Part shown: positions 1 through 64,000 of the stretch, piece by piece
Layout of the letters: every line of letters starts with the position of its first letter
Position numbering within the stretch: the first letter of the stretch is position 1
Source of the DNA: Haloplanus sp. CK5-1
Lineage (GTDB): Archaea; Halobacteriota; Halobacteria; Halobacteriales; Haloferacaceae
Direction of reading: 5' to 3'
Length of the DNA stretch: 64,000 bases
NCBI RefSeq assembly: GCF_037201915.1
Contig: NZ_CP147505.1
Location: 2,852,001 to 2,916,000 of the forward strand
The notes under the pieces: model-generated
The model's input: the letters and a program-made list of their open reading frames with translations, nothing else
Databases searched by the model: none
What the model was told of the DNA's origin: nothing
Program-made: the position numbers and the translations under genes

Positions 1-512
1 CCCAGGACATGGATCGGTTCATCCACCGCGTCCGCGACGACGGCCTCTACGTGCTGGACGTGAGCCAGACGGATTCGCGCATCCGGACGGCCGCGGACTT
101 CCTAGCGAACTACTCGCCCGAGCAGGTCCTGGTGACCTCCTCGCGGCAGTACGGCCGGTTCCCGGCCGAGAAGTTCGCCGAGGCCATCGGGGCACGCGCC
201 CGCACCGGACGGTTCATCCCGGGGACGCTCACCAACCCCGACTACGACGGCTACATCGAACCCGACGTGGTCGTCGTCACCGACCCCATCGGCGACGCGC
301 AGGCGGTCAAGGAGGCCATCACGGTCGGCATCCCCGTCATCGCCATGTGTGACTCGAACAACCAACTGAGCAACGTCGACCTCGTCATCCCGACGAACAA
401 CAAGGGCCGACGTGCCCTGTCGGTCGTCTACTGGTTGCTGGCAAACGAGACGCTCGACCGGCGCGGCGCCGAACCCGGCTACGCCCTCGACGACTTCGAG
501 GCCGGCATCTGA
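1..512 (+). CDS. rps2: Small-subunit ribosomal protein uS2, 5' truncated by window edge
   Basis: C-terminal two thirds of ribosomal protein uS2, a component of the 30S subunit. The frame is open to the window edge, so the true start and the acidic N-terminal extension usual in haloarchaea lie outside. Visible family blocks are [57 protein letters not shown] and the C-terminal [18 protein letters not shown]. The stop is at 510-512. A gene for an unrelated protease follows 41 bases later on the same strand. The identification is secure because the sequence is highly conserved. Confidence 0.96.
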
Positions 513-553
513 GCGCACGGAAACGTTTTCAGTCGCAGTCGACTTCTTCCGAC

Positions 554-1528
554 ATGAATCTCCTTCGGAGCGTCAGAGCCGTCACCGGCGCGTCGGGCGA
601 CGGCTTCGTCGACTGGCAGGCGGTCGCCGAGGCGGCGAAGTCGGGTACCGAACCGGGATCACTCGATCTGAGCGACGCCGACCGGTCGGGGTACGCCGCC
701 GACGTGCGCGAGGCCCGGCGACGACTCCAGACGCTCGGCGGCGTCGAGTTCGATCTCCCCGAGACGATCGAGATACAGAACCGCCACCACTGGATCGACG
801 AGAACGTCGACACGTTCCGCCGGGTGATGGCTCCCGTTGAGCCCGGAACCGGTGGCGGGCCGGTCGGCCCGGCGCTGTCCGGCCTCTCCCGGGTCGTCAA
901 CACCGGCACACTCACGGTGATGATGGCGTTTCTCGGTCGGAACGTCCTCGGCCAGTACGACCCCCTCCTCCTGGCGGACGCCGATCCCGGCGAACGTGAC
1001 CACGCACTCTACTTCGTCCACCCGAACATCGTCGACGTGGCGAGCGCCCTCGACGTCTCACTCCCGCGCTTTCGCCGCTGGATCGCCTTCCACGAGGTGG
1101 CCCACGCCGCCGAGTTCGGGGCCGCGCCGTGGCTGCCGACCCACCTCGAAGACCGTTTGGAACGCGGTCTAGACGCCCTCGCGGCCGGAGGACTGGACCG
1201 GGAGGCGTTCGCCGAACTCGACGCCGCGATGACCGCCGTCGAGGGGTACGCCGAACTGTTGATGGACCGGGCGTTCGACGACGACTACGCCGACCTGCGG
1301 GCGAAACTCGACGCCCGCCGGCAGGGTGGTGGCCCGGTCGCACGCCTGACCCGGCGACTGCTCGGTCTCGGGTTGAAGCGACGGCAGTACGAGCGTGGGG
1401 CCGACTTCTTCCGGGTCGTCGCCGACGCCCGCGGCATCGACGGTGCGAGCGTCGTCTGGGAGCGCCCGGAGAACCTGCCGACCGACGCGGAACTCGACGA
1501 TCCCGAACGGTGGCTGGCGCGGGTCTGA
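554..1528 (+). CDS. Zinc-dependent metalloprotease-like protein (DUF2342-like, HEXXH)
   Basis: A 324-residue soluble protein resembling the zincin-like DUF2342 family, sometimes annotated as F420-biosynthesis-associated. The sequence shows a zinc-protease motif HEVAH at residues 180-184 (RWIAFHEVAHAAEF), preceded by the conserved-looking block YFVHPNIVDVA. A later acidic segment, AVEGYAELLMD, could supply the third metal ligand as in other zincins. There is no signal peptide or membrane segment, so it is probably cytoplasmic. The substrate is unknown, and the link to F420 is only a family annotation, not something seen here. ATG at 554 gives an N terminus that starts the domain directly. Confidence 0.75.
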   Translation: MNLLRSVRAVTGASGDGFVDWQAVAEAAKSGTEPGSLDLSDADRSGYAADVREARRRLQTLGGVEFDLPETIEIQNRHHWIDENVDTFRRVMAPVEPGTGGGPVGPALSGLSRVVNTGTLTVMMAFLGRNVLGQYDPLLLADADPGERDHALYFVHPNIVDVASALDVSLPRFRRWIAFHEVAHAAEFGAAPWLPTHLEDRLERGLDALAAGGLDREAFAELDAAMTAVEGYAELLMDRAFDDDYADLRAKLDARRQGGGPVARLTRRLLGLGLKRRQYERGADFFRVVADARGIDGASVVWERPENLPTDAELDDPERWLARV

Positions 1529-1531
1529 CGG

Positions 1532-1753
1532 TCAGCGCGTCCGCCGCCACTCCGCGCCGACGGAGACGAGATACCACAGGAGCACGCCCCCGACGGCGAG
1601 ACCGACGGCGAGAGCGACGAGTACCTGTACCGTCGTCGCGCCGCCGGCGAGGGCGACGAGGCCGGCCGAGGCGCCGACGAGACCGACGAACCCGAGTTTG
1701 AGTCGACGGGACGCGACCCGTCGCTTCTCCTCGGAGAGGCTCGGGCCGACCAT
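1532..1753 (-). CDS. Small two-helix membrane protein
   Basis: A 73-residue protein starting MVGPSLSEEKRRV. A basic N terminus is followed by two hydrophobic segments (about residues 20-37 and 44-64) separated by a short turn, so it is an integral membrane protein with both ends probably on the same side. I do not recognise a family. The start codon overlaps the stop of the upstream NTF2-like gene in an ATGA arrangement (base 1753), which implies translational coupling and sets the start here rather than at a more upstream ATG lying inside that gene. Confidence 0.65.
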   Translation of the reverse strand: MVGPSLSEEKRRVASRRLKLGFVGLVGASAGLVALAGGATTVQVLVALAVGLAVGGVLLWYLVSVGAEWRRTR

Positions 1754-2136
1754 CAGCCGTCGACGTACGGCGTGCTCACGTGCATGCCGACGAACAGCCA
1801 GTCCCCGTCGTCCCCACGCCGTTCGAGCGACCCGCTCCATCGGGTCGAGAGGTCGTACTCGTGGTCGCGGGTCGTGTCGGTCCACGCCATGCGCACCGAG
1901 TCCGAGAAGTGGGCGTGGTCGTCGTCGCCGACCACCCGGAGCGCCCGGCTCTCGACGGTCCAGTTCTCGGTCGTCCGGGTCTGGGTCCGGAGGCCGTCCT
2001 CGATGGCGTCGTACCCGACAAGTCGCTCGCCGACGCCGAACTTCACCACGTTCGGTCGCTCCGCGAAGTACGGGTAGAGGGGGTCGCCCCGGCGGAGCGC
2101 CCCGTAGTAGTCTCGGATCGTCTCCTCCGCGTTCAT
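1753..2136 (-). CDS. SnoaL/NTF2-like domain protein
   Basis: A 127-residue protein with the features of the NTF2-like/SnoaL-like cone fold: N-terminal helix NAEETIRDYYGALRRGDP, then ERPNVVKFGVGERLVGYDAI, then strands including HAHFSDSVRMAW and DWLFVGMHVS. This resembles the SnoaL-3/DUF4440 type often called ketosteroid-isomerase-like, which includes enzymes and simple binding proteins. The function cannot be assigned. It is the first gene of a two-gene unit, with its stop overlapping the start of the small membrane protein. Confidence 0.75.
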   Translation of the reverse strand: MNAEETIRDYYGALRRGDPLYPYFAERPNVVKFGVGERLVGYDAIEDGLRTQTRTTENWTVESRALRVVGDDDHAHFSDSVRMAWTDTTRDHEYDLSTRWSGSLERRGDDGDWLFVGMHVSTPYVDG

Positions 2137-2199
2137 GCGACGAGCGTCGCCCCGAGAGGGGTTAACTCTTTCAGCCCCGACCCGCCGGAACCGGTCACG

Positions 2200-3852
2200 T
2201 CATCGGTCGACTTCGCCCATTATCGTATCGAGGCTCCCGAGTGTCGCGATGAGGTCGGGGACGTACTCACCGTTGGACATCTCCGGAAGCGCCTGCAGGT
2301 TGGAGAACGACGGGCCTCGAATCTTGAACCGGGCGGGTTTCTCGCTTCCGTCGGCGCGAATGTAGATGCCGAGTTCGCCTTTCGCAGCCTCGACGGCGCG
2401 ATAGGTCTCCGTATCGTCGGCCGGCCGGATCGTCCGTGGGACGTTCGACTGGATCGTCCGCTCGTCTGTCGGCCAGTCCTCCAAGAGGTCGACGCACTGC
2501 TCGATGATCTTCGCGGACTCTTCTATCTCTCGGAGACGGACGAGCAACCGAGCGTAGTTGTCACAGCCGTCATCGGTGACGACGTTCCAGTCGAGTTCGT
2601 CGTAGTAGCCGTACGGGTCGTCACGGCGGAGGTCGTAGTCGATGCCCGACCCCCGGGCGACCGGGCCGGTACAGCCGTACTGCTTGGCTACCTCCGGTGG
2701 CAGGACGCCCGTATCGACGGTGCGCATCTGCAGGATTTCGTTGGCCGTGAGGAGGTCGTGATACTCCTCCAGCCGTGCGGGGAGGTCGTCGAGGAACGCG
2801 CGAACCTGCTGGACGAACTCCTCCCGGGGTTCGGGTAGGTCCCAGACGACCCCACCGAGACGGAAGTAGTTGAACATCAGGCGCTGGCCAGTCAGCTCTT
2901 CGAGGATGTTCTGCACCGACTCGCGGTCCTCGATGGCGTACATGAACGTGGCGGTGAAGTCACCGACTACGTCGAGGGCGTAGGTTCCGACTGCGAGCAG
3001 GTGCGAGAGAATACGCGACAGTTCCGCACTCATCGTCCGAACGATCCGCGCGTATTCGGGGACCTCGATGTCCGCGAGGTCCTCCGCGGTGCGAGCGTAG
3101 GCCCACTCGTTCAGTAGTCCCCCGCCACCCCAGTCCCAGCGATCCGGATACGGCATGATCTGGTACCGGTACGTCCCCGACTGGGCCATCTGTTCTTCAC
3201 ACCGATGGATGTAGCCGATGTCCGGGTCCACGTCGACGACCTGTTCGCCGTCGAGGACGGCTTCGAGGTGTAACACGCCGTGGGTCGCCGGGTGATGGGG
3301 ACCGACGTTGAGAAACATCGTCTCCCCGCGTTGGTCGTCGTCTTCGATCGGATTCGCGTTCTCGTCGTAGCGGACGACTTGTGGCCGGTTCCGATCGTAG
3401 TCGCGGGAGAGCGGGTGACCCTGCCAGGTTTCGGGCAGGAGGATACGGCGCAGGTCGGGGTGGTCTTCGTACTCGATGCCGACGAGGTCGTAGGCCTCCC
3501 GCTCGTGCCAGTTCGCCGTCTCGTAGACCGAACACCCGCTCTCGGAGACCGGCGCCGACGTCGGCGCTGGGACGACGACGCTCACCTCGTCGGTGGGGTC
3601 GTCGTACCTCCTGAGGTGATAGATGGTCTCGTAGCGGTTCTCGTACTCCTGAGCGGTGACACAGGAACAGTGGTCGAAGCCGGCCGCCTCGCGGAGCGTC
3701 GACAGCGCCGCCTGAACCTCGTCGGGACGAACGACGAACGCGGGGGCGTTCAGGTGGACGTCACGGCCGACCGCGTACGGGGCCAGCAAGTCGGCGAGGG
3801 ACTCGTCGGTCGCGAGCGATCCGAGCCGTGGTTCCGGACTCCGTGCCGTCAT
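2200..3852 (-). CDS. nuoCD: Orphan NuoCD-type NADH-quinone oxidoreductase subunit paralogue
   Basis: A 550-residue fusion of complex I subunits NuoC (residues 1 to about 155, with WHEREAYDLVGIEYEDHPDL) and NuoD (about 175-550, with GPHHPATHG, GYIHRCEEQMA, TGQRLMFNYFRLGG and ending LGSLDTIMGEVDR). In complex I this 49-kDa subunit holds the quinone head group near the N2 iron-sulfur cluster. The histidine equivalent to the quinone-site His (H191 in PATHG) is present, but the position of the conserved quinone-site Tyr appears to be Trp (W241, in DRWDWGGGG). No other nuo genes lie in the window, so it stands outside a nuo operon. It precedes a methyltransferase-like membrane protein gene 9 bases upstream on the same strand. 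It may be a paralogue in another hydrogenase-like or quinone-linked complex. Confidence 0.88.
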   Translation of the reverse strand: MTARSPEPRLGSLATDESLADLLAPYAVGRDVHLNAPAFVVRPDEVQAALSTLREAAGFDHCSCVTAQEYENRYETIYHLRRYDDPTDEVSVVVPAPTSAPVSESGCSVYETANWHEREAYDLVGIEYEDHPDLRRILLPETWQGHPLSRDYDRNRPQVVRYDENANPIEDDDQRGETMFLNVGPHHPATHGVLHLEAVLDGEQVVDVDPDIGYIHRCEEQMAQSGTYRYQIMPYPDRWDWGGGGLLNEWAYARTAEDLADIEVPEYARIVRTMSAELSRILSHLLAVGTYALDVVGDFTATFMYAIEDRESVQNILEELTGQRLMFNYFRLGGVVWDLPEPREEFVQQVRAFLDDLPARLEEYHDLLTANEILQMRTVDTGVLPPEVAKQYGCTGPVARGSGIDYDLRRDDPYGYYDELDWNVVTDDGCDNYARLLVRLREIEESAKIIEQCVDLLEDWPTDERTIQSNVPRTIRPADDTETYRAVEAAKGELGIYIRADGSEKPARFKIRGPSFSNLQALPEMSNGEYVPDLIATLGSLDTIMGEVDR

Positions 3853-3861
3853 GAGTGGGAA

Positions 3862-4452
3862 TCAGTTCGGCAGTTCGTCGTCCTCGGTCCCGGAGAGTGT
3901 GGACAGGTCGACGAACCGTGGGACTCGGTCGGCGTACCGGTCGTAGGCGTCGCCGAACGCCGCGCGCAGGTGTGGCTCCTCGGCGCGGGGGAGTAGTAGG
4001 ACCCAGCCGGCGTGGACGGCAGCGAGTCCCGCCACGAGCGACGAGTCGACCGCGAGCGCGAACCCGCCCACGCCGACGATCATGCCGAGGTACTGCGGGT
4101 TTCGCGTGTAGGCGTACGGGCCGTCGGTGTAGAGGTCGCCGGTCACGCCCATCGTCTCCGCGGCGTTCATCGCCCGTGCCCCCCAGACGAAGACGGCGGT
4201 ACCGAGGATGGCCGCGAGAAGGCCCAGTGACGACGCGGGAGCGGGCAGCCCCCACGCGCCGAAATCGAGGACGGCGGTCCCCAGGAGTGCCACGTTGAAG
4301 AGTCCGACGAGCGTCCAGTGGCAGTAGTACGCGGGCGTCCGGTCGCCGGGTGGCCACCACTCGTGATCGGTCAGGAGTGTTCCGAGGACGATGACGTACA
4401 CGCCGGCGGCGGCGACCAAGCCAACCCCGAACGCGAGTTGTGTCGGTGTCAT
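3862..4452 (-). CDS. Isoprenylcysteine/phospholipid methyltransferase-like membrane protein
   Basis: A 196-residue integral membrane protein with about five hydrophobic segments. The C-terminal half has the ICMT/PEMT signature: TDGPYAYTRNPQYLGMIVG followed by a hydrophobic helix and the acidic block RAEEPHLRAAFGDAYDRY. Members of this fold methylate isoprenylcysteine, phosphatidylethanolamine or other membrane substrates using S-adenosylmethionine. The substrate cannot be told here. ATG at 4452 is chosen because the longer frame upstream would run through the promoter of the divergent regulator. Its stop is 9 bases before the NuoCD-like gene, so the two are probably co-transcribed. Confidence 0.8.
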   Translation of the reverse strand: MTPTQLAFGVGLVAAAGVYVIVLGTLLTDHEWWPPGDRTPAYYCHWTLVGLFNVALLGTAVLDFGAWGLPAPASSLGLLAAILGTAVFVWGARAMNAAETMGVTGDLYTDGPYAYTRNPQYLGMIVGVGGFALAVDSSLVAGLAAVHAGWVLLLPRAEEPHLRAAFGDAYDRYADRVPRFVDLSTLSGTEDDELPN

Positions 4453-4536
4453 ACGGGTCGGAACTAGGTGGGACGCCCCGAGTCGTGACTGCCTCACACC
4501 CGGGGCTTTTATTTATACGACCGGAACGTCGGCCCG

Positions 4537-5190
4537 ATGAAGTACGTCGACCTGTGCATCCACCACGAGCCGGAGACGCTCCACCCGATGCACGCCTTCG
4601 AGATGAACCACGAGGGAATCGAGCGTGCGTCGCTCCACCACTGGAACACGGTGCTCGACGGGACGAACACCATGGTGTTTCGCGTTCGGGGCGATCCCGA
4701 TCCGTTCCGAGCGAAACTCGACTCGCGGGACGCGACGGTGGCGTACAGTCTCTCCGAGGCGGTCGACGGGGTCTTCTACTGCTGTGTCCGTGACCACGCG
4801 ACCGACGCCGACCGGGACTACATCGAGGCGTTCGCCCGCGGGACGCTCGTGGTGGTGCCGCCGGTGTCGTTCAATCCGGACGGAACGACGGAGCTGACGT
4901 TGGTCGGGACGCCGGCGGACGTCGACGCCGCCGTCGAAGGGTTACCCGACGGCCTCCGGGCGACGGTGCGCTCGGTCGGGCCGTACCGGCGGCGTGCGGG
5001 GCCGACGACCCCACGGCTCACCGATCGCCAGCGCGAGGCCGTCGCGGCCGCCGTCGACTGTGGGTACTACGACTCGCCGCGCCGCGGATCAGTCGCCGAC
5101 GTGGCGGCCGAACTCGGCGTCTCGTCGGGAACCGCGGCCGAACATCTCAGAAAAGCGGAGGCGGCGGTGATGGGGGCGTTAGTAGAGTAG
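4537..5190 (+). CDS. Bacterio-opsin-activator (Bat)-type HTH regulator
   Basis: A 217-residue haloarchaeal transcription regulator. The N-terminal about 150 residues are the sensor-like domain common in this family; the C-terminal domain (about 160-217) is HTH_10, with LTDRQREAVAAAVDCGYYD followed by VADVAAELGVSSGTAAEHLRKAE. The ligand is unknown. A TATA-like TTTATA at 4512-4517 lies about 20 bases before the ATG, so the mRNA has a very short or no leader. The last 12 bases overlap the end of phoU on the opposite strand. Confidence 0.88.
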   Translation: MKYVDLCIHHEPETLHPMHAFEMNHEGIERASLHHWNTVLDGTNTMVFRVRGDPDPFRAKLDSRDATVAYSLSEAVDGVFYCCVRDHATDADRDYIEAFARGTLVVVPPVSFNPDGTTELTLVGTPADVDAAVEGLPDGLRATVRSVGPYRRRAGPTTPRLTDRQREAVAAAVDCGYYDSPRRGSVADVAAELGVSSGTAAEHLRKAEAAVMGALVE

Positions 5191-5862
5191 TTCGTCGTCG
5201 TTCTCGACCATGTAGAGCGTGCGGGCGGCGACGTTGACGGCGTGGTCGCCGACTCGCTCCAGGTCCCGGATGGTGAGCAGGAGTCGGGAGACGTCCTGCA
5301 TGAGCGACTCGATGTCCTCGTCGGTCTCGTCCTCGCCGAGGTAGTCGCCCTCGATCAGGTCGCGGACGACGAGTTCGCTCGCGGCCTCACACATCGCGTC
5401 CACCTCCTCGTCACGGTCCGCGACGGCGAAACACTGCTCGACGCTCTCGTTGGCGTACGCCTCCATCGCCATCTCGAGCATGTCGAGTGTCTCCCGCCCG
5501 ATGCGTTGCATGTCCACGTCCGGGAAGAGGTCGCGCTGGGCGTCGAGGGTGTACTCCCCGAGGTTCACCGCCAGGTCGGCGATGCGCTCTAGGTCGGTGA
5601 TGATCTTGAACGACGCCGCGATGAAGCGCAGGTCGCTCGCGACCGGTTGCTGGAGAGCGATGAGGTCGACACACTCCCCCTCCAGTTCGAGATACATGTC
5701 GTTGACCTCGTGGTCGCCCTCGATCACGCTCCTCGCGAGGCGTTCGTCCTTCCGCTCCAGGGCGTCGAGACCCTCCCGGAGCCGCTCCGCGACCACCTCG
5801 CTCATGTACAGTACGTCGTCGCGGAGGTCCTCCAGCGACGACTGATAGTCCGTTCGCGCCAT
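5179..5862 (-). CDS. phoU: Phosphate signalling protein PhoU
   Basis: A 227-residue all-helical PhoU protein made of two repeated three-helix domains. Each repeat shows the metal-binding type motif: LQQPVASDLRFIAASFKIITDLERIADLA (first repeat, split here for the key residues E/D near ITDLERIAD) and LLTIRDLERVGDHAVNVA (second repeat). It modulates the Pst transporter and phosphate signalling. It is the last gene of pstSCAB-phoU, 74 bases after pstB. Its 3' end overlaps the Bat-type regulator by 12 bases tail to tail. Confidence 0.95.
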   Translation of the reverse strand: MARTDYQSSLEDLRDDVLYMSEVVAERLREGLDALERKDERLARSVIEGDHEVNDMYLELEGECVDLIALQQPVASDLRFIAASFKIITDLERIADLAVNLGEYTLDAQRDLFPDVDMQRIGRETLDMLEMAMEAYANESVEQCFAVADRDEEVDAMCEAASELVVRDLIEGDYLGEDETDEDIESLMQDVSRLLLTIRDLERVGDHAVNVAARTLYMVENDDELLY

Positions 5863-5936
5863 ACAGCCCTACTCGGTGTCGACTCCCCTAAGCGTTGTCC
5901 CCCCGTCAACGCTCACGCCGTCGGTGCCGTGTACGA

Positions 5937-6812
5937 TCAGCCGAACTTGCCGGTGATGTAGTCCTCGACGCGCTGGCTGTCGGGGTTCTCGAAAATCTTC
6001 CCGGTGTCGTCGAACTCGACGAGTTCGCCGCCCGTGAGGAAGACGGCCGTCTTGTTCGAGATGCGCGCGGCCTGTTGCATGTTGTGGGTGACGATGACGA
6101 CCGTGTACTCCTCGGCGAGTTCGGTGATGAGGTCCTCGATCTGGGAGGTCGCGACGGGGTCGAGCGCCGAGGCGGGTTCGTCCATCAGGATCACCTCGGG
6201 GTCGGGCGCGATGGCGCGTGCGATACAGAGGCGCTGCTGTTGTCCCCCCGAGAGTTCGAGCCCGGACTGGTCGAGCTGGTCTTTGACCTCGTCCCACAGC
6301 GCCGCCCGCTTCAGCGACTCCTCGACGATTTCGTCGTAGTCGCCCTCCTTGTTCTGGATCTTCAGGCCGTAGGCGACGTTGTCGTAGATGCTCTTGGGGA
6401 AAGGGTTGGGCGTCTGGAACACCATTCCGACCCGGCGGCGCAGCGCCACGGGGTCGACGTCGTCGTCGTAGACGTTCTTCCCGCGCAGGTGGAGGTCGCC
6501 CTCGACGCGGGCGGCGTCGATCATGTCGTTCATGCGGTTGATACACCGGAGGAACGTCGACTTGCCACAGCCGGAGGGACCGATCATGGCCGTCACCTGC
6601 TTCTCAGGGATGTCGAGTGTGATGTCCTGCAGGGCCTGGTCGTCGTTGTACCAGACGCTGACGTTCTCGGCGCTGACGACGGTGTCGCGCTGCATCGTCG
6701 CGCCCGAGGACGTGACGCTCTCGCTCACGTCCGTCCCGGCGACCATGTCGTCTGTCGTCGGGTCGTCGGTCGATTCGTCGGCGGCGAACTCCTGGTCCGT
6801 GTTGTCTGTCAT
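5937..6812 (-). CDS. pstB: Phosphate ABC transporter ATP-binding protein PstB
   Basis: A 291-residue ABC ATPase that powers phosphate import. Walker A is GPSGCGKST, the signature is [14 protein letters not shown], Walker B is [13 protein letters not shown], and the H-loop is [10 protein letters not shown]. PstB hallmarks such as [27 protein letters not shown] and the C-terminal ITGKFG are present. About 45 acidic, Ser/Thr-rich residues precede the domain; such extensions are common in haloarchaea. It lies 10 bases after pstA in the operon. Confidence 0.97.
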
Positions 6813-6822
6813 GGTGTCGGTC

Positions 6823-8421
6823 TCACTGGTCGTTTTGGTACTTGTTGCGCAGTACGATGGCGATGGAGTTCATACTGAGCAGGACGACGAGAAGGACGAC
6901 GACGCCCGCCGGGACGGCCGCCTGATAGAAGGGGTCGCTGGCGAAGAGGCTGGCCCACGCGTACACCTGCAAGGGCATGGCGCTCACCTTCGACGAGAAC
7001 TCCGTCGGGAGCGAGAAGAGGACGTTCGGCGCGCCGATCATGATGAGCGGGGCCGTCTCGCCGATGGCCCGGCCGAGCGCGAGGATCGTTCCCGTCAGGA
7101 TGCCGGGGAACGCCCGCGGGAGGACGACGTTCTTGATCGTCTGCCACCGGGTCGCACCGATCCCGTAGGAGGCCTGGCGCATCTCGTCGGGGACGCTCCG
7201 GAGCGCCTCGCGGGCGGAGATGATGACGATGGGGAGGATCAACAGCGCGAGCGTCGCGCCGCCGATGAGGACGGTACCGGTGGGTTGGCCGAGGTAGGTG
7301 ACGAACACGCCGAGACCGAGGAGGCCGTACACCACCGAGGGGACGCCCGCGAGGTTGGAGATGTTCACGTCGATGAAACGGGTGAACCGGTTGTCGGGGG
7401 CGTACTCCTCCAGATACACCGCCGCGCCGACGCCGAGGGGAAAGGAGAGCGCCGCGACGGTCACCATCAGCAGGATCGACCCACCGATGGCCGGGTAGAG
7501 ACCGGCGTCGGCGGCGGTGCCGCTGTGGGCGCTCGTGAGAAAGCCCCAGTCGACCCACGACTGCGGGCCGGCGAAGCCCAGGATGTCGACGGCGACGGCG
7601 CCGAGGAGCGCTCCCCCGAGGATGACGCCCGCGAACGCGAGTCCCGGTCGCCGGTTCGCGTGACGGCGGACCGTCCCGACGGCGTAGCCGCCGGTCGGGA
7701 GGACGGCCACGGAGAGCAGGACCGTCGCCGGGACCGGATCGACGCCGATCAGCGGTCCGGCGTACGATCCGGCCGCGACGAGGGCGAGGCCGACGCCGAC
7801 GGCGAGGACCCTCCCCCGGCGGCTGGCGTCGCCCGCGGCGTAGCGCCCGACGATCAGCGCGATGGGTGCGCCGAGCGACGCCGTCAACAACAGGCCGTCG
7901 GTGGGGTAGACGGGGAGCGACCGGACGACTCCGGGGACGAGCCACAGCGACAGGACGGCGACGGCCCCGGCGACGACGAACCGGACGAGGAAGGGGAGTC
8001 GGCGGTCGAAGCGTTCCATCGCGACGACGCCGGCCAGCGAGATCGCGAGCGCGAGGACGTAGCCGAACCAGGTTATCGGCCGGACGATGTCGACGAAGAT
8101 CATCGCGGCGCCGCCGGCGAACATGGTGCTGACGGCCAGCGCGCCGACGACGCCCCCGCCGAACTTGAACGAGGCCGGATCGGTCCGCAGGAGGTAGCCC
8201 CCGACGGCGAGGGTGGGGACGACCAGCGTCAAAAAGAAGGTGAGGTGCCAGCCCGGATCGGCGGTCAGCGGCTGGATCGCGTCGTTGGCGACGTAGATCA
8301 GGAGGACGGTCAGCGCGACGATACCGAACAGCGTCGCCGCGAGCAGGAGATACCGAAAAACGACCCCGACGGTTCGGCTGACGTGTCCGAACCCCTCTAT
8401 CTCGCCCGATTCGGTCGCCAT
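6823..8421 (-). CDS. pstA: Phosphate ABC transporter permease PstA with long N-terminal membrane region
   Basis: A 532-residue permease, nearly twice the length of bacterial PstA. The C-terminal about 250 residues are the classical permease domain, with [31 protein letters not shown] and the EAA-type loop [22 protein letters not shown] (key residues G, A, T, V, P). The N-terminal about 270 residues add roughly eight further hydrophobic segments without recognised function. It pairs with PstC to form the phosphate channel. One base separates its start from the stop of pstC. Confidence 0.94.
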
Positions 8422-8422
8422 C

Positions 8423-9382
8423 TCAGTACTCCTCCCGGTAGCGTTGTGCGACCAGGTCGCTGATGACGTTCATGACGAGCGTGATGACGAAGAGGGTGAG
8501 GCCGATGGCGAAGAGGCTCCGGTAGGCGACGCCGCCGCCGGTGACGTCGCCGGTCAGCAGATTCACCATGGCGGCGGTCATCGGCAGCGCACCCTCCAGA
8601 TAGCCGGCCGGGTTCAGCGGGTTGATCAGGTTTGCCTGGGAGCCGGCGGCGACGGTGACGGCCATCGTCTCGCCGATGGCCCGCGAGAGAGCGAGGATAA
8701 ACGAGGAGAAGATGCCCGAGAGGGCGGCGGGGACGACGATGCCGACGGAGACGTCGAACTTTGTCGCGCCCATCCCGTACCCGGCCTGTCTGAGCGAGTC
8801 GGGGACGGCCGACATCGCGTCCTCGCTGATCGAGGCGACCATCGGGATGATCATGATTCCGACGACGATGCTGGCCGAGAGCATGTTGAACGTGCCCAAC
8901 CCGGGGATGATCGTCCGGAGCGCCGGGGTGATGTAGACGACGGCGAAGAAGCCGTAGACGACCGTCGGGACGCCGGCGAGCACCTCCAATGCGGGCTTCA
9001 ACACCGACTGCGCCCGCGGGCTGGCGTACTCGCTGAGGTAGATTGCGGTGGCGACGCCCAACGGCAGTGCGACGACGGCCGACCCGATGGTGATGGCGAG
9101 CGTCGCCGAGACGAGCGGCAACACGCCGAACTGTTCGTTGTTGATGATCCACTCCGTCCCGGTGAAGAAGTCGACGGCCGAGGCGGTCGGTCCCTCGACG
9201 CCCATGAGCGGGGCGGTCACGGTGAAGAACTTGGCCGCCTCGGTGGTCAGCAGGACGATGATGCTGATCGTCGTGACGATGGACAGCACCGCACACAGGA
9301 AGAAAAACGAGCGTGTCAGAAGCTCCTGTGGCGCGTTCTCCGTCCGTTGGGTCAGATCCCTGGTCAGGTCGTCCGTACTCAT
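8423..9382 (-). CDS. pstC: Phosphate ABC transporter permease PstC
   Basis: A 319-residue inner-membrane permease with about six hydrophobic segments. Motifs include LPLGVATAIYLSEYASP, AGVPTVVYGFFAV and the ATPase-docking loop around LRQAGYGMGATKFDV and FILALSRAIGETMAV. It pairs with PstA. It follows pstS by 53 bases in the pst operon on the minus strand. Confidence 0.95.
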   Translation of the reverse strand: MSTDDLTRDLTQRTENAPQELLTRSFFFLCAVLSIVTTISIIVLLTTEAAKFFTVTAPLMGVEGPTASAVDFFTGTEWIINNEQFGVLPLVSATLAITIGSAVVALPLGVATAIYLSEYASPRAQSVLKPALEVLAGVPTVVYGFFAVVYITPALRTIIPGLGTFNMLSASIVVGIMIIPMVASISEDAMSAVPDSLRQAGYGMGATKFDVSVGIVVPAALSGIFSSFILALSRAIGETMAVTVAAGSQANLINPLNPAGYLEGALPMTAAMVNLLTGDVTGGGVAYRSLFAIGLTLFVITLVMNVISDLVAQRYREEY

Positions 9383-9435
9383 CTAGCGTGTGGTCGGTCT
9401 TGCGCTCGGGCGAAAAACTCTTCGTTCGGCCGTCG

Positions 9436-10443
9436 TCAACCCTGTGCGTTCTCGATGGCCGTCTCCAGTCGATCCATCGCCTCGGACTGTGCGTCCTCGT
9501 TCAGCGGGACGTACCCCACCTCGTCGGCGATGATCTCCTCGCTGGTCGCGTTCTCGAGCCAGAAGCGCGCGAACTCGGCGACGTGTTCCTCCGAGAGTGC
9601 CTCCTGTTTGGGGTAGGTGAACAGCGGTCGCGAGAGCGGGGTGTACTCGCCGGTGCGGGCGTTCTCCAGCGAAGGCTCGACACAGCCGCTCCCGTCGTCG
9701 ATACCGACGGCCTTGACGCGGTCGGTGTTCTGGGAGTAGTAGGCGAAGCCGAGGTAGCCGATGGCGGCCTCCGACCCCTCGATGCCCTGGATGATCGTGC
9801 GGTCCTGTTCCGTCGCCGAGTAGTCCTGGCGGTGGTTCCCCTCCTCGCCGAGGATCGACTCGATGAAGTAGTCGTAGGTACCCGACGCGTCGGTCGGGCC
9901 GTACAGTTCGAGTTCCCGATCGGGCCAGTCGGAGTTCACGTCGCTCCACGTCGTCGGCGGATCCTCCGCCGACCAGATCGCCGCGAGTTCGTCGGTCGTC
10001 ATACAGTCGACCCAGTCGGCCTCGTTGTTGACGACGACCGTCAGCGCGTCCGTCGCGACGGTGAGTTCGACGGGCGTGATCCCGTTCTCGGAGCACGACT
10101 GCTCCTCCTCGGAGCGGATCGGCCGCGAGGCGTTGTTGAAGTCCGTCCGTCCGGGACAGAAGTGGTTCGCGAAGCCGCCGCCGGAGCCGGTCGACTGGAT
10201 GTTGATGTCGACCTCGGAGTGTTCGGACTCGAAGCGTTCGGCCATCGCCGTCGCCACCGGGAACACCGTCGAACTCCCGGCGATGTCGATGGTGCCCGAG
10301 AGGCCGTCGCCACCACTGCCGTCGCCGCCGTCGCCACCGCCGCTCTGAGTACAGCCGGCCAACCCGATGACGCCGGCCGATCCGGCCGCAGCGAGAAGCC
10401 GTCGACGCGTCGTGGATCCGTTCGTGGATGTCTCCGTCATCAC
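9436..10443 (-). CDS. pstS: Phosphate-binding lipoprotein PstS
   Basis: A 335-residue solute-binding protein that delivers phosphate to PstCA. The N terminus has a twin-arginine segment TTRRRLLAAAG and a lipobox LAGC, so it is exported by Tat and lipid-anchored. The mature part has the PstS-type phosphate-binding blocks AGSSTVFPVATAMAERF, STGSGGGFANHFCPGRTDFN (read in parts) and the later DASGTYDYFIESIL. Either the GTG at 10443 or the ATG at 10440 could start translation; ATG 10440 seems likelier. It is the first gene of the operon, with palindromic promoter elements upstream. Confidence 0.95.
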   Translation of the reverse strand: MMTETSTNGSTTRRRLLAAAGSAGVIGLAGCTQSGGGDGGDGSGGDGLSGTIDIAGSSTVFPVATAMAERFESEHSEVDINIQSTGSGGGFANHFCPGRTDFNNASRPIRSEEEQSCSENGITPVELTVATDALTVVVNNEADWVDCMTTDELAAIWSAEDPPTTWSDVNSDWPDRELELYGPTDASGTYDYFIESILGEEGNHRQDYSATEQDRTIIQGIEGSEAAIGYLGFAYYSQNTDRVKAVGIDDGSGCVEPSLENARTGEYTPLSRPLFTYPKQEALSEEHVAEFARFWLENATSEEIIADEVGYVPLNEDAQSEAMDRLETAIENAQG

Positions 10444-10486
10444 CGGATCGTCACCGGCACCGCCGTAAGTACCCTTCTATGATAAC

Positions 10487-10498
10487 TATATAGATATA
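10487..10498. promoter_or_regulatory. Imperfect palindrome TATATAGATATA, pstS side
   Basis: Twelve bases with TATAT/ATATA arms around a central AG. It lies about 47-58 bases upstream of the pstS ATG. The same 11 bases recur at 10700-10710 beside the divergent regulator, in the same strand orientation. Confidence 0.55.
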
Positions 10499-10699
10499 CG
10501 TTCGCCAACCGATGACGGGGGACGCATCGGACGACGCGAGTTCCGGGTGACCGGATGGACCGCGGTGCGCCAGAACGTGGCGAAATACGGCAGTAAAGGG
10601 GCTCAGTCCGGCCGTGTGGGGTACTCGTCTCGGTATTCGTCCGATCGACCTCCGCCTGCCACCGGCGATCCGAGACCGTGGACCACGATCGTTCGGAAA

Positions 10700-10710
10700 T
10701 ATATAGATAT
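10700..10710. promoter_or_regulatory. Imperfect palindrome TATATAGATAT, regulator side
   Basis: Second copy of the pstS-side element, 38-48 bases upstream of the regulator's ATG and just upstream of its TATA-like CTTATTTT. The position suggests an operator or activator site next to the basal promoter. Confidence 0.55.
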
Positions 10711-10747
10711 GGAAGGACTTATTTTCCCCGAGTGAGCCCCCACGAGT

Positions 10748-11749
10748 ATGGTCGAGACCCGAAAGGTGCAGGTGACCGGCGGATCGACGTACACGGTGTC
10801 GATTCCGAAAGAGTGGGCGACCGAGAACGACGTCTCCGCCGGCAGCGAAGTGGCCTTCTATCCCGAAGGGGACTCGCTGTTCATGACGCCCCGGACCGGC
10901 GACGACCGGACGGAAGGAACCCTCGACGTGGGCGACCTCGACGGGGAGGAGTTGATCCGCGCCGTGATGACGATGTACGTCAGCGGGTTCGACATCATCG
11001 GCTTGGAGAGCGCCCGGATCACGACCGACCAGCGCCGGACGATCAGGGAGGCGACCCAGAGCCTCGTCGGCCTCGAAGTCTTGGAGGAGACGCGGGACAG
11101 GGTGGTGATCCGCGACCTGCTCGACTCCTCGGAACTCTCGATCAACAACGCGGTCACGCGGATGCGACTGATCGCGCTCTCGATGCTCGACGACGCCGTG
11201 CGGTCGCTGGTCGACCTCGATACGGATCTGGCTCGCGACGTCATTCAGCGTGACGACGACGTGGATCGCCTGTGGATGGTCGTCTCGCGCATCTTCCGTG
11301 CGACGCTCCGGAGTCCCCGTGCGGCCGAGGAACTGGGCGTCACCCGCGAGGTGTGTTTCGACTACCAATCCGCAGCCCGACAGCTCGAACGGATCGCCGA
11401 CCACGCGACGAAGATCGCTCACCTCGCACTCGAGTTCGACGAGCAACTCCCCGAGGAGGTGACCGACGCATTGTTGGAACTACACGACGACGCGGCGTCG
11501 GTCACCGACTTGGCGATGGACGCGCTCTTTCTCGACGACAGCGAGGAGGCGACCAGACAGGCCAACCGGGCCCGCGAGTCGGTCCAAGATATCGACGCCC
11601 ACGCCCGATCCATCGACGAACTCCTCCGGGAGCTCGACCCGGCGCGGGCGCAGTTGCTCGGACTGGTCGTCGACTCCCTGTCGCGCAGCGCGGACTACGG
11701 AGGTAACATCGCTGAAACGGGATTGCAGAAGGCCGCACCCACGCCTTAA
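10748..11749 (+). CDS. AbrB-PhoU phosphate-uptake regulator
   Basis: A 333-residue protein combining an N-terminal SpoVT/AbrB-type DNA-binding domain (about residues 1-45: TRKVQVTGGSTYTVSIPKEW and SAGSEVAFYPEGDSLF) with a PhoU-like helical domain (from about 110, with YQSAARQLERIADHATKIA). This fusion is common in archaea near pst genes and is thought to couple phosphate status to transcription. It is divergent from pstS and shares a control region with it. A TATA-like box about 27 bases before the ATG predicts a leaderless transcript. The 3' end overlaps eS8 by four bases on the opposite strand. Confidence 0.92.
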   Translation: MVETRKVQVTGGSTYTVSIPKEWATENDVSAGSEVAFYPEGDSLFMTPRTGDDRTEGTLDVGDLDGEELIRAVMTMYVSGFDIIGLESARITTDQRRTIREATQSLVGLEVLEETRDRVVIRDLLDSSELSINNAVTRMRLIALSMLDDAVRSLVDLDTDLARDVIQRDDDVDRLWMVVSRIFRATLRSPRAAEELGVTREVCFDYQSAARQLERIADHATKIAHLALEFDEQLPEEVTDALLELHDDAASVTDLAMDALFLDDSEEATRQANRARESVQDIDAHARSIDELLRELDPARAQLLGLVVDSLSRSADYGGNIAETGLQKAAPTP

Positions 11750-12117
11750 TCCAGCAGGACGGCGTTGACTTGGCCGGTCTGGCCGGGCCGGGAGGTGACG
11801 CGCGCTCGGCCGGCACTCGTCTCGATGATCGCGCCCTTCGTGACGATGTTTCGGCGGGCGTAGTTGGTGTTCGCGGGGTTCTCGGTGACGTTCTCGATTT
11901 CGGCCTCGACCGTCTCTCCGCCGTCGGCGACGTGGGCGACGTTCGTCGCGAGCGCCCGCGTCTTCGTCCCGTTGCCGCGGGCGTCGATGGTCTGGAACCG
12001 GGGGTCGCCGACCGTCGTCTCCGCCGGCTGGCGGCCGAGCTGGTAGCGCTTCTTGTTTCGGAACGGCCGGAGGCGGCCGCCCGTTCGCTTCCGTGTCGAG
12101 CGTCCCTGATCTTTCAT
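11746..12117 (-). CDS. rps8e: Ribosomal protein eS8
   Basis: A 123-residue 30S protein of the archaeal/eukaryotic eS8 family. It starts MKDQGRSTRKRTGGRLRPF and contains KKRYQLGRQPAETTVGDPR, NYARRNIVTKGAIIET and RVTSRPGQTGQVNAVLLD. Length and motifs match the family. It is a single gene on the minus strand, convergent with the AbrB-PhoU regulator. Confidence 0.97.
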   Translation of the reverse strand: MKDQGRSTRKRTGGRLRPFRNKKRYQLGRQPAETTVGDPRFQTIDARGNGTKTRALATNVAHVADGGETVEAEIENVTENPANTNYARRNIVTKGAIIETSAGRARVTSRPGQTGQVNAVLLD

Positions 12118-12269
12118 ACCGTCATCCAGTCCAAGCAGCTACTTGAATCGCTCGGAACACGCGGCACACCGGCCACGGTCATCGAGCGCAGCCGCGCCGA
12201 TCGGGGGTTCCAGCCGTGGACGGCGGAGAATTACGAAAACACATAACGCCGGGGGTCGATGTTGGCTCC

Positions 12270-13187
12270 ATGGACGGCAAGCGCGTGTTGGTCACCGGCG
12301 GTGCGGGATTCATCGGATCGAACGTCGCGAACGAACTGGCCGAGCGAAACGACGTCGTCGCCATCGACGACGGCTACCTCGGCACGCCGGAGAACCTCGA
12401 CGACGCGGTCGAGTTCCACGAGCGGAGCGTCCTCGAGGACGACCTGCCCACGGACGTTGACGTCGTCATCCACCTCGCGGCGCTGTCGTCGTACGCCATG
12501 CACGAGGACGACCCCTGTCAGGGAGCACGGGTGAACGTCGAGGGGTTCGTCAACACCGTCGATCAGGCCCGTGCGGACGGATGCGGGACGGTGGTGTACG
12601 CGTCGACCTCCTCGATCTACGGCAGTCGCACCGAGCCCTCGCCCGAGGACATGCCCGTCACGACGAATACGGGCTACGAGGCGTCGAAACTCGCACGCGA
12701 GCGCTACGCCGAGTACTTCGGGAACCACTACGACATGAACATGGCCGGCCTCCGATTTTTCTCCGTGTATCAGGGCTACGGCGGCGCCGAGGAACACAAA
12801 GGCGAGTACGCCAACGTCATCGCCCAGTTCGCCGACGACATCGCCAACGGCCAGTCGCCAAAACTCTACGGCGACGGCACCCAGACCCGAGATTTCACCC
12901 ACGTCGACGACATCGTCCGCGGTGTCGAACTGACCGCGGAGCACGAACTCACCGGCATCTACAACCTCGGCACCGGCGAGAGCTACAGTTTCAACACCGT
13001 CGTCGAGATGCTCAACGACGAACTCGGGACGGACGTCGATCCGGAGTACGTCACGAACCCCATCCCCGAGGACGTCTACGTCAGCGACACCTGCGCCGAC
13101 CCGACCAAGATCGAAACTGCGGCGGGGTGGACCCCGCGGATCGACTTCGAGGAGGGGATTCGGCGAGTCTGCGCGCAGTACGAGTGA
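12270..13187 (+). CDS. NAD-dependent epimerase/dehydratase (extended SDR, GalE-like)
   Basis: A 305-residue nucleotide-sugar epimerase or dehydratase. It has the Rossmann motif VTGGAGFIG, the acidic NAD-ribose position (VVAIDDG), a serine strand ASTSSIYG and the catalytic YEASK, followed by GDGTQTRDFTHVDDIVRG, typical of extended SDRs. The sugar substrate is not determinable; UDP-glucose/UDP-sugar 4-epimerases are the closest general type. ATG 12270 is chosen because it places the Rossmann strand at the N terminus. A longer frame from 12216 adds 18 residues that overlap the promoter region. Confidence 0.87.
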   Translation: MDGKRVLVTGGAGFIGSNVANELAERNDVVAIDDGYLGTPENLDDAVEFHERSVLEDDLPTDVDVVIHLAALSSYAMHEDDPCQGARVNVEGFVNTVDQARADGCGTVVYASTSSIYGSRTEPSPEDMPVTTNTGYEASKLARERYAEYFGNHYDMNMAGLRFFSVYQGYGGAEEHKGEYANVIAQFADDIANGQSPKLYGDGTQTRDFTHVDDIVRGVELTAEHELTGIYNLGTGESYSFNTVVEMLNDELGTDVDPEYVTNPIPEDVYVSDTCADPTKIETAAGWTPRIDFEEGIRRVCAQYE

Positions 13188-13278
13188 CGGAGCCCTCGAT
13201 TCCGACCCGAGATGGAGGTTCGCTCCCGGCTGAGACCGTATCCAAACGCTTAGTGGGTCGGTCGACGCCACGTTCACC

Positions 13279-13737
13279 ATGAGCCTCGAGGTAGCCGTTG
13301 CGGTGCCCTTCCGTGACCGTGGCGGATCGCGACTCGGCGAGGGGGAGTTCGTCGTCGCCCTCTCGCTGGACCGCGACTGGTTTACACCCGACCAGGCCAA
13401 ACGCCTCGTCGACGTGGCGGTCGGTCGTGGGCTCCTCGCACGCGACGATGACGACCTCGTGGCCGAGTTCGACCCCGCGACCGTCACCGTCCCCGACGGC
13501 TTCGTCCCCGACGAGTCCGTCCTCCACGAGCAGTCAACCTTCGAGCGTGTCCTCTCGGCACTGGTCGATGCCGGCGTCGAGAAACAGGCGGCGGTGGCCG
13601 CGATCAACGAGCGCCAGCGCGAGTCGGGGCTCACCATCGAAGCCGCGGCCATCCTCTACGCCCGCAAGCGGGATGTCGACGTCGACGCCGCCGCCGACCG
13701 CGTCTTGGCCGACCTCCGGAGCGACGGGGAGCGTTGA
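13279..13737 (+). CDS. DUF2240 family protein
   Basis: A 152-residue soluble protein beginning MSLEVAVAVPFRDRGGSRL. It matches the archaeal DUF2240 family as I recall it: an N-terminal domain with a winged-helix look (FTPDQAKRLVDVAVGRGLLARDDDDLVAEF) and a C-terminal helical part (EKQAAVAAINERQRESGLTI in part, then AILYARKRDVDV). The function is unknown. It is followed 25 bases later by another small conserved gene, so the two may be co-transcribed. Confidence 0.75.
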   Translation: MSLEVAVAVPFRDRGGSRLGEGEFVVALSLDRDWFTPDQAKRLVDVAVGRGLLARDDDDLVAEFDPATVTVPDGFVPDESVLHEQSTFERVLSALVDAGVEKQAAVAAINERQRESGLTIEAAAILYARKRDVDVDAAADRVLADLRSDGER

Positions 13738-13762
13738 AACGGCTTCGCGCCGTACACCCCCT

Positions 13763-14128
13763 ATGGTCGATACCGAACTCGCCGACGGCGTCCGGATCGC
13801 GCAGTTGCTGGCCTCGGATCTCGTCGGACACGACGGCGCGCTCGCTGGCGTGACGGTGACCGACGCCGACCCCGAGGTCGACCCGACGGTCGACGGTCGG
13901 CGGGCCTACGTCGTCCGCGACGACGGGGGCCCGCTGGCGACGGTCTTCGTCCACCCCGAGCGGATCCGGATCGAGTTCCGTGAGGGCCACGAGCCGGTCG
14001 CCGACGCCGCCGCCGCCGCGGGTCTGCGGGTCCGCCCGAAGGCGACCGATCCACCGCGGACGCTCGTGTTCGTTGAGTCCGGCGCGGGGGTCAAACGCGC
14101 GTTGCAGGTCGTCGAGGCTGCCACTTAA
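13763..14128 (+). CDS. Conserved haloarchaeal protein of unknown function
   Basis: A 121-residue protein starting MVDTELADGVRIAQLLASDL. It alternates predicted strands (AYVVRDDGG, TVFVHPERIRIEF) with helices and ends with an Arg/Lys-containing segment VKRALQVVEAAT. There is no signal peptide or membrane segment. I do not recognise a family. It follows the DUF2240 gene closely and its stop overlaps that of the HAD hydrolase gene on the other strand by four bases. Confidence 0.7.
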   Translation: MVDTELADGVRIAQLLASDLVGHDGALAGVTVTDADPEVDPTVDGRRAYVVRDDGGPLATVFVHPERIRIEFREGHEPVADAAAAAGLRVRPKATDPPRTLVFVESGAGVKRALQVVEAAT

Positions 14129-14781
14129 CGCTCCGCGAGGATCGCCGGCAACCGATCGGCCAACTCCGAGCGGTCGACGTGTGCGACCGCATCGGGGTCG
14201 GGCGACGGACCACCGGGGTAACACACCTGCACCGCGTCGAGGCCCGCCGCAGTCGCACCCCGTACGTCGGCGTCGACGTCGTCCCCGACGTACACCGTCG
14301 CCTCCCGGTGGACGTCGAGTCGGTCGACGAGGGCGTCGAACGCCGTCCGATCGGGTTTGCCGGCCGACAGTTCGCCGGTGACGAGCGTCGCGTCGAAGGC
14401 GCCGGTCCAGCCCAGCGCCCGGAGTTTCGACCGCTGGGCGACGACCGGGCCGTTCGTCAGCAGACCGACTCGGTAGCGCTCGCGCAGGGTCGCGAGCAGG
14501 GCCTCGACGCCCGGAACGGGCGTCAGCGACGCGTTCACCCGCTCGCGGTACGCGCGTGCGAGGTCGGCGGCCTCGACCGCCTCGACGCCGTCGAGCAGTC
14601 GCTCGAAGACGGGTTCGCGACTCCGCGCGGTCAGGTTGTCTGCGTGGGCGGACAGGTACGCCTCCCGCGAGCGCGGCGGGGCGCCGACGGCCGCCAGTGC
14701 CTCCGAGAGGAGCGTCTCGCGGTCGACGCCCGTGACGGCGAGCGTGTCGTCGAGGTCGAACGCCACCGCGGCGGTGTCCAT
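14125..14781 (-). CDS. HAD-superfamily hydrolase
   Basis: A 218-residue HAD hydrolase, usually a phosphatase. Motif I is AFDLDDTLAVT (nucleophile Asp and acid/base Asp at the first and third positions of DLD), motif II is LLTNG, the motif III lysine is in SAGKPDR, and motif IV is YVGDDVDADVRGA. The cap lies between motifs I and II and is helical (subclass I). The substrate is unknown. The start at 14781 is chosen because motif I then falls near the N terminus, as is normal; the frame extends upstream over the divergent NurA gene. Confidence 0.88.
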   Translation of the reverse strand: MDTAAVAFDLDDTLAVTGVDRETLLSEALAAVGAPPRSREAYLSAHADNLTARSREPVFERLLDGVEAVEAADLARAYRERVNASLTPVPGVEALLATLRERYRVGLLTNGPVVAQRSKLRALGWTGAFDATLVTGELSAGKPDRTAFDALVDRLDVHREATVYVGDDVDADVRGATAAGLDAVQVCYPGGPSPDPDAVAHVDRSELADRLPAILAER

Positions 14782-14869
14782 ACCGACCGTACGCGTGCGA
14801 GCGGCATCAGGATGCCGTCTCCCGACGGCACGACCCACTCTATTTGTCCCTGCGGTCGGTGGGTAGCCT

Positions 14870-16126
14870 ATGACACTCGATCCGGTCCACGTCGACGGGA
14901 TCGCCGACATCGCCGGTGTCCTCGCACACCGGGTCGACTCCACCAACCACGACGACCTGGCGCGCACGGCGTTCGAGGAGTGGCTCGACCCCCTCCGCGT
15001 CGACGGGCGGACCGTCGTGGCCCCCCTCGGCGAGCGCCGTCTGCGGTCGGTGCCCGTCGACGACGTGGCGCTCGTCGACGCCCCTTACGCGACCGTCCAC
15101 GGACTCGACTCGGGGACGATCAACCCGACGACGTTCAAGAACGGGCTGGTGTTGGACGTGGCCCACGCCGCGATGGCGGCCGAGCCGTCGGACCTCGACC
15201 TCCACCGCGCGCGGAGCCTCGTGACGACCGTCCACGCCAACGATCCGACGCTCTCGCTGGGCACCGACTGGGTGCGCCGCGACGAGGGGTACTTCCGGCG
15301 CAAGATCCTGCACGCGCCGCGGGTCAACCGCTACGCCGAGGGCGTCGTCCACGCCCTCTCGCTCTATCTCGCGGAGAGTGCCCACGCCCTCGAACACGCG
15401 GAGACCGTCGACGACTGTCTCCTCCTCGACGGCCCCCTCTACCCGAAGGAACTCCTCAACTGGCAGGACCGCGACGCCGAACTCGGGGCGCTCGCCACCG
15501 AGGCCAAACCCAGAGCCATCGTCGAGAACTACGTCCGCCTCGTCGAGCGACTCCTCGGTCGGGACGTCGCCGTCGCTGGCTTCGTCAAGAACCCCTCCGC
15601 GAAACTCATCACCCGGACGCTCCGCGAGAAGGGCGTCGACGCGCCGTGGGTCGACGACACCGCCTTCTTCACCCGCCTCCTCGACCCCGGCACAGGCACC
15701 GGCACCGGCACCGGCGACGACCGACCGACCGACCGACTCACGTTCACGAACTGGTTTTACTCCCGCGGCGGGTCGGATCGCACCCTCGCGGCCGACGGCG
15801 ACGCCCTCGGCGTCGACAGAGCGCTGGACCCGGGCGACTACGAGGTCACGTTCTTCGTCGTCTACGACCCCCGCGAGGACCTCTGTTACCGGGTCGAGGC
15901 GCCCGCCGGCCTCACGCGCGACGCCGACGCCCGCGACCGACTCACCCGGCGGATCCTCCACGACGTGGCCGTCTCGCGGGGGCCACCCCCGGTCGTCGAC
16001 CGGGCGGATTCGCTCGCGCGCATCGGCGTCGACGAGAAAGCGGCGCTCAGACGGACGTTCGAGGAGCGACTGGAGTCCGAATCCGTCCGCCGCTACGACG
16101 ACGCTCGCTGGGACGAGGAGTACTAG
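14870..16126 (+). CDS. nurA: NurA-type 5'-3' nuclease
   Basis: A 418-residue protein matching haloarchaeal NurA, which works with the HerA helicase in DNA end resection for double-strand-break repair. The two metal-binding aspartates of the family are visible in HGLDSGTINP (around residue 79) and LLLDGPLYP (around residue 187). A later YEVTFFVVYDPRE segment belongs to the C-terminal part. A Gly-Thr microrepeat (about 15688-15716) forms a short flexible insert. A HerA-type ATPase is encoded on the same strand 8 kb downstream (24157-25965), with an unrelated surface-protein cluster between. Confidence 0.82.
   Translation: MTLDPVHVDGIADIAGVLAHRVDSTNHDDLARTAFEEWLDPLRVDGRTVVAPLGERRLRSVPVDDVALVDAPYATVHGLDSGTINPTTFKNGLVLDVAHAAMAAEPSDLDLHRARSLVTTVHANDPTLSLGTDWVRRDEGYFRRKILHAPRVNRYAEGVVHALSLYLAESAHALEHAETVDDCLLLDGPLYPKELLNWQDRDAELGALATEAKPRAIVENYVRLVERLLGRDVAVAGFVKNPSAKLITRTLREKGVDAPWVDDTAFFTRLLDPGTGTGTGTGDDRPTDRLTFTNWFYSRGGSDRTLAADGDALGVDRALDPGDYEVTFFVVYDPREDLCYRVEAPAGLTRDADARDRLTRRILHDVAVSRGPPPVVDRADSLARIGVDEKAALRRTFEERLESESVRRYDDARWDEEY
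15688..15716 (+). repeat. Short GGCACC-type tandem repeat inside nurA
   Basis: About four and a half copies of a six-base unit (GGCACAGGCACCGGCACC... then GGCGAC) encoding alternating Gly-Thr in NurA, in a region likely to be a loop. Such slippage-prone repeats can vary in copy number without changing frame. Confidence 0.7.
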
Positions 16127-16461
16127 TCGATCGGGTCTGCCTTCTCGACTTCGACCGTCACCGTCGATTCGGGGACGCCGACCCGCGCGAACTGGGTGCG
16201 GAGGTGTTCTTTCGCCGCCTCGACGGCCTGGTCCCGGGTGTCGAACCCGCGGGGCATCGGCGACTCGAAGGCGACCTGGATCTCCTCGCCGTCGATCCGG
16301 GTGGTCGACCCGCCGCTCTCGACCTCGTAGAACTCGTCGCAGACCCAGACGTAGGGGGCGTCCTCGTCGGGCGCCCCTTGGAACGAGGGCGCGCGCTCGC
16401 CGCGTTCGTACACCGTCCCGGTGAGCGTGGCGCCGCCGCCCGTCCCGCGGATCAGTAGCAT
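16123..16461 (-). CDS. Conserved haloarchaeal protein of unknown function
   Basis: A 112-residue protein starting MLLIRGTGGGATLTGTVYER. It contains YVWVCDEFYEVESGG and GFDTRDQAVEAAKEHLRTQF, looks like a mixed alpha/beta soluble protein, and has no export signal. I recognise the pattern as a haloarchaeal conserved family but not a function. The start at 16461 is chosen over an upstream in-frame ATG at 16572 because the latter lies inside the preceding gene. Its stop overlaps the end of nurA by four bases tail to tail. Confidence 0.65.
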   Translation of the reverse strand: MLLIRGTGGGATLTGTVYERGERAPSFQGAPDEDAPYVWVCDEFYEVESGGSTTRIDGEEIQVAFESPMPRGFDTRDQAVEAAKEHLRTQFARVGVPESTVTVEVEKADPID

Positions 16462-16519
16462 CGCCGTTTCGTAGGGGAGCGAGACGTAAAAGACGTCCCC
16501 GACCGCTCCGAGCGTGGGC

Positions 16520-17041
16520 TCACCCGCCGCTCGGGCCGTCCGGGCAGTCGACTTCGTAGGTGGTGGTCCCACCCGAGACGCGGACGTCGGATCCGGTGGC
16601 TTCGACGAGTTCGACGGTGAGGCGGTCGGCCCCGGAGACGTTGCCGGCCGGCGGCGTCAGGCGGAGCGTCGGCCCCTCTGCCGTCCCGTACGACCCCTCG
16701 AAGGTGAGGTCGGTCGGACTGTTCGGTTCGACCGTTCGGTCCACGGTGTCGGTTGCTATCCCGACCGACCCTCCCGTCGCAGTCACCCTGACGCTGACCT
16801 CGGTGATGGTGATGTCGTCGGCGAACCGGTTCCGAACGAACGCCTCGTTGGCCCCGTTCGACCCCGTCCCACACTGCAGGTCGTCGGCGAACGCGACGTA
16901 GGCATCGCCGGTCGGTTCCGCGACGCCGACGAACGCGCCGTGGTCGCTCACCACCGCGTCGTAGCCTCCGACACCGAAGACCAACCCCACGACCACCAGC
17001 GCCCCGACGACGACGGCGAGACGGCGGCGGGACCCGGTCAT
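16520..17041 (-). CDS. Secreted or membrane-anchored protein, TasA-cluster neighbour
   Basis: A 173-residue protein with one N-terminal hydrophobic segment (RRRLAVVVGALVVVGLVFG), then an extracellular beta-rich domain with DGAFVGVAEPTGDAYVAFAD and DITITEVSVRVTATGG. The segment after the membrane anchor (GAFVGV...PTGDAYVAFADD) loosely resembles the start of DUF1102/TasA-like proteins, which are encoded 0.8 kb away. Its ATG overlaps the stop of the winged-helix regulator (ATGA at 17038-17041), so the two are co-translated. The function is inferred to be linked to the surface cluster. Confidence 0.6.
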   Translation of the reverse strand: MTGSRRRLAVVVGALVVVGLVFGVGGYDAVVSDHGAFVGVAEPTGDAYVAFADDLQCGTGSNGANEAFVRNRFADDITITEVSVRVTATGGSVGIATDTVDRTVEPNSPTDLTFEGSYGTAEGPTLRLTPPAGNVSGADRLTVELVEATGSDVRVSGGTTTYEVDCPDGPSGG

Positions 17042-17574
17042 CGCTCCGCTTCCGGTGGCGGTCCCTCGCCCCCGAGGCGCATGCCCTGCGTGCAGTACGT
17101 GTGGACGAGTGCGAGGACGCCGAGTGCGGTGACCGTGAAGACGCCACACATGACGTCCGTCATCCCCGCGAGCACCGGCACCCCGAGTCCGTGACCGAGC
17201 GTCACCAGTCCGGCCGTCCCGCCGACGCCGAGGTAGTAGAGGCTCCACGGGGCGTCGTACCGGTCGACGACTTCCAGATACACGTCGATGTCGTCTGCCG
17301 CGTCCGTGAGCGTCACCTCCCCGGCGCGACGGTCGAAGACGACCAGATCCAAGTCCTCCATCTTCGGGAGGTGGAACTGCTGGAGTGACGTGTACACGTT
17401 CTTCCGTGCGTCCGCCCCGACGGCCGCGACGTCGATACCGTTCTCCCACGCCGCGACGTGTTCGGCGAGCGTCCCCAGTCCGACACGCGAGTCGGTCCGC
17501 CTCAGGTAGTGGATGACGAACCGGCGTCTCCGGTTCCGCAGTACTTCGTAGACGTCGTCCCGTGGTAGGCTCAC
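17038..17574 (-). CDS. Winged-helix regulator with two membrane helices (DUF7344-like)
   Basis: A 178-residue haloarchaeal protein. The N-terminal about 95 residues form a winged helix: EVLRNRRRRFVIHYLRRTD, LAEHVAAWENGI, KNVYTSLQQFHLPKMEDLDL and VVFDRRAGEVTLTDAADDID. Two hydrophobic helices follow (about residues 110-130 and 135-155), so the DNA-binding domain is probably tethered to the membrane. Proteins of this type often sit beside archaeal surface-protein genes. It is divergent from the TasA-like genes starting at 17792, which it may control (inference). Confidence 0.78.
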   Translation of the reverse strand: MSLPRDDVYEVLRNRRRRFVIHYLRRTDSRVGLGTLAEHVAAWENGIDVAAVGADARKNVYTSLQQFHLPKMEDLDLVVFDRRAGEVTLTDAADDIDVYLEVVDRYDAPWSLYYLGVGGTAGLVTLGHGLGVPVLAGMTDVMCGVFTVTALGVLALVHTYCTQGMRLGGEGPPPEAER

Positions 17575-17791
17575 CCTTAGTTCCCTCCTCTAGCCGGGTT
17601 ACGATACTCGGCTTCGCATACAAGTAACTATCGCTGACAGGTTCGACGACCGAGTCGATCCAGCCAACGGTAAGCGGGTCTTACCGACCGTTCGACCGGT
17701 GGTGTCCCGATTCACACACTCTTTTCTCGACTTCAACAACCGCACTACAAGGGAGATAGAGCCGGTAGCGGCCACTAGTGGATCACGACGC

Positions 17792-18478
17792 ATGCAACGG
17801 AGAAAACTGATCGCAGCCGTCGGATCGCTGGCCGCCGGGAGCGCGGCGACGGTGGGAACCGGCGCGTTCACCACCGTCCAAGCCGACCGGACCGTCGAGG
17901 TGGAAGTCGCCGGCGACGCCGACGCGTACCTCAGACTGGCCGCAACCGGGTCGCCCAACTCCGACGCGTACGTCAGCACGGACGACGGGCAGGTCTCGTT
18001 CGACTTCTCCAGCGACGGGGGTGGGGAAGGCAGCGGCTTCAATCTCGACTCGGTGACGGTCATCGACAGCCTCCTCCAGGTGGCGAACCAAGGGGCACAG
18101 TCGGTGTACTTCCACGCCGATCTGTCGGGACTCGACCTGTCCGACGACAACACGACACAGTCGGGCGGCGAAGGGCGGGCGTACGTCGCCCTCGAACCCG
18201 TGGCCCTCGACGCCGACGGGACCCGAACCGGGACGGTGACCGACGGCGAGACGCCCGTCACGAACGTCGCCGTCGGGGGCGGCGGCGGCGACATCGAGGG
18301 CACCTTCTCGGGCGTGACGCCCGGCGACCCGGAGACGGTCGAACTGGACAAGGGGGAAGCGATCGAACTCGACATGATCGTCGACACGCGGGAGTTCTCC
18401 CCCCCGTCGTCGGCGTCGTTCCCCCGGACGACCAGCGGAGACGTGACGTTCATCGCGGACCAAACGGAGGAACTCTGA
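17792..18478 (+). CDS. TasA/DUF1102-like secreted fibre-type protein 1
   Basis: A 228-residue exported protein. The N terminus MQRRKLIAAVGSLAAGSAAT is a twin-arginine-like signal ending in GTGAF, followed by the DUF1102 hallmark TTVQADRTVEVEVAGDADAY. The rest is beta-rich, acidic and Gly/Ser-rich, with ITVIDS-type strands such as DSVTVIDSLLQVANQGAQSV. Archaeal DUF1102 proteins are related to TasA-type matrix-fibre subunits (established for bundling pili of other archaea); a fibre role here is inference. The start at 17792 is chosen because the signal begins there; an upstream frame from 17699 adds unlikely residues. It is followed after one base by a second such gene. Confidence 0.78.
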   Translation: MQRRKLIAAVGSLAAGSAATVGTGAFTTVQADRTVEVEVAGDADAYLRLAATGSPNSDAYVSTDDGQVSFDFSSDGGGEGSGFNLDSVTVIDSLLQVANQGAQSVYFHADLSGLDLSDDNTTQSGGEGRAYVALEPVALDADGTRTGTVTDGETPVTNVAVGGGGGDIEGTFSGVTPGDPETVELDKGEAIELDMIVDTREFSPPSSASFPRTTSGDVTFIADQTEEL

Positions 18479-18479
18479 C

Positions 18480-19013
18480 ATGAACCGACGACAACTCCTC
18501 GCACTGATCGGATCGCTGAGCGCCGGCGTTGCGGTCGTCAACGGGACGGGCGCGTTCACGAGCGTCGAGGCCGACCGGGACGTTTCGGTCGAGGTGGCCA
18601 GCGACGCCAACGCCTATCTTTCGCTGTCGGCCACCGGCCCCAACGAACCGTACACGACGGTCGAGGACGGCCAGTTGGGTATCGACCTGACCGCCGACAA
18701 CACGTCGGGCATCTCCGGCGGGCAGGGCGTCAACGCCGAAGCGATCACCGTATTCGAGGACCTCTTCGAGATCCGAAACCAGGGCACACAGGAGGCCGCG
18801 GTGTCGGCGACGCCCCTGACGTTCGTCGACAGCGAGTCCGAGGACACGCTCCTGGTTCTGGTGGTTCCCGAGAGTGACTTCCCGGAGACGACGCTCTCAC
18901 CCGGAAGCGCCGAGACGTACAGCCTGATCGTGGGCGCGTACTCGTCCGACGACACCGACACCGACGGCAGTACCGACGACACGATCACCGTCATGGCCGA
19001 AGCGACGTCATGA
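18480..19013 (+). CDS. TasA/DUF1102-like secreted fibre-type protein 2
   Basis: A 177-residue paralogue of the preceding protein. It starts MNRRQLLALIGSLSAGVAVV, has the same GTGAF cleavage-region motif, then TSVEADRDVSVEVASDANAY. The core contains GQGVNAEAITVFEDLFEIRN, which closely matches a stretch of the 518-residue protein encoded at 20124 (GDGLNADGVTTFDDVFVIHY). The size is close to that of minimal TasA-like subunits, so it is the best candidate for a major fibre subunit if the cluster makes one. Its stop overlaps the next start (ATGA at 19010-19013). Confidence 0.78.
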   Translation: MNRRQLLALIGSLSAGVAVVNGTGAFTSVEADRDVSVEVASDANAYLSLSATGPNEPYTTVEDGQLGIDLTADNTSGISGGQGVNAEAITVFEDLFEIRNQGTQEAAVSATPLTFVDSESEDTLLVLVVPESDFPETTLSPGSAETYSLIVGAYSSDDTDTDGSTDDTITVMAEATS

Positions 19014-20068
19014 GGTGGCAGGAGCGAACGGCGGCGACGCTGGAGCGGACGGGGAGTAGCCTCACGTTCGAGGACTTCGCGACCGAGGCGGGGATCGACC
19101 CCTCGGTCGCACCCGACGAGGTCCGAAACCGGATCAACGACCAACTGAACGGGCTGTACGAGGGAGCGCCGACCGGCGGGGTCCCGGGCGATCCCCTCCG
19201 GCCGTTGCCCATGGCGCTCTCGCTCGACGAGCGGTCGAAGTGGGTCGCCGGCGAGGCCGTCGACGGCGGCGAGACGTTCGCCGGCACGTGGGACGTCGAG
19301 ACCGGGTTCGGGTTCCCGTTCTTCGAGGCCTCCGACGGGGGGTCGTCCGGCCCCAGTCCGGGACTCGAGGAGTCGACCACCCGCGGGCCGCTCTTGGAGC
19401 CCCGGACCTGCTGGGCCACGCGTCGGGGGTCGGGCAAACAGGGCCTGTACTTCGGCGGCCGATCCGGGTTCCGCGCCGTGCCCGAAGCGGAGTATCCGAT
19501 CGACGGCGCCCCGCCGGGCATCTCGTCGTTTTACCCCCTCCGGGAGTACACCGTCTCCGAGATCGACGAGATCGGCTACTTCCTCCGCGAGCCCTCGCCG
19601 TTGAACGGCGTCGACGTCTACCTGAGCATCTACACGGCGCCGGAGGACGACGGCGACGACACGGCGTGGTACGACAGCCGACTCCAGGCCCTGCCGGCGG
19701 AGGCAAACGGGGGGGACCCGTCGTTCACTCCCGGGCGATTCAACGCCTTCGCTACCTCCGCCGAGGAGCCGAACGTGTTGAACTTCTTCGACAGCGGCCG
19801 GGCGGAGACGGGCGATATCCCCAAGCCGAGCCCGGAGGACCAGGTTACCCTCGACGCCCTCGGCGATGGCCCGGTCGATTGGGCGACGACACCCGAGGGG
19901 GAGACCCGCGATTACAGCGACGAGACGGTGCTCGGCCTGTCGATCCAGACGGGGAGCGACTCCTCGTCGAGCCTCGAAGCGTACGTCGACGGGGTCGGCG
20001 TCGTCCTCGAAACGAACGAGACGCTCGTGTTGAACTTGGGCGTCGGCGTCGACGAGATCACGGAGTGA
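19010..20068 (+). CDS. Unknown 352-residue protein within the TasA-like cluster
   Basis: A protein with no signal peptide, lipobox or membrane helix that I can see, starting MRWQERTAATLERTGSSLTF. The N-terminal part is helical (SVAPDEVRNRINDQLNGLYE); the rest is rich in Gly, Pro and aromatic residues, with predicted strands (FGFPFFEASDGG, GLYFGGRSGF) and a C-terminal SLEAYVDGVGVVLETNE. I recognise no family. It is translationally coupled to the TasA-like gene before it, so it is expected to act with the surface proteins, for example as a cytoplasmic or non-classically exported partner; that is inference. Confidence 0.65.
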   Translation: MRWQERTAATLERTGSSLTFEDFATEAGIDPSVAPDEVRNRINDQLNGLYEGAPTGGVPGDPLRPLPMALSLDERSKWVAGEAVDGGETFAGTWDVETGFGFPFFEASDGGSSGPSPGLEESTTRGPLLEPRTCWATRRGSGKQGLYFGGRSGFRAVPEAEYPIDGAPPGISSFYPLREYTVSEIDEIGYFLREPSPLNGVDVYLSIYTAPEDDGDDTAWYDSRLQALPAEANGGDPSFTPGRFNAFATSAEEPNVLNFFDSGRAETGDIPKPSPEDQVTLDALGDGPVDWATTPEGETRDYSDETVLGLSIQTGSDSSSSLEAYVDGVGVVLETNETLVLNLGVGVDEITE

Positions 20069-20123
20069 TACCGATGCACACCGATCAGCGGCCCCCACGC
20101 GACGGACGGGCGGTGATCGAGTC

Positions 20124-21680
20124 GTGAGTCGGGCCGTCCCGCCCCGTGTCGTCGGCGTGGCGCTCTCGCTGGTCGTGGTGTCGCTCGCCGTCGGCACCGG
20201 GGCGTCGATGGTTTCCGGTCCGGCCGACGCCGTCTCCGACGACGTCTCCCTCTCGCCCGCTTCGGGGCCGAACGGCGAGTACGCCCGCCTCGACGACGGC
20301 GAACTCGTCGTGGACCTCACCGGGGCGAACCCGAACCTCGGCACCGGCGACGGCCTCAACGCCGACGGCGTCACGACGTTCGACGACGTGTTCGTGATTC
20401 ACTACGGCGGCGAACGCTTCGCGCGGGTCTGGCTCACCCACGACTCCGGGTCCGTCACCCTCCGGGCAGACGGTCGGCCGATCCAGTCCGAAGCGAACGC
20501 CGTCGTCCTCGACGCGAACGAGTCGGTGGCCGTCGGCCTGACGCTCGATACCGCCGACGCCGACGCCGACACCGACGGCGTGTTGGAGGACATCACCGTT
20601 CACGCGAGCGTGGCCGACCCGGAGGACGTCGACGACACGACGGCGGGCACCGAATCCTCGACGGAGGAGCGGGTGCCGAACTCCGATCCGGACTCGGACG
20701 ACGACCGGTCGATCCGGTCGTTCTCGCCCGACGACCGGACCCGGACGTTCACGGTGACGAACGCCCCGGCCGGGGCACCGGTCACGCTCGACACCGATCG
20801 GCTCGTCGTCGACGGCGCCGAGACGCGGACGCTCACGCTCGATGCGCTGACCGTGACGAGCGACGCCGGGGCGATGTCGGTCGACGTGGAAACGGTCGAT
20901 CCGGAGTCGGTCGACGCCGGCCCCGGCGTCACCCCCCTGGGCGCACTCGACGTCGAGGACAGCGGGACGGTGACGAGCGCGACGTTCCGGTTCAGCGCCT
21001 CGTCGGCGTATCTCGACGAACGGGGGATGGATCCCGGCCGCCTCGTCGTCCGCCGCAACGACGGCACCGGCTGGGAATCGATCGACCCCGACTCCCTCGG
21101 GATGCGCAACGGCCGGGCGGTCTTCGAGGCCGACTCCCCCGGCTTCTCGACGTTCGTCGTCGGCATCGGCACGCCGGCGTTCCGCGTCACCGACGCGAGT
21201 CTGACGCGGACGACGGCCGCCCCCGGCGAGTCGGTTCCGGTGGCGGTGTCGGTGACCAACGAGGGACAGGCCGCCGGCGAGTGGACGGTGCCGCTGACCG
21301 TCGACGGGGACCGCGTGGCGAACCGTACCGTCGCGTTAGCGCCCGGCGAGTCGACGACGGTCCGGTTCGACGTCGCCGCCGACTCGCCCGGGGAGTACGT
21401 TATCGGCGCGGACGGGAGCGACGCGGGGACGCTCGTCGTCGAGGCAGCGCCGTCGACGGCCACCGACGCCCCGCCCGCGACGCCGGAGCCCACGGCGCCC
21501 GCGGTCGATTCGGACGAGTCGACCGACGGGACCGACGACACGGCCGCGCCGGCGGCGGTCGGGACGCCAACGCCGGTCGCCGAACCCGGCGCCCTCCAAG
21601 TGCCGACGACGGTCGGCCTGGTCGGTCTCCTGATCGTACTGATCGCGACGTTGCTGGCGGTCCGTCGCTACGGCGGGTGA
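20124..21680 (+). CDS. Large cell-surface protein: TasA-like + PGF-pre-PGF + CARDB + C-terminal anchor
   Basis: A 518-residue exported protein with a GTG start. Order: signal-like helix (VGVALSLVVVSLAVGTGAS), a domain at about 30-180 resembling the 177-residue TasA-like neighbour (SGPNGEYARLDDGELVVDLT, GDGLNADGVTTFDDVFVIHY), a low-complexity acidic linker, a PGF-pre-PGF-like domain at about 210-350 (LVVRRNDGTGWESIDPDSLG, ADSPGFSTFVVGIG), a CARDB-like Ig domain at about 350-440 (VTNEGQAAGEWTVPLTVDG), a Pro/Thr/Ala-rich stalk and a C-terminal membrane helix ending RRYGG. This is the layout of a cell-anchored adhesin or fibre base, with the precise role inferred. Confidence 0.75.
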   Translation: MSRAVPPRVVGVALSLVVVSLAVGTGASMVSGPADAVSDDVSLSPASGPNGEYARLDDGELVVDLTGANPNLGTGDGLNADGVTTFDDVFVIHYGGERFARVWLTHDSGSVTLRADGRPIQSEANAVVLDANESVAVGLTLDTADADADTDGVLEDITVHASVADPEDVDDTTAGTESSTEERVPNSDPDSDDDRSIRSFSPDDRTRTFTVTNAPAGAPVTLDTDRLVVDGAETRTLTLDALTVTSDAGAMSVDVETVDPESVDAGPGVTPLGALDVEDSGTVTSATFRFSASSAYLDERGMDPGRLVVRRNDGTGWESIDPDSLGMRNGRAVFEADSPGFSTFVVGIGTPAFRVTDASLTRTTAAPGESVPVAVSVTNEGQAAGEWTVPLTVDGDRVANRTVALAPGESTTVRFDVAADSPGEYVIGADGSDAGTLVVEAAPSTATDAPPATPEPTAPAVDSDESTDGTDDTAAPAAVGTPTPVAEPGALQVPTTVGLVGLLIVLIATLLAVRRYGG

Positions 21681-21740
21681 CCGCGGCCGCGGTGCCGGGG
21701 TGGTTTTTTGTCCGTCGGGCGCGTCGTCCCGACGACTCGA

Positions 21741-22916
21741 ATGCCGGTACGGCGCACGCTCGCGGTCGGGGGGGAGCTACTGGTCGTCGTCGCCGTCGTC
21801 TCGCTCCTCGCGGGACAGGTGCTCGGCTACCCGGTGTTGCTCGGCTTCGTCGAAACCGGGAGCATGGAGCCGACGCTCGAGGCGGGCGACGGGTTCGTCG
21901 CGGTTCCGACCGCTCTCGACGACGACATCGAGGAGGGGGACGTGATCGTGTTCCGTGCCGAGCGGATCCAAGGCGGCGGACTCACCACCCACCGCGTCGT
22001 CGGCGAGACGGAGCGTGGCTACATCACCCGGGGTGACGCAAACCCCTTCACCGATCAGGACGGCGACGAACCCCCTGTCAGGGAGCCACGGATCGTCGCC
22101 AAGGCGTGGCAGGTCGGCGGCTCCGTCGTCGTCATCCCCCACCTCGGGACCGCCGTTGTGGGCGTCCAAACCGCCGTCGCGGACACCCAGCGCGTCCTCG
22201 CCGCCCTGACGGGGACGCGGTCCGTCTTCGGGGCACAGGGACTGACGTACCTGTTGCTCGCCCTCTCTACGGCGCTGTACGTCGTCGACCTGTTCGCGAG
22301 CGATGGCGACGGCCGCGACCGGTCGCGGTCACGCGACAGGACCACCGGCGTGTCGACCCGCCTCGTCGTCGCGGCGCTCGCCGGCCTGATCGTCGTCACG
22401 GCGACGGCGGCGATGGTCGTCCCCGCGGGGACACAGGAGTTCGGCGTCGTGAGCGCCGAGTTCGACTCGGACAGCCCGACGGTGATCCGACAGGGTGAGT
22501 CCGACTCCCTCACGTACCGCGTCCCCAACGCGGGCGTGGTCCCCGTCGTGGTCTATCTGACGCCCGAAAGCGAGGGGGTCGCGGTCGACCCGGAGCGACT
22601 CCGGGTCGGCGGGCGGGCGAGTGCGGACGCGACGCTCACGCTGTCGGCGCCGCCCGAGACGGGCTTCTACCGGCGGTATGTGACCGAGTACCGGTATCTC
22701 GCCGTGTTGCCGACGCCGCTGATCGACGCCTGTTACCGGATCCACCCGTGGCTCCCGATAATCGTCATCGACGCCGCGATGGGGGTGCCGTTCTACCTGT
22801 TCGGATTGTGGGTCGTCGGCACCGGCCGCATCCGCTCTCGGTCGCGTTCCCGCTCCCGATCACGGTCGCTGCCGGGCGTCGCAACCGTGCGCCGACTGTT
22901 CGACAGGGACGGGTGA
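21741..22916 (+). CDS. Archaeal signal peptidase I (S26B, SipW-type context) with extra C-terminal domain
   Basis: A 391-residue membrane peptidase. It has an N-terminal helix, the nucleophile Ser41 in ETGSMEPTLEAGD, the catalytic His84 in TTHRVVGE (archaeal enzymes use His where bacterial ones use Lys), and the acidic motif ITRGDANPFTDQDGD. A second membrane helix follows at about 170-190, then a third (about 225-245), an external beta domain (VSAEFDSDSPTVIRQGESD) and another helix before an Arg-Ser repeat tail. It probably cleaves the unusual GTGAF signals of the neighbouring TasA-like proteins, as SipW does for TasA (inference from context). ATG 21741 is preferred to an upstream non-ATG start at 21708. 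Confidence 0.85.
   Translation: MPVRRTLAVGGELLVVVAVVSLLAGQVLGYPVLLGFVETGSMEPTLEAGDGFVAVPTALDDDIEEGDVIVFRAERIQGGGLTTHRVVGETERGYITRGDANPFTDQDGDEPPVREPRIVAKAWQVGGSVVVIPHLGTAVVGVQTAVADTQRVLAALTGTRSVFGAQGLTYLLLALSTALYVVDLFASDGDGRDRSRSRDRTTGVSTRLVVAALAGLIVVTATAAMVVPAGTQEFGVVSAEFDSDSPTVIRQGESDSLTYRVPNAGVVPVVVYLTPESEGVAVDPERLRVGGRASADATLTLSAPPETGFYRRYVTEYRYLAVLPTPLIDACYRIHPWLPIIVIDAAMGVPFYLFGLWVVGTGRIRSRSRSRSRSRSLPGVATVRRLFDRDG
22827..22870 (+). repeat. Arg-Ser codon repeat at the end of the signal peptidase gene
   Basis: A run of CGNTCN codons encoding RIRSRSRSRSRSRS in the cytoplasmic tail of the signal peptidase. The related units TCTCGGTCGCGTTC and TCCCGATCACGGTC show it grew by repetition and then diverged. 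A basic tail next to the last helix would fit the positive-inside rule. Confidence 0.7.
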
Positions 22917-22962
22917 TCACGCCCTCAACATTCTTGTAGGGGTCCCGGAAACAGGGAGGTAC

Positions 22963-24111
22963 ATGTCACGGTCGTGGGGGGTGCGCGGTCGACTACTGCT
23001 GGAGGAGTGGTTCGCCGTCGTGGTGGTCGTCGCGGTGGTGGTCGTAGCCGTCGGCGGGGTCGCTACCTACACCGCGTACGTATCGCCGGGGACGACGACA
23101 GAACAACGGCAGGTGTCGTCGTGGGCGGCAAACGGCACGTACGAACTGTCGGCGACGGTGAGCGAACCGAACCCCCTGTACCCGGTCGGGACCGAACTCG
23201 CCGACCGGCCGGCGTACTTCCTGTCGATCAGCCCGTCCGCGGAAGGGCGGTTCGCCTTCGGCTACGAGGCCAGCGACGGCGGATCGGTCGACGTGACGAT
23301 CCAACAGGTCCTCGTCCTCAGGGCCGTCGAGAGCGAGTCGGCCGGCGGCCCGGTCGAGTACTGGCGGGTCACGGAGCCACTCGGCGCGGAGAGTGAAACC
23401 GGGGTCGCACCCGGCGAAACGGTCGACATCGCGTTCGAGCGAAACGTCAGCGCGACCTACGAGCGAATGGCCGCGATTTCGGAGCGCCTCGGCGGGACGC
23501 CCGGCACGACGGAGATGCTCGTCGTCTCGTCCGTGGCGTTCGAGGGCCGCGTCAACGGCAACGACGTCGACCGGACGGCCACCTACCGACTTCCGATCGA
23601 AGTCGACGGGACGACGTATCGACCCGGCGCAGTCGACGGCGACTCCCTCTCCGACTCGACGACCGAGACGATCACCCGCCAGCGAACCTACGGTCCCCTC
23701 TACCGCGTCGGCGGCCCGGTCGCACTGTTGGTCGGACTGCTCGGCACGGCCGGACTCGCCTACGGCCGGTACGACGACCGCTTGGCCGTCTCCGAGGCCG
23801 AACGCACGACCCTCGAGTTCGAGTCGACCCGCGAGGAGTTCGACGACTGGATCACGGTCGCCCGCCTACCGGACGCCGTCCTCGACCGCCCCCGGGTCGA
23901 GGTCGACTCGCTCGACGGCTTGGTCGACACCGCCATCGACGTCGACGCCCGCGTGTTCGAAGCGCCGGACGGCGACGCCTTCTACGTCGCCGACGACGGA
24001 CTCCTGTACGTCTACGAACCGCCGACCGCGGGGCTGAACGGAACAGTTGGTGATACCGAGGGTGCCGGCGACGACGCGGCGGACACGGACGACGGACCCG
24101 CCGACGCCTGA
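22963..24111 (+). CDS. DUF5305 family membrane protein
   Basis: A 382-residue haloarchaeal protein with an N-terminal helix (WFAVVVVVAVVVVAVGGVA), an extracellular domain (about 40-235) rich in strands with DRPAYFLSISPSAEGRF and EYWRVTEPLGAE, a second helix at about 245-265 and a cytoplasmic domain (EEFDDWITVARLPDAVLDRP in part). DUF5305 proteins are regularly encoded next to archaeal signal peptidase and DUF1102 genes, so it is likely an assembly or secretion partner. It closes the surface cluster, 45 bases before the HerA-type ATPase gene. Confidence 0.8.
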   Translation: MSRSWGVRGRLLLEEWFAVVVVVAVVVVAVGGVATYTAYVSPGTTTEQRQVSSWAANGTYELSATVSEPNPLYPVGTELADRPAYFLSISPSAEGRFAFGYEASDGGSVDVTIQQVLVLRAVESESAGGPVEYWRVTEPLGAESETGVAPGETVDIAFERNVSATYERMAAISERLGGTPGTTEMLVVSSVAFEGRVNGNDVDRTATYRLPIEVDGTTYRPGAVDGDSLSDSTTETITRQRTYGPLYRVGGPVALLVGLLGTAGLAYGRYDDRLAVSEAERTTLEFESTREEFDDWITVARLPDAVLDRPRVEVDSLDGLVDTAIDVDARVFEAPDGDAFYVADDGLLYVYEPPTAGLNGTVGDTEGAGDDAADTDDGPADA

Positions 24112-24156
24112 CGGTCGGGCGAAAGGGGTTTGACCCTCAGTTCCGTGGTAGTGGAC

Positions 24157-25965
24157 ATGTCCGACCTCGGCGATTTCACGGAGGTGTCGGCCGACGACTC
24201 GGCGGCCGACGACGCTGACGGGTCGGCGGCCGACGGCGGCGATCCCGACCGCTCGACCGCCGACGACTTCGACGCCTACGACGTCTCGCCCGCGGGGAGC
24301 GACCGTGGCCTCGGTTCCATCTCCGTCTCTCAGGGCCTCCGCGTCGCCGAGGACGGCGACGACACGGCGCTCAAGGCCTTCGTCACCAGCGACAACCGGG
24401 AGTCGGTCCGCCTCGGGAAGTACGTGATCGTCCCCTACCCCGACGACGAGACGCTGTTCTGCCGGATCACCGCCCTCGAGTACGCCCAGGAGTTCGAGGC
24501 CGACGACGCGACCGAGATTCACGCCCGGCGGGCGATGCGCCGGGACGACTTCGCGGAACGGGACTACAAGTTCGTCGCGACGCTCGACCCGGTGGCCGTC
24601 CTCTTTTCGGAGGGCGAGGACCTGAAGCGGCGGATGACCGACCGCGTCCCGAAACCGGGATCGATCGTCAGCGAGGCGACGGACGCGAGTCAGATCAAGA
24701 CGGGACTCGCGATTCCGTCCGAGGGGGTCTTTCTCGGCCACCTCTCGGTCGGCGGCGAGACGGTGCGGACGGCGGCGACGCCGCCGACCATCGACTACCG
24801 ACTGAAGGACGATTACGCCGACGGCGACCCACTCGTCTTCCGGCACACCCTCGTCGCGGGCGGGACGGGGTCGGGAAAGACTCACGCCTCGAAGAACGTC
24901 CTCCGGCAGTACTTGGACTCGTCGTACGCGATGGACGACGGTCGGGAGGTGGCGACGGCCGTCGTCCAGTTCGACCCGCAGGACGAGTACGCCCAGATGC
25001 ACGACGACAACCCCGAGATGGACGACGCGACCCGCCGCCGCCTCGACCGACAGGGGATCGCTCACGGCGGCCACGACGACACCGTCGCCCTCGTTCCCGA
25101 CGTCGACGGCGCGTCCTACGGCGGCGGCGGGCACCGCGCCGAACAGGTGCCGTTCACGATTCCCTTCCGGATGGTGAAGCGCCGACCGTGGCTCGTCGCG
25201 GGCGCACGACTCAACGACAACCAGTACCAGGCGCTCGACTACCTCCTCTCCCGCTTCTTCGACGACTACGGCCCCGAGGCCACCTACGATCAGTTCACGA
25301 CCTACCTCGACGACCCGGCGCTCCGCGAGGAACTCGACGAGTCGGGGCGGGTCCACGAGGCGACGTTCGACGCCGTGCGCCGGCGGGCCCTCGGGAGCGC
25401 CTTCGCCCGGGTGTTCGACCGCGACGCCCGGCCGGTGACCGACCTGATCCACGAACTCGTCCGCCCCGGTGGGCTGACGGTCGTTCCCACGTACCACGTC
25501 AACGATACTCGCGCGACCGAACTCGTGGTGCTCGCCGTCGCAAGCCTCCTCGTCGACGAGAAACTCTCGAACGACCCCGACCACGACCGGATCAAGGAGA
25601 CGCCGCTCGTGGTGGGGATGGACGAGGCACACAACTTCCTGACCGACGCCGAGAGCGTCCAGGCCCGGAAGGTGATCGGGAAGTTCACCGAGGCGGCCAA
25701 ACAGGGCCGCAAGGAGCGACTCGGCCTCTTCCTCATCACGCAGGACCCACAGGACATCGCCGACTCGGTGTTCAAGCAGGTGAACACGAAACTGGTGCTC
25801 AATCTGGGCGACGAGGACGCCATCAGCAGCGTCAACATCCCGCCGACCCTGGAGGACAAGGTGCCGTACATGGAGAAAGGGCAGATGGTGGTGTACTCGC
25901 CCGACAACTCCGAACCCGTCGAGTTGACGGGGCTGTCGACCTGCGTGACCCGACACGGGGAGTGA
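24157..25965 (+). CDS. herA: HerA-like hexameric ATPase/DNA translocase
   Basis: A 602-residue ATPase of the HerA/FtsK type. A long acidic N terminus is followed by a HAS-barrel-like region (LGKYVIVPYPDDETLFCRIT), Walker A GGTGSGKT at about residues 234-241, QFDPQDEYAQ, Walker B LVVGMDEAHN at about 482-491 and the sensor-like LITQDPQDIADSV. HerA with NurA drives DNA end resection in archaea. A NurA gene lies 8 kb upstream on the same strand; the genes are often adjacent in archaea. ATG 24157 is preferred over a start at 24130, as the extra nine residues overlap the promoter. Confidence 0.85.
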   Translation: MSDLGDFTEVSADDSAADDADGSAADGGDPDRSTADDFDAYDVSPAGSDRGLGSISVSQGLRVAEDGDDTALKAFVTSDNRESVRLGKYVIVPYPDDETLFCRITALEYAQEFEADDATEIHARRAMRRDDFAERDYKFVATLDPVAVLFSEGEDLKRRMTDRVPKPGSIVSEATDASQIKTGLAIPSEGVFLGHLSVGGETVRTAATPPTIDYRLKDDYADGDPLVFRHTLVAGGTGSGKTHASKNVLRQYLDSSYAMDDGREVATAVVQFDPQDEYAQMHDDNPEMDDATRRRLDRQGIAHGGHDDTVALVPDVDGASYGGGGHRAEQVPFTIPFRMVKRRPWLVAGARLNDNQYQALDYLLSRFFDDYGPEATYDQFTTYLDDPALREELDESGRVHEATFDAVRRRALGSAFARVFDRDARPVTDLIHELVRPGGLTVVPTYHVNDTRATELVVLAVASLLVDEKLSNDPDHDRIKETPLVVGMDEAHNFLTDAESVQARKVIGKFTEAAKQGRKERLGLFLITQDPQDIADSVFKQVNTKLVLNLGDEDAISSVNIPPTLEDKVPYMEKGQMVVYSPDNSEPVELTGLSTCVTRHGE

Positions 25966-26016
25966 GGCCGGCGGTCGAACCGCTACGGTTTTGCCCGTAC
26001 CGGCGTAGCCGAACGT

Positions 26017-27078
26017 ATGACACTGGAACCGGAGCGCCGGGCCTTCCTCGACCGACTGCTGGAGACGCCGAGTCCCTCGGGGTTCGAGACCCGCGGTCAG
26101 CGCGTCTGGATCGACTACGTCGACTCCTTCGCCGACGAGGTGTGGACGGACGACTACGGCAACGCGGTGGCCGCCTACGAGGGCGGCGGGACGGAACTCG
26201 CCCTCACCGGCCACGCCGACGAGGTCGGGTTCATCGTCCGCCGGATCGACGACGACGGCTTCGTCCGCATCGGCGCCATCGGCGGCGCGGATCGGACGGT
26301 CTCGAAGGGACAGCACGTGACGATCCACGCCGACGACCCGGTGTCGGGCGTCGTCGGCCAGACCGCGATCCACCTGCGTGACTCCGGCGAGGAGAGCTAC
26401 GACGACATCGGCGAGCAGTACGTCGACGTCGGCGCGACCGACCGCGAAGAGGCCGCGTCGTTGGTGTCGGTCGGCGACCCCGTGACGTTCTCGACGACGG
26501 TCGAGGACCTCCACGGGTCACGGGTGGCGGCCCGCGGGATGGACAACCGGATCGGCGTCTGGGCCGCCGCCGAGGGGTTGCGCCGGGCGGTCGAGACCGG
26601 CGTCGACGCCACCGTCTACGCCGTCAGCACCATCCAAGAGGAGGTCGGCCTGCAGGGCGCGCGGATGGTGGGCTTCGACCTCGCGCCGGATGCCGCCGTC
26701 GCTGTCGACGTGACCCACGCGACCGACTCGCCGGGGATCCCCGGCAAGCGACAGGGGCCGGTCGAACTCGGCGGCGGGCCGGTCGTCTCGCGGGGGAGCG
26801 CCAACCACCCAAAACTCGTCGAGATGGCGCGGGCCGCCGCCGAGGACGCCGAGGTCGACGTGCAGTTGCAGGCCTCGGGGAGTCGCACCGGCACGGACGC
26901 CGACGCCTTCTATACGTCGGGTGGCGGCATCCCGGCGCTGAACCTCGGCCTCCCGAACCGCTACATGCACACGCCGGTGGAGGTCATCGACGAGACGGAC
27001 CTCCGGGACCTTGCGGCGTTGCTCGGCCGGTTGGCGGACCGAGCGGGTGGCGTCGACTCCTTCGCAGTCGACGTATGA
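26017..27078 (+). CDS. M42-family metallo-aminopeptidase
   Basis: A 353-residue zinc peptidase of the M42 family (glutamyl/deblocking aminopeptidase, related to TET peptidases), which trims peptides in the cytoplasm. Metal ligands are visible in LTGHADEVGF, AARGMDNRIG, STIQEEVGLQGA (Glu-Glu), AVDVTHATD and the C-terminal RYMHTPVE. The length matches the family. It starts 51 bases after the HerA-type gene. Confidence 0.93.
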   Translation: MTLEPERRAFLDRLLETPSPSGFETRGQRVWIDYVDSFADEVWTDDYGNAVAAYEGGGTELALTGHADEVGFIVRRIDDDGFVRIGAIGGADRTVSKGQHVTIHADDPVSGVVGQTAIHLRDSGEESYDDIGEQYVDVGATDREEAASLVSVGDPVTFSTTVEDLHGSRVAARGMDNRIGVWAAAEGLRRAVETGVDATVYAVSTIQEEVGLQGARMVGFDLAPDAAVAVDVTHATDSPGIPGKRQGPVELGGGPVVSRGSANHPKLVEMARAAAEDAEVDVQLQASGSRTGTDADAFYTSGGGIPALNLGLPNRYMHTPVEVIDETDLRDLAALLGRLADRAGGVDSFAVDV

Positions 27079-27152
27079 CCGCCCCGTGTGCCCCGGACAC
27101 ACCCGTGAACCGAAAGAAAACCGTTAAAAGTCGTCCCCGGGTTTGATGCGGT

Positions 27153-27641
27153 ATGGCTGGAACCATCGAAGTACTCGTCCCCGGCGGCGAGGCGACCCCC
27201 GGGCCGCCGCTCGGTCCGGAACTCGGCCCGACGCCGGTCGACGTGCAGGCCGTCGTGGCGGAGATCAACGACGAGACCGACGCGTTCGACGGCATGGAAG
27301 TCCCCGTCACCGTCGAGTACGACGACGACGGCTCCTTCACGATCGAAGTCGGCGTCCCGCCGACGGCCGAACTCATCAAGGACGAGGCCGGGTTCGAGAC
27401 GGGCAGCGGCGAACCCCAAGAGACGTTCGTCGCGGACCTCACCGTCGAACAGGTGAAGAAGATCGCCGAGCAAAAGCAGTCCGACCTGCTCGCGTACGAC
27501 CTGAAAAACGCCGCGAAGGAAGTCGTCGGCACCTGCGTCTCGCTTGGCGTCACCATCGAGGGCAACGACCCCCGGCAGTTCAAAGAGCGGATCGACGACG
27601 GCGAGTACGACGACCAGTTCGCCGACGAAGCGGCGGCGTAG
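27153..27641 (+). CDS. rpl11: Ribosomal protein uL11
   Basis: A 162-residue 50S protein of the stalk base that binds the GTPase-associated region of 23S rRNA. Family blocks include GGEATPGPPLGPELGPTPVD, PPTAELIKDEAGF and the C-terminal KEVVGTCVSLGVTIEG. The start is clear from MAGTIEVLVPGG. It is separated by about 6 kb from uL1-uL10-P1, which in other haloarchaea usually follow directly. Confidence 0.98.
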   Translation: MAGTIEVLVPGGEATPGPPLGPELGPTPVDVQAVVAEINDETDAFDGMEVPVTVEYDDDGSFTIEVGVPPTAELIKDEAGFETGSGEPQETFVADLTVEQVKKIAEQKQSDLLAYDLKNAAKEVVGTCVSLGVTIEGNDPRQFKERIDDGEYDDQFADEAAA

Positions 27642-27695
27642 GCCCGGACTCCCGGACCGCGGGTTTCTTTTCACCCTCCGCGTTAGTGAGACGGT

Positions 27696-29021
27696 ATGGC
27701 CGACTCACTCGTCGTTCCCGAGGACACCATCCGAGCGACCGTCGGGGACAAGACGTTCCCACGCATGGGGATCATCGAACAGCGGTGGGAGACCGATCCG
27801 ATCCCGGTCGACGACGTCGAACGCCGGGCCGCCGAGGCGACGGCCGACCTCGACCTCTCCGTGGCACCCGAGGGCGGCGAAGTCGCCATCGGGGCCGGCA
27901 GTCGCGGCATCGCCAACCTCGACGCCATCGTCCGCGGCGTCGTCGCCGGCGTCCGCGACCAGGGGTACGACCCCTTCGTCTTCCCGGCGATGGGGAGTCA
28001 CGGCGGCGCGACCGCCGAGGGACAGCGCGAGAAACTGAACACGCTCGGCGTCACCGAGGAGAGCATCGGCTGTGAGATCCGCTCGACGATGGCGGTGGAG
28101 ACGGTGGGCGAGACGCCCGACCGCGGCGTGCCGGTGTACGCCGACGCCAATGCGGTGGCGGCCGACGCCATCGTGATGGTCAACCGGATCAAACCACACA
28201 CGGACTTCGGCGGCGAGGTCGAGAGCGGCCTCTCGAAGATGCTCGTCATCGGGATGGGGAAACAGAAGGGAGCGAAGATGGCTCACGACTGGGCGGTCGA
28301 CTGGAGCCTGCGGAACATGCTCCCCGAGATCACGGAGCAGTTGCTCGAAGCACTCCCGGTCGCCGGCGGGGTCGCCATCGTCGAGGACGAACACGACGAC
28401 ACGACACTCCTGGAAGGCGTCCCCGCCTCGGACTTCCTCGACCGCGAACGGGAACTCCTGGAGACCGCCCACGACCGGATGCCGAAACTCCCCTTCGACG
28501 ACCTGGACGTCCTGGTCGTCGACCGCATCGGCAAGGACGTGAGCGGGCAGGGGATGGACACGAACGTCACCGGGCGGCGACACTTCACGATCAACGAACC
28601 CGAACCTGAGTCGCCGACGATCAAGCGGATCTACCTCCGCGGGTTCACCGAGCGCACCCACGGCAACGCAATGGGGATGGGACAGGCCGACTTCGCCCAC
28701 GCGGACGTCGCCGAGGGGTTGAAGCCGTCGAAGACGCTCATCAACGCGATCACCGCGAGCACCGTCCGCGGCGTCCGCCTGCCACCCGTCGTCGAGAACG
28801 ACCGCGCGGGACTGCTCGGCGTCCTCGGGACCATCGGGCCGGTCGACGGTCCCGACGCCCGCGTCCTGCGGGTGACCGACACGATGCGACTGGAGCGGTG
28901 TTACGCCTCGGAACCGCTTATCGAGGCCGCGCGGGAGCGCGACGACCTGCGCGTGGCCGCCGAGGCCGAGGAGTTGGCGTTCGACGACGGAGAGTTCGCC
29001 GCGCCGTCGCCCGACCGCTAG
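27696..29021 (+). CDS. LarA/DUF2088-like protein (lactate-racemase-N-type)
   Basis: A 441-residue soluble protein. It has the block FPAMGSHGGATAEGQREKL (in part), then NRIKPHTDFGGEVESGL followed by SKMLVIGMGKQKGA, seen in DUF2088/LarA-like proteins, some of which are nickel-dependent racemases. The HisXHis motif pattern of true LarA could not be confirmed by eye, so enzymatic activity is uncertain. The C-terminal part contains RDRIGK-type blocks such as LVVDRIGKDVSGQGMDTNVT. It overlaps the OYE-family gene by four bases tail to tail. Confidence 0.62.
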   Translation: MADSLVVPEDTIRATVGDKTFPRMGIIEQRWETDPIPVDDVERRAAEATADLDLSVAPEGGEVAIGAGSRGIANLDAIVRGVVAGVRDQGYDPFVFPAMGSHGGATAEGQREKLNTLGVTEESIGCEIRSTMAVETVGETPDRGVPVYADANAVAADAIVMVNRIKPHTDFGGEVESGLSKMLVIGMGKQKGAKMAHDWAVDWSLRNMLPEITEQLLEALPVAGGVAIVEDEHDDTTLLEGVPASDFLDRERELLETAHDRMPKLPFDDLDVLVVDRIGKDVSGQGMDTNVTGRRHFTINEPEPESPTIKRIYLRGFTERTHGNAMGMGQADFAHADVAEGLKPSKTLINAITASTVRGVRLPPVVENDRAGLLGVLGTIGPVDGPDARVLRVTDTMRLERCYASEPLIEAARERDDLRVAAEAEELAFDDGEFAAPSPDR

Positions 29022-30118
29022 AACGCGCGGTCGTACTGGACCGGCACCTCGACGCCGTCGGCGTCGAGGCGGTCGAGGGCCTGTGCGGCGTGGAGCGCGA
29101 AGTACGGGTCCCGGAGGTGTTCCCGGCCGACGATGGCGAGGTCGCCCCGGCCGTTGCGGACTAGGGCGTCGGCCTGTTCGGCCGTCGTGATGCCGCCGAC
29201 GACCCCGACGGCGACGTCTTCTTCGGTCTCCTGGCGCACCCGTCGCGCGTAGCGTTCCTGATACCCCGGTCCGGTCGAGGGGATCCGCTGGTCGGGGTGG
29301 ATGCCGCCGGCGCTCACGTCGATCAGGTCGACGCCGAGGGGCGCGAGGTCGTCGGCCAGACGGACGGAGTCGGCGACGGTCCAGGACTCCCGATCCGGGA
29401 GCCAGTCGGTCGCCGAGATTCGAACGAACAGGGGGTCGTCGTCCGGCCACACCTCGCGGACTGCGCTCGCTATCTCGCGGAGGATCCGGGTTCGGTCCCC
29501 GAAGCTCCCGCCGTAGTCGTCGTCGCGGTCGTTGGTGACCGGCGAGAGGAACTCGTGGAGGAGGTAGCCGTGGGCGGCGTGAATCTCGGCGACCCGGAAG
29601 CCGGCGTCGCGGGCGCGTTCGGCGGCGACCCGGAAGGAGTCGATCACGTCGTCGATGTCGTCGGTCGTCATCGCCCGCGTGGCCACCGCGTCGTCGTCGT
29701 AGGGCCACGGGCGGTCGCTCGGGGCGACCGTCTCCCACCCGTCCTCGCCCGTGAGGGGGTCGCCACCCGCCCACGGTCGCGTCTTCGACGCCTTCCGCCC
29801 GGCGTGGGCGAGTTGGATCCCCGGGATGCTCCCCCGGTCGCTGATCGACGACGTGATATCGGCGAGTGCGTCCGCGTGGTCGTCGCTCCAGATACCGAGG
29901 TCGTGGGGTGTGATCCGGCCGCGGGCCTCGACGGCCGTCGCTTCCGTCATGACGAGTCCAGCCCCGCCGACGGCACGGCTGACGAGGTGGGTGTCGTGCC
30001 AGTCGGTCGGCAGGCCGTCCCGGCCCTCACAGGAGTACTGACACATCGGCGATACCATCACCCGGTTCGGGATCTCGGTGCCACGCAGTACGAGCGGCGT
30101 GAACAGGTCGGCTGACAC
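29018..30118 (-). CDS. Old-yellow-enzyme family NADH:flavin oxidoreductase (YqjM-like)
   Basis: A 366-residue FMN enzyme with a TIM-barrel fold. Features of the YqjM-like branch are the active-site Cys in VMVSPMCQYS, the substrate-binding HAAHGYLLHEFLSP (His-His pair at the first and fourth positions), the FMN-binding IQLAHAGRKAS, FVRISATDW and VVGGITT. It probably reduces activated carbon-carbon double bonds; the natural substrate is unknown. It is monocistronic by position, convergent with the LarA-like gene. Confidence 0.92.
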   Translation of the reverse strand: MSADLFTPLVLRGTEIPNRVMVSPMCQYSCEGRDGLPTDWHDTHLVSRAVGGAGLVMTEATAVEARGRITPHDLGIWSDDHADALADITSSISDRGSIPGIQLAHAGRKASKTRPWAGGDPLTGEDGWETVAPSDRPWPYDDDAVATRAMTTDDIDDVIDSFRVAAERARDAGFRVAEIHAAHGYLLHEFLSPVTNDRDDDYGGSFGDRTRILREIASAVREVWPDDDPLFVRISATDWLPDRESWTVADSVRLADDLAPLGVDLIDVSAGGIHPDQRIPSTGPGYQERYARRVRQETEEDVAVGVVGGITTAEQADALVRNGRGDLAIVGREHLRDPYFALHAAQALDRLDADGVEVPVQYDRAF

Positions 30119-30184
30119 GCGAGGGCGTTCGCCGTCCCCGTCGATACACCTGTCGAAACCGGCTGAGGGTTCGGGTTTCCGCGG

Positions 30185-30874
30185 TCAGTCGGTCCGGACA
30201 CCGCGCGTGGCCGTCGCCTTGAACGAGGCGACGACCGGCGTCCCGCGGTGGAGGTTCAGTTTCTCGACGCTGGCCGCGGTGACCAGTGCCGACAGCGACA
30301 CGTCGCCGCCGACGTCGACGGTGACCAGGGCGACCGACTCGCCGGCGTCGACGGCGAGGACCGTCCCTCGAACCCGATTCCGTGCGCTCGTTCGGTCGGG
30401 GTCGGGCGACTCCGAGGGCGACTGGAGCGTCACCGCGTCGGCCCGGAGGGTGAGGCGGACGGTTTCGCCACCCTCGGGGACCAGCGCACGGACCGTGCCG
30501 GCCGCCGTCTCGACGGTGGCGAGTTCGCCCTCGCGGTCCACGACCCGCCCGGGCAGGACCGTCTCTGCCGTCTCGGCGACGCCGCTGAACTCCGCGCGCA
30601 ACCGGTCGTACCGCGAAAGGAGGCGGTCCGCACGCTCCGTCAGCCGACTGCCGCCGCCGCCCGACCCACCCCGGGTCCGCTCGACCAGTTCGCCGAAGGC
30701 GTCCTCGAGTTCGACGATCCGTTGCTGTGCCCGCGAGTAGGACCGACCGAGCGCCGTCGCCGCGGCGTTGATCGAGCCGTGGTCGTCGACGGCCCGGAGC
30801 AGTTCGACGTCGCGTTCGGCGAGCGTCACGTCGCCCTGCCCGAGACGGGCGTCGAACTCGGTCGAGAACTCCAT
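30185..30874 (-). CDS. ModE-like molybdate/tungstate-responsive regulator
   Basis: A 229-residue regulator. The N-terminal winged helix is of the LysR/ModE type (LAERDVELLRAVDDHGSINA, AATALGRSYSRAQQRIVELE), with GGSGGGGSRLTERADRLLSRY as the wing and linker. The C-terminal about 125 residues form a TOBE/Mop-like pair of oxyanion-binding domains (RNRVRGTVLAVDAGESVALV, SLSALVTAASVEKLNLHRG). It is divergent from tupABC and so is likely to repress tungstate or molybdate uptake when the oxyanion is abundant (inference from context). Confidence 0.87.
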   Translation of the reverse strand: MEFSTEFDARLGQGDVTLAERDVELLRAVDDHGSINAAATALGRSYSRAQQRIVELEDAFGELVERTRGGSGGGGSRLTERADRLLSRYDRLRAEFSGVAETAETVLPGRVVDREGELATVETAAGTVRALVPEGGETVRLTLRADAVTLQSPSESPDPDRTSARNRVRGTVLAVDAGESVALVTVDVGGDVSLSALVTAASVEKLNLHRGTPVVASFKATATRGVRTD

Positions 30875-30989
30875 ACCGACGGTACCACACGGGCGTGCAA
30901 AGGCGTTGTCTTGCAGTCATCCGAGCATGTGGTGAGCGAGATGTAATGAGAAAGCGTTTCGATACCCGATCGAGCACGAACTACGAACC

Positions 30990-31005
30990 CGAGTACGGTT
31001 ACTCG
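30990..31005. promoter_or_regulatory. Inverted repeat in the ModE/tupA control region
   Basis: CGAGTA-CGGT-TACTCG, perfect six-base arms around four bases, ending 12 bases upstream of the TATA-like TTTTAT (31018-31023) of tupA. Its place just upstream of the basal promoter suits an operator for the neighbouring ModE-like protein. No binding is proven. Confidence 0.5.
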
Positions 31006-31017
31006 AACCGAAAGAAA

Positions 31018-31023
31018 TTTTAT
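31018..31023 (+). promoter_or_regulatory. TATA-like box of tupA
   Basis: TTTTAT about 25 bases before the tupA ATG, in an A-rich tract. The spacing predicts a leaderless tupABC transcript. Confidence 0.55.
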
Positions 31024-31045
31024 CACCCCCTGCCTCGTTGTTTCT

Positions 31046-31975
31046 ATGACGATACAACGACGCCGGTTCGTCGCGGCGCTCGGCGGTGGAATCGTCGCGG
31101 GACTCGCCGGGTGTTCCGGTGGCGGCGGCGGGGGGCAAAGCGAGAGCGTCGGCGTGCAAGGCGAGACGCTGACGCTGACGACGACGACCAGTACCTACGA
31201 CACGGGGCTCCTCAATGATATCCACCCCGATTTCGAGGAGATGTACGGCGTCACCGTCGACGCGGTGGCCCAGGGGACCGGTGCAGCCCTGGAGTCGGCC
31301 CGGAACGGCGACTCCGACGTGGTGATGGTCCACGCCCGCGGCCTGGAAGACGAGTTCATGCGCAACGGCTACGGCGTCAACCGCCGAGACCTGATGTTCA
31401 ACGACTTCGTCATCGTCGGCCCGGAGGACGACCCCGCCGGGATTCGAGGGATGGACTCGGCGACCGACGCGCTGAACGCCATCGCCGAGTCGGAGGCGAC
31501 GTTCGTCTCCCGCGGCGACAACTCCGGCACCCACACCAAGGAACTCAATCTCTGGGAGGCGGCGGGCACCGACCCCGGCGGCGACTGGTACCAAGAGATC
31601 GGCGCCGGCATGGGCGAGGCGCTGAACATCGCCAACCAGCAGGGTGCGTACACCCTCTCGGACCGCGGAACCTTCATCTCCCAGCGCTCCGAGGTCGACC
31701 TCGTGATCCTGGTGCAGGGACCGATCGAGGGTGGGCCGGAGATCCTCTCGAACCCCTACGGGGTCATGGCGGTCAATCCCGGCGTCCACGACGACACCAA
31801 CTACGACCTCGCGATGGCCTACATCGGGTGGATCACCAGCCCCGGCGCACAGGACGCCATCTCGAGCTACGAGATGAACGGCGAGCAGTTGTTCTTCCCC
31901 AGGGCGGTCTCGGAGGACCCGGACTTCCAGCAGTACGTTCCACAAGGTTGGAGTAGCGACTCCTCGGACGAGTAA
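31046..31975 (+). CDS. tupA: Tungstate ABC transporter substrate-binding lipoprotein TupA
   Basis: A 309-residue solute-binding lipoprotein. A twin-arginine signal ([15 protein letters not shown]) and lipobox LAGC are followed by a Gly-rich spacer. TupA blocks are visible: [19 protein letters not shown], then [12 protein letters not shown] and [19 protein letters not shown], where the STYDTG and SRGDNSGTH residues contact the oxyanion. It feeds TupB/TupC. The ModE-like regulator is divergent. Tungstate specificity is inferred from the TupA type, although molybdate cannot be excluded. Confidence 0.9.
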
Positions 31976-31977
31976 CC

Positions 31978-32694
31978 GTGCCGTTCGAACCGGTCGTCCA
32001 CCTGGTGCCCGGGATCGTCGAGTTCCCCTTCCGCGAGGGGTACGTCCGGAGTATCATCTACGTCTCGCTGTACGTGAGCGTCACCGCGGTGGCCCTGAGT
32101 ACGCTGTTCAGCCTCCCGGTGGCGATGCTGATGGGGTTTTCCGACTTCCCCGGCAAGCAGCTCGTAAAGTCGATAATCAACACGGGGATGGGCTTTCCGA
32201 GCGTGGTCGTCGGGCTGCTCGTTCTCTTCGGCGTCTCGAATCAAGGGCCGCTCGGCGACCTGAACCTCATCTTCACCAAGGAGGCGATGATCATGTCCCA
32301 GTTCGTGCTCGCGACGCCGCCGATCACGGCGATCAGCCTCGCAGCCATCAGAGGTGTCGACGACAACGTCCGCGACGCCGCCCACGTCCTCGGTGGGACG
32401 CGCGTCGACGTGGCACTGGTCGTGATCAAGGAAGCCAGGTACGGCATCGCGACGGCGATCCTCGCGGGCTTTGGCCGCGCCATCAGCGAGGTCGGATCGG
32501 TGCTGATCGTCGGCGGCAACATCACCAGTTCGAGTGGCATCTCGAAGACGCGGACGTTGACGACCGCGATCCAACTGGAGGCCCGACAGGGCCGGTACGA
32601 CACCGCGATGGTGCTCGGTGCGGTGTTGCTCGCGCTCGTGTTGACGATCAACGCCGTCGTCGTCCGTCTCGGCGACGAGGGGGCGATGCGCTGA
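31978..32694 (+). CDS. tupB: Tungstate ABC transporter permease TupB
   Basis: A 238-residue permease with about five to six hydrophobic segments and a GTG start two bases after tupA. The permease loop [20 protein letters not shown] (ATPase-docking region) and [19 protein letters not shown] are typical of TupB/ModB/CysT-like permeases. Its stop abuts the start of the ATPase gene (one-base overlap), so expression is coupled. Confidence 0.92.
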
Positions 32695-33446
32695 TGGTCC
32701 GACTGTCGAACGTCACGCACGGCTTCGGCGACGAGACGGTCGTCAGGGACCTCTCGCTGTCCCTCGATCCCGGTGAGGTCGTCGCCATCATCGGCCCCTC
32801 GGGCGTCGGGAAGACGACCATCCTCCGGATCCTCGCTCTGTCTCTCCACCCCGACGGCGGGACGGTTTCCCTCGACGGCGACCCCGTCTGGTCGCTGAGC
32901 GAGGACGACCGACTCGCCCTCCGTCGGCGCATCGGCATGGTGTTCCAAGAGGCGAGCCTGTTCGACGCCACCGTCGAGCGGAACGTCGGGTACGGACTCC
33001 GGGTGCGTGAGTCTTGGCGCGACCGACTGTGGTCCGTCCTCGGGTCGAACGAGACGCCGGAGGCCGTCACCGACTCGCTCGACCTAGTGGGATTGGACGA
33101 CAAACTCCACCAGGAAGCTCGGTCGCTGTCCGGCGGCGAGGCGCAGCGCGTCTCCTTCGCTCGGGCGCTCGCGTACGACCCCGACTACCTCCTGCTCGAC
33201 GAACCGACCTCCGACCTCGACCCGCGGAACACGGACCTCATCGAGGACGCCATCTCGGAGGCCAGCGACCGCGGCATCGGCGTCGGCATCGCGACCCACG
33301 ACATGCACCAGGCCGAACGGATCGCCGACCGAGTCGCCGTCGTCCTCGGCGAGGGCGTCGCCGAGTTCGGATCCGCCGAACGGGTGTTCGAGAACCCCAC
33401 CGACGAGCGGACCGCGAAGTTCGTCTCCGGCGAACTGGTGTACTGA
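32694..33446 (+). CDS. tupC: Tungstate ABC transporter ATP-binding protein TupC
   Basis: A 250-residue ABC ATPase. Walker A is GPSGVGKTT, the signature is LSGGEAQRVSFARA, Walker B is YLLLDEPTSDLDP, and the H-loop is GIATHDMHQAERIA. An insertion region DRLWSVLGSNETPEAVTDSL lies between Walker A and the signature. It completes tupABC. No C-terminal TOBE domain is visible. Confidence 0.93.
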   Translation: MVRLSNVTHGFGDETVVRDLSLSLDPGEVVAIIGPSGVGKTTILRILALSLHPDGGTVSLDGDPVWSLSEDDRLALRRRIGMVFQEASLFDATVERNVGYGLRVRESWRDRLWSVLGSNETPEAVTDSLDLVGLDDKLHQEARSLSGGEAQRVSFARALAYDPDYLLLDEPTSDLDPRNTDLIEDAISEASDRGIGVGIATHDMHQAERIADRVAVVLGEGVAEFGSAERVFENPTDERTAKFVSGELVY

Positions 33447-33507
33447 TACCGTCGACCACGACTATCGACGCTTCGACGGGTTTAAGTCCGACATCCACCT
33501 CGTTCCG

Positions 33508-33533
33508 GTGAGACAGGCCCACGCCTGTTTCAC
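33508..33533 (+). promoter_or_regulatory. Leader hairpin of the uL1 operon
   Basis: An 11-bp stem (one G-U pair) with a CCAC tetraloop in the leader of the uL1-uL10-P1 transcript, about 40 bases before the start codon. A TTTAAG TATA-like box lies near 33481-33486. In Halobacterium the leader of this operon is known to mimic the uL1-binding site of 23S rRNA for feedback control; that this stem is that element is inference. Confidence 0.6.
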
Positions 33534-33560
33534 TGACCCGTAGGAGCGAAAGCGTACTAC

Positions 33561-33567
33561 GGAGGTG
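33561..33567 (+). promoter_or_regulatory. Strong Shine-Dalgarno site of rpl1
   Basis: GGAGGTG four bases before the ATG of rpl1. Most genes in the window show no such site, so the leadered uL1 mRNA is an exception and compatible with translational control by uL1. Confidence 0.8.
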
Positions 33568-33571
33568 AAAG

Positions 33572-34210
33572 ATGGCAGATACAATAGAGCAAGCAGTCTC
33601 TCGCGCACTCGACGAGGCGCCGCCGCGGAACTTCCGCGAGACGGTCGACCTCGCCGTGAATCTGCGCGACTTAGATCTCAACGACCCGTCGAATCGCGTC
33701 GACGAGAGCGTCGTCCTGCCGGCCGGAACCGGCCAGGAGACGCAGATCGTCGTCTTTGCAACCGGTGAGACAGCCCTGCGTGCCGAAGACGTCGCCGACG
33801 AGGTCCTCGACTCCGACGACCTCGAAGACCTCGGCGACGACGACGACGCGGCCAAGGATCTCGCCGACGAAACCGACTTCTTCGTCGCCGAGGCGGCGCT
33901 GATGCAGGACATCGGTCGCTACCTCGGGACCGTCCTCGGGCCGCGCGGCAAGATGCCGACGCCGCTCCAGCCCGACGACGACGTCGTCGAGACGATCGAA
34001 CGGATGAAAAACACCGTTCAGCTCCGGAGTCGCGACCGCCGGACCTTCCACACGCGTGTCGGCGCACAGGACATGTCCGCCGAGGACATCGCCGACAACG
34101 TGGACGTGATCGTCCGCCGACTCGAGGCGGCCCTCGAGAAGGGTCCGCTCAACATCGACTCGATGTACGTCAAGACCACCATGGGACCGTCCGTGGAGGT
34201 GCCCGCATGA
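33572..34210 (+). CDS. rpl1: Ribosomal protein uL1
   Basis: A 212-residue 50S protein of the mobile L1 stalk, probably also the autoregulator of its own operon. Typical parts are [17 protein letters not shown], the acidic [18 protein letters not shown] and the rRNA-binding [14 protein letters not shown]. The stop overlaps the uL10 start (ATGA at 34207-34210). Confidence 0.98.
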
Positions 34211-35274
34211 GCGAGAGCGAGTCGGTCCGTCGGACCGAGACCATCCCGCAGTGGAAGCGGGAGGAGGTCGACGAACTCGTCGACTTCATCGACTCCTACG
34301 CGAGCGTCGGCATCGTTGGCGTCGCCGGCATCCCGAGCCGACAGCTCCAGAACATGCGCCGCGAACTCCACGGCAGCGCCGCCGTGCGGATGAGCCGAAA
34401 CACGCTCGTCCAGCGCGCGCTCGAGGAGGTCGGTGAGGGGCACGAACAGCTCTCGGAGTTCGTCTCCGCGCAGGTCGCGCTCATCGGCACCAACGACAAC
34501 CCCTTCGGCCTCTACCAGCAACTGGAAGCGTCGAAGACGCCCGCCCCGATCAACGCGGGCGAAATCGCCCCCAACGACATCGTGATCCCCGAGGGCGATA
34601 CGGGGGTCGACCCCGGCCCGTTCGTCGGCGAACTCCAGCAGGTGGGCGCCGAAGCCCGAATCATGGACGGGTCGATCCAGGTGACCGCCGACTCGACGGT
34701 GCTCGAAGCCGGCGAGGAGGTCAGCACCGAACTCGCGAACGTCCTGGTCGAACTCGGCATCGAGCCCAAGGAGGTCGGACTCGACCTCCGTTCGGTCTAC
34801 TCCGAGGGCGTGTTGTTCGCACCGGAGGAGCTCGCCATCGACGTCGACGAGTACCGGGACGACATCGCGTCGGCCGCGGCCGCCGGACGCAACCTCTCGG
34901 TCAACGCCGAGTACCCGACGGCCCGCACCGCGGGCACGCTGCTCGCGAAGGCGGCCGGGCAGGCCAAGGCGCTCGGCGTCTTCGCCGCCATCGAGGACCC
35001 CGACGTCCTGCCGGACCTCGTGGCTAAGGCGGACGGCCAGGTTCGCTCCATCGCGGCACGGATCGACGACGACGAGGCGCTCCCCGAGGAACTGCGCGGC
35101 GTCGACGCGCCCGCGACGGGGGCAGAGGAATCGAGCGACGAAGACGAAACTGCAGACGAAGCCGACGGTGACGGCGACCCCGACGCAGACGCCGACACCG
35201 ACGCGGACGACGACCCCGACGACGACGACGACGGTGGCGACGCCGGCGAGGGTCTCGGCGCGATGTTCGGCTAA
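34207..35274 (+). CDS. rplP0: Ribosomal protein uL10 (P0)
   Basis: A 355-residue archaeal P0 stalk protein. The N-terminal rRNA-binding domain has [18 protein letters not shown] and [15 protein letters not shown]; the insertion domain contains [15 protein letters not shown]; helices that bind P1 dimers precede a long Asp/Glu-rich linker and the conserved C-terminal factor-binding tail EGLGAMFG. It is translated in coupling with uL1. Confidence 0.98.
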
Positions 35275-35289
35275 CTACGGAGACAAACA

Positions 35290-35640
35290 ATGGAATACGT
35301 TTACGCAGCACTCATCCTGAACGAGACGGGCGAAGAGATCAACGAAGACAACGTGACCGCGGTCCTCGAAGCCGCCGGCGTCGACGTGGAGCAGTCCCGC
35401 GTCAAAGCGCTGGTCGCGGCGCTCGAGGACGTCGACATCGAGGAGGCCATCGACACGGCCGCCGCAGCGCCCGCCGCGGGCGGCGCGGCCGGCGGTGCCG
35501 CCGAGACGACCGACGACGACGACGACGACGACGAGGACGCCGGCGGCGACGAGGCCGCCGACGAGGAAGAGGAAGCCGCCGAGGAAGACGACGAGGACGA
35601 AGAGGCCAGCGGCGAGGGCCTCGGCGAACTCTTCGGCTGA
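35290..35640 (+). CDS. rpl12: Ribosomal protein P1 (archaeal L12)
   Basis: A 116-residue stalk protein. The N-terminal dimerisation domain [20 protein letters not shown], an Ala/Gly hinge and an acidic tail ending GLGELFG are characteristic. The tail recruits translation GTPases. It is the third gene of the uL1 operon, 15 bases after uL10. Confidence 0.97.
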
Positions 35641-35745
35641 GTCGGTCACACCGCGCCCACGCGACGATCCCGATTTTTTCCGCGACCGCATCGAACAGCC
35701 TCGCTGCCGGGGGTTCAAATACGAGCGGGCGGCCACCCGGTCTCG

Positions 35746-36957
35746 ATGCCACCGGCCGTCGGCCCCACGACGCTTTGCTACGCCGTCGCCGGCGTCGGCC
35801 TCGGCACGTGCAGTGGTCTGACGCCCGGACTGCACGCCAACAACTTCGCGCTGTTGCTGGCGTCGGCCGTCCCCGCCCTCCCCGGTCCGTCGGTGGCGCT
35901 CGGTGCCGCGATGCTCGCCGCCGGCGTCGTCCACACCTTCCTCGACGTGGTGCCGGCGCTCACACTGGGCGTTCCGGACCCCGCGACGGCGGCCGTCACG
36001 CTGCCGGGCCACCGACTCGTCCTCGACGGCCGGGGCCGCGAGGCGCTCCGGCTCTCCGCGCTCGGGAGCGGCCTCGCCGCCCTCGCGGCGGTACCGGTCG
36101 CCGTCGTCCTGACCGGCGTTGTCGAGGCCGTCTATCCGACGCTCCGCCGACACGTCCCCGTCCTCTTGGTCGCGGTGGCTGTCGTCCTCGTCGCCACCGA
36201 ACCGACGTGGCGACGGCGAGTCGTCGCCGTCGGGACGCTCCTCGTCGCGGCCGGGTTGGGGTGGTTGGTTCTCGACCTCGATCCGTCCGGCCCCGTCGCC
36301 GCCGGGGGTGTCCTCGCGCCGCTGTTCGCCGGGTTGTTCGGGGCGCCGGTGCTCGTCGAGGCACTCGATGGCGAGGGCGTCCCCCCACAGGCCGACCCAG
36401 CCGTGACGCTCGACCCGCGGACGGTGGTCGGGACGGCGGGCGCCGGCACGGGGGCGGGCGCGCTCGTCGGCTATCTCCCGGGAGTCTCCGCGGCCGTCGG
36501 GACGGTGCTCGTCCTGCCGGCGGTCCCCGGTCGGTCCGGCGCGCGGGGGTTCCTCGTCGCTTCCAGCGGGGCCAGCACCGCCAACACCGTGTTCGCCCTG
36601 TTCGCACTCGTCGCCCTCGGCACCCCCCGGACCGGCGTGATGGTGGCGATGGACCGGGCGGGCGTCCCGCACGCAACGGGCGTGTTGGTGGGGACGGCGT
36701 GTCTCGCTGCCGCGGTCGGGTTCGTCCTCGTCGTCTCCGTCGGCGACGCCTACCTCCGGACGGTCGGCCGTCTCGACTACACTCGGGTGTCGCTCGCGAC
36801 GGGGGGCGTCCTCGTCGTCCTCGCGTACCTCTTCGCCGGCGGTGTCGGTCTCGCGGTGTTCGCGCTCGCGGCGGTCGTAGGGCTACTTCCGCCGGTCCTC
36901 GGCGTGCGGCGGGTCCACCTGATGGCCGTCCTCGGTCCCGCCGTCGTGTCGGCGTAG
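35746..36957 (+). CDS. TctA-like (DUF112) multi-pass membrane protein
   Basis: A 403-residue membrane protein with about ten hydrophobic segments. It shows the duplicated family signature: GVGLGTCSGLTPGLHANNFA in the first half and GALVGYLPGVSAAVGTVLVL in the second, as in the TctA/DUF112 tripartite tricarboxylate-type permeases of archaea. No TctB or TctC partner is next to it, so its substrate and mechanism are unknown. A TATA-like TTCAAATA (about 35714-35721) lies upstream of the ATG. Confidence 0.82.
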   Translation: MPPAVGPTTLCYAVAGVGLGTCSGLTPGLHANNFALLLASAVPALPGPSVALGAAMLAAGVVHTFLDVVPALTLGVPDPATAAVTLPGHRLVLDGRGREALRLSALGSGLAALAAVPVAVVLTGVVEAVYPTLRRHVPVLLVAVAVVLVATEPTWRRRVVAVGTLLVAAGLGWLVLDLDPSGPVAAGGVLAPLFAGLFGAPVLVEALDGEGVPPQADPAVTLDPRTVVGTAGAGTGAGALVGYLPGVSAAVGTVLVLPAVPGRSGARGFLVASSGASTANTVFALFALVALGTPRTGVMVAMDRAGVPHATGVLVGTACLAAAVGFVLVVSVGDAYLRTVGRLDYTRVSLATGGVLVVLAYLFAGGVGLAVFALAAVVGLLPPVLGVRRVHLMAVLGPAVVSA

Positions 36958-37003
36958 TCCCGACGTCGCCACGCCCGGTTCGTTCAGATCGTTCGACGCG
37001 CGT

Positions 37004-37060
37004 GGCTGAGTCCCACCCGCTCGCTTCGCTCGTGGCACTCCCGCGAAGTGGGACTCGGCC
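37004..37060. terminator. Long inverted repeat after the TctA-like gene
   Basis: Arms 37004-37016 (GGCTGAGTCCCAC) and 37048-37060 (GTGGGACTCGGCC) can pair over 13 bases with one G-U, enclosing a 31-base loop that itself contains CGCTCGCTTCGCTCG. It sits 46 bases after the permease stop and 46 before the next start. It could be a terminator-like hairpin or a small repetitive element; no U-tract follows. Confidence 0.45.
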
Positions 37061-37106
37061 GTGGGCTGTTATTGTTAGCGATCCGATAGTAACGCGGTGG
37101 TCGGAT

Positions 37107-37496
37107 ATGACGGGCACGACACACGCGACGGCCCACCGGAAACGCAGGGCTGCACTCGAAGCGATTCCACCGATCGAGCGTTCGGAAACGGACGGCCGTC
37201 TCCGGATCACACACGGCTTCAGGGGGATCACGCCAGCGCAGGCGATCCGGTACCTGGAGTCGCTTGGCGGCGACCGAATCGACGACAGAACCGTCGACGG
37301 AACCGGCTGGCGGGCCACGCTCTCGACGCGGGCCGTCCCCGTCGGGCCGTCCTACAGGCTCACGGAGGTTCGCGTGACGTGGACTGGCGACCCCGACGCC
37401 GTCGAGTCGGTCGTCCCGGAGTTCAGACTGAAGGCGTTCCGGGCCCCGGCTGACCGGCACCGCCGGCCGTCGAGAGACCCGAAAGACAACGATTAA
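37107..37496 (+). CDS. Small conserved-looking protein of unknown function
   Basis: A 129-residue protein starting [20 protein letters not shown]. It contains [36 protein letters not shown] and [20 protein letters not shown], giving an alpha/beta pattern like a small binding domain, and ends in a basic tail. No export signal. I do not recognise a family. It lies 25 bases before the zinc-finger micro-protein gene and could be co-transcribed with it and aEF1B. Confidence 0.65.
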
Positions 37497-37521
37497 ACCC
37501 TCCGAGTGGGTTCGTCACTGT

Positions 37522-37701
37522 ATGAGCCAGACGGAAGGAAAGCAGGAGCGCCAGTGTGTCTCCTGTGGCATCAACATCTCCGGGATGAGCGCCGCCTCGT
37601 TCAAGTGCCCGGACTGTGGCCACCGAATCTACCGCTGTGCGAAATGCCGCAAGCAGAGCAATCTCTACGAGTGTCCCGACTGCGGGTTCCGGGGGCCGTA
37701 A
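37522..37701 (+). CDS. Zinc-finger micro-protein (HVO_2753-like)
   Basis: A 59-residue protein with four zinc-binding knuckles: CVSCG, CPDCG, CAKC and CPDCG, forming two small zinc fingers. Sequence, size and position directly before aEF1B match the Haloferax micro-protein HVO_2753, whose structure has been studied and which affects swarming and biofilm. Start [11 protein letters not shown] at 37522. It is too short to be found by most length filters. Confidence 0.85.
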
Positions 37702-37703
37702 CG

Positions 37704-37970
37704 ATGGGCAAGGTCGCTGCCAAGATGAAGGTCATGCCCAACAGTCCCGACGTCGACCTCGACGACCTGCAGGAGCGCCTGGAGGCCTCGCTCCCGGAGG
37801 GTGCGAAGATCAACGGGTTCGAACGCGACGAAGTCGCGTTCGGACTGGTCGCCCTCCTGCCGACGGTGATCGTCCCCGACGACGCGGGGGGCACCGAGGC
37901 CGTCGAGGAGTCGTTCAGCGGGGTCGACGGCGTCGAGAGCGTCGCCGTCGAGAACGTCGGCCGCATCTGA
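37704..37970 (+). CDS. ef1B: Elongation factor 1-beta (aEF1B)
   Basis: An 88-residue nucleotide-exchange factor that recharges aEF1A with GTP. Family sequence: [40 protein letters not shown] and [12 protein letters not shown]. Two bases separate it from the zinc micro-protein gene, so translation of the two is probably coupled. Confidence 0.95.
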
Positions 37971-38028
37971 ACGCCCGGCCCGTAACGCACCATTTATAAC
38001 CACCACGACAGTATCCTCTCCCACGACA

Positions 38029-38319
38029 ATGCCGAGTTCAAACGGGCCTATGCAGGGGACGCGCGGCAAACTCTCGAACGATCCGCGAGACCGCGGTGCG
38101 TCTCCGCCACAGCGAGCGATTCAGGAGTACGATGTCGGTCAGAAAGTCCACCTCACGCTCGACCCGAGCGTCACCGAGGGTCGGTTCCACCCCCGATTCA
38201 ACGGGCACACCGGCACTGTCCTCGGGATGCAGGGCCGTGCCTTCAAAGTCGAGATCAACGACGGCGGCAAGGAGAAGACGATCATCGCGCGCCCGGCCCA
38301 CCTCAAGGCCCAGCAGTAA
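38029..38319 (+). CDS. rpl21e: Ribosomal protein eL21
   Basis: A 96-residue 50S protein with an SH3-like core: [62 protein letters not shown]-like ATTTATAA at about 37991-37998 precedes it. RpoF follows after six bases, a pairing known in haloarchaea. Confidence 0.97.
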
Positions 38320-38325
38320 CGCGCG

Positions 38326-38682
38326 ATGACCATCTTCAAAGAGCGGATCGACGAGGAGTTCGTCACCGTCTCGGAGGTCAAAGACCTCCTCGCCGAGGTC
38401 GAGGCGGACCGCGCCGCGGACCCCGACCGCGAGATGCGTTACGAACTCGCGCGGGCGATCGAACACGCCAACACGTTCGCCGTCCTCGACGCCGAGGAGT
38501 CCCGCGAGATGGTCGAGCAACTGCTCGAACTCGATCAGGTCGACGAGATCGCGGCGTTCAAGATCGTCGACCTCCTCCCGCAGGATCGCGACGAACTCCG
38601 CTCGGTGTTCGCCCACGGCCGCTACTCGCTCGACGGCGACGAACTCGACGAGATCCTGAACGTCGTCGCGAAGTACGCGTAG
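38326..38682 (+). CDS. rpoF: RNA polymerase subunit Rpo4 (RpoF, Rpb4-like)
   Basis: A 118-residue Rpb4-type subunit that forms the RNA polymerase stalk with Rpo7. Typical are FVTVSEVKDLLAEVEADR, the helix REMRYELARAIEHANTF and the C-terminal DLLPQDRDELRSVFAHGRYS with a helix ending. It forms an operon with eL21. Confidence 0.93.
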   Translation: MTIFKERIDEEFVTVSEVKDLLAEVEADRAADPDREMRYELARAIEHANTFAVLDAEESREMVEQLLELDQVDEIAAFKIVDLLPQDRDELRSVFAHGRYSLDGDELDEILNVVAKYA

Positions 38683-38687
38683 CGCCG

Positions 38688-39275
38688 CTACGTCTCGTCG
38701 GCGTCCGCGTCTCCGGCGTCGATGTCGAAAAACGCCTTCTCGAACGTGTTCGGATCCATCTGCCCGACCGTCTCCGAGGCCCGCGCGTCGAGTTCGTCCG
38801 CGCGCTCCCGTAGTGTCTGGTACTCGCTGCTCGACTCCAGTTCCCGCTTCGGCTTCTCGGCCTCCAGCGTCGTCAGTTTCTCGGCGACGCTGAAGCGCTC
38901 GCGAACCTGACTGTCGTACTCCGAGAGGGTGAGCAGTTCGTCGACCGTCGACCGGAGTTCGTCGTCGGTGACCGGTTTGGTCAGGTAGGCGTCGAACTCC
39001 ATCTCGACGATGTCGAAGTCCGGATCGACCGCGGTTACCATCGCGACCCGCGCGCCGACCCCACAGCGTCTGATCTCGTCGAGAACGTCCCCGCCGGACA
39101 GCCCCGGCATCCGTCGATCGAGGAGGATCGCGTCGGCGTCCGTCGCCTTCTCCAGCGCTTCCTCCCCGCTGTAGGCCTTCTCGACGACGTAGTCGTCGGA
39201 GAAGGCGAGTGCGTAGACGTCGACGATGTCTTCCTCGTCGTCGACGAGGAGAACTGTCGGCTGCTCCGGTGGCAT
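38688..39275 (-). CDS. HalX-type response regulator
   Basis: A 195-residue regulator with a receiver domain (VLLVDDEEDIVDVYALAF; phospho-acceptor Asp in ADAILLDRRMPGLSGGD; conserved Lys in YLTKPVTDDEL) and a C-terminal HalX domain of helical character (SVAEKLTTLEAEKPKRELE). HalX proteins are haloarchaeal response regulators without a classical DNA-binding domain. It is divergent from a histidine kinase gene, a likely partner (inference). Confidence 0.92.
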   Translation of the reverse strand: MPPEQPTVLLVDDEEDIVDVYALAFSDDYVVEKAYSGEEALEKATDADAILLDRRMPGLSGGDVLDEIRRCGVGARVAMVTAVDPDFDIVEMEFDAYLTKPVTDDELRSTVDELLTLSEYDSQVRERFSVAEKLTTLEAEKPKRELESSSEYQTLRERADELDARASETVGQMDPNTFEKAFFDIDAGDADADET

Positions 39276-39406
39276 TGTGGGCTCATCCGTGGCGTGCTGT
39301 GTTAAACGGTGTGGCTCTCGCCGTCGTGCCCACCAGAAATGGAACCATTTATTCGGATCGGTGATAGCGTTCCCACATCACGCCAAGGCGACCGACACAC
39401 CCGAAC

Positions 39407-41257
39407 ATGTCACAGGCTTTTCACTCCCGATACGAAGCGATCTGTGAGGCTTCGCCGGACACTATCCTCCTCGTCGACGACAACGGACGGATCACGTACG
39501 CCAACGAACGCGTAGCCGACATGTTCGGCTACGAGCCGGCCGAACTGCTCGGCGATCCGGTCGAAGTGCTCGTCCCGGCGTCGGTGCGGTCGATCCACGC
39601 GGCCGACCGGGAAGCGTACCTCGACGACCCGGAGACGCGACCGATGGGGGCCGCGATGGACCTCAAGGGCCGACGCAGGGATGGCTCGACGATGCCGGTC
39701 GACATCAGCCTGAGCCCGATCCGAACCGCCGGCAGTCTCGAAGTGATGGCGGTCGTCCGCGACGTCAGCGAGCGGGAAACGTACCAGAAGACCTACCGAA
39801 CGATCCTCGAAGCAGTTCCGGACGCCGTCCTCATCACCGATGCGACGACGGGCAAAATCGTCGACGCCAACGACGAGGTGGCCACGCTCCTCGGCGACGA
39901 TCCGGAGACGTTGGTGGGTGAACCTCACACGGTCGTCCACCCGGCGGCGGACGAAGCCCGGTACCGCGACCTCTATACACGACGCGTCCCCGAAGACGGC
40001 GCCATCTTCACGCAGTTCCCCGACGGGACGGATCTCTGTGTCGAACGAACCGACGGAGACCGCGTTCCGATAGAGATCAACGCCCGCGTGTTCGAACTGG
40101 AGAACCAGCGGTTGATCGTCAGCGTCCTCCGGGACGTGTCCTCCCGAAAGCGGCGCGAGCGGCGGCTCCGCGCGCTCCACGACACCACGCGTCGGCTCGT
40201 CGAGGCCGACGATCCGTCGGGGATCGCGACGCTGATCGCCGACACCGCGGATACGATTCTGGAGTACGCGAACACCGTCGTCCGGTTCGCGAGGGACGGT
40301 CGACTCCGGCCGGCGAGCAGCACCGCCGCGGCCCTGTCGACGATGGGAGTGCGTCCCTCGTACCCTATCGACGACACGACACCCGCGGGCCGGGCGTATC
40401 TGACCGGGGAACCGATCCGAATCGACGACGTCCGCGATATCGAGGACGGGCACAGCCGCGGCGACGCCCGCGCCGCGATGTATCTCCCGATGGGTGAGCA
40501 CGGCGTCGTGAGCGTCGTCGACACCGCGGTCGGCGCGTTCGACCGGTCGGACATCGAACTCGCGGCGATTCTGGCGACCAACGCCGAAACCGCGCTGGAC
40601 CGTCTCGCACACGAGCGCGAGCTCGAACGCCAAAACGAGCGACTCGACGAGTTCGCCGGCGTCGTGAGCCACGACCTGCGGAACCCACTCGACGCCGCTC
40701 GGGGATGGCTGGACGCGGTCGACCGTCCCGAGTCGAGCGAGAACCTCCGTCGCGTCGAGGACGCGCTCGACCGGATGGACGCGATCATCGAGGACACCTT
40801 GACGCTGGCGAAACAGGGGCGGGCCGTCGGCGAGTCCGACGTGGTCGACGTGGCGGCGGTCGCCAGGGAGAGTTGGGTCGTGGTCGCGACCGGCGAGGGA
40901 CGTCTCGAGGTGGCCGACGAACTCCGGATTCGCGCCGACCGGGATCGACTCCAACACCTGTTGGAGAACCTGTTTCGGAACAGTGTGGAGCACGGCTCGA
41001 CGGACGACGATTCCGGCGTCACCGTCACAATCGGCCCCGTCGAGGGCGGGTTCTACGTCTCCGACGACGGACCCGGTATCCCACCCGAGGAACGCGATGC
41101 GGTGTTCGAACCGGGGCGTACCTCTTCATCCGACGGAACCGGACTCGGACTCACCATCGTCGACGAAATCGCCGAGGCACACGGCTGGGAGGTCCGTGTC
41201 ACCGACGGCGACGAGGGGGGCGCGCGCTTCGAGTTCACGAACGTCGAACGCAGTTAG
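39407..41257 (+). CDS. PAS-PAS-GAF sensor histidine kinase
   Basis: A 616-residue soluble kinase. Two PAS domains (about 5-125 with ASPDTILLVDDNGRITYANE; about 130-250 with AVPDAVLITDATTGKIVDAN), a GAF-like domain (about 260-405), a HisKA domain with the phospho-acceptor His in GVVSHDLRNPLDAARG, and an HATPase domain with N-box LLENLFRNSVEHG, G1 YVSDDGPGIPPEE and G2 GTGLGLTIVDEIAEAH. No membrane helices, so it senses internal signals. Its partner is possibly the divergent HalX regulator. Confidence 0.93.
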   Translation: MSQAFHSRYEAICEASPDTILLVDDNGRITYANERVADMFGYEPAELLGDPVEVLVPASVRSIHAADREAYLDDPETRPMGAAMDLKGRRRDGSTMPVDISLSPIRTAGSLEVMAVVRDVSERETYQKTYRTILEAVPDAVLITDATTGKIVDANDEVATLLGDDPETLVGEPHTVVHPAADEARYRDLYTRRVPEDGAIFTQFPDGTDLCVERTDGDRVPIEINARVFELENQRLIVSVLRDVSSRKRRERRLRALHDTTRRLVEADDPSGIATLIADTADTILEYANTVVRFARDGRLRPASSTAAALSTMGVRPSYPIDDTTPAGRAYLTGEPIRIDDVRDIEDGHSRGDARAAMYLPMGEHGVVSVVDTAVGAFDRSDIELAAILATNAETALDRLAHERELERQNERLDEFAGVVSHDLRNPLDAARGWLDAVDRPESSENLRRVEDALDRMDAIIEDTLTLAKQGRAVGESDVVDVAAVARESWVVVATGEGRLEVADELRIRADRDRLQHLLENLFRNSVEHGSTDDDSGVTVTIGPVEGGFYVSDDGPGIPPEERDAVFEPGRTSSSDGTGLGLTIVDEIAEAHGWEVRVTDGDEGGARFEFTNVERS

Positions 41258-41277
41258 TCCGGTCGCCGTCGGCGTCC

Positions 41278-41496
41278 CTACAACAGGAACGAGACGACGG
41301 CGAGGACGACGAAGATGATGACGAGCCACTTCGCAATCTCCATGCTGAGGCCGGCGATCCCCCGTGCGCCGAGGATCCCCGTAACGAGCGCGAGTATCAG
41401 AAAGAGAACCGCGAGTTCGATCAGGCCGCCGCCGAACTGCAACGGTATCGCCCGGATCGAGGCAGCACCGCTGGCTACGACGTGTTCGATTCCCAT
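41278..41496 (-). CDS. DUF1328 small membrane protein
   Basis: A 72-residue protein with two hydrophobic helices matching DUF1328: [20 protein letters not shown] and [20 protein letters not shown]. These small membrane proteins are widespread; their function is not known. The start at 41496 (MGIEHVV) is chosen; an upstream ATG at 41541 would add a hydrophilic stretch. Convergent with the histidine kinase gene. Confidence 0.85.
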
Positions 41497-42092
41497 GTCT
41501 CCGTGTTGACCGCCGGGCGTTTCATCCCCTGGCGTATTCACGCGTGTCCGGATTTCTGATCAATCGGGTCAACAGACCCACACCGGTTCACCCGGTTAAT
41601 CAGGACGGTGCCACCACCGTGAGAGTCGGGGTGACTATGCGCTCCCCGTCTAGGGACGAACGGAACGGGTGACTCGACCGACGATCCGGACACGCGGGCT
41701 GGATGGGTGCCCGACACATGGGCGCACTGGAGACGTCGACGCGAGACGCGGTGGCCGCAGCGATCACGCTCAGCGAGGAGGACGGACGGGTCACGGTGTT
41801 CGACGACGGCGCGTTCGAGGACGTCGGGGTGACCCCCCTCGGTGTGGAGTGACGGCGGTTCGGACGTTCCCAGAGAAGTAGCCGACGACGCGTACAGCAC
41901 CGCCGACGTGGTCCCGCCGGTCGCAGTGGCGGGCCCCGTGAGGTCCCGGTCGTCGTGATCCACTACATCGTTTCACGTTACGCGATTGCTGGGCGGCTAT
42001 CGACGTTCGAGTATACGGACCTCGGGTGAGCAGAGCGTACACGGGCGATACGAGTGGTTTTTAACCTGAGCTGTCCGAACCGTCGGTGGACA
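41497..42092. other. Gene-poor stretch with a 44-codon fragment
   Basis: About 600 bases without a clear gene. A short open frame at 41718-41852 (+) encodes MGALETSTRDAVAAAITLSE... ending GVTPLGVE; codon use looks like coding, and it may be the end of a decayed gene. The rest shows stop codons in all frames that look meaningful. It marks the approach to the accessory region. TATA-like GTGGTTTTTAA lies near 42053-42063, ahead of the lipoprotein gene. Confidence 0.5.
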
Positions 42093-42815
42093 ATGGTCTC
42101 CCCGACACGTCGTGCCCTCCTCCACGGAGCCGCGGGGCTCGCCGCCGGGTTCGCCGGGTGTAGCGGGCTACTCGACGGCTCGGCCGAGTCGACGCGTACA
42201 GCCCCACGAGGCGGGAGCAACGGCCGTCCTGAGTCCGGGTCAGTGACAGATCCGGAGACACTCTTGCTCCGCTTGGCTACCGATCGCCCGCCGATCTGGC
42301 TCGCGACGTCCAACAGCGAAGATAGCGGTCGTCCGGCCGCAAGCGAGCGTGACCGCTGGCGCGAGTTTATCGTCGTTGACGACACGGCTCGTGCTGACCG
42401 TCTCGATGTCGCCGATACTGTCGACCGTGATCAGGTCGAGTCGTTTCTCGCAGCGACGGACTTTGCGGGCGAGACAGTCTACGTCGAGATGGGGGCGGTC
42501 GAGGAATGTTTCCGACTCGATCTCTGTTACATCGGCTGGACGCCGACCGAAATATCGACGGATTACACCCGACAACTCCGCCCGTATACCGAGCGCTGTG
42601 AGGCCGACGAGTTGGTCGTCGAGGCTCGACTCGTCCGGATCCCCGACGCGATCGAGGCAGCCGACCTAAACAGCTACTCGTCCTCGATCGGGTCCGGAGT
42701 CTGCGACCGACGCCGAGGACACGCCGAGGGGGAGGGTGGATCTGAGCCTTCGCCCGCAAGCGAGAGTGATATTCGGACCGAGACGGCGACGATCGATTCC
42801 GGAGGTGGTCAGTGA
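42093..42815 (+). CDS. Tat lipoprotein of unknown function
   Basis: A 240-residue exported lipoprotein. MVSPTRRALLHGAAGLAAGF ends in the lipobox AGC. The mature part has an acidic, mixed alpha/beta sequence with REFIVVDDTARADRLDVADT, FAATD-type strands, GETVYVEMGAVEECFRLDLC and DELVVEARLVRIPDAI. No family recognised. It is translationally coupled to another lipoprotein, so the two likely act together at the outside of the membrane. Confidence 0.75.
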   Translation: MVSPTRRALLHGAAGLAAGFAGCSGLLDGSAESTRTAPRGGSNGRPESGSVTDPETLLLRLATDRPPIWLATSNSEDSGRPAASERDRWREFIVVDDTARADRLDVADTVDRDQVESFLAATDFAGETVYVEMGAVEECFRLDLCYIGWTPTEISTDYTRQLRPYTERCEADELVVEARLVRIPDAIEAADLNSYSSSIGSGVCDRRRGHAEGEGGSEPSPASESDIRTETATIDSGGGQ

Positions 42816-44122
42816 TGCACGAGGAGAGTGCGTCCACGCCGGATCGGGAGCGGACGACCCGTCGGGGACTGCTGGCACTGACCGGGACGACCGTCCTCGC
42901 CGGCTGTGGTGGACTCCCTGGACTGGATGGTGGGACGGACGCGACACTACGAGCCTACGACCTCCCGGATATCGACGCCGACGAGGATCCGGAACCGGTT
43001 ATTCCCGAATCTGTCCCCGTCGATATCGCCCCAGAGCACTTCGACGCCGCCCGGAACAGGGTCACGACACTGCTCGCAGACCTCCCGATACCGCTGGGAC
43101 CCGAGGATATTCCGAACGGCTACATCCGCACACAACTCGCCGACGCTGCGACCGACGCCACCACCGGAATCACCGATGCACGCGACGCCCGGACGGAACT
43201 GGTGGCACTCGAGTCACTCCGGCGGGCACGCACCGAGGCCCGGTACGCCGCCGCTGGATGGGCAGTCGCCGACCGTGGTCTCTCGGTTGAACCCATACAG
43301 CGAGCGTACAGGCAGACGGTCTCGGACGCCCAGTCGGTTCGGAACGCCCACGAGTACGTGGGCACCGATCTCACCCGGGCGGCGCTCGTCCACGCCCGTA
43401 TCGAGGACACACTGGAGCGAGTGATCAACAGTAGAGTCCCCTCACAGGATGGAAACCGACTCCTGTACATTGCAGAGTGGGGTGAGGACGCCGAGTTAGC
43501 ACAGGCACACCTCGACGACGTCCGCCATCTCGACGCGCAGTTCGCGACGTCGCTACCGGCCGACGCTGGCCCTGTCGAAGAGACACTCACGGCGGCCGCC
43601 GAGACGCTACTCGCGGACGTCCGGTCGCGCCGGCCGGAGTTACCACCGGAACCGACCGCCGAGGAGTGGGACATCCCCGAGCGGGTGATCGGAGACCTCC
43701 GCCGGGACGCCGACGACGGGATCGATCGCGTCGTGGACGCGACCGGGCCAGCCAGTGCCGTGATCGACGCGAATAGACGTCTCACACACTTCGAGGCACT
43801 GGATCGCCTGCAGGAGCGTATCGACGAGGGCGAACTCTCCCGACCACGGAGTGCCGAGGCGGTTCGAGAGATCCGGTCGGCTGCCTACGATGCGCTGCAA
43901 GCGGCGCTCGAAGAGAGTCCTGCGCCGGAGTTGACGCGAACGGCCGTCACGAGTGCTGCCTGGCGAGTTGCCAGTACCGACTGGGAACTCGCCCGATACG
44001 AGGGGGAAGTCTCCGTTTCGCGTCTCGATCCCCACATCGTTGACTACGCCGTCGCGACGGCTATCGGACGTGCGGCCCCGGATATCTCCAGACGGACCGT
44101 CGAGACACTAGCGCGTGCGTGA
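42812..44122 (+). CDS. Tat lipoprotein of unknown function, helix-rich
   Basis: A 436-residue protein with GTG at 42812 or ATG at 42815. It has a twin-arginine motif (RERTTRRGLLALTG) and lipobox LAGC, then a long helix-rich region with many Arg/Asp/Ala residues (AARNRVTTLLADLPIPLG, RRARTEARYAAAGWAVADRG, SAEAVREIRSAAYDALQAAL). It looks like a series of helical hairpins. No family recognised. The start overlaps the stop of the previous lipoprotein. Confidence 0.75.
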   Translation: MMHEESASTPDRERTTRRGLLALTGTTVLAGCGGLPGLDGGTDATLRAYDLPDIDADEDPEPVIPESVPVDIAPEHFDAARNRVTTLLADLPIPLGPEDIPNGYIRTQLADAATDATTGITDARDARTELVALESLRRARTEARYAAAGWAVADRGLSVEPIQRAYRQTVSDAQSVRNAHEYVGTDLTRAALVHARIEDTLERVINSRVPSQDGNRLLYIAEWGEDAELAQAHLDDVRHLDAQFATSLPADAGPVEETLTAAAETLLADVRSRRPELPPEPTAEEWDIPERVIGDLRRDADDGIDRVVDATGPASAVIDANRRLTHFEALDRLQERIDEGELSRPRSAEAVREIRSAAYDALQAALEESPAPELTRTAVTSAAWRVASTDWELARYEGEVSVSRLDPHIVDYAVATAIGRAAPDISRRTVETLARA

Positions 44123-44204
44123 TAGTGATACGCTCGAACTCACGAGAGGATCCGAAAGCGGTCGTACGCACGCAGATCGAGCGATTACGACGCTCTCGCC
44201 TCGG

Positions 44205-44720
44205 GTGGGTGACCGTACACGCTGCCCGTCGTTCGGGATGGGATCGGCCACTTTGCCGCCGAGCAGCGAGTCGTCGCCGTCACACCCGGTGGTGACGAGC
44301 AGTGGAGCGGCGTCTCGACAGCGAGGTCTCGGGTGCGCCGCCCCCCGATCAAGGTCGGGGACACCTCTACGTCCCGACGGGCGACGCTCCAGATCCGGTA
44401 CCTGCGTCGGTAACGATCCTCTGCCTTACCGACAGTGAGGTCGTCGGGACAGTCCGCGACGGTGACGGGTGGACGTACGGCCTCACCGTCGCTGAAAGCG
44501 ACGTGTTCGCTCGGAGCGCGGCCGCATGCGTTCGACTCGCCCCCGGGCACCGAACGCTGGCGTCAGTCGATGGTCCCACTCGGCTATGACGAGTCCAACC
44601 CGGTCGATTCCACCGCGACGCAGATTGCGCCCGCCGTTACCGCGGATGGCGTGTACGTTTCCGACCGGAACGCTCCCGTGGAACGACTAGGTCGTGGGAC
44701 AACGGTGGTCGCCATCCAAC
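44205..44720 (+). pseudogene. Decayed PQQ-like beta-propeller gene
   Basis: Three overlapping reading frames carry pieces of a PQQ-type beta-propeller protein: VVRDGIGHFAAEQRVVAVTP and GGDEQW in one frame (about 44223-44310), RRLDSEVSG and HLYVPTGDAP in the next (about 44304-44530), and AFDSPPGTERWRQSM with VTADGVYVSD in a third (about 44525-44700). At least two frameshifts separate them. No intact start or signal peptide is left. It follows the lipoprotein pair and may have been a third outer-surface gene of that locus. Confidence 0.65.
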
Positions 44721-45237
44721 CGCCGACACGGCCGAAACCGATCCGAACGTTGGCGATATGCACAGCACTGCCCTGTCACCGAATGCGGGGAACACGAGTC
44801 CGGACACCGGCCGTGTCGCTGTCAGTGCGTCGGTAAACACGAACGTGAGAATCGCGATGACGCCGCCGCGGAAGCCAGCGTGGAGACCGGCAGCACTCGG
44901 AGTTCGGGAGCCAACTCATCGGGGTAGCGGCTGGTAACGAGACTCCTACTCCGAGACTCATAATGCGGAATGCGACGGGTGTGGAGGTCCGAATACATAG
45001 TCTATCCAACACGGTACAGCAGCGTCGGCACCTGCGGTTTTGAAGTTCGAGCGGCGGTTTAGCTTGACTGAGCACACCGTCGAGACGGTCGTACATTCGT
45101 GCTGGCAGTCTATCCAATACGAACGCGGAATCCACTCCTACTTCCCCGCCATTCTGCTATCGTTTCTCAAACTTAGCTGACTCTTTGAGCTTCAGCTACA
45201 TCTTTGATAGGCCCACGTGTAGCCACCCGTGAGAACG
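44721..45237. other. Non-coding remnant stretch in the accessory region
   Basis: About 500 bases with no convincing gene. On the minus strand near 44740-44880 a hydrophobic stretch with FRGGVIAILTFVFTDAL and SGLVFPAFGD suggests a decayed membrane protein. A 15-base direct repeat (one mismatch) occurs at 44999-45013 and 45107-45121. Confidence 0.4.
44999..45121. repeat. Imperfect 15-base direct repeat
   Basis: AGTCTATCCAACACG at 44999-45013 and AGTCTATCCAATACG at 45107-45121, 108 bases apart, one mismatch. They could be remnants of an element's ends or of a duplication. Confidence 0.5.
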
Positions 45238-45414
45238 ATGAGTCTACTGCAAGCTATCTACCCGTTCGTCTTGGCCGTTCTAAATATGGCACTGGGTTGG
45301 TTTCTCTACTACCCATTGGGATCCGTCGCTGGTATCTTGCTCGCTGCGATCGGCGTCGTCGTCCTTCTCACCCGGATCGGAGGCACTGTCGCTAGTTGTC
45401 CACTCTATCGATAG
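45238..45414 (+). pseudogene. Small membrane protein with C terminus replaced by an IS end
   Basis: A protein of 58 residues as it now reads: MSLLQAIYPFVLAVLNMALG, a second hydrophobic helix (GSVAGILLAAIGVVVLL) and TRIGGT. After residue 50 the ISH3-type element begins and supplies VASCPLYR and the stop. Joining the two sides at the duplicated ACTGT restores a frame ending TVREHRLVLGDSG at 46942, giving an original length of 62 residues. The truncated protein may still be made, as both membrane helices are intact. No family assigned. Confidence 0.75.
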
Positions 45415-45575
45415 CGCCGGTGGCAAGAGTCCGGTTTAACACGATAAGAAGGCCGAAACGAGACGAATTCCACTCCTGACGCTGCACCGAGTTAGAAAAA
45501 TATCAAATACTTGGCTGTTGTCCGCTGTGGCAGTTATTTCGACGACCGTCAAAAGATAGCTGTCGCTGTTCGCCA

Positions 45576-45599
45576 GCCTCGCTTCAGCCGAAGCGAGGC
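45576..45599. terminator. Hairpin at the 3' end of the ISH3-type transposase gene
   Basis: GCCTCGCTT-CAGCCG-AAGCGAGGC, nine perfect pairs, four bases after the transposase stop codon as read on the minus strand. It probably ends transcription or blocks read-in from the flank. Confidence 0.55.
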
Positions 45600-45602
45600 G
45601 GC

Positions 45603-46796
45603 TCAGCCGAGTCCGTGCTCGTATCCTGGTGGTAACCCTTCACTGTTTGTCCGATGCTTTTGCTTCCAGCCGAGCTCATCGTCTAACACCTGCTCGATCC
45701 CGTGGAGAAACCCATCACTGAACGTGAAATCTGTCGGGAGTGCTCGCCCGCCACGCCGTGGCCGGGCGAGCACTGCCCATTGCAACACGAGCCACAACTG
45801 CTCCAACAGGAACCCGACACCCACGTAGAAGAGCCGAATTATCGTCGATGGCGTCGTTGTCAAAGCACGCGCTTCGCGGAACTTCTCATAGCTCTTCTCG
45901 ATCCGTGACCGATGGTTGTAGACCTGCGCCACTTGCTGCGGCGTGCGGTCTTCCAGACCGTACGCCGCGTAGCCCGTTTGTTTGAGCCCTGATTTTCCAC
46001 GATCACCGTTCTGGTAGGTGACGTTCACTGCCAGCGGATACGTCTGTTCGTACTCTTTGTCTTCACAGACCGTCTCTTCTGTCATATGCGAAGCAGTGAC
46101 AGCAAGTTTCTCCCGGAGCGAGTCTTTCCGGGTTATGACCGGAAAGACTGGCGGTGCTGTCTCCCGAAGAACACCGATTAACTCCCCGACGAAGGCGTCT
46201 CTGTCCATGAGGATCTGGTCGGTCTCGAATGGATATGTCTCGACGCGGGCGAGCACGCGCTCGACCGCGTCGGCCTTGCTGTCCTCGCCATCAACTGGTT
46301 CAACTGCCAGTGTTAGTGGCTTTCCCTGCGCGATGACGAACGCAGTACAGTACCGGTGACACTTCGTGGTTCCGTCCCGTGCTTCCATTCTCCTGAACTC
46401 GTCCTCGTCGTCTGGATGACCGTGGAACGGATTGTCCATGAAGTCCAGACAGATGGTTCTCGACCCGCCGCGGTCGAGAACCGTCATTGCCACCAGTGCG
46501 AGGATATCGTTGACAGCATCGAGCATCGGCTCTTTCTCCAGGGTGTGCAACCAGTCCATCACTGGCTCGCGGTTTGGCGTGTCCTCAGTATTCGTTGTGA
46601 CGCCGTTGACTGAGGTTGTGTCAACAGCAGCTCGTAAGACGACTTCCATGATCTCCTCGGAATCGAGGCCAGAGCCCTCGATTCCTTCCATCGGTATCAG
46701 CTCAAGCAACTCCATGCTAAGAGACTTCAACTGGCTGTTCGAAATGTACTCGTCCGGATCTGTGAGGATGCGTTTGAGTTTTGGTAGCCTCATCAC
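45603..46796 (-). CDS. ISH3-family transposase
   Basis: A 397-residue DDE transposase. Typical parts are LDRGGSRTICLDFMDNPFHG (first Asp), QILMDRDAFVGELIGVL (second Asp) and YNHRSRIEKSYEKFREARAL (Glu), as in ISH3/IS4-type haloarchaeal transposases. The frame is intact, so the element may be active. A palindrome, CTGAATCAG/CTGATTCAG (46816-46837), lies just upstream of the start. Confidence 0.9.
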   Translation of the reverse strand: MMRLPKLKRILTDPDEYISNSQLKSLSMELLELIPMEGIEGSGLDSEEIMEVVLRAAVDTTSVNGVTTNTEDTPNREPVMDWLHTLEKEPMLDAVNDILALVAMTVLDRGGSRTICLDFMDNPFHGHPDDEDEFRRMEARDGTTKCHRYCTAFVIAQGKPLTLAVEPVDGEDSKADAVERVLARVETYPFETDQILMDRDAFVGELIGVLRETAPPVFPVITRKDSLREKLAVTASHMTEETVCEDKEYEQTYPLAVNVTYQNGDRGKSGLKQTGYAAYGLEDRTPQQVAQVYNHRSRIEKSYEKFREARALTTTPSTIIRLFYVGVGFLLEQLWLVLQWAVLARPRRGGRALPTDFTFSDGFLHGIEQVLDDELGWKQKHRTNSEGLPPGYEHGLG

Positions 46797-47134
46797 GCAT
46801 CCATCCGGACGGCGGCTGAATCAGGCGACTGATTCAGTCGCGTCATTCTGATCACTACGTGTCAGCAACTGGTCTCTTGAGCCAGAGTGGACAACTAGCG
46901 ACTGTCCGTGAACATCGACTGGTACTCGGGGACTCGGGCTGATCCCCCTTCCGAGCCGTCTCGTTGAACGCACTCTCCGTCGGTCGCGTTCTTACTGACA
47001 GACACTGGGAGTTCGGAAAGACGCTGCTGTATACAACGCGAGGTGACGTGTGTAGGCAACAAACGCTGGGTGCTGGTGTTTCCCACACGATACGTTCTCT
47101 CGGTCGCCTCGGCCACGACAGCTTAGCTCTCCAG

Positions 47135-48203
47135 GAGGGTGTCATAGAACTCTTCTCACACCGTGATGATTGTGCTTCCCGGATTGTCTCCGCGTTCGTA
47201 GTTGGTGATTGCGACGACGAGGCGCAGACACAACGCGAGGAACACCTGCGCTCGTGCATGGACGCGGCCTCGGGCGTGCGTTCGCCCGAGGCCGCAGCCC
47301 TTGACTGATTCGTTGGTTCGTTCGACGCCACTCCGGCGGTTGTACGTCTCGTCTAGCGTTGATTGCTTCAGCTGAACGTCGTTGCTGTGTTTTTCAATGC
47401 GGTCTTCTACCCTGTACTCGATATCTTTCGGGTCGTCGGTGTTTCGTGGATTGTACGGAGCGACTGGCACGACCCCTGCGGCCAGCAGGTGGTCGTGCCA
47501 GTCGAGCGTGTCGTAGGCACTGTCTCCAAGCATCCACATCGGTTTCCCGACGGCGAGCGCGTCACGCGTGACGCGCATCGCCGTCTCTTCTGGTGCTTGT
47601 TTGCTCTCGGTGAACTCGGCTGCAATCGGGATCTTTTGCCCGGTTGAGACGATCGTGCAGCCGTAGCCGTAGTAGTACTCGTCATCGGTTGGATCATAGC
47701 ACTTCGATGCGTCTGGATCGGCGGGCATCGCTCTCACGTCGGTTGAATCGATAGAATACGTCAAGTCGAGCAGGCCCCGCAAGGCGGCCTGCTCGACGAG
47801 ATGGTCGAAGACCCGGTCAACAACGTGCTCAAGATCAGTGAGGAATCGATCGACCGCGTCTCTCGACGGCGGTCGATCGAAGCTACAGCTGAGCCAGACA
47901 ACGGTGTTGTTCAGTTCTCGTGCAACCGGACGGATACCGTAGATGTTCTTGTAATAGCAATGGAGAAAGCCACGCATCATCTCGGGCGGCTCAAGATCTC
48001 GTGTTCGCCCCGTCTCCGCCGGGGCGAACACGTCGAACCCTTCAAGAAACTCGAAGGAGAGGTGCTCGAACAACGCCAACGTCTCCGTTTCCACGGCATT
48101 GAAGAACGATTCTACCGAAGGATCATCTTGCAGGGTCGCTGAACTCATTCCACCTCAGCGTTCACCCTGCTCTTTGGTATGCGAACTGTTCTATGACACC
48201 CTC
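47135..48203 (-). mobile_element. IS5-type insertion sequence, copy 1
   Basis: A 1,069-base element with 16-base terminal inverted repeats GAGGGTGTCATAGAAC (47135-47150 and complement 48188-48203). It appears identical to copy 2 at 56678-57746. No target duplication is seen (left flank ...CCAG, right flank TGAC...), so the flanks were rearranged after insertion or recombined. Its right end is five bases before the start of the ArdC/ImmA pseudogene. Confidence 0.9.
47156..48148 (-). CDS. IS5-family transposase, copy 1
   Basis: A 330-residue DDE transposase. First Asp region: LTYSIDSTDVRAMP; second: MWMLGDSAYDTLDWHDHLL; Glu: RRSGVERTNESVKGCGLG. The frame is intact and identical to that of copy 2. 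The start at 48148 (MSSATLQDDPSVE) leaves 55 bases to the end of the element. Confidence 0.92.
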   Translation of the reverse strand: MSSATLQDDPSVESFFNAVETETLALFEHLSFEFLEGFDVFAPAETGRTRDLEPPEMMRGFLHCYYKNIYGIRPVARELNNTVVWLSCSFDRPPSRDAVDRFLTDLEHVVDRVFDHLVEQAALRGLLDLTYSIDSTDVRAMPADPDASKCYDPTDDEYYYGYGCTIVSTGQKIPIAAEFTESKQAPEETAMRVTRDALAVGKPMWMLGDSAYDTLDWHDHLLAAGVVPVAPYNPRNTDDPKDIEYRVEDRIEKHSNDVQLKQSTLDETYNRRSGVERTNESVKGCGLGRTHARGRVHARAQVFLALCLRLVVAITNYERGDNPGSTIITV

Positions 48204-48208
48204 TGACA

Positions 48209-49122
48209 ATGTTATCGAGTACCGATTCGCGGGTTAGCTTCGGTGATTCGGATACCCGCCACGATCAGATGCACAGTACCATCGAAGAGTGGATCGACGA
48301 CCTTGTCATCGGCGTCAACGACGCGCAGGCCAGCGTGGAGTTCTAGGAGTGGCTCGGCGTCCAGAGTCGCTTCCACGATTACTCGTATCGGAACACGCTC
48401 CTCATCAAGCGGCAGTGTCCCGAGGCGAGCCGGGTTGCGGGCTACCGGACGTGGCAGGAGGAGTTTGACCACCACATCAAGGAGGGTGAGTCGGCCATCT
48501 GGATCTGGGCGCCGATCATCACCAAGCAGTGCCCGGAGTGCGAGAATTCGCCGAACTACCACGAGGACAGTAACTGTGAGTACGACGAGACACCGCCCGA
48601 GGGTTCAAGCTTGCGCCGGTGTTCGATGTCTCCCAGACCGAGGGCGAGCCGCTTCCCGACCTGAACACGGAAGCGACCGGGGACACCGGCAACCTCGTCG
48701 AACATCTGACTGCCGCCGCTGATGAACTCGGTGTGACGGTGCGAATCGTGCCGGAAGCGGAGTGGACGCACGGTGAGGCCAAAGGCATCTGTGAGCAGTT
48801 GAGTCTCGTCGACGTTCAGCCGCTCGTCGAGGTGCGTGATCGGAAGAACGAGGCCGACCTCGCGCGGACGCTGATCCACGAGTACGCCCACGCCCTGCTT
48901 CACTTCGACGTCGACGACGACGACACCGAGCGGTCGAAACGCGAAGTCGAGGCCGAGGCGGTCGCCTACGTCGTCGGGCGGTACTGTGGGCTGGATACCA
49001 GCGGGTCGGCGTTGTACCTGGCCGCGTGGGAGTCGGACGATCCCAAGATCGTTCGCGACCGTCTCGACCGCATCAGTTCCACAGCAGAAGAACTCATCGA
49101 CGTGCTCGAAGACGGCGTCTGA
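48209..49122 (+). pseudogene. ArdC-like / ImmA-IrrE metallopeptidase pseudogene
   Basis: Remains of a protein with an N-terminal ArdC-type ssDNA-binding domain (FHDYSYRNTLLIKRQCPEA, GYRTWQEEFDHHIKEGESAI, WAPIITKQCPECENSPNY) and a C-terminal ImmA/IrrE zinc-peptidase domain (TLIHEYAHALLHFD; zinc motif HEYAH). It is broken by an in-frame TAG (within GAGTTCTAGGAG, codon 46) and by a deletion with frameshift near 48600, between ETPPE and FKLAPVFDVS. Such proteins are common on haloarchaeal plasmids and conjugative islands and help incoming DNA evade defence. An IS end lies five bases before its ATG. Confidence 0.82.
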
Positions 49123-49125
49123 ATT

Positions 49126-49167
49126 CTTAACCAATACTTGGTTCTACCCCCAATTTCGTTGGTTAAG
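49126..49167. repeat. Inverted repeat bracketing AbiE, left copy
   Basis: TTAACCAA (49127-49134) and TTGGTTAA (49159-49166) with 24 bases between, extended by one more pair. A smaller palindrome CCAATACTTGG overlaps the left arm. It lies between the ArdC/ImmA pseudogene and the AbiE promoter. A closely similar pair follows the AbiE locus at 52094-52134. Confidence 0.65.
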
Positions 49168-49218
49168 TCTGCTCGTCGCCGCCGTCCGCGGCAGTCGCAA
49201 GGCTAAAGCAGACTCGTA

Positions 49219-49225
49219 TTTATAT
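49219..49225 (+). promoter_or_regulatory. TATA-like box of abiEi
   Basis: TTTATAT about 30-36 bases before the ATA codon at 49255, which stands where a leaderless start codon would be expected. The whole stretch 49210-49270 is A+T-rich. Confidence 0.55.
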
Positions 49226-49254
49226 TCTATGTAAGAAACGCAGGTATAAGTATC

Positions 49255-50076
49255 ATAGAACAAACGCAAAATATACGCCAGGGTCTCTCGACTCGAGAAA
49301 GTCGACTCCTTGCACGACTCGCTGGCGCGGGTCACCAGATCATCTCCGTCGACGACATCGAGACGACACTGGAGATCCCCCCAAACACCGCCCGTGAGAT
49401 CGCCTCCCGGCTCACCGAGAAGGGCTGGCTCGACCGGCTCTTCCCGGGCACGTATCTCATCATTCCACTCACAGCCGGCGAGGAGGCCGTGTACACGACC
49501 CACGAGTACCTCATCGCTGCCCACGTCGCCGAGCCGATGTACATCGGCTACTACAGCGCCCTCAGCCACCACGGGCTGACTGAACAGGTCCCCCGGACGG
49601 TGTACGTCGTCACGCCGACCCGAGCGCAAAGCCGAGAGATCCACGGCGTCCCGTACCGCGTCACGACAGTCACCGAGCGGAAGTTCTTCGGCTTTGAGCC
49701 GACATCCATCGAGGGCACGACCGTTCAGGTCAGCGACCTGGAGAAGACGCTGGTCGACTGTGCGGACCACCCCGAGTTCTGTGGTGGTCTTCGGAAACTT
49801 GCGACCGCGATGCGCACCGCCGACGAACGGGGTTGCGACTGGGACACGGTCGGCGAGTACCTCGAGCGCCTCGACAACGGCGCGGCGACCAAGCGGATCG
49901 TCTACCTCGCCGACCAGCTCGGCATCGACCTCCCCGCCCGCGAGGAACTCGTCGCGTCGTTCACGAGTGGCTACTCGTTGCTGGACCCGACGCGACCCGA
50001 CAACGGGTCAACCGACAGTACGTATCGCCTCCGAATCAACGTCGAGCCAGCCATGCTGGAGTCGGCGGAGTCCTGA
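49255..50076 (+). CDS. abiEi: AbiEi-type antitoxin, without a recognisable start codon
   Basis: Open frame for a 273-residue AbiEi antitoxin of the type IV AbiE toxin-antitoxin system. An N-terminal winged helix is read as STRESRLLARLAGAGHQIIS and EIPPNTAREIASRLTEKGWLDRLFPG in part, followed by the AbiEi core (VYTTHEYLIAAHVAEPMYIG, YSALSHHGLTEQVP, SDLEKTLVDCADHPEFCGG). No ATG, GTG or TTG lies between the upstream stop (49204) and a GTG at 49489, which would cut off the DNA-binding domain. ATA-GAA-CAA at 49255 sits where related proteins appear to start, so the start codon may have mutated from ATG. The toxin gene that follows is split by an IS. Confidence 0.72.
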   Translation: MEQTQNIRQGLSTRESRLLARLAGAGHQIISVDDIETTLEIPPNTAREIASRLTEKGWLDRLFPGTYLIIPLTAGEEAVYTTHEYLIAAHVAEPMYIGYYSALSHHGLTEQVPRTVYVVTPTRAQSREIHGVPYRVTTVTERKFFGFEPTSIEGTTVQVSDLEKTLVDCADHPEFCGGLRKLATAMRTADERGCDWDTVGEYLERLDNGAATKRIVYLADQLGIDLPAREELVASFTSGYSLLDPTRPDNGSTDSTYRLRINVEPAMLESAES

Positions 50077-50466
50077 TCGCGATGATCAGTCAGGACCGGC
50101 TCCGGATTCTCGCTCGCGAACTGGGCGTTCGGCAAGGGTACGCCGAGAAGAACTACGTTAATTCGTGGCTCCTCTGGGGCATCTTCACGAGCGGCTACGG
50201 CGACAACCTCCTGTTCAAAGGCGGGACCGCGCTGTCCAAGCTGTATTTCCCGCAATCGTGGCGATTCTCGGAAGACCTCGATTTTGGCGTCGAAGGGGAG
50301 TACCAGGGGTCCAAACAGGAGCTCCGAGCGGTCCTCGATACGATTGCCGACCGCTCTGGCATCGAATTCGAGATTCGCGAGCACCACGAATCCCAGCAGG
50401 ACCACTACCCGACCCACTACGTCGACATCAGCATTCATACGGTCGTGCGTTAAATTTTACCGGTAC

Positions 50467-51539
50467 TCATGGACAGAGATAGTTCCAGATATTCGGTTCA
50501 GACACTGTAGAGAGTCCTCGTTGAATCTGCTGTTTTAGCGCTGAGAGATCAGGAATGAGACGATGCTTGAACCATTCGTTGAGTCGATCCCAGCACCCTT
50601 CGATCGGGTTGAGTTCCGGCAATTTCGACGGAAAGTACCAGACATCGAGATGCTCTTCACCTTCCTCATCTCCGCGCACGCACTCGACCGAACTGTCTTC
50701 GACAGTCTCGGTCGAGCGCTCATCACTAACATGCTCCCAGAGATCTCTGTTGTAGAAGTACCCAGCACGGTCAAGAAACACAACCAGTTCTTCACCGAAT
50801 TTCTCTTGGAGCGCACCAAGCAGCCAAATGCCTTGTTTTGACGTGAGATTCTCTTCGGTCCAACAGTAGAAGCTGTCACCGTCGTCGGTGACAGCGCCAA
50901 GCACTGTCACCTTATCCCATGAGTTCGATGTCTCTATCGTCGGATTTGACCCAATCGGGTACCAGCCACGGCGTTGAACAGTGCCGACGCGTTTGGTAAA
51001 CTGATCGACGACAACAACGGTTTTCTCGGTCAGTTCAGGTCGTTTTTTTGAACTGTCTGTTGAAATTCGGCCTCTTTCTCTGTGTCAGCTTCGTGATTGC
51101 GCGGCCGTGCTGTCCGGCAGGACAGCCCGGCCTTCCCCATCAACTTTCGTCCATGACCCTTGCTGTATTCGACATCATACTCCTCTCTAACGTGGTGTAA
51201 CAGGAGCTTCGTTGACCACGCTTGCTGATCGTAGCCCCGCTCAGTTGGTGGCTCTTGCAGATGATCGAACAACTCCTCGCGCTGATTGTCTGCAAGTTTC
51301 GAGGGCCGTCCAGGTCGAGACTGGTCGTAGGGTGCCTGCTCGATCGGTTCTTCGTCGAACCGATCGAGCCAATTGCGGATCGTTTTCTCGACAACATCGT
51401 GGCGTTCGGCGAGTCTGTCGATTTCATCACCCTGCTTCCGGCCGATCGCCGCGAGAACACGTTCTCGCGGGATCTCTCCTTCCGTTTGCTCACGTAACTC
51501 GTGGAGTTCTTCCAGAGTAATATCGTCCAGCCGGCCCAT
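50467..51539 (-). CDS. IS630-family transposase in two frames with a slippery site
   Basis: The first frame (51539-51030, 169 residues, MGRLDDITLEELHELREQ) holds the HTH domain (RLAERHDVVEKTIRNWLDRF and RPGRPSKLADNQREELFDHL). It ends shortly after an A-AAA-AAC heptamer (51042-51049, minus strand). Moving to the -1 frame there continues directly into KTVVVVDQFTKRVGTVQRRG, LVVFLDRAGYFYNRDLW and KLPELNPIEGCWDRLNEWF, which carry the D, D and E of the catalytic triad. Programmed -1 frameshifting would give a fusion of about 357 residues. Alternatively it is a simple frameshift mutation. Confidence 0.78.
51042..51049 (-). promoter_or_regulatory. A_AAA_AAC slippery heptamer in the IS630-type transposase
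   Basis: Seven A then C on the minus strand, in the phase A-AAA-AAC of the first transposase frame, followed eleven bases later by the stop of that frame. The -1 frame downstream is open and coding. Confidence 0.65.
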
Positions 51540-52093
51540 TACGAGAGAATACGACTACTGTAGTAAATACTTTCGCACGACCGTATCAGTACCGCGCCGT
51601 CCTCAACCACCCCAACACGACCAGCATCGACGTGATGGTCGACGAGCACGTCGCCTTCGACCCCGTTCAGCACACTCACGCGCACGAAGATGTGCCCGAA
51701 TTCGATCTCCAGGCGTACAGCGTCGAGGAGATCTTCGCCGAAAAGCTCCGAGCGATCTACCAGCGCGGAGCCGCCCGTGACTACTACGACCTCTATCAGC
51801 TGCTCGAAACCGATTCGGTCACCATCAACTTTGCCGACGTGGGGCCCGCTTTCGACGCGAAGTGTAAACACGATGGGCTCACCGTTGATCTGAACGACGG
51901 ACTCCAGGACGAGCAACAAGAGACGATCCGCCACCAGTGGGAGACCACGCTGCCGGACCTGACCGGTGATCCGCCGGCGTTCGAGATGGTCTGGGAACAG
52001 TTGGATACGGCGATCTCCCAACAGGGATCGTCGTAGGCAACGGCCGATATCGGTGTCGATGGCCGATGGGTGCCGCATCCGGAACTCTGGGGG

Positions 52094-52134
52094 TTTAACC
52101 AACAATCTGGGATCTATGGCTGGTGCGTTGGTTA
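52094..52134. repeat. Inverted repeat bracketing AbiE, right copy
   Basis: TTAACCAA (52095-52102) and TTGGTTA (52128-52134) with 25 bases between. It has almost the same arms and spacing as 49126-49167. The abiEi-abiEii genes lie exactly between the two copies. Confidence 0.65.
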
Positions 52135-52187
52135 CGTTTTTGAGCGTCCGTCGAGGGGCGGAGGCGCATTCCAGCCTTCACCGAATC

Positions 52188-52411
52188 ATGACAGAGCGAC
52201 ATCTTAGAGCTGTTCTGGTAGAAGCTGAGCGGGTTGCAGAACAGTACGACCAGGTCGCCAAAGCCACAAGGATTCCCCTGCACACGAGTATCTCCGGTAT
52301 GCCGTACTCCGACTTCTCGAAGGCGATGCCAACTCGATCCCCGAGGAGGTCCCGCAGGTCGATGGCGTGACAGTCGGATACGGCCGAGATCAAGCGATGT
52401 ACGACAGTTGA
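52188..52411 (+). pseudogene. Frameshifted small gene of unknown function
   Basis: An ATG frame reads MTERHLRAVLVEAERVAEQY then loses sense near 52270; another frame continues from about 52280 with HEYLRYAVLRLLEGDANSIP and GVTVGYGRDQAMYDS to a stop at 52409. Together they suggest one small acidic protein broken by a frameshift. No family recognised. Confidence 0.5.
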
Positions 52412-52720
52412 GGGTCCGACGTCGAGTGATGGGACACAGTACCGCCACAGGACGACTGTACGCGCTTTCGAGTGTTCTACCCTGAGGACCAAACACCGGT
52501 TCCCCGGGTCATCCTCACCGTGATGACCGCGCTGGGAGCATGGCGAGTCTGGGAAGGGAGTGCCGCTGCCTGTGGCTCCTACGATCATCGAGAGCGACGA
52601 GAAGTCCACTTTCTCTGGCCGGAGGGGAACCTTGCGGAAGCGCTCTTGGAAAACCGGATTCAGGAGACTGACGACGCTGTCGCTCCAGACGGAGGACAGA
52701 CAGGGGACGTTCGCGACCGA

Positions 52721-53008
52721 ATGCTCGTCTCGAATGGCTCCACCTCGGCCGATGATCTCGAGCCACGAACGAAACGCGCTGTCGAGGAAGCGATGACCGT
52801 CTCCCTACTCGTCAAGGGTGGTCGCTACGAAGTCGAAGCGGCGTCCGGAAATCGATACGAGGTCGATATTATCGGGCAATCCTGTACCTGTCCTGATTGG
52901 CAGCAGCGCGCTCCAGACGGTGGCTGCAAACATATGCGTCGCGTCGATCACGAAATCAAACAGGGGCAAGTCCCACGTCCAGATGGTCAGCTTCCACCAC
53001 AGGTGTAA
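52721..53008 (+). CDS. SWIM zinc-finger protein
   Basis: A 95-residue protein with a SWIM-type zinc motif: CTCPDWQQ followed by CKHMRRV (CxC...CxH). SWIM domains bind DNA or proteins; the haloarchaeal small ones are of unknown function. The part MLVSNGSTSADDLEPRTKRAVEE before it matches the usual N terminus. The frame is open further upstream (to about 52436) with YPEDQTPVPRVILTVMTALGAWRV-type sequence, which may be a fused or decayed other protein. Start therefore uncertain. Confidence 0.7.
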   Translation: MLVSNGSTSADDLEPRTKRAVEEAMTVSLLVKGGRYEVEAASGNRYEVDIIGQSCTCPDWQQRAPDGGCKHMRRVDHEIKQGQVPRPDGQLPPQV

Positions 53009-53040
53009 GCTCCTGTCTTGCTTCTCAGTCGCTTCTGCGT

Positions 53041-53066
53041 AGTAGTTTACTCTGGGGTAAACTACT
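53041..53066. promoter_or_regulatory. Perfect palindrome upstream of the winged-helix gene
   Basis: AGTAGTTTAC-TCTGGG-GTAAACTACT, two perfect ten-base arms around six bases, 28-53 bases before the ATG at 53094. It overlaps the expected basal promoter, so it is a strong candidate operator for autoregulation by the adjacent winged-helix protein. Confidence 0.7.
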
Positions 53067-53093
53067 TTGGCGTACTCGATTGAACACACCAAT

Positions 53094-53507
53094 ATGGACG
53101 ATGGCCTTGGGAACGGTGAGAACACGGCACCACGGGAACTCATGCATTTCGTCACTCAGCAGACGCGGTTCGCGCTGATCAACAACATTCTCCAGCACCC
53201 CGAGCAGTTGCCCTCGATGTACGAGCTCGAGGAGCTCAATCCCAGCGTGAGCGATGCCACCGTCTACAAGCATATCCAGAAGCTCATCGACGCCGGCATC
53301 GTCAAGGAGGTTGCCCTGGACGACGACCAGCGCCGACAGGGCTACCCGTGGAAGTTCTACGGGCTCACCGAAGACGGCCGCGAGTTCTTGGAGACGCACA
53401 ATCTGCTCGCCGCGGAGGAGACACTCCAGCAAATCTACGACACCATCGCCGATAAGCCCGAGAAGATGGTCAAGTACGAGAACGCCGCCCGTCCGGACGG
53501 CGTCTAA
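53094..53507 (+). CDS. Winged-helix transcription regulator (PadR/ArsR-like)
   Basis: A 137-residue DNA-binding protein. Winged helix: ELMHFVTQQTRFALINNILQ, MYELEELNPSVSDATVYKHI (recognition helix), GIVKEVALDDDQRRQGYPWK (wing), then FYGLTEDGREFLETHNLL, and a dimerisation helix QQIYDTIADKPEKMVKYENA. The family is frequent near haloarchaeal mobile elements. ATG 53094 is chosen; a TTG start at 53067 would directly follow the palindrome. It probably represses its own promoter through the palindrome at 53041-53066 (inference). Confidence 0.82.
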   Translation: MDDGLGNGENTAPRELMHFVTQQTRFALINNILQHPEQLPSMYELEELNPSVSDATVYKHIQKLIDAGIVKEVALDDDQRRQGYPWKFYGLTEDGREFLETHNLLAAEETLQQIYDTIADKPEKMVKYENAARPDGV

Positions 53508-53663
53508 CGGCACCTGACTCTGTTGAAACCCTCAGAAGTTGATAAGAATGGCGTGCTGAATAGAACGCGCATATTCAGCAAACACAACTGAAGGCATTCG
53601 TCTTTAGCTAAGACTCACACCTCGTTTCCGGTATACATCTAGGTCAGTGCCGTCCGCTCGTGA
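53508..53663. other. Possible IS remnant between the winged-helix and tspO genes
   Basis: No gene. A palindrome GCTGAATA-GAACGCGCA-TATTCAGC (53555-53579) lies in a stretch beginning CTCTGTTGAAACCCTC, which resembles ends of haloarchaeal insertion sequences as I recall them. It may be a solo IS end. Could also serve as terminator for both flanking genes. Confidence 0.4.
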
Positions 53664-54176
53664 TCAGTTCAGTTGGAGAAACTGGTAGTTCAGGATCGCT
53701 GCGAAGCCGACCCAAGCGATGTAGGGGATCAGCATTGCGGCGGCACGACGGTCTACGCGTGCGAACGCCCACGTGGTGGGCAACAGCAAGACAAAGAGCC
53801 CGAGGATAACCCCAAATGCCAGCCCGATGCTCTGGAAAGCGAAGAAAGTCGGCGTCCAGGCGACATTGAACGCCATCTGGACGACGAACAGTCCCAGGGC
53901 GACCTTTACGTCCCGGCGGTCTAACCCTCGACTGTACACCAGGTACGTAGCCACACCCAGCAGGGTGAACAGGATAGTCCAGACTACCCCAAAGGTCCAC
54001 GTCGGCGGAAACAAGGAGGGTTTTGTCAGTGATTCGAACCACTCGGTGCTCGGCCCGCCCAGTATCGCCGGAACCGCACCGACGATATTAATAATCACGA
54101 TCGCTATCCCCGCTCCGACGACATCGTCGCGGTCTATCCCTCTAATCGTGGTACTCACGAAAGCAAGCCATCTCAT
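53664..54176 (-). CDS. tspO: TspO/MBR family membrane protein
   Basis: A 170-residue protein with five hydrophobic helices, the TspO fold. Conserved parts: STEWFESLTKPSLFPPTWTF, VVWTILFTLLGVATYLVY, QMAFNVAWTPTFFAFQSIGL and a C-terminal PYIAWVGFAAILNYQFLQLN. TspO proteins bind porphyrins and affect tetrapyrrole and retinal/carotenoid-linked responses. The role here is unknown. Frame intact in a region with many broken genes. Confidence 0.9.
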   Translation of the reverse strand: MRWLAFVSTTIRGIDRDDVVGAGIAIVIINIVGAVPAILGGPSTEWFESLTKPSLFPPTWTFGVVWTILFTLLGVATYLVYSRGLDRRDVKVALGLFVVQMAFNVAWTPTFFAFQSIGLAFGVILGLFVLLLPTTWAFARVDRRAAAMLIPYIAWVGFAAILNYQFLQLN

Positions 54177-54407
54177 AAGATAGCTAACAGTTGAAATGCA
54201 ATGATGAAAGGTGTATCGGGATTGTTAGCGCGATTCAGCGATTCCGCTCTGCTGACTTCACGCTCTGTATCTCGCACACTACTACTGACGGCTGTCGGGT
54301 AGTTCGTCAAGTTGGTGCTGCATACAGCGCGCTCATGTCGTACACGCTACGCTCAGTGGTTGAGGCCGCACTTTTCGATGTATCGGTCACAGACCGTGTC
54401 TAAACAC

Positions 54408-55844
54408 TCACGCGAACTCTCCCTGTCCCGCCATCTCGAACTCGAATCGTGCCCCACCATCAGTTCCATCGGTTACAGACAGTTCCCAGCCGTGTGCTTC
54501 CACGATTCGTTTTACGATGGTCAACCCGAAACCAGTACCACCATGTGCTGACGACTGCCCCGGTTCGAACACTTCGTCACGCTGTTCGACTGAAATTCCT
54601 GGTCCATCGTCTTCAACGTAGATTCCCGTTTCATCGTGAGATCCGACACAGACGGCCACGTCTGACCCACCGTGTTCAACAGCGTTCCGGAACAGGTTCT
54701 CGAAAACGTGCCGTAACCGCTCTGGATCGCCTTGGAAGGTCATCTCGTCGACGATCTCGATAGTTGCGTCGTCCGTGTCTACTGTTGCCCAGCACTTCCC
54801 GACGAGGTTGGTCAAACTGATCGACTCGGTTTCGCTTATCGTGTCGCCTTGGCGAGCAAGCGTCAACGTGTCCTCAACGATTGTCTCCATCCGGTCGATC
54901 GCCTGCAGGAGTGGATCGAGATGCTCGCTTTCCGTTTGCTCTGCGAGGAGCGTTGCACGACCCTGTGCGACGTTGAGCGGGTTGCGCAAATCGTGAGAAA
55001 TAACACCCGCAAACTCTTCGAGACGCTCGTTCTGCTGACGTAATTGTCGCTCCCGTTCGACGCGTTCAGTCACGTTCCGGGTGATCCCAACGAGGCGAGT
55101 TACCTCACCATCGGAGACTACCGGTGCAAGCTTCGTTTGCCAGAAGCGTGCGCTTTCACCGACCCTGAGTTCCTCTTGGTACGAGATAGGTTCGTCAGCG
55201 TTGACACAGCGGTGGTAGTTCGCTTCTAACTCGGTTCCTTGCTCCTCACCGAATACGTCTCGTGGTGTCTGGCCCTGCACTTCTTCGATCGTAATGCCGG
55301 TTTGATGCTCGTAAGAGGGACTGAGGCGTTCGAATTCAAATCGGACATTATCTTCGCCTTCTTCGACATTAATGAGAAAGATGGCATCCTCCACGTTGTT
55401 CAAGAGGGCCTCGTACTCTTCGGCGAGCCCTTGGGATTCGAGCTCGTACCCCTTGCGTTCGGTGATATCCCGACTGCTAAGCAGAATCCCATCGATGATG
55501 TCGTCGTCGAGTCGATTCCGTATTGTGGCTTCGATCCAGCGCCACGAGCCGTCAGCGTGGCGGAAGCGGACTTCGACAGTCTCGGATTCGGAAGGGTCCG
55601 AGAGAACGGTCTCCAACGCGTCGGCGTTTCGTTCCCGATCCTCGGGATGGACGAACTCGTATCCTTCCTGACCGATCAATTCGTCGGGATCGTAGCCGAG
55701 AATCCGTGTGACGGACGGACTGACGTAGGTTATCGTCCCGTCGGTATCGACGACTGTCGCGAGATCATTCACCCCCTCAACGAGCGTCCGATACCAGCCA
55801 GGCCCGCGTTTATCGTTCTCTCGAAGAGTCGTGTCGTCTTCCAT
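54408..55844 (-). CDS. PAS-PAS sensor histidine kinase
   Basis: A 478-residue cytoplasmic kinase. Two PAS domains (about 20-130 with DLATVVDTDGTITYVSPSVT; about 140-260 with AIFLINVEEG), HisKA with the phospho-acceptor His in AGVISHDLRNPLNVAQG, and HATPase with ENLFRNAVEHGG, VEDDGPGISVEQR and GTGFGLTIVKRIVEAHG. No response regulator is adjacent. Start at 55844 (MEDDTTLREN) is preferred to 55961, as the extra residues do not look like coding sequence. Confidence 0.9.
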   Translation of the reverse strand: MEDDTTLRENDKRGPGWYRTLVEGVNDLATVVDTDGTITYVSPSVTRILGYDPDELIGQEGYEFVHPEDRERNADALETVLSDPSESETVEVRFRHADGSWRWIEATIRNRLDDDIIDGILLSSRDITERKGYELESQGLAEEYEALLNNVEDAIFLINVEEGEDNVRFEFERLSPSYEHQTGITIEEVQGQTPRDVFGEEQGTELEANYHRCVNADEPISYQEELRVGESARFWQTKLAPVVSDGEVTRLVGITRNVTERVERERQLRQQNERLEEFAGVISHDLRNPLNVAQGRATLLAEQTESEHLDPLLQAIDRMETIVEDTLTLARQGDTISETESISLTNLVGKCWATVDTDDATIEIVDEMTFQGDPERLRHVFENLFRNAVEHGGSDVAVCVGSHDETGIYVEDDGPGISVEQRDEVFEPGQSSAHGGTGFGLTIVKRIVEAHGWELSVTDGTDGGARFEFEMAGQGEFA

Positions 55845-56008
55845 TAGTCGTAGTGTGTCCACTACGCATGTATGTATTTTGAACTCGTGCTCTTTCTCCA
55901 GTACAAGCGGTACTGTTTTTAGTATATGTACATGTGATTGTCGAGACGTTGCTGACGCCACCCTCTATATTCAGCAGCCGGTTCCTATCCGCTGTTGAGA
56001 ATTTTCGG

Positions 56009-56437
56009 CTACTGTCGTTTCACGACAATCGTGTCTGCGACGAGGTCACCGACCCGTTGGTTGTCGTTGGTAACCAGCATCAGCACCATCGCAACCAGAT
56101 TCGCCGTCGGAAGTGCGTCGACGATCCACAGTAGGTTTCGCAGTATCGACGCGCCAACCGTACAGTTGGAGCCATCCGACCTGACGACGACGAGCCCCAA
56201 CAGGTACTTTCCGGGCGTGTACCCGTACAATCCCTCGAGCAAAAAGCCGTAGACCAAGGTTGCGACCACCCCCACGAACACCAGCAAAAGGAATCCGGTA
56301 TCACCGAGAGCCACCCCGGCGATCACGGCCACACCCCAGATCAGCCCCATGTGGACCGAATCGGTGACATACGCGAGTACCCGGTGCCAGATCACGTCTC
56401 CGCTCGTTCCGAGTTTCGGGGTCGGATGTTTCTTCAT
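56009..56437 (-). CDS. RDD family membrane protein
   Basis: A 142-residue membrane protein with about four hydrophobic segments. The family Arg and Asp are in HRVLAYVTDSVHMGLIWG; the middle helix pair is followed by LYGYTPGKYLLGLVVVRSDG and a C-terminal QRVGDLVADTIVVKR. RDD proteins are of varied function, some in ion or osmotic balance. The start overlaps the stop of the zinc-ribbon gene before it (ATGA at 56434-56437). Confidence 0.88.
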   Translation of the reverse strand: MKKHPTPKLGTSGDVIWHRVLAYVTDSVHMGLIWGVAVIAGVALGDTGFLLLVFVGVVATLVYGFLLEGLYGYTPGKYLLGLVVVRSDGSNCTVGASILRNLLWIVDALPTANLVAMVLMLVTNDNQRVGDLVADTIVVKRQ

Positions 56438-56688
56438 GTCGCTCTTTGAGTGTTAGAAGTCGCCATACAGCTTGGACAGGCTACACTCCGGCAAAGGAAC
56501 GCGTGGAGTGAGGTCTGGTATCCGATGCCGAGGCGCTCCAGTACACCACCCTCTCTATCGGTTTCAACGTAGAGGTCGCCGATTCCTTCGGCGGTTACCG
56601 CCGTTTTCGCCACCTGGACACCACAGTCCGGACACTGCCGCTCATCTATTTGTTTCAGTTCAGTATTGATACCAATTGAGGGTGTCAT
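56434..56688 (-). CDS. Zinc-ribbon protein whose start now lies in an IS end
   Basis: An 84-residue frame, MTPS then IGINTELKQIDERQCPDCG, VQVAKTAVTAEGIGDLYVET and the end LHAFLCRSVACPSCMATSNT. CPDCG and CPSC point to a zinc ribbon. The first residues MTPS are encoded by the end repeat and duplicated ATT of IS5-type copy 2, so the natural start was displaced or removed. It is coupled by ATGA to the RDD gene. Whether it is still expressed depends on a promoter in or near the IS. Confidence 0.65.
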   Translation of the reverse strand: MTPSIGINTELKQIDERQCPDCGVQVAKTAVTAEGIGDLYVETDREGGVLERLGIGYQTSLHAFLCRSVACPSCMATSNTQRAT

Positions 56689-57746
56689 AGAACTCTTCTC
56701 ACACCGTGATGATTGTGCTTCCCGGATTGTCTCCGCGTTCGTAGTTGGTGATTGCGACGACGAGGCGCAGACACAACGCGAGGAACACCTGCGCTCGTGC
56801 ATGGACGCGGCCTCGGGCGTGCGTTCGCCCGAGGCCGCAGCCCTTGACTGATTCGTTGGTTCGTTCGACGCCACTCCGGCGGTTGTACGTCTCGTCTAGC
56901 GTTGATTGCTTCAGCTGAACGTCGTTGCTGTGTTTTTCAATGCGGTCTTCTACCCTGTACTCGATATCTTTCGGGTCGTCGGTGTTTCGTGGATTGTACG
57001 GAGCGACTGGCACGACCCCTGCGGCCAGCAGGTGGTCGTGCCAGTCGAGCGTGTCGTAGGCACTGTCTCCAAGCATCCACATCGGTTTCCCGACGGCGAG
57101 CGCGTCACGCGTGACGCGCATCGCCGTCTCTTCTGGTGCTTGTTTGCTCTCGGTGAACTCGGCTGCAATCGGGATCTTTTGCCCGGTTGAGACGATCGTG
57201 CAGCCGTAGCCGTAGTAGTACTCGTCATCGGTTGGATCATAGCACTTCGATGCGTCTGGATCGGCGGGCATCGCTCTCACGTCGGTTGAATCGATAGAAT
57301 ACGTCAAGTCGAGCAGGCCCCGCAAGGCGGCCTGCTCGACGAGATGGTCGAAGACCCGGTCAACAACGTGCTCAAGATCAGTGAGGAATCGATCGACCGC
57401 GTCTCTCGACGGCGGTCGATCGAAGCTACAGCTGAGCCAGACAACGGTGTTGTTCAGTTCTCGTGCAACCGGACGGATACCGTAGATGTTCTTGTAATAG
57501 CAATGGAGAAAGCCACGCATCATCTCGGGCGGCTCAAGATCTCGTGTTCGCCCCGTCTCCGCCGGGGCGAACACGTCGAACCCTTCAAGAAACTCGAAGG
57601 AGAGGTGCTCGAACAACGCCAACGTCTCCGTTTCCACGGCATTGAAGAACGATTCTACCGAAGGATCATCTTGCAGGGTCGCTGAACTCATTCCACCTCA
57701 GCGTTCACCCTGCTCTTTGGTATGCGAACTGTTCTATGACACCCTC
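56678..57746 (-). mobile_element. IS5-type insertion sequence, copy 2
   Basis: A 1,069-base element with the same 16-base ends GAGGGTGTCATAGAAC (56678-56693 and complement 57731-57746) as copy 1, in the same orientation. A three-base direct repeat ATT flanks it (56675-56677; 57747-57749), indicating simple transposition. It interrupts the 5' end of the zinc-ribbon gene. Confidence 0.92.
56699..57691 (-). CDS. IS5-family transposase, copy 2
   Basis: A 330-residue DDE transposase with the same protein sequence as copy 1: STDVRAMPADPDASKCYDPT, MLGDSAYDTLDWHDHLLAAG and GVERTNESVKGCG hold the catalytic D, D and E. An intact frame in both copies suggests recent activity. Confidence 0.93.
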   Translation of the reverse strand: MSSATLQDDPSVESFFNAVETETLALFEHLSFEFLEGFDVFAPAETGRTRDLEPPEMMRGFLHCYYKNIYGIRPVARELNNTVVWLSCSFDRPPSRDAVDRFLTDLEHVVDRVFDHLVEQAALRGLLDLTYSIDSTDVRAMPADPDASKCYDPTDDEYYYGYGCTIVSTGQKIPIAAEFTESKQAPEETAMRVTRDALAVGKPMWMLGDSAYDTLDWHDHLLAAGVVPVAPYNPRNTDDPKDIEYRVEDRIEKHSNDVQLKQSTLDETYNRRSGVERTNESVKGCGLGRTHARGRVHARAQVFLALCLRLVVAITNYERGDNPGSTIITV

Positions 57747-57785
57747 ATTCATCACACCTATATATTCGAATGCCGGCGCTCGGGC

Positions 57786-57828
57786 GGTCGCGTCCGCGAC
57801 CCGGCGACGCTATCCGGTCGCGTCCGCG
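57786..57828. repeat. 13-base direct repeat at the 3' end of the HalOD1 gene
   Basis: GGTCGCGTCCGCG at 57786-57798 and 57816-57828, 30 bases apart. The second copy codes for the last residues of the HalOD1 protein (minus strand), the first lies just beyond its stop. Probably a local duplication. Confidence 0.55.
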
Positions 57829-58100
57829 TCGCGGAGGAACACGGTGCCGGTGCTCCGGGCGACCACGACGTAGCCGCCGTAGGTGAACGTGAGACACCCG
57901 GCGCTGGGTCGGTCCGAGCAGTCGGTCTCCCAGAGGGAATCGAGGGCCTCCACGTTGATCCGGGCGTCGAGCGGTGGGAGGTCATCCGGCGACGTGTCGT
58001 CGAGGGCGGCGACGGCGGCGACGAGGGCCTCGCTCACCCGTTCTCCCTCGTCATGGTGGACGTGGTAGACGTCGTCGCGGTCCGTGGTAGCAGCGCCCAT
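57810..58100 (-). CDS. HalOD1 output-domain protein
   Basis: A 96-residue protein matching the haloarchaeal HalOD1 domain: ERVSEALVAAVAALDDTSPD, DLPPLDARINVEALDSLWE and LTFTYGGYVVVARSTGTVFL. Such proteins are thought to be signalling output modules. It lies 54 bases after a Bat-type regulator on the same strand, a usual combination. Confidence 0.87.
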   Translation of the reverse strand: MGAATTDRDDVYHVHHDEGERVSEALVAAVAALDDTSPDDLPPLDARINVEALDSLWETDCSDRPSAGCLTFTYGGYVVVARSTGTVFLRDADATG

Positions 58101-58154
58101 GGTCGAACGTGTTCGGGGAGCGACCTCACTCTACGGGTGTCCCACCTGTGACGT

Positions 58155-58799
58155 TTATGACTCCTCGACGAGCGTTCGCTCGACGAGCCGCGACGTGCCC
58201 CGTCGGATGCGGCCGCCGACGGCGGTGGGCGAGATGTCGAGGTCGGCGGCCAACTCCTCGAGCGACGTCCCCCGTGGTTCCTCGAAGTACCCCGCCTCGT
58301 ACGCGGCCAGGAGGGCGTCACGCTGGGCGTCGGTCAAGCCGACGCCGTCGACGGAGACGTCGTCGAGGCTGTAGATGTGGTCGATGTGGAACTCGATATC
58401 CTCCCGGTCACAGAACTCCCAGAGGCCGCCGAGCGTCTCGCGGTCGGGGAGTTGCATCCGAACCGACCACCCCGTGTCGGTGCCCTCGGCTTCGAGCATG
58501 AGTCCACCCATCTCGGTGGTGATGGGAGAGATCAACTTCGTGCCCGACGTGTGCCGGAGGCGGTAGATCCGCGTCGTGGCCGCCTCGGCGACGAGCAGCG
58601 ACGCCTCGACGGTGTGGTCGCTCTCCAGTGACGCTTCGAACGCCGGGAAGTCGTCCGTCTCGACGAGGAAGAAGAACATCCCCGTCTCGGGGTCGGTCGC
58701 GGTGTGGGAGACGACCTGAACCGACGCGTCGGTCGACCGGATCGTCGGGGTCAGGGCGAGGTCGGGGTGGTCTATCTCCACGACGGCGATGAGGCTCAT
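58155..58799 (-). CDS. Bacterio-opsin-activator (Bat)-type HTH regulator
   Basis: A 214-residue regulator. The N-terminal sensor-like domain starts MSLIAVVEIDHPDLALTPTI and contains MFFFLVETDDFPAFEASLES; the C-terminal HTH_10 domain has LTDAQRDALLAAYEAGYFEE, GTSLEELAADLDISPTAVGG and RIRRGTSRLVERTLVEES. The start at 58799 is chosen because upstream residues in the frame are not conserved-looking and overlap the promoter of the divergent dehydrogenase-like gene. Probably works with the HalOD1 protein. Confidence 0.88.
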   Translation of the reverse strand: MSLIAVVEIDHPDLALTPTIRSTDASVQVVSHTATDPETGMFFFLVETDDFPAFEASLESDHTVEASLLVAEAATTRIYRLRHTSGTKLISPITTEMGGLMLEAEGTDTGWSVRMQLPDRETLGGLWEFCDREDIEFHIDHIYSLDDVSVDGVGLTDAQRDALLAAYEAGYFEEPRGTSLEELAADLDISPTAVGGRIRRGTSRLVERTLVEES

Positions 58800-58969
58800 C
58801 CGACCCTCCGGCGGCGGTGGTGTGTGGTCGTAGGGGCGGCCGATCGGCCCACGGCGTCCTCGTTCATGTCCGCGATGGGGGAGCGGACGGCCTTTAACGG
58901 TTCGGGAGCCACGTGCGACGGATTTCCGCCTCCGGTGACTCTTTGGGGAGCGCAGGGGCACATCGGGGT

Positions 58970-59758
58970 ATGGATCTCGGACTCGACGGCGACGCAGCAC
59001 TAGTATCGGCGTCAAGCAGTGGACTGGGGAAGGCCTCGGCGACGGCGCTCGCGGCCGAGGGCGCGGACGTCGTCGTCAACGGTCGCGATCCCGACCGACT
59101 CAACGCGGCCGTAGCCGACGTCCGCGAGAGGGCGACCGGCGAGGTGGTCGGCGTCCGGGGCGACCTCACCGATCCCGAGGACGTGACACGTCTGGTCGAC
59201 CGGACCGTCGAGGCGTTCGGCGGCCTCGACCACCTGGTGACGAGTGCCGGCGGCCCGCCGAGCGGGGCCTTCCTCGACACCGACGACGGGGACTGGTACG
59301 ACGCCTTCGACTTGCTGGTGATGAGCGTCGTGCGGCTGGTTCGGGAGGCGACCCCGCACCTGCGCGACGGCGGGGGGACGGTCACCACCATCACCTCGGG
59401 AAGCGTCAAGGAGGCCATCGACTCGCTCGTGCTGTCGAACTCGGTGCGGATGAGCGTCGTCGGTCTGGAGAAGACGCTGTCGACGGAACTCGCGCCCGAG
59501 GTGCGAGCCAACACGGTGTTGCCGGGCACTCACGAGACGCCGCGGATCGAGGAACTCGTCGAACAGGGCGTCGAACGCGGCGACTACCCCGACTACGAGA
59601 CGGGGGTCGCGGAGTGGAGCGCCGGCAACCCGATGGGGCGGATCGGCCAACCCGAGGAGTTCGGCGACGTGGTCGCCTTCCTCTGTTCGGACCGGGCGAG
59701 TTACGTCAACGGCGCTGCCGTCCCCGTCGACGGCGGCGACCACGCCTCGAACCTCTAG
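58970..59758 (+). CDS. Short-chain dehydrogenase-like protein lacking the usual Tyr-Lys pair
   Basis: A 262-residue SDR. The cofactor loop reads SASSSGLGKA in place of TGxxxGIG, followed by VVNGRDPDRL, GDLTDPED and HLVTSAGGP (NAG-type motif). The serine region is ITSGSVKEAI, but where YxxxK is expected the sequence is SNSVRMSVVGLEK, that is Ser and Arg. The C terminus has NPMGRIGQPEEFGDVVAFLC and VNGAAVPVDGG as usual. Similar SDRs with altered catalytic residues exist; the reaction is unknown. Confidence 0.85.
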   Translation: MDLGLDGDAALVSASSSGLGKASATALAAEGADVVVNGRDPDRLNAAVADVRERATGEVVGVRGDLTDPEDVTRLVDRTVEAFGGLDHLVTSAGGPPSGAFLDTDDGDWYDAFDLLVMSVVRLVREATPHLRDGGGTVTTITSGSVKEAIDSLVLSNSVRMSVVGLEKTLSTELAPEVRANTVLPGTHETPRIEELVEQGVERGDYPDYETGVAEWSAGNPMGRIGQPEEFGDVVAFLCSDRASYVNGAAVPVDGGDHASNL

Positions 59759-59801
59759 GGCGGGGATTTTATGTGGCGGTGGGGGCCCCATCGGAAACGA
59801 C

Positions 59802-60857
59802 ATGGTACTGGGACTGTCGGGGGAGCTGATTTCGGTCGTGCTGTTTCTGGCCGGCGTCGCCATCGTCGTCGTGAGCGTCGAGACGTTCATCGAGGCCGTC
59901 GCCGAGGGTGCGTTGGCGCTCGGGGTCTCGGGCTTCTTCCTCACCGTCGTCCTCGCCGGGACCGACCTCGAAAACGTAGTGCTCGGCATCGTGGCCGCGG
60001 CCGACGAACTGCCCGACCTCGCGCTCGGGACCGTCTTCGGCGAGGCGCTGTTCATCCTCGGAGCCGCCGTCGGCATCGCGGGGGTACTCGTCCCCTTCGA
60101 GACGGAGGTTCCCCGGAACTACCTCGGGCTGATGACCCTCGCCCCGTTCCTCTTTTTCGGCCTAGCCCTCGACGGGACGCTCTCCCGGTTCGACGGTATC
60201 GTCCTCACCGCGACGTTCGTCCCCTACCTCGCCATCGTCTACCTGCTGGAACGGTCGACCGAGCGGCAGTACCTCTCGGCCGAGGACGTCGAGATCAGGG
60301 AACGAGCGCGCGAACGGGGGGAACTCGGCGTCGACGAGGACGAGGAGTGGTTCGACTTCGATCTGGATCTGGACGTGGACGACTTCGTCGAGGAGCGCGT
60401 CCCCGAGCGGTACGAGGGGCCGGCGTTCGTCGGGATCGCGATTCTGGCGGCCGTCGGCATGACGGTCGGGTCGGAACTCGCCGTCTCGGGGGCAGAAGAC
60501 CTCCTCACGTTGCTGGGTGTGACCGGCCTCGCCTTCGGCGCGACGGTGATGAGCTTCATCGCGTCGCTCGAGGAACTGTTCCTGACCGTCGAACCGGTCC
60601 GGCGGGGGCGCCCCGAAATCGGCGTCGGCAACGTCGTCGGGAGTATGCTCTTTTTCGTCAGCGCGAACGCCGGCCTGATCGCGATGGTCCGCCCCCTCGA
60701 CACGACGGGGACGGTGCTGACGGTCCACTGGCCCTTCTTCTTCCTGACGCTGGGCATCGTGACCGTCGCCTTCCTCCGGGGGAAAGTCGACCGGCCGACT
60801 GGGGTCGTGCTCCTGGGTTCGTACGTGGCGTACTGGGGCGCGAACTTCCTGGTCTAA
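59802..60857 (+). CDS. Sodium/calcium exchanger-family membrane protein
   Basis: A 351-residue protein with about ten hydrophobic segments and two alpha-repeats of the Ca2+/cation antiporter superfamily: FLTVVLAGTDLENVVLGIVA in the first half and FGATVMSFIASLEELFLTVE, PEIGVGNVVGS in the second. A large acidic cytoplasmic loop (about 155-210, DEDEEWFDFDLDLDVDDF) lies between, a likely ion-sensing or regulatory stretch. Ion specificity is not evident. It is convergent with a second, different exchanger. Confidence 0.86.
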   Translation: MVLGLSGELISVVLFLAGVAIVVVSVETFIEAVAEGALALGVSGFFLTVVLAGTDLENVVLGIVAAADELPDLALGTVFGEALFILGAAVGIAGVLVPFETEVPRNYLGLMTLAPFLFFGLALDGTLSRFDGIVLTATFVPYLAIVYLLERSTERQYLSAEDVEIRERARERGELGVDEDEEWFDFDLDLDVDDFVEERVPERYEGPAFVGIAILAAVGMTVGSELAVSGAEDLLTLLGVTGLAFGATVMSFIASLEELFLTVEPVRRGRPEIGVGNVVGSMLFFVSANAGLIAMVRPLDTTGTVLTVHWPFFFLTLGIVTVAFLRGKVDRPTGVVLLGSYVAYWGANFLV

Positions 60858-60890
60858 AAGAGTCGAACAGCCCGACTGTGGGGTCGTCCG

Positions 60891-62126
60891 TTACTCGCCG
60901 ATCGGCACCCCGCTGTACACGACGAGTGCGATGACCCAGTAGGCGACGTAGAGGCCGCCGAGCAGGTAGCCGTGCCAGCGCTTCATTTCCCCCTGGTAGA
61001 AGAAGTACGCGGCCAGGACGGTGACGATGATCATCGCCGGGAGGTGGAAGGTCAGCACGGACGGCGAGATGGCCACCTCGCTGAGGTACATGATGACGCC
61101 GATGTTGCCGGTCACCGAGAACAGCACGCTGCCGATGACGTTGCCGACGCCGATCTCCGGGAAGCCACGCCGAACCGGTTCGATGGTGAGCAGGAGGTCC
61201 TCACCGGTCAGCAGGAGGGTGAGGAAGGTCGCGCCGAAGACGGTCTCGGAGATACCGAAGCCCTCGATGACGACCTCGGAGCCGCCTTCGAGCAACATGG
61301 CGGCGAAGACGATGCCGACGAGCGCGACGATAGAGAGGACGATCCACATGATCCCGGAGTCGGCGAGGTCGCCGAGGATGCGGTCCTCCGGGATCTCGTC
61401 CATCGACTGGGGGCGGGCCACGCCGCCGTCGGGTTGGAGTTCCTTCCCGAGTTCCGTGTCACGGAACACCGGAATATCACGCTGGCGCTCCCGGAGGATG
61501 AAGTAGCCGAAGGCGAACACGAAGAAGGCCGTCAGGACGAGTCCGTGGATGAACGTGAGCGTTCCGAGCAACACGAACGGAACGAGGATCAGCGGCGAGA
61601 GCGCGAAGATGACGATGTAGTCGGTCGGCAGATTCACCGGGAACGGCTTGATGATCGCCGCCAGCGCGAGCGTGATGCCGATGATCGCCAACCCGGTGCC
61701 GAGCGCCGTCCCGAGGGCGGCCTGTTCCAGCCCGCCACTCGAGAGCACCAGCGCGAGGATCGTGTCGTCGAACTCGAAGCCGGTGAAGACGATCGCGAGC
61801 GCGAACAGCGACATCTTCATGTTGATCGACGCGCGGGCGAGGTAGCTGATGAGCTTCTCCGTCGAGGCGGTCAGTAACACGATGCCGCCGAGCAAGACGA
61901 ACGCGGCACCGATGGTCCCCTGGGCCTCGATGAAGCCCTCGATGGCACCCTCGATGCCGCCCTCCTCCTCTTCACCCTCTTCGCCCGCCTCGCCGCCCTC
62001 CTGTGCGCCGACGGGGTCGACGGGACCGCTCGCCCCGAGGTCGTCCGCGACGGCGGACGCCGCCGGCGAGGCGACGACGAGCGACAGTAACAACACGATA
62101 CCGACAACCATCCGCTTTCGAACCAT
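60891..62126 (-). CDS. Sodium/calcium exchanger-family membrane protein with signal peptide
   Basis: A 411-residue exchanger-type protein. It begins with a signal peptide (MVRKRMVVGIVLLLSLVVAS, ASA site) and an acidic Gly/Glu-rich external segment, followed by about ten helices. Alpha-repeat regions are IVFTGFEFDDTILALVLSSG and LTGEDLLLTIEPVRRGFPEI with GVGNVIGSVLF. The charge motif EPVRRG-PEIGVGNV is shared with the neighbouring exchanger, so the two are paralogues of one branch. The ion is unknown. Confidence 0.85.
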   Translation of the reverse strand: MVRKRMVVGIVLLLSLVVASPAASAVADDLGASGPVDPVGAQEGGEAGEEGEEEEGGIEGAIEGFIEAQGTIGAAFVLLGGIVLLTASTEKLISYLARASINMKMSLFALAIVFTGFEFDDTILALVLSSGGLEQAALGTALGTGLAIIGITLALAAIIKPFPVNLPTDYIVIFALSPLILVPFVLLGTLTFIHGLVLTAFFVFAFGYFILRERQRDIPVFRDTELGKELQPDGGVARPQSMDEIPEDRILGDLADSGIMWIVLSIVALVGIVFAAMLLEGGSEVVIEGFGISETVFGATFLTLLLTGEDLLLTIEPVRRGFPEIGVGNVIGSVLFSVTGNIGVIMYLSEVAISPSVLTFHLPAMIIVTVLAAYFFYQGEMKRWHGYLLGGLYVAYWVIALVVYSGVPIGE

Positions 62127-62221
62127 GGGACGTCGAAAGAAGTGGACTATTATGTAGGTTGGTACGTGGGTATCGGCGTACGTTGAATTATTATACACGC
62201 GGCGGAATCCCGGCCGAAGCG

Positions 62222-62515
62222 TCAGTCCGACGACGATTTGGCCTCCTCGACGTCGTCCGCGTGCAGGAGGAACATGGGGTCGGGTTCGGGCGACGCCCGG
62301 AGTTCGATCCGCTTGGTCAGCCGGTAGTACTTCCGTCGGCTGGTCCGGTAGCTCTCGACGATCCCCGCCTCTTCGAGCGTCGAGAGGTGGTGGACGGCGG
62401 TCTTGCCGTCCATGCCGACGCGGTCGGCGAGTTCGGAGACGTATCGGGGCTCGGTCGCCAGTTCGCGAATGATCTGCAGGCGTGCCTTGCTCCCGAGAAC
62501 GTCGAACAGAGACAT
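62222..62515 (-). CDS. ArsR-type winged-helix regulator
   Basis: A 97-residue regulator: FDVLGSKARLQIIRELATEP, YVSELADRVGMDGKTAVHHL, STLEEAGIVESYRTSRRKYY (wing), then KRIELRASPEPDPMFLLHAD. No metal-binding Cys cluster is visible, so it may not sense metal. The start at 62515 (MSLFDVLG) fits the domain. It is divergent from the amphi-Trp gene and follows no clear operon. Confidence 0.87.
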   Translation of the reverse strand: MSLFDVLGSKARLQIIRELATEPRYVSELADRVGMDGKTAVHHLSTLEEAGIVESYRTSRRKYYRLTKRIELRASPEPDPMFLLHADDVEEAKSSSD

Positions 62516-62572
62516 CGGTTGCCGTGTCTTTGGAACGCACACCCTTATACTCCGCTACTTCATACACCGCCT

Positions 62573-62863
62573 ATGGCCGACCTGCCGGACGCAAACGACG
62601 GCACCCGAACCGTCACCGACGGCTACTTCGAACGGGAGGTGCGACTCTCCCGGGAGTCGACCGCGGCGTTCCTCCGCGATCTGGCCGACCAGATCGAGGA
62701 CGAACCGCGGCTCACCATCTCCACCGACGAGTGGGAGATTCCCTTCGAGTTCGACGAACCGATCGAGGTCGAAGTGGAGTTCGTCGGCGAGACCCACCGC
62801 CAACTGGAACTCGAACTCGAGTTCGAGTGGTCGCCGCCGGAGGACAAGATCGGCGTTAATTAA
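62573..62863 (+). CDS. Amphi-Trp domain protein
   Basis: A 96-residue protein matching the haloarchaeal amphi-Trp family: YFEREVRLSRESTAAFLRDL, LADQIEDEPRLTISTDEWEI, PFEFDEPIEVEVEFVGET and RQLELELEFEWSPPE. The alternate charged/hydrophobic strands give it an amphipathic sheet. The function is unknown. A TATA-like CTTATAC (62544-62550) lies upstream, consistent with a short leader. Confidence 0.82.
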   Translation: MADLPDANDGTRTVTDGYFEREVRLSRESTAAFLRDLADQIEDEPRLTISTDEWEIPFEFDEPIEVEVEFVGETHRQLELELEFEWSPPEDKIGVN

Positions 62864-62912
62864 TAAACGTTTCACCGGAATTCTTATACTGGTCGTCTCC
62901 TGATAGCCGCCC

Positions 62913-64000
62913 ATGAGACGGACATCGACGAGACGACGGTTCCTCGTGGGCGCCGGTGCGACGGGTGTGGCGGGGTTGGCCGGCTGTCTCGGTGGGGGCT
63001 CCAACGCCGGGAGCGACCCCGAGCCCGAGTCGAGCGCCGACTCCGGAGCGACGGGATCGACCGGGACGATGACGGGCACACCGATTTCGGGTGATCACTC
63101 GCTGCTGCTCAACTGGAAGCCAAGCGGCCTCCACGCCCCCTACTTCGCCGCGAAGGCGAACGGGTTCTACGACGAGGAAGGGCTGTCGCTCTCCGCCATC
63201 GAGAGCGGCGAGGGCTCGACGTTCTCCGCGAAGCAGGCGGGACTGGGTAACGTCGAGTTCGCGATCAGCAGCAGCGATCAGGTGGTGAACATCAACAGCC
63301 GCGGCCTCTCGCCACAGTCGGTGGGTGTGGTGATGCAGAAGAGTCCGGCGGTGGTGTTCTCGACCCGGGAGACGTTCGGCGGCGAACTGACGAGCGTCGA
63401 CCAACTCGCGGGCAAGACCGTCGGCACCGGTCCGGGGATGGTTCGGGTACTCACGACGCTCCTCCTAGAGGACGCGGGGATCCGCGACGACGTGGAGATG
63501 GTCGACACCGGCTACGACACCGTCCAACAGTTGCTCTCGGGGAAGATCGACGCCGCGGGCGGCGTCTTCGGCGACGCCATCAGCGCCGAGGCACAGGACT
63601 ACACCGTCGACAGCATCGCCGTCGGCGACACGGTGCCCTCCTACGGCCACGTGGTGGCGGCCGAGCGAGAATGGGCGGCCGAGAACGCCGGCGCTGTCCG
63701 GGCGTTCCTCCGGGCGACGGCACGCGGGGCCGCGTGGGCGCAGTCGAACCCCGGCGAGGCGACCGACGCACTGATCGACGCCAACGGCGTCCTCGAGGAG
63801 TCGCGCGATCAGCAACGGCGGAAGTGGGAGACCATGGCCGCGGAGTTCATGACCGGCGACGCGGTGGCCGAACACGGCTGGGGGTGGAGCGAGAGCGAAC
63901 CGTGGGGGGTCGTCCACGACGCCCTCGCCGACACCGACGCCCTCGACGGCGAGGTCGACCTCAAGTCGGTTTGGACCAACGAGTATCTCGACACGGAGTA
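62913..64000 (+). CDS. NMT1/THI5-like ABC transporter substrate-binding lipoprotein, 3' end at the window edge
   Basis: A 362-residue frame ending in TA at the last base, so its stop may lie one base beyond. The twin-arginine motif STRRRFLVG and lipobox LAGC mark a Tat lipoprotein. The mature part has the NMT1/THI5-type blocks LLLNWKPSGLHAPYFAAKAN, FYDEEGLSLSAIESGEGSTF and FAISSSDQVVN, seen in binding proteins for pyrimidine precursors of thiamine and for nitrate/sulfonate-type compounds. The ligand is not determinable. A TATA-like CTTATAC (62883-62889) about 25 bases before the ATG predicts a leaderless mRNA. Confidence 0.87.
   Translation, partial: MRRTSTRRRFLVGAGATGVAGLAGCLGGGSNAGSDPEPESSADSGATGSTGTMTGTPISGDHSLLLNWKPSGLHAPYFAAKANGFYDEEGLSLSAIESGEGSTFSAKQAGLGNVEFAISSSDQVVNINSRGLSPQSVGVVMQKSPAVVFSTRETFGGELTSVDQLAGKTVGTGPGMVRVLTTLLLEDAGIRDDVEMVDTGYDTVQQLLSGKIDAAGGVFGDAISAEAQDYTVDSIAVGDTVPSYGHVVAAEREWAAENAGAVRAFLRATARGAAWAQSNPGEATDALIDANGVLEESRDQQRRKWETMAAEFMTGDAVAEHGWGWSESEPWGVVHDALADTDALDGEVDLKSVWTNEYLDTE

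Follow-up and report, generated by a model that had tools for sequence, protein, structure and literature searches.

A Tat-fimbria (Tafi) locus of a Haloplanus-like haloarchaeon and a candidate docking module behind its second pilin

What kind of surface structure is encoded by a compact gene cluster of the window (the whole 64,000-nucleotide stretch of DNA analysed), and how might a protein of this cluster without an export signal be connected with it? A sequence-only reading had described it as a locus for surface fibres that brings its own signal peptidase. Searches of open reading frames, Pfam and NCBIfam revealed every gene that it had named in place (Table 1); the genes within its span, 17038-24111, were correct, but the small anchored protein (16520-17041) lies just outside the start of that span. 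Homology, gene order, Tat motifs and conserved catalytic residues identified the cluster as a Tafi (Tat-fimbria) locus, carried by a Haloplanus-like haloarchaeon. Tat-fimbriae ('tafi') were reportedly described by Galeva et al. in iScience in 2025 (doi 10.1016/j.isci.2025.111793). Tafi pili were named only in that year, and their assembly genes have barely been explored.

Table 1. Features of the Tafi locus in window coordinates
Feature	Position	Strand	Basis or remark
Small secreted/anchored protein	16520..17041	-	Start overlaps regulator stop by 4 nt
DUF7344 winged-helix regulator, two membrane helices	17038..17574	-	PF24035, E 8.9e-29
229-aa pilin, Tat/GTGA-F signal	17789..18478	+	Match to Tafi pilin 9p0a, E 9e-12
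177-aa pilin (T177 type), Tat/GTGA-F signal	18480..19013	+	DUF1102, E 4e-7
352-aa signal-less protein, N-terminal module and C-terminal beta domain	19010..20068	+	ATGA overlap with 18480-19013
Putative helical docking/partner module, residues 17-56 of 352-aa protein	19058..19177	+	HMM and alignment with module proteins and microproteins
C-terminal beta domain, residues 89-352 of 352-aa protein	19274..20065	+	Homologues fused behind Tat/SipW-type TasA-like domains elsewhere
518-aa anchored DUF1102 + CARDB protein, C-terminal TM	20124..21680	+	Pfam DUF1102, E 8e-9; CARDB, 5e-10
Long signal peptidase, archaeal/SipW-type S26 + Ig-like domain + TM	21741..22916 (ORF opens 21708)	+	TIGR02228
DUF5305 membrane protein	22963..24111	+	PF17231, E 1e-51

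Both GTGAF proteins carry Tat (RR) signals (MQRRKLIAAVG...GTGAF and MNRRQLLALIG...GTGAF), which had gone unnoticed in the sequence-only reading, and R3 and R4 were invariant across 75 pilins. The pilin profile matched the Natrinema sp. J7-2 Tafi pilus (PDB 9p0a, released 2025-07-23) with an E value of 1.4e-43, and the 177- and 229-aa pilins each matched this Tafi pilin about equally (1.3e-10 and 9e-12, respectively), while identity between window and Natrinema pilins was only ~21% over the structural alignment. When the AF2 model of the 177-aa pilin (pLDDT 82) was searched with Foldseek, the Natrinema pilus ranked first (E 2.5e-7), Pyrobaculum archaeal bundling pili (7ueg) second and Sulfolobus threads (7pnb) eleventh, the latter two with an identity of only ~10% and with signals and gene neighbourhoods unlike those of the window; TasA (8aur) came at rank 38 (E 0.13, TMq 0.28). 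The earlier label "TasA-like" therefore holds only in the sense of the broad donor-strand fold family, and the closest relatives are Tafi and then the Pyrobaculum pili. Bacillus TasA forms a related jelly-roll donor-strand filament, and the TasA/SipW/TapA locus likewise encodes a Ser-His peptidase of the SipW type and shares a signal ending in A-F. However, the fold similarity is weak, no TapA homologue was identified in the window locus, and TasA-type export does not fit subunits with Tat signals, since TasA is exported by Sec.

NCBIfam includes the Tafi families TafA, TafE, TafC and TafF, and the equivalog cut-offs for the TafA/TafE pair are 155 and 190. The 229-aa pilin scored 60 bits against TafE (NF052522) and 38 bits against TafA, and the 177-aa pilin 64 and 34 bits, so that neither window pilin reached a cut-off; the solved 9p0a pilin likewise fell below both (77 and 53), and for this reason we dropped these cut-offs as a test of Tafi membership. 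These results indicated that the window pilins are not TafA/TafE orthologues, yet their Tafi status is unaffected. In the pilin tree they were not placed with TafA, TafE or 9p0a, and the TafA/TafE names were therefore not transferred.

The gene order of the solved system was read from the Natrinema gari copy (L283), where the 9p0a pilin was found at 100% over the 107 residues compared. Of the 215 residues in the 9p0a sequence, 188 were modelled, and, provided that the C-terminus is complete, the model would thus begin at F28 of GTGA-F. The order DUF7344, pilin, DUF1102/CARDB-type anchor, long signal peptidase and DUF5305 in L283 is the core order of the window, and the pilins of the two systems are homologous, with Tat/GTGA-F signals in both; the Natrinema locus has one pilin versus two in the window, and the second pilin, the microprotein described below and the passenger are all absent from L283. 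Its 394-aa protein (L283:4682-5866) is the counterpart of the 518-aa window protein (32% over 136 aa, E 2e-12, BLASTP), which fits the anchor role proposed earlier. The window signal peptidase shares 49% identity with the enzyme of the Natrinema Tafi locus. It scored 61 bits against TIGR02228, exceeding the family cut-off, and 36 bits against NF046067 SipW, under the cut-off of 190, and its Ser-52, His-95 and Asp-110 (numbering from 21708) are kept in 90% or more of the 32 homologues compared. A dedicated Ser-His signal peptidase is thus encoded within the locus, and the earlier view of a filament locus with its own peptidase is supported.

The arrangement recurs across haloarchaea. Absence of co-occurrence with signal peptidase genes in other genomes would have counted against the sequence-only reading, which passed this check strongly. 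Long signal peptidases were detected in 93 of the 146 sampled genomes, and DUF5305 lay within 8 kb of 102 of their 113 copies against a chance expectation of ~0.6%; the gene order is therefore far beyond chance, and the DUF5305 protein is a probable assembly or processing partner. The DUF7344 gene is divergent from the pilin genes in most loci compared. In the tafi loci L071-L073, homologues of TafA and TafE, DUF7344, long signal peptidase and DUF5305 occur together as in the window (L071 is a TafA/TafE/TafF locus and also holds a DUF7344 family member), but their gene order and strands differ, and a Tat LamG protein is found there versus the 352-aa passenger in the window. In the Haloarcula-type tafi locus the Tat-LamG protein occupies the slot of the window's small 16520..17041 protein, which has same-position homologues in congeners (L129, L130 and L132) and also in G072/G113.

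The two window pilins differ in their distribution and context. T177-type pilins are sporadic and form their own clade in the pilin tree (14 rows, 100/99), and nearly always a signal-less protein follows them directly, at -4 to +3 nt, that begins with a ~40-residue acidic helical segment, here called the module. When the 270 pilins were ranked by likeness to T177, the 21 with this module directly downstream all fell within the top 39, and the module stood behind none of the remaining 231; the T177-type pilin and the original module occurred in exactly the same 9 of 392 genomes (Fisher 2e-18). In 15 cases the downstream partner is a microprotein of 40-61 residues; in others, including the 352-aa protein, a domain of beta-helix, PKD or lectin-like type is joined to the module. 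The sequence-only reading had envisaged a TasA-like fibre with the 177-aa protein as main subunit, a model in which the 352-aa protein would be incidental. The DUF1102 match and good pilin model of the 177-aa protein would suit such a role, as would the similar matches of both pilins to the Tafi pilin, but the near-constant tie of this sporadic type to a passenger or microprotein, the weak TasA fold match and the Tat rather than Sec signals make this model improbable. Given the rarity of its type and the link to a passenger gene, the 177-aa pilin is unlikely to be the main subunit and is a candidate adapter or carrier pilin; the 229-aa pilin, whose gene is the first after the divergent regulator, is the more likely candidate for the shaft (main) subunit.

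The 352-aa protein, whose gene overlaps the 177-aa pilin gene by 4 nt, had no family match in Pfam or NCBIfam, and a fold search of the protein and its C-domain gave no confident match in the PDB (model mean pLDDT 62). It has neither an export signal nor a hydrophobic N-terminus, a lack that the sequence-only reading had passed over, whereas the ten other homologues of its passenger domain all carry their own Tat signal, eight of them in Tat/SipW-type fusions. That like passenger domains are truly fused to a Tat/TasA-like domain in eight proteins, and that the two window ORFs overlap, would accord with frameshifting or readthrough producing one fusion in which the passenger gains the pilin Tat signal. 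However, the pilin/module junction varies among genomes, from -4 (ATGA) through -1 (TGATG) to 0 (TAG-ATG, in frame), and microprotein-only versions have their own ATG at +1 to +3; no single recoding mechanism fits all of these, and we judged such a fusion very improbable.

The features of a hitchhiker pair are present in the window, namely a signal on the 177-aa partner, none on the 352-aa partner and coupled genes. In Tat hitchhiker export, known from bacterial hydrogenases, a signal-less partner crosses the membrane bound to a partner with a Tat signal; the window pairing is similar, and by this analogy co-export may occur. No report of haloarchaeal Tat hitchhiker export was found among the open-licence papers searched. 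We propose that the 229-aa pilin, as the likelier shaft subunit, and the 177-aa carrier/adapter pilin would fold in the cytoplasm and be exported via the Tat pathway, that the dedicated long signal peptidase would cleave them at GTGA|F, and that the N-terminal segment freed in this way would join one subunit to the next through donor-strand complementation. The resulting thin pilus would be anchored via the 518-aa protein; the DUF5305 protein would aid its assembly, and the DUF7344 protein in the membrane would regulate the locus. The N-terminal module of the 352-aa protein would dock onto the 177-aa pilin in the cytoplasm, the two would pass through Tat together, the pilin as carrier and its signal-less partner as hitchhiker, and the pilus would then display the lectin-like C-terminal domain. 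The analysis shows directly the homology to Tafi, the gene order, the Tat motifs, the conserved catalytic residues, the pairing of pilin and module and the missing signal, and from these we infer that the pilins are cleaved and polymerise and that the module protein docks, is co-exported, is displayed and serves in adhesion; taken as a whole, the scheme seems to us evenly balanced between right and wrong.

Its module component, a docking tag, repeatedly fused to such surface-type domains, by which signal-less proteins would ride Tat on a folded pilin and reach the pilus surface as a modular carrier/hitchhiker adhesin system, is proposed tentatively. Signal-less module proteins could also stay in the cytoplasm, with the module as a partner of the second pilin (a Tat-specific chaperone, or a proofreading or groove-capping factor) that is never exported and whose C-terminal additions are intracellular. 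Many module proteins are indeed bare 40-61-aa microproteins without a signal, the start-stop overlap fits a dedicated chaperone produced in step with its client, and folded Tat pilins may require shielding of the open donor-strand groove; the beta-helix, PKD and lectin-like fusions, however, suit the cell surface better, as do the export signals on all ten other passenger-domain homologues, and we regard a purely cytoplasmic partner as rather unlikely. If the docking tag is real, it would explain the transport of signal-less cargo by folded pilins and would offer a route to protein display on archaeal cells. The analysis links a very common but uncharacterised type of haloarchaeal locus to the solved Tafi pilus and so suggests likely functions for DUF7344, DUF5305, DUF1102 and the fused signal peptidase.

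The analysis also brought to light the pilin-bound microproteins, a previously unrecognised family spread over several haloarchaeal families. Among the 15 microproteins, changes at codon positions 1, 2 and 3 numbered 244, 168 and 422, and this concentration at position 3 indicated that they are real genes. The module gave only chance matches in the PDB, and a microprotein search of plasmids gave no match. The slot behind the pilin holds no module in L126, a protein with a divergent N-terminus in L127 and L163, and a weak module match in L164. Free-standing pairs of pilin and module occur without other Tafi genes nearby (L162 and L164), which favours the pairing. Three module proteins, two of them with PKD-like domains, are encoded away from any pilin (L206, L207 and L208); this counts against the proposed scheme and suggests that the module may work in trans or have another function. 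The microprotein genes are short enough for annotation to miss them easily.

The open reading frames called in the sequence-only reading were found in place in the window, part of a single 3.24-Mb contig, and the family search returned the matches it had named. The genes for the regulator (DUF7344) and the small anchored protein lie on the minus strand with a 4-nt overlap, and the six remaining genes of the locus lie on the plus strand: the two pilin genes (229 aa, then 177 aa) are 1 nt apart, the gene for the 352-aa protein overlaps the second of them by 4 nt, and 55 nt further on comes the gene for the 518-aa protein, followed by those for the signal peptidase and DUF5305. Among Haloplanus relatives, the pilin content of the locus differs despite constant flanks (DUF7113 and a 418-aa ORF on one side, HerA and a 353-aa ORF on the other). 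Since it is encoded by the first gene after the divergent regulator, the 229-aa pilin is a better candidate for the shaft than the 177-aa pilin, which had been taken for the main subunit.

Both pilins matched TafE and TafA of NCBIfam below cut-off; these names belong to the "tafi" Tat-fimbriae of haloarchaea (Galeva et al., iScience 2025, as cited in PMC12687288). A 75-pilin profile found one solved protein, the Natrinema sp. J7-2 pilin PDB 9p0a (E = 1.4e-43), which each window pilin also found as a single query. With the AlphaFold2 model of the 177-aa protein (pLDDT 82), the first Foldseek match was "Structure of Natrinema sp. J7-2 Tafi pilus" (E = 2.5e-7), followed by Pyrobaculum bundling pili (2nd), a Sulfolobus thread (11th) and TasA (38th). 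Over its N-terminal 107 residues, the 9p0a pilin matches a Natrinema gari JCM 14663 protein at 100% identity. The locus of that protein (L283) shares the window's core gene order: the pilin gene is followed by those for a DUF1102/CARDB-type anchored protein, the long signal peptidase and DUF5305, and a DUF7344 gene lies upstream on the opposite strand. Another locus (L071) contains NCBIfam-grade TafA, TafE and TafF with DUF5305, DUF7344, the long signal peptidase and a LamG protein, in an order unlike the window's. Because the solved 9p0a pilin itself fell below both the TafA and TafE cut-offs, these separate subfamilies and are no test of membership. In the pilin tree, both window pilins belong to a clade that excludes TafA, TafE and 9p0a, and therefore those names were not transferred. 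The window locus very probably belongs to the Tafi kind; its core is a new member of this already known kind, and the novelty is the pilin-linked passenger or microprotein. The first interpretation was partly right: a surface-filament locus is supported, and TasA is a weak fold match.

Pilin signal residues R3, R4, G22, G24 and A25 are invariant among the 75 pilins and F26 is nearly so, a sequence pattern that is that of a Tat signal with a GTGA-F end. The 9p0a sequence has 215 residues and its model 188, so that modelling would begin at F28, right after GTGA, given a complete C-terminus. In TasA, mature N-terminal residues 28-38 serve as donor strand (PMC9674648). The 177-aa model has no regular structure at residues 11-46, its first strand starting from 47, which would fit a free N-terminal donor segment. 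Of 146 Halobacteriales genomes, 93 encode the long signal peptidase (S26 domain, Ig-like domain, TM), 89 encode DUF5305 and only 7 have an NCBIfam-grade TafA; DUF5305 lies within 8 kb of 102 of the 113 peptidase copies. Peptidase residues Ser-52, His-95 and Asp-110 are kept in at least 90% of 32 homologues; the Ser-His arrangement is that of ER/SipW-type signal peptidases. The window's genome holds a second DUF5305 gene (Table).

In relatives, the gene after the T177-type pilin (one resembling the 177-aa pilin) encodes other signal-less proteins, namely beta-helix (L091, L125), pectinesterase-like (L165) and PKD (L162) proteins, which have in common an N-terminal module of ~40 residues (consensus MxLTIxDFxEQxxGLxxEDIPPExRERINDxLAxLT). 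In the 352-aa protein, the module occupies residues 17-56, modelled as two helices at low confidence. Among 265 distinct pilins from all loci analysed, the first module model gave hits at E < 1e-15 behind 9 of the 13 that most resemble T177 and weak ones behind two more of these (L184 and L164), with a divergent N-terminus in that slot at L127 and L163, and no credible module behind any of the other 252. In an independent comparison of 392 genomes, the nine with a module at E < 1e-4 coincided exactly with the nine that scored highest for the T177 type (Fisher 2e-18). With a widened model, the module turned out to occur more often by itself, as a 40-61-residue microprotein (e.g., MADDTPTLSDYEETADVEFDLSDEEIDRETINAELERLFSS) whose gene starts -4 to +3 nt after the end of the second pilin gene; the genera with this form are Natribaculum, Halopiger, Natronolimnohabitans, Natrinema, Haloterrigena, Haloplanus and Halorubrum. 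In all, 21 of 270 pilins had a module behind them, and these 21 all ranked in the top 39 by likeness to T177; the remaining 231 had none. Differences by codon position (244/168/422 in 867 codons) showed that the microproteins are truly coding. Pilin and module are paired and their genes coupled, and at L162 and L164 they form a free-standing pair away from other Tafi genes. That the 177-aa and 352-aa proteins are made as a recoded fusion is unlikely, because the junctions between pilin and module genes vary by genome (-4, -1, 0, +1 to +3).

The 352-aa protein has neither a signal nor a hydrophobic N-terminus and matched no family in Pfam or NCBIfam. Within the class sample, 9 of 391 genomes encode its C-terminal domain (residues 89-352), and all 10 homologues from other genomes carry a Tat signal; the domain is therefore normally exported. 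Eight of the ten are fusions with the domain behind a Tat/SipW-type, TasA-like N-terminus (that at L099 matches TIGR04088 and Peptidase_M73/camelysin), and thus the usual fusion partner is the domain kind encoded here by the preceding gene. The main rival to export is that the module protein acts as a cytoplasmic chaperone or cap. As the likeliest mechanism, though at somewhat less than an even chance, we tentatively propose hitchhiking, in which the T177-type pilin would fold before Tat export, bind the module in the cytoplasm and carry its signal-less partner out via Tat; cleavage by the signal peptidase would then release the N-terminal strand of the pilin, and both partners would be built into or onto the pilus. 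Binding, co-export and display of the partner are what we infer here. A further three module proteins lack an adjoining pilin (Table); the window's own genome encodes two of these. All three bear on whether the module works in trans. A glutamine-synthetase-like gene adjoins two of the three.

Table. Features outside the filament locus (plain numbers are window positions)
Feature	Position	Remark
Module protein, signal-less, no nearby pilin	L206:7640-8455	Window's genome; PKD-like domain
Module protein, signal-less, no nearby pilin	L207:7016-8176	Window's genome
Module protein, signal-less, no nearby pilin	L208:4020-6014	Haloplanus ruber; PKD-like domain
Second DUF5305 gene	G000:C1:2753897-2754484	~120 kb from locus; no adjoining long signal peptidase
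Tat-protein cluster	L099:6201-10288	
AT-rich island	45000-58000	GC ~0.55-0.60 vs 0.65-0.70 around
Transposase-like ORF	47156-48148	In island
Transposase-like ORF	56699-57691	In island; same length and start sequence
Transposase-like ORF, third copy	L207:10373-11365	Window's genome
AbiEi antitoxin-like ORF, then AbiEii nucleotidyltransferase-like pieces	49489-52036	In island; pieces over at least two ORFs, by eye

At L091, a Tafi-type locus of genus g3 in the same family, six Tat-GTGAF pilin-domain genes stand in line, some of them encoding LamG or beta-helix C-termini; between them are encoded two proteins that each combine the module with a beta-helix. This row is a natural diversity array. 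The L099 cluster is of a different haloarchaeal kind, with canonical bacterial-style SipW signals (GAGTFAYFSDTE; TIGR04088, Peptidase_M73), and adjoins a DUF7344 regulator and a short signal-peptidase-like protein; it is a second, CalY/TasA-like filament type. Within the window's AT-rich island, the AbiEi/AbiEii-like ORFs are possibly an interrupted toxin-antitoxin pair.
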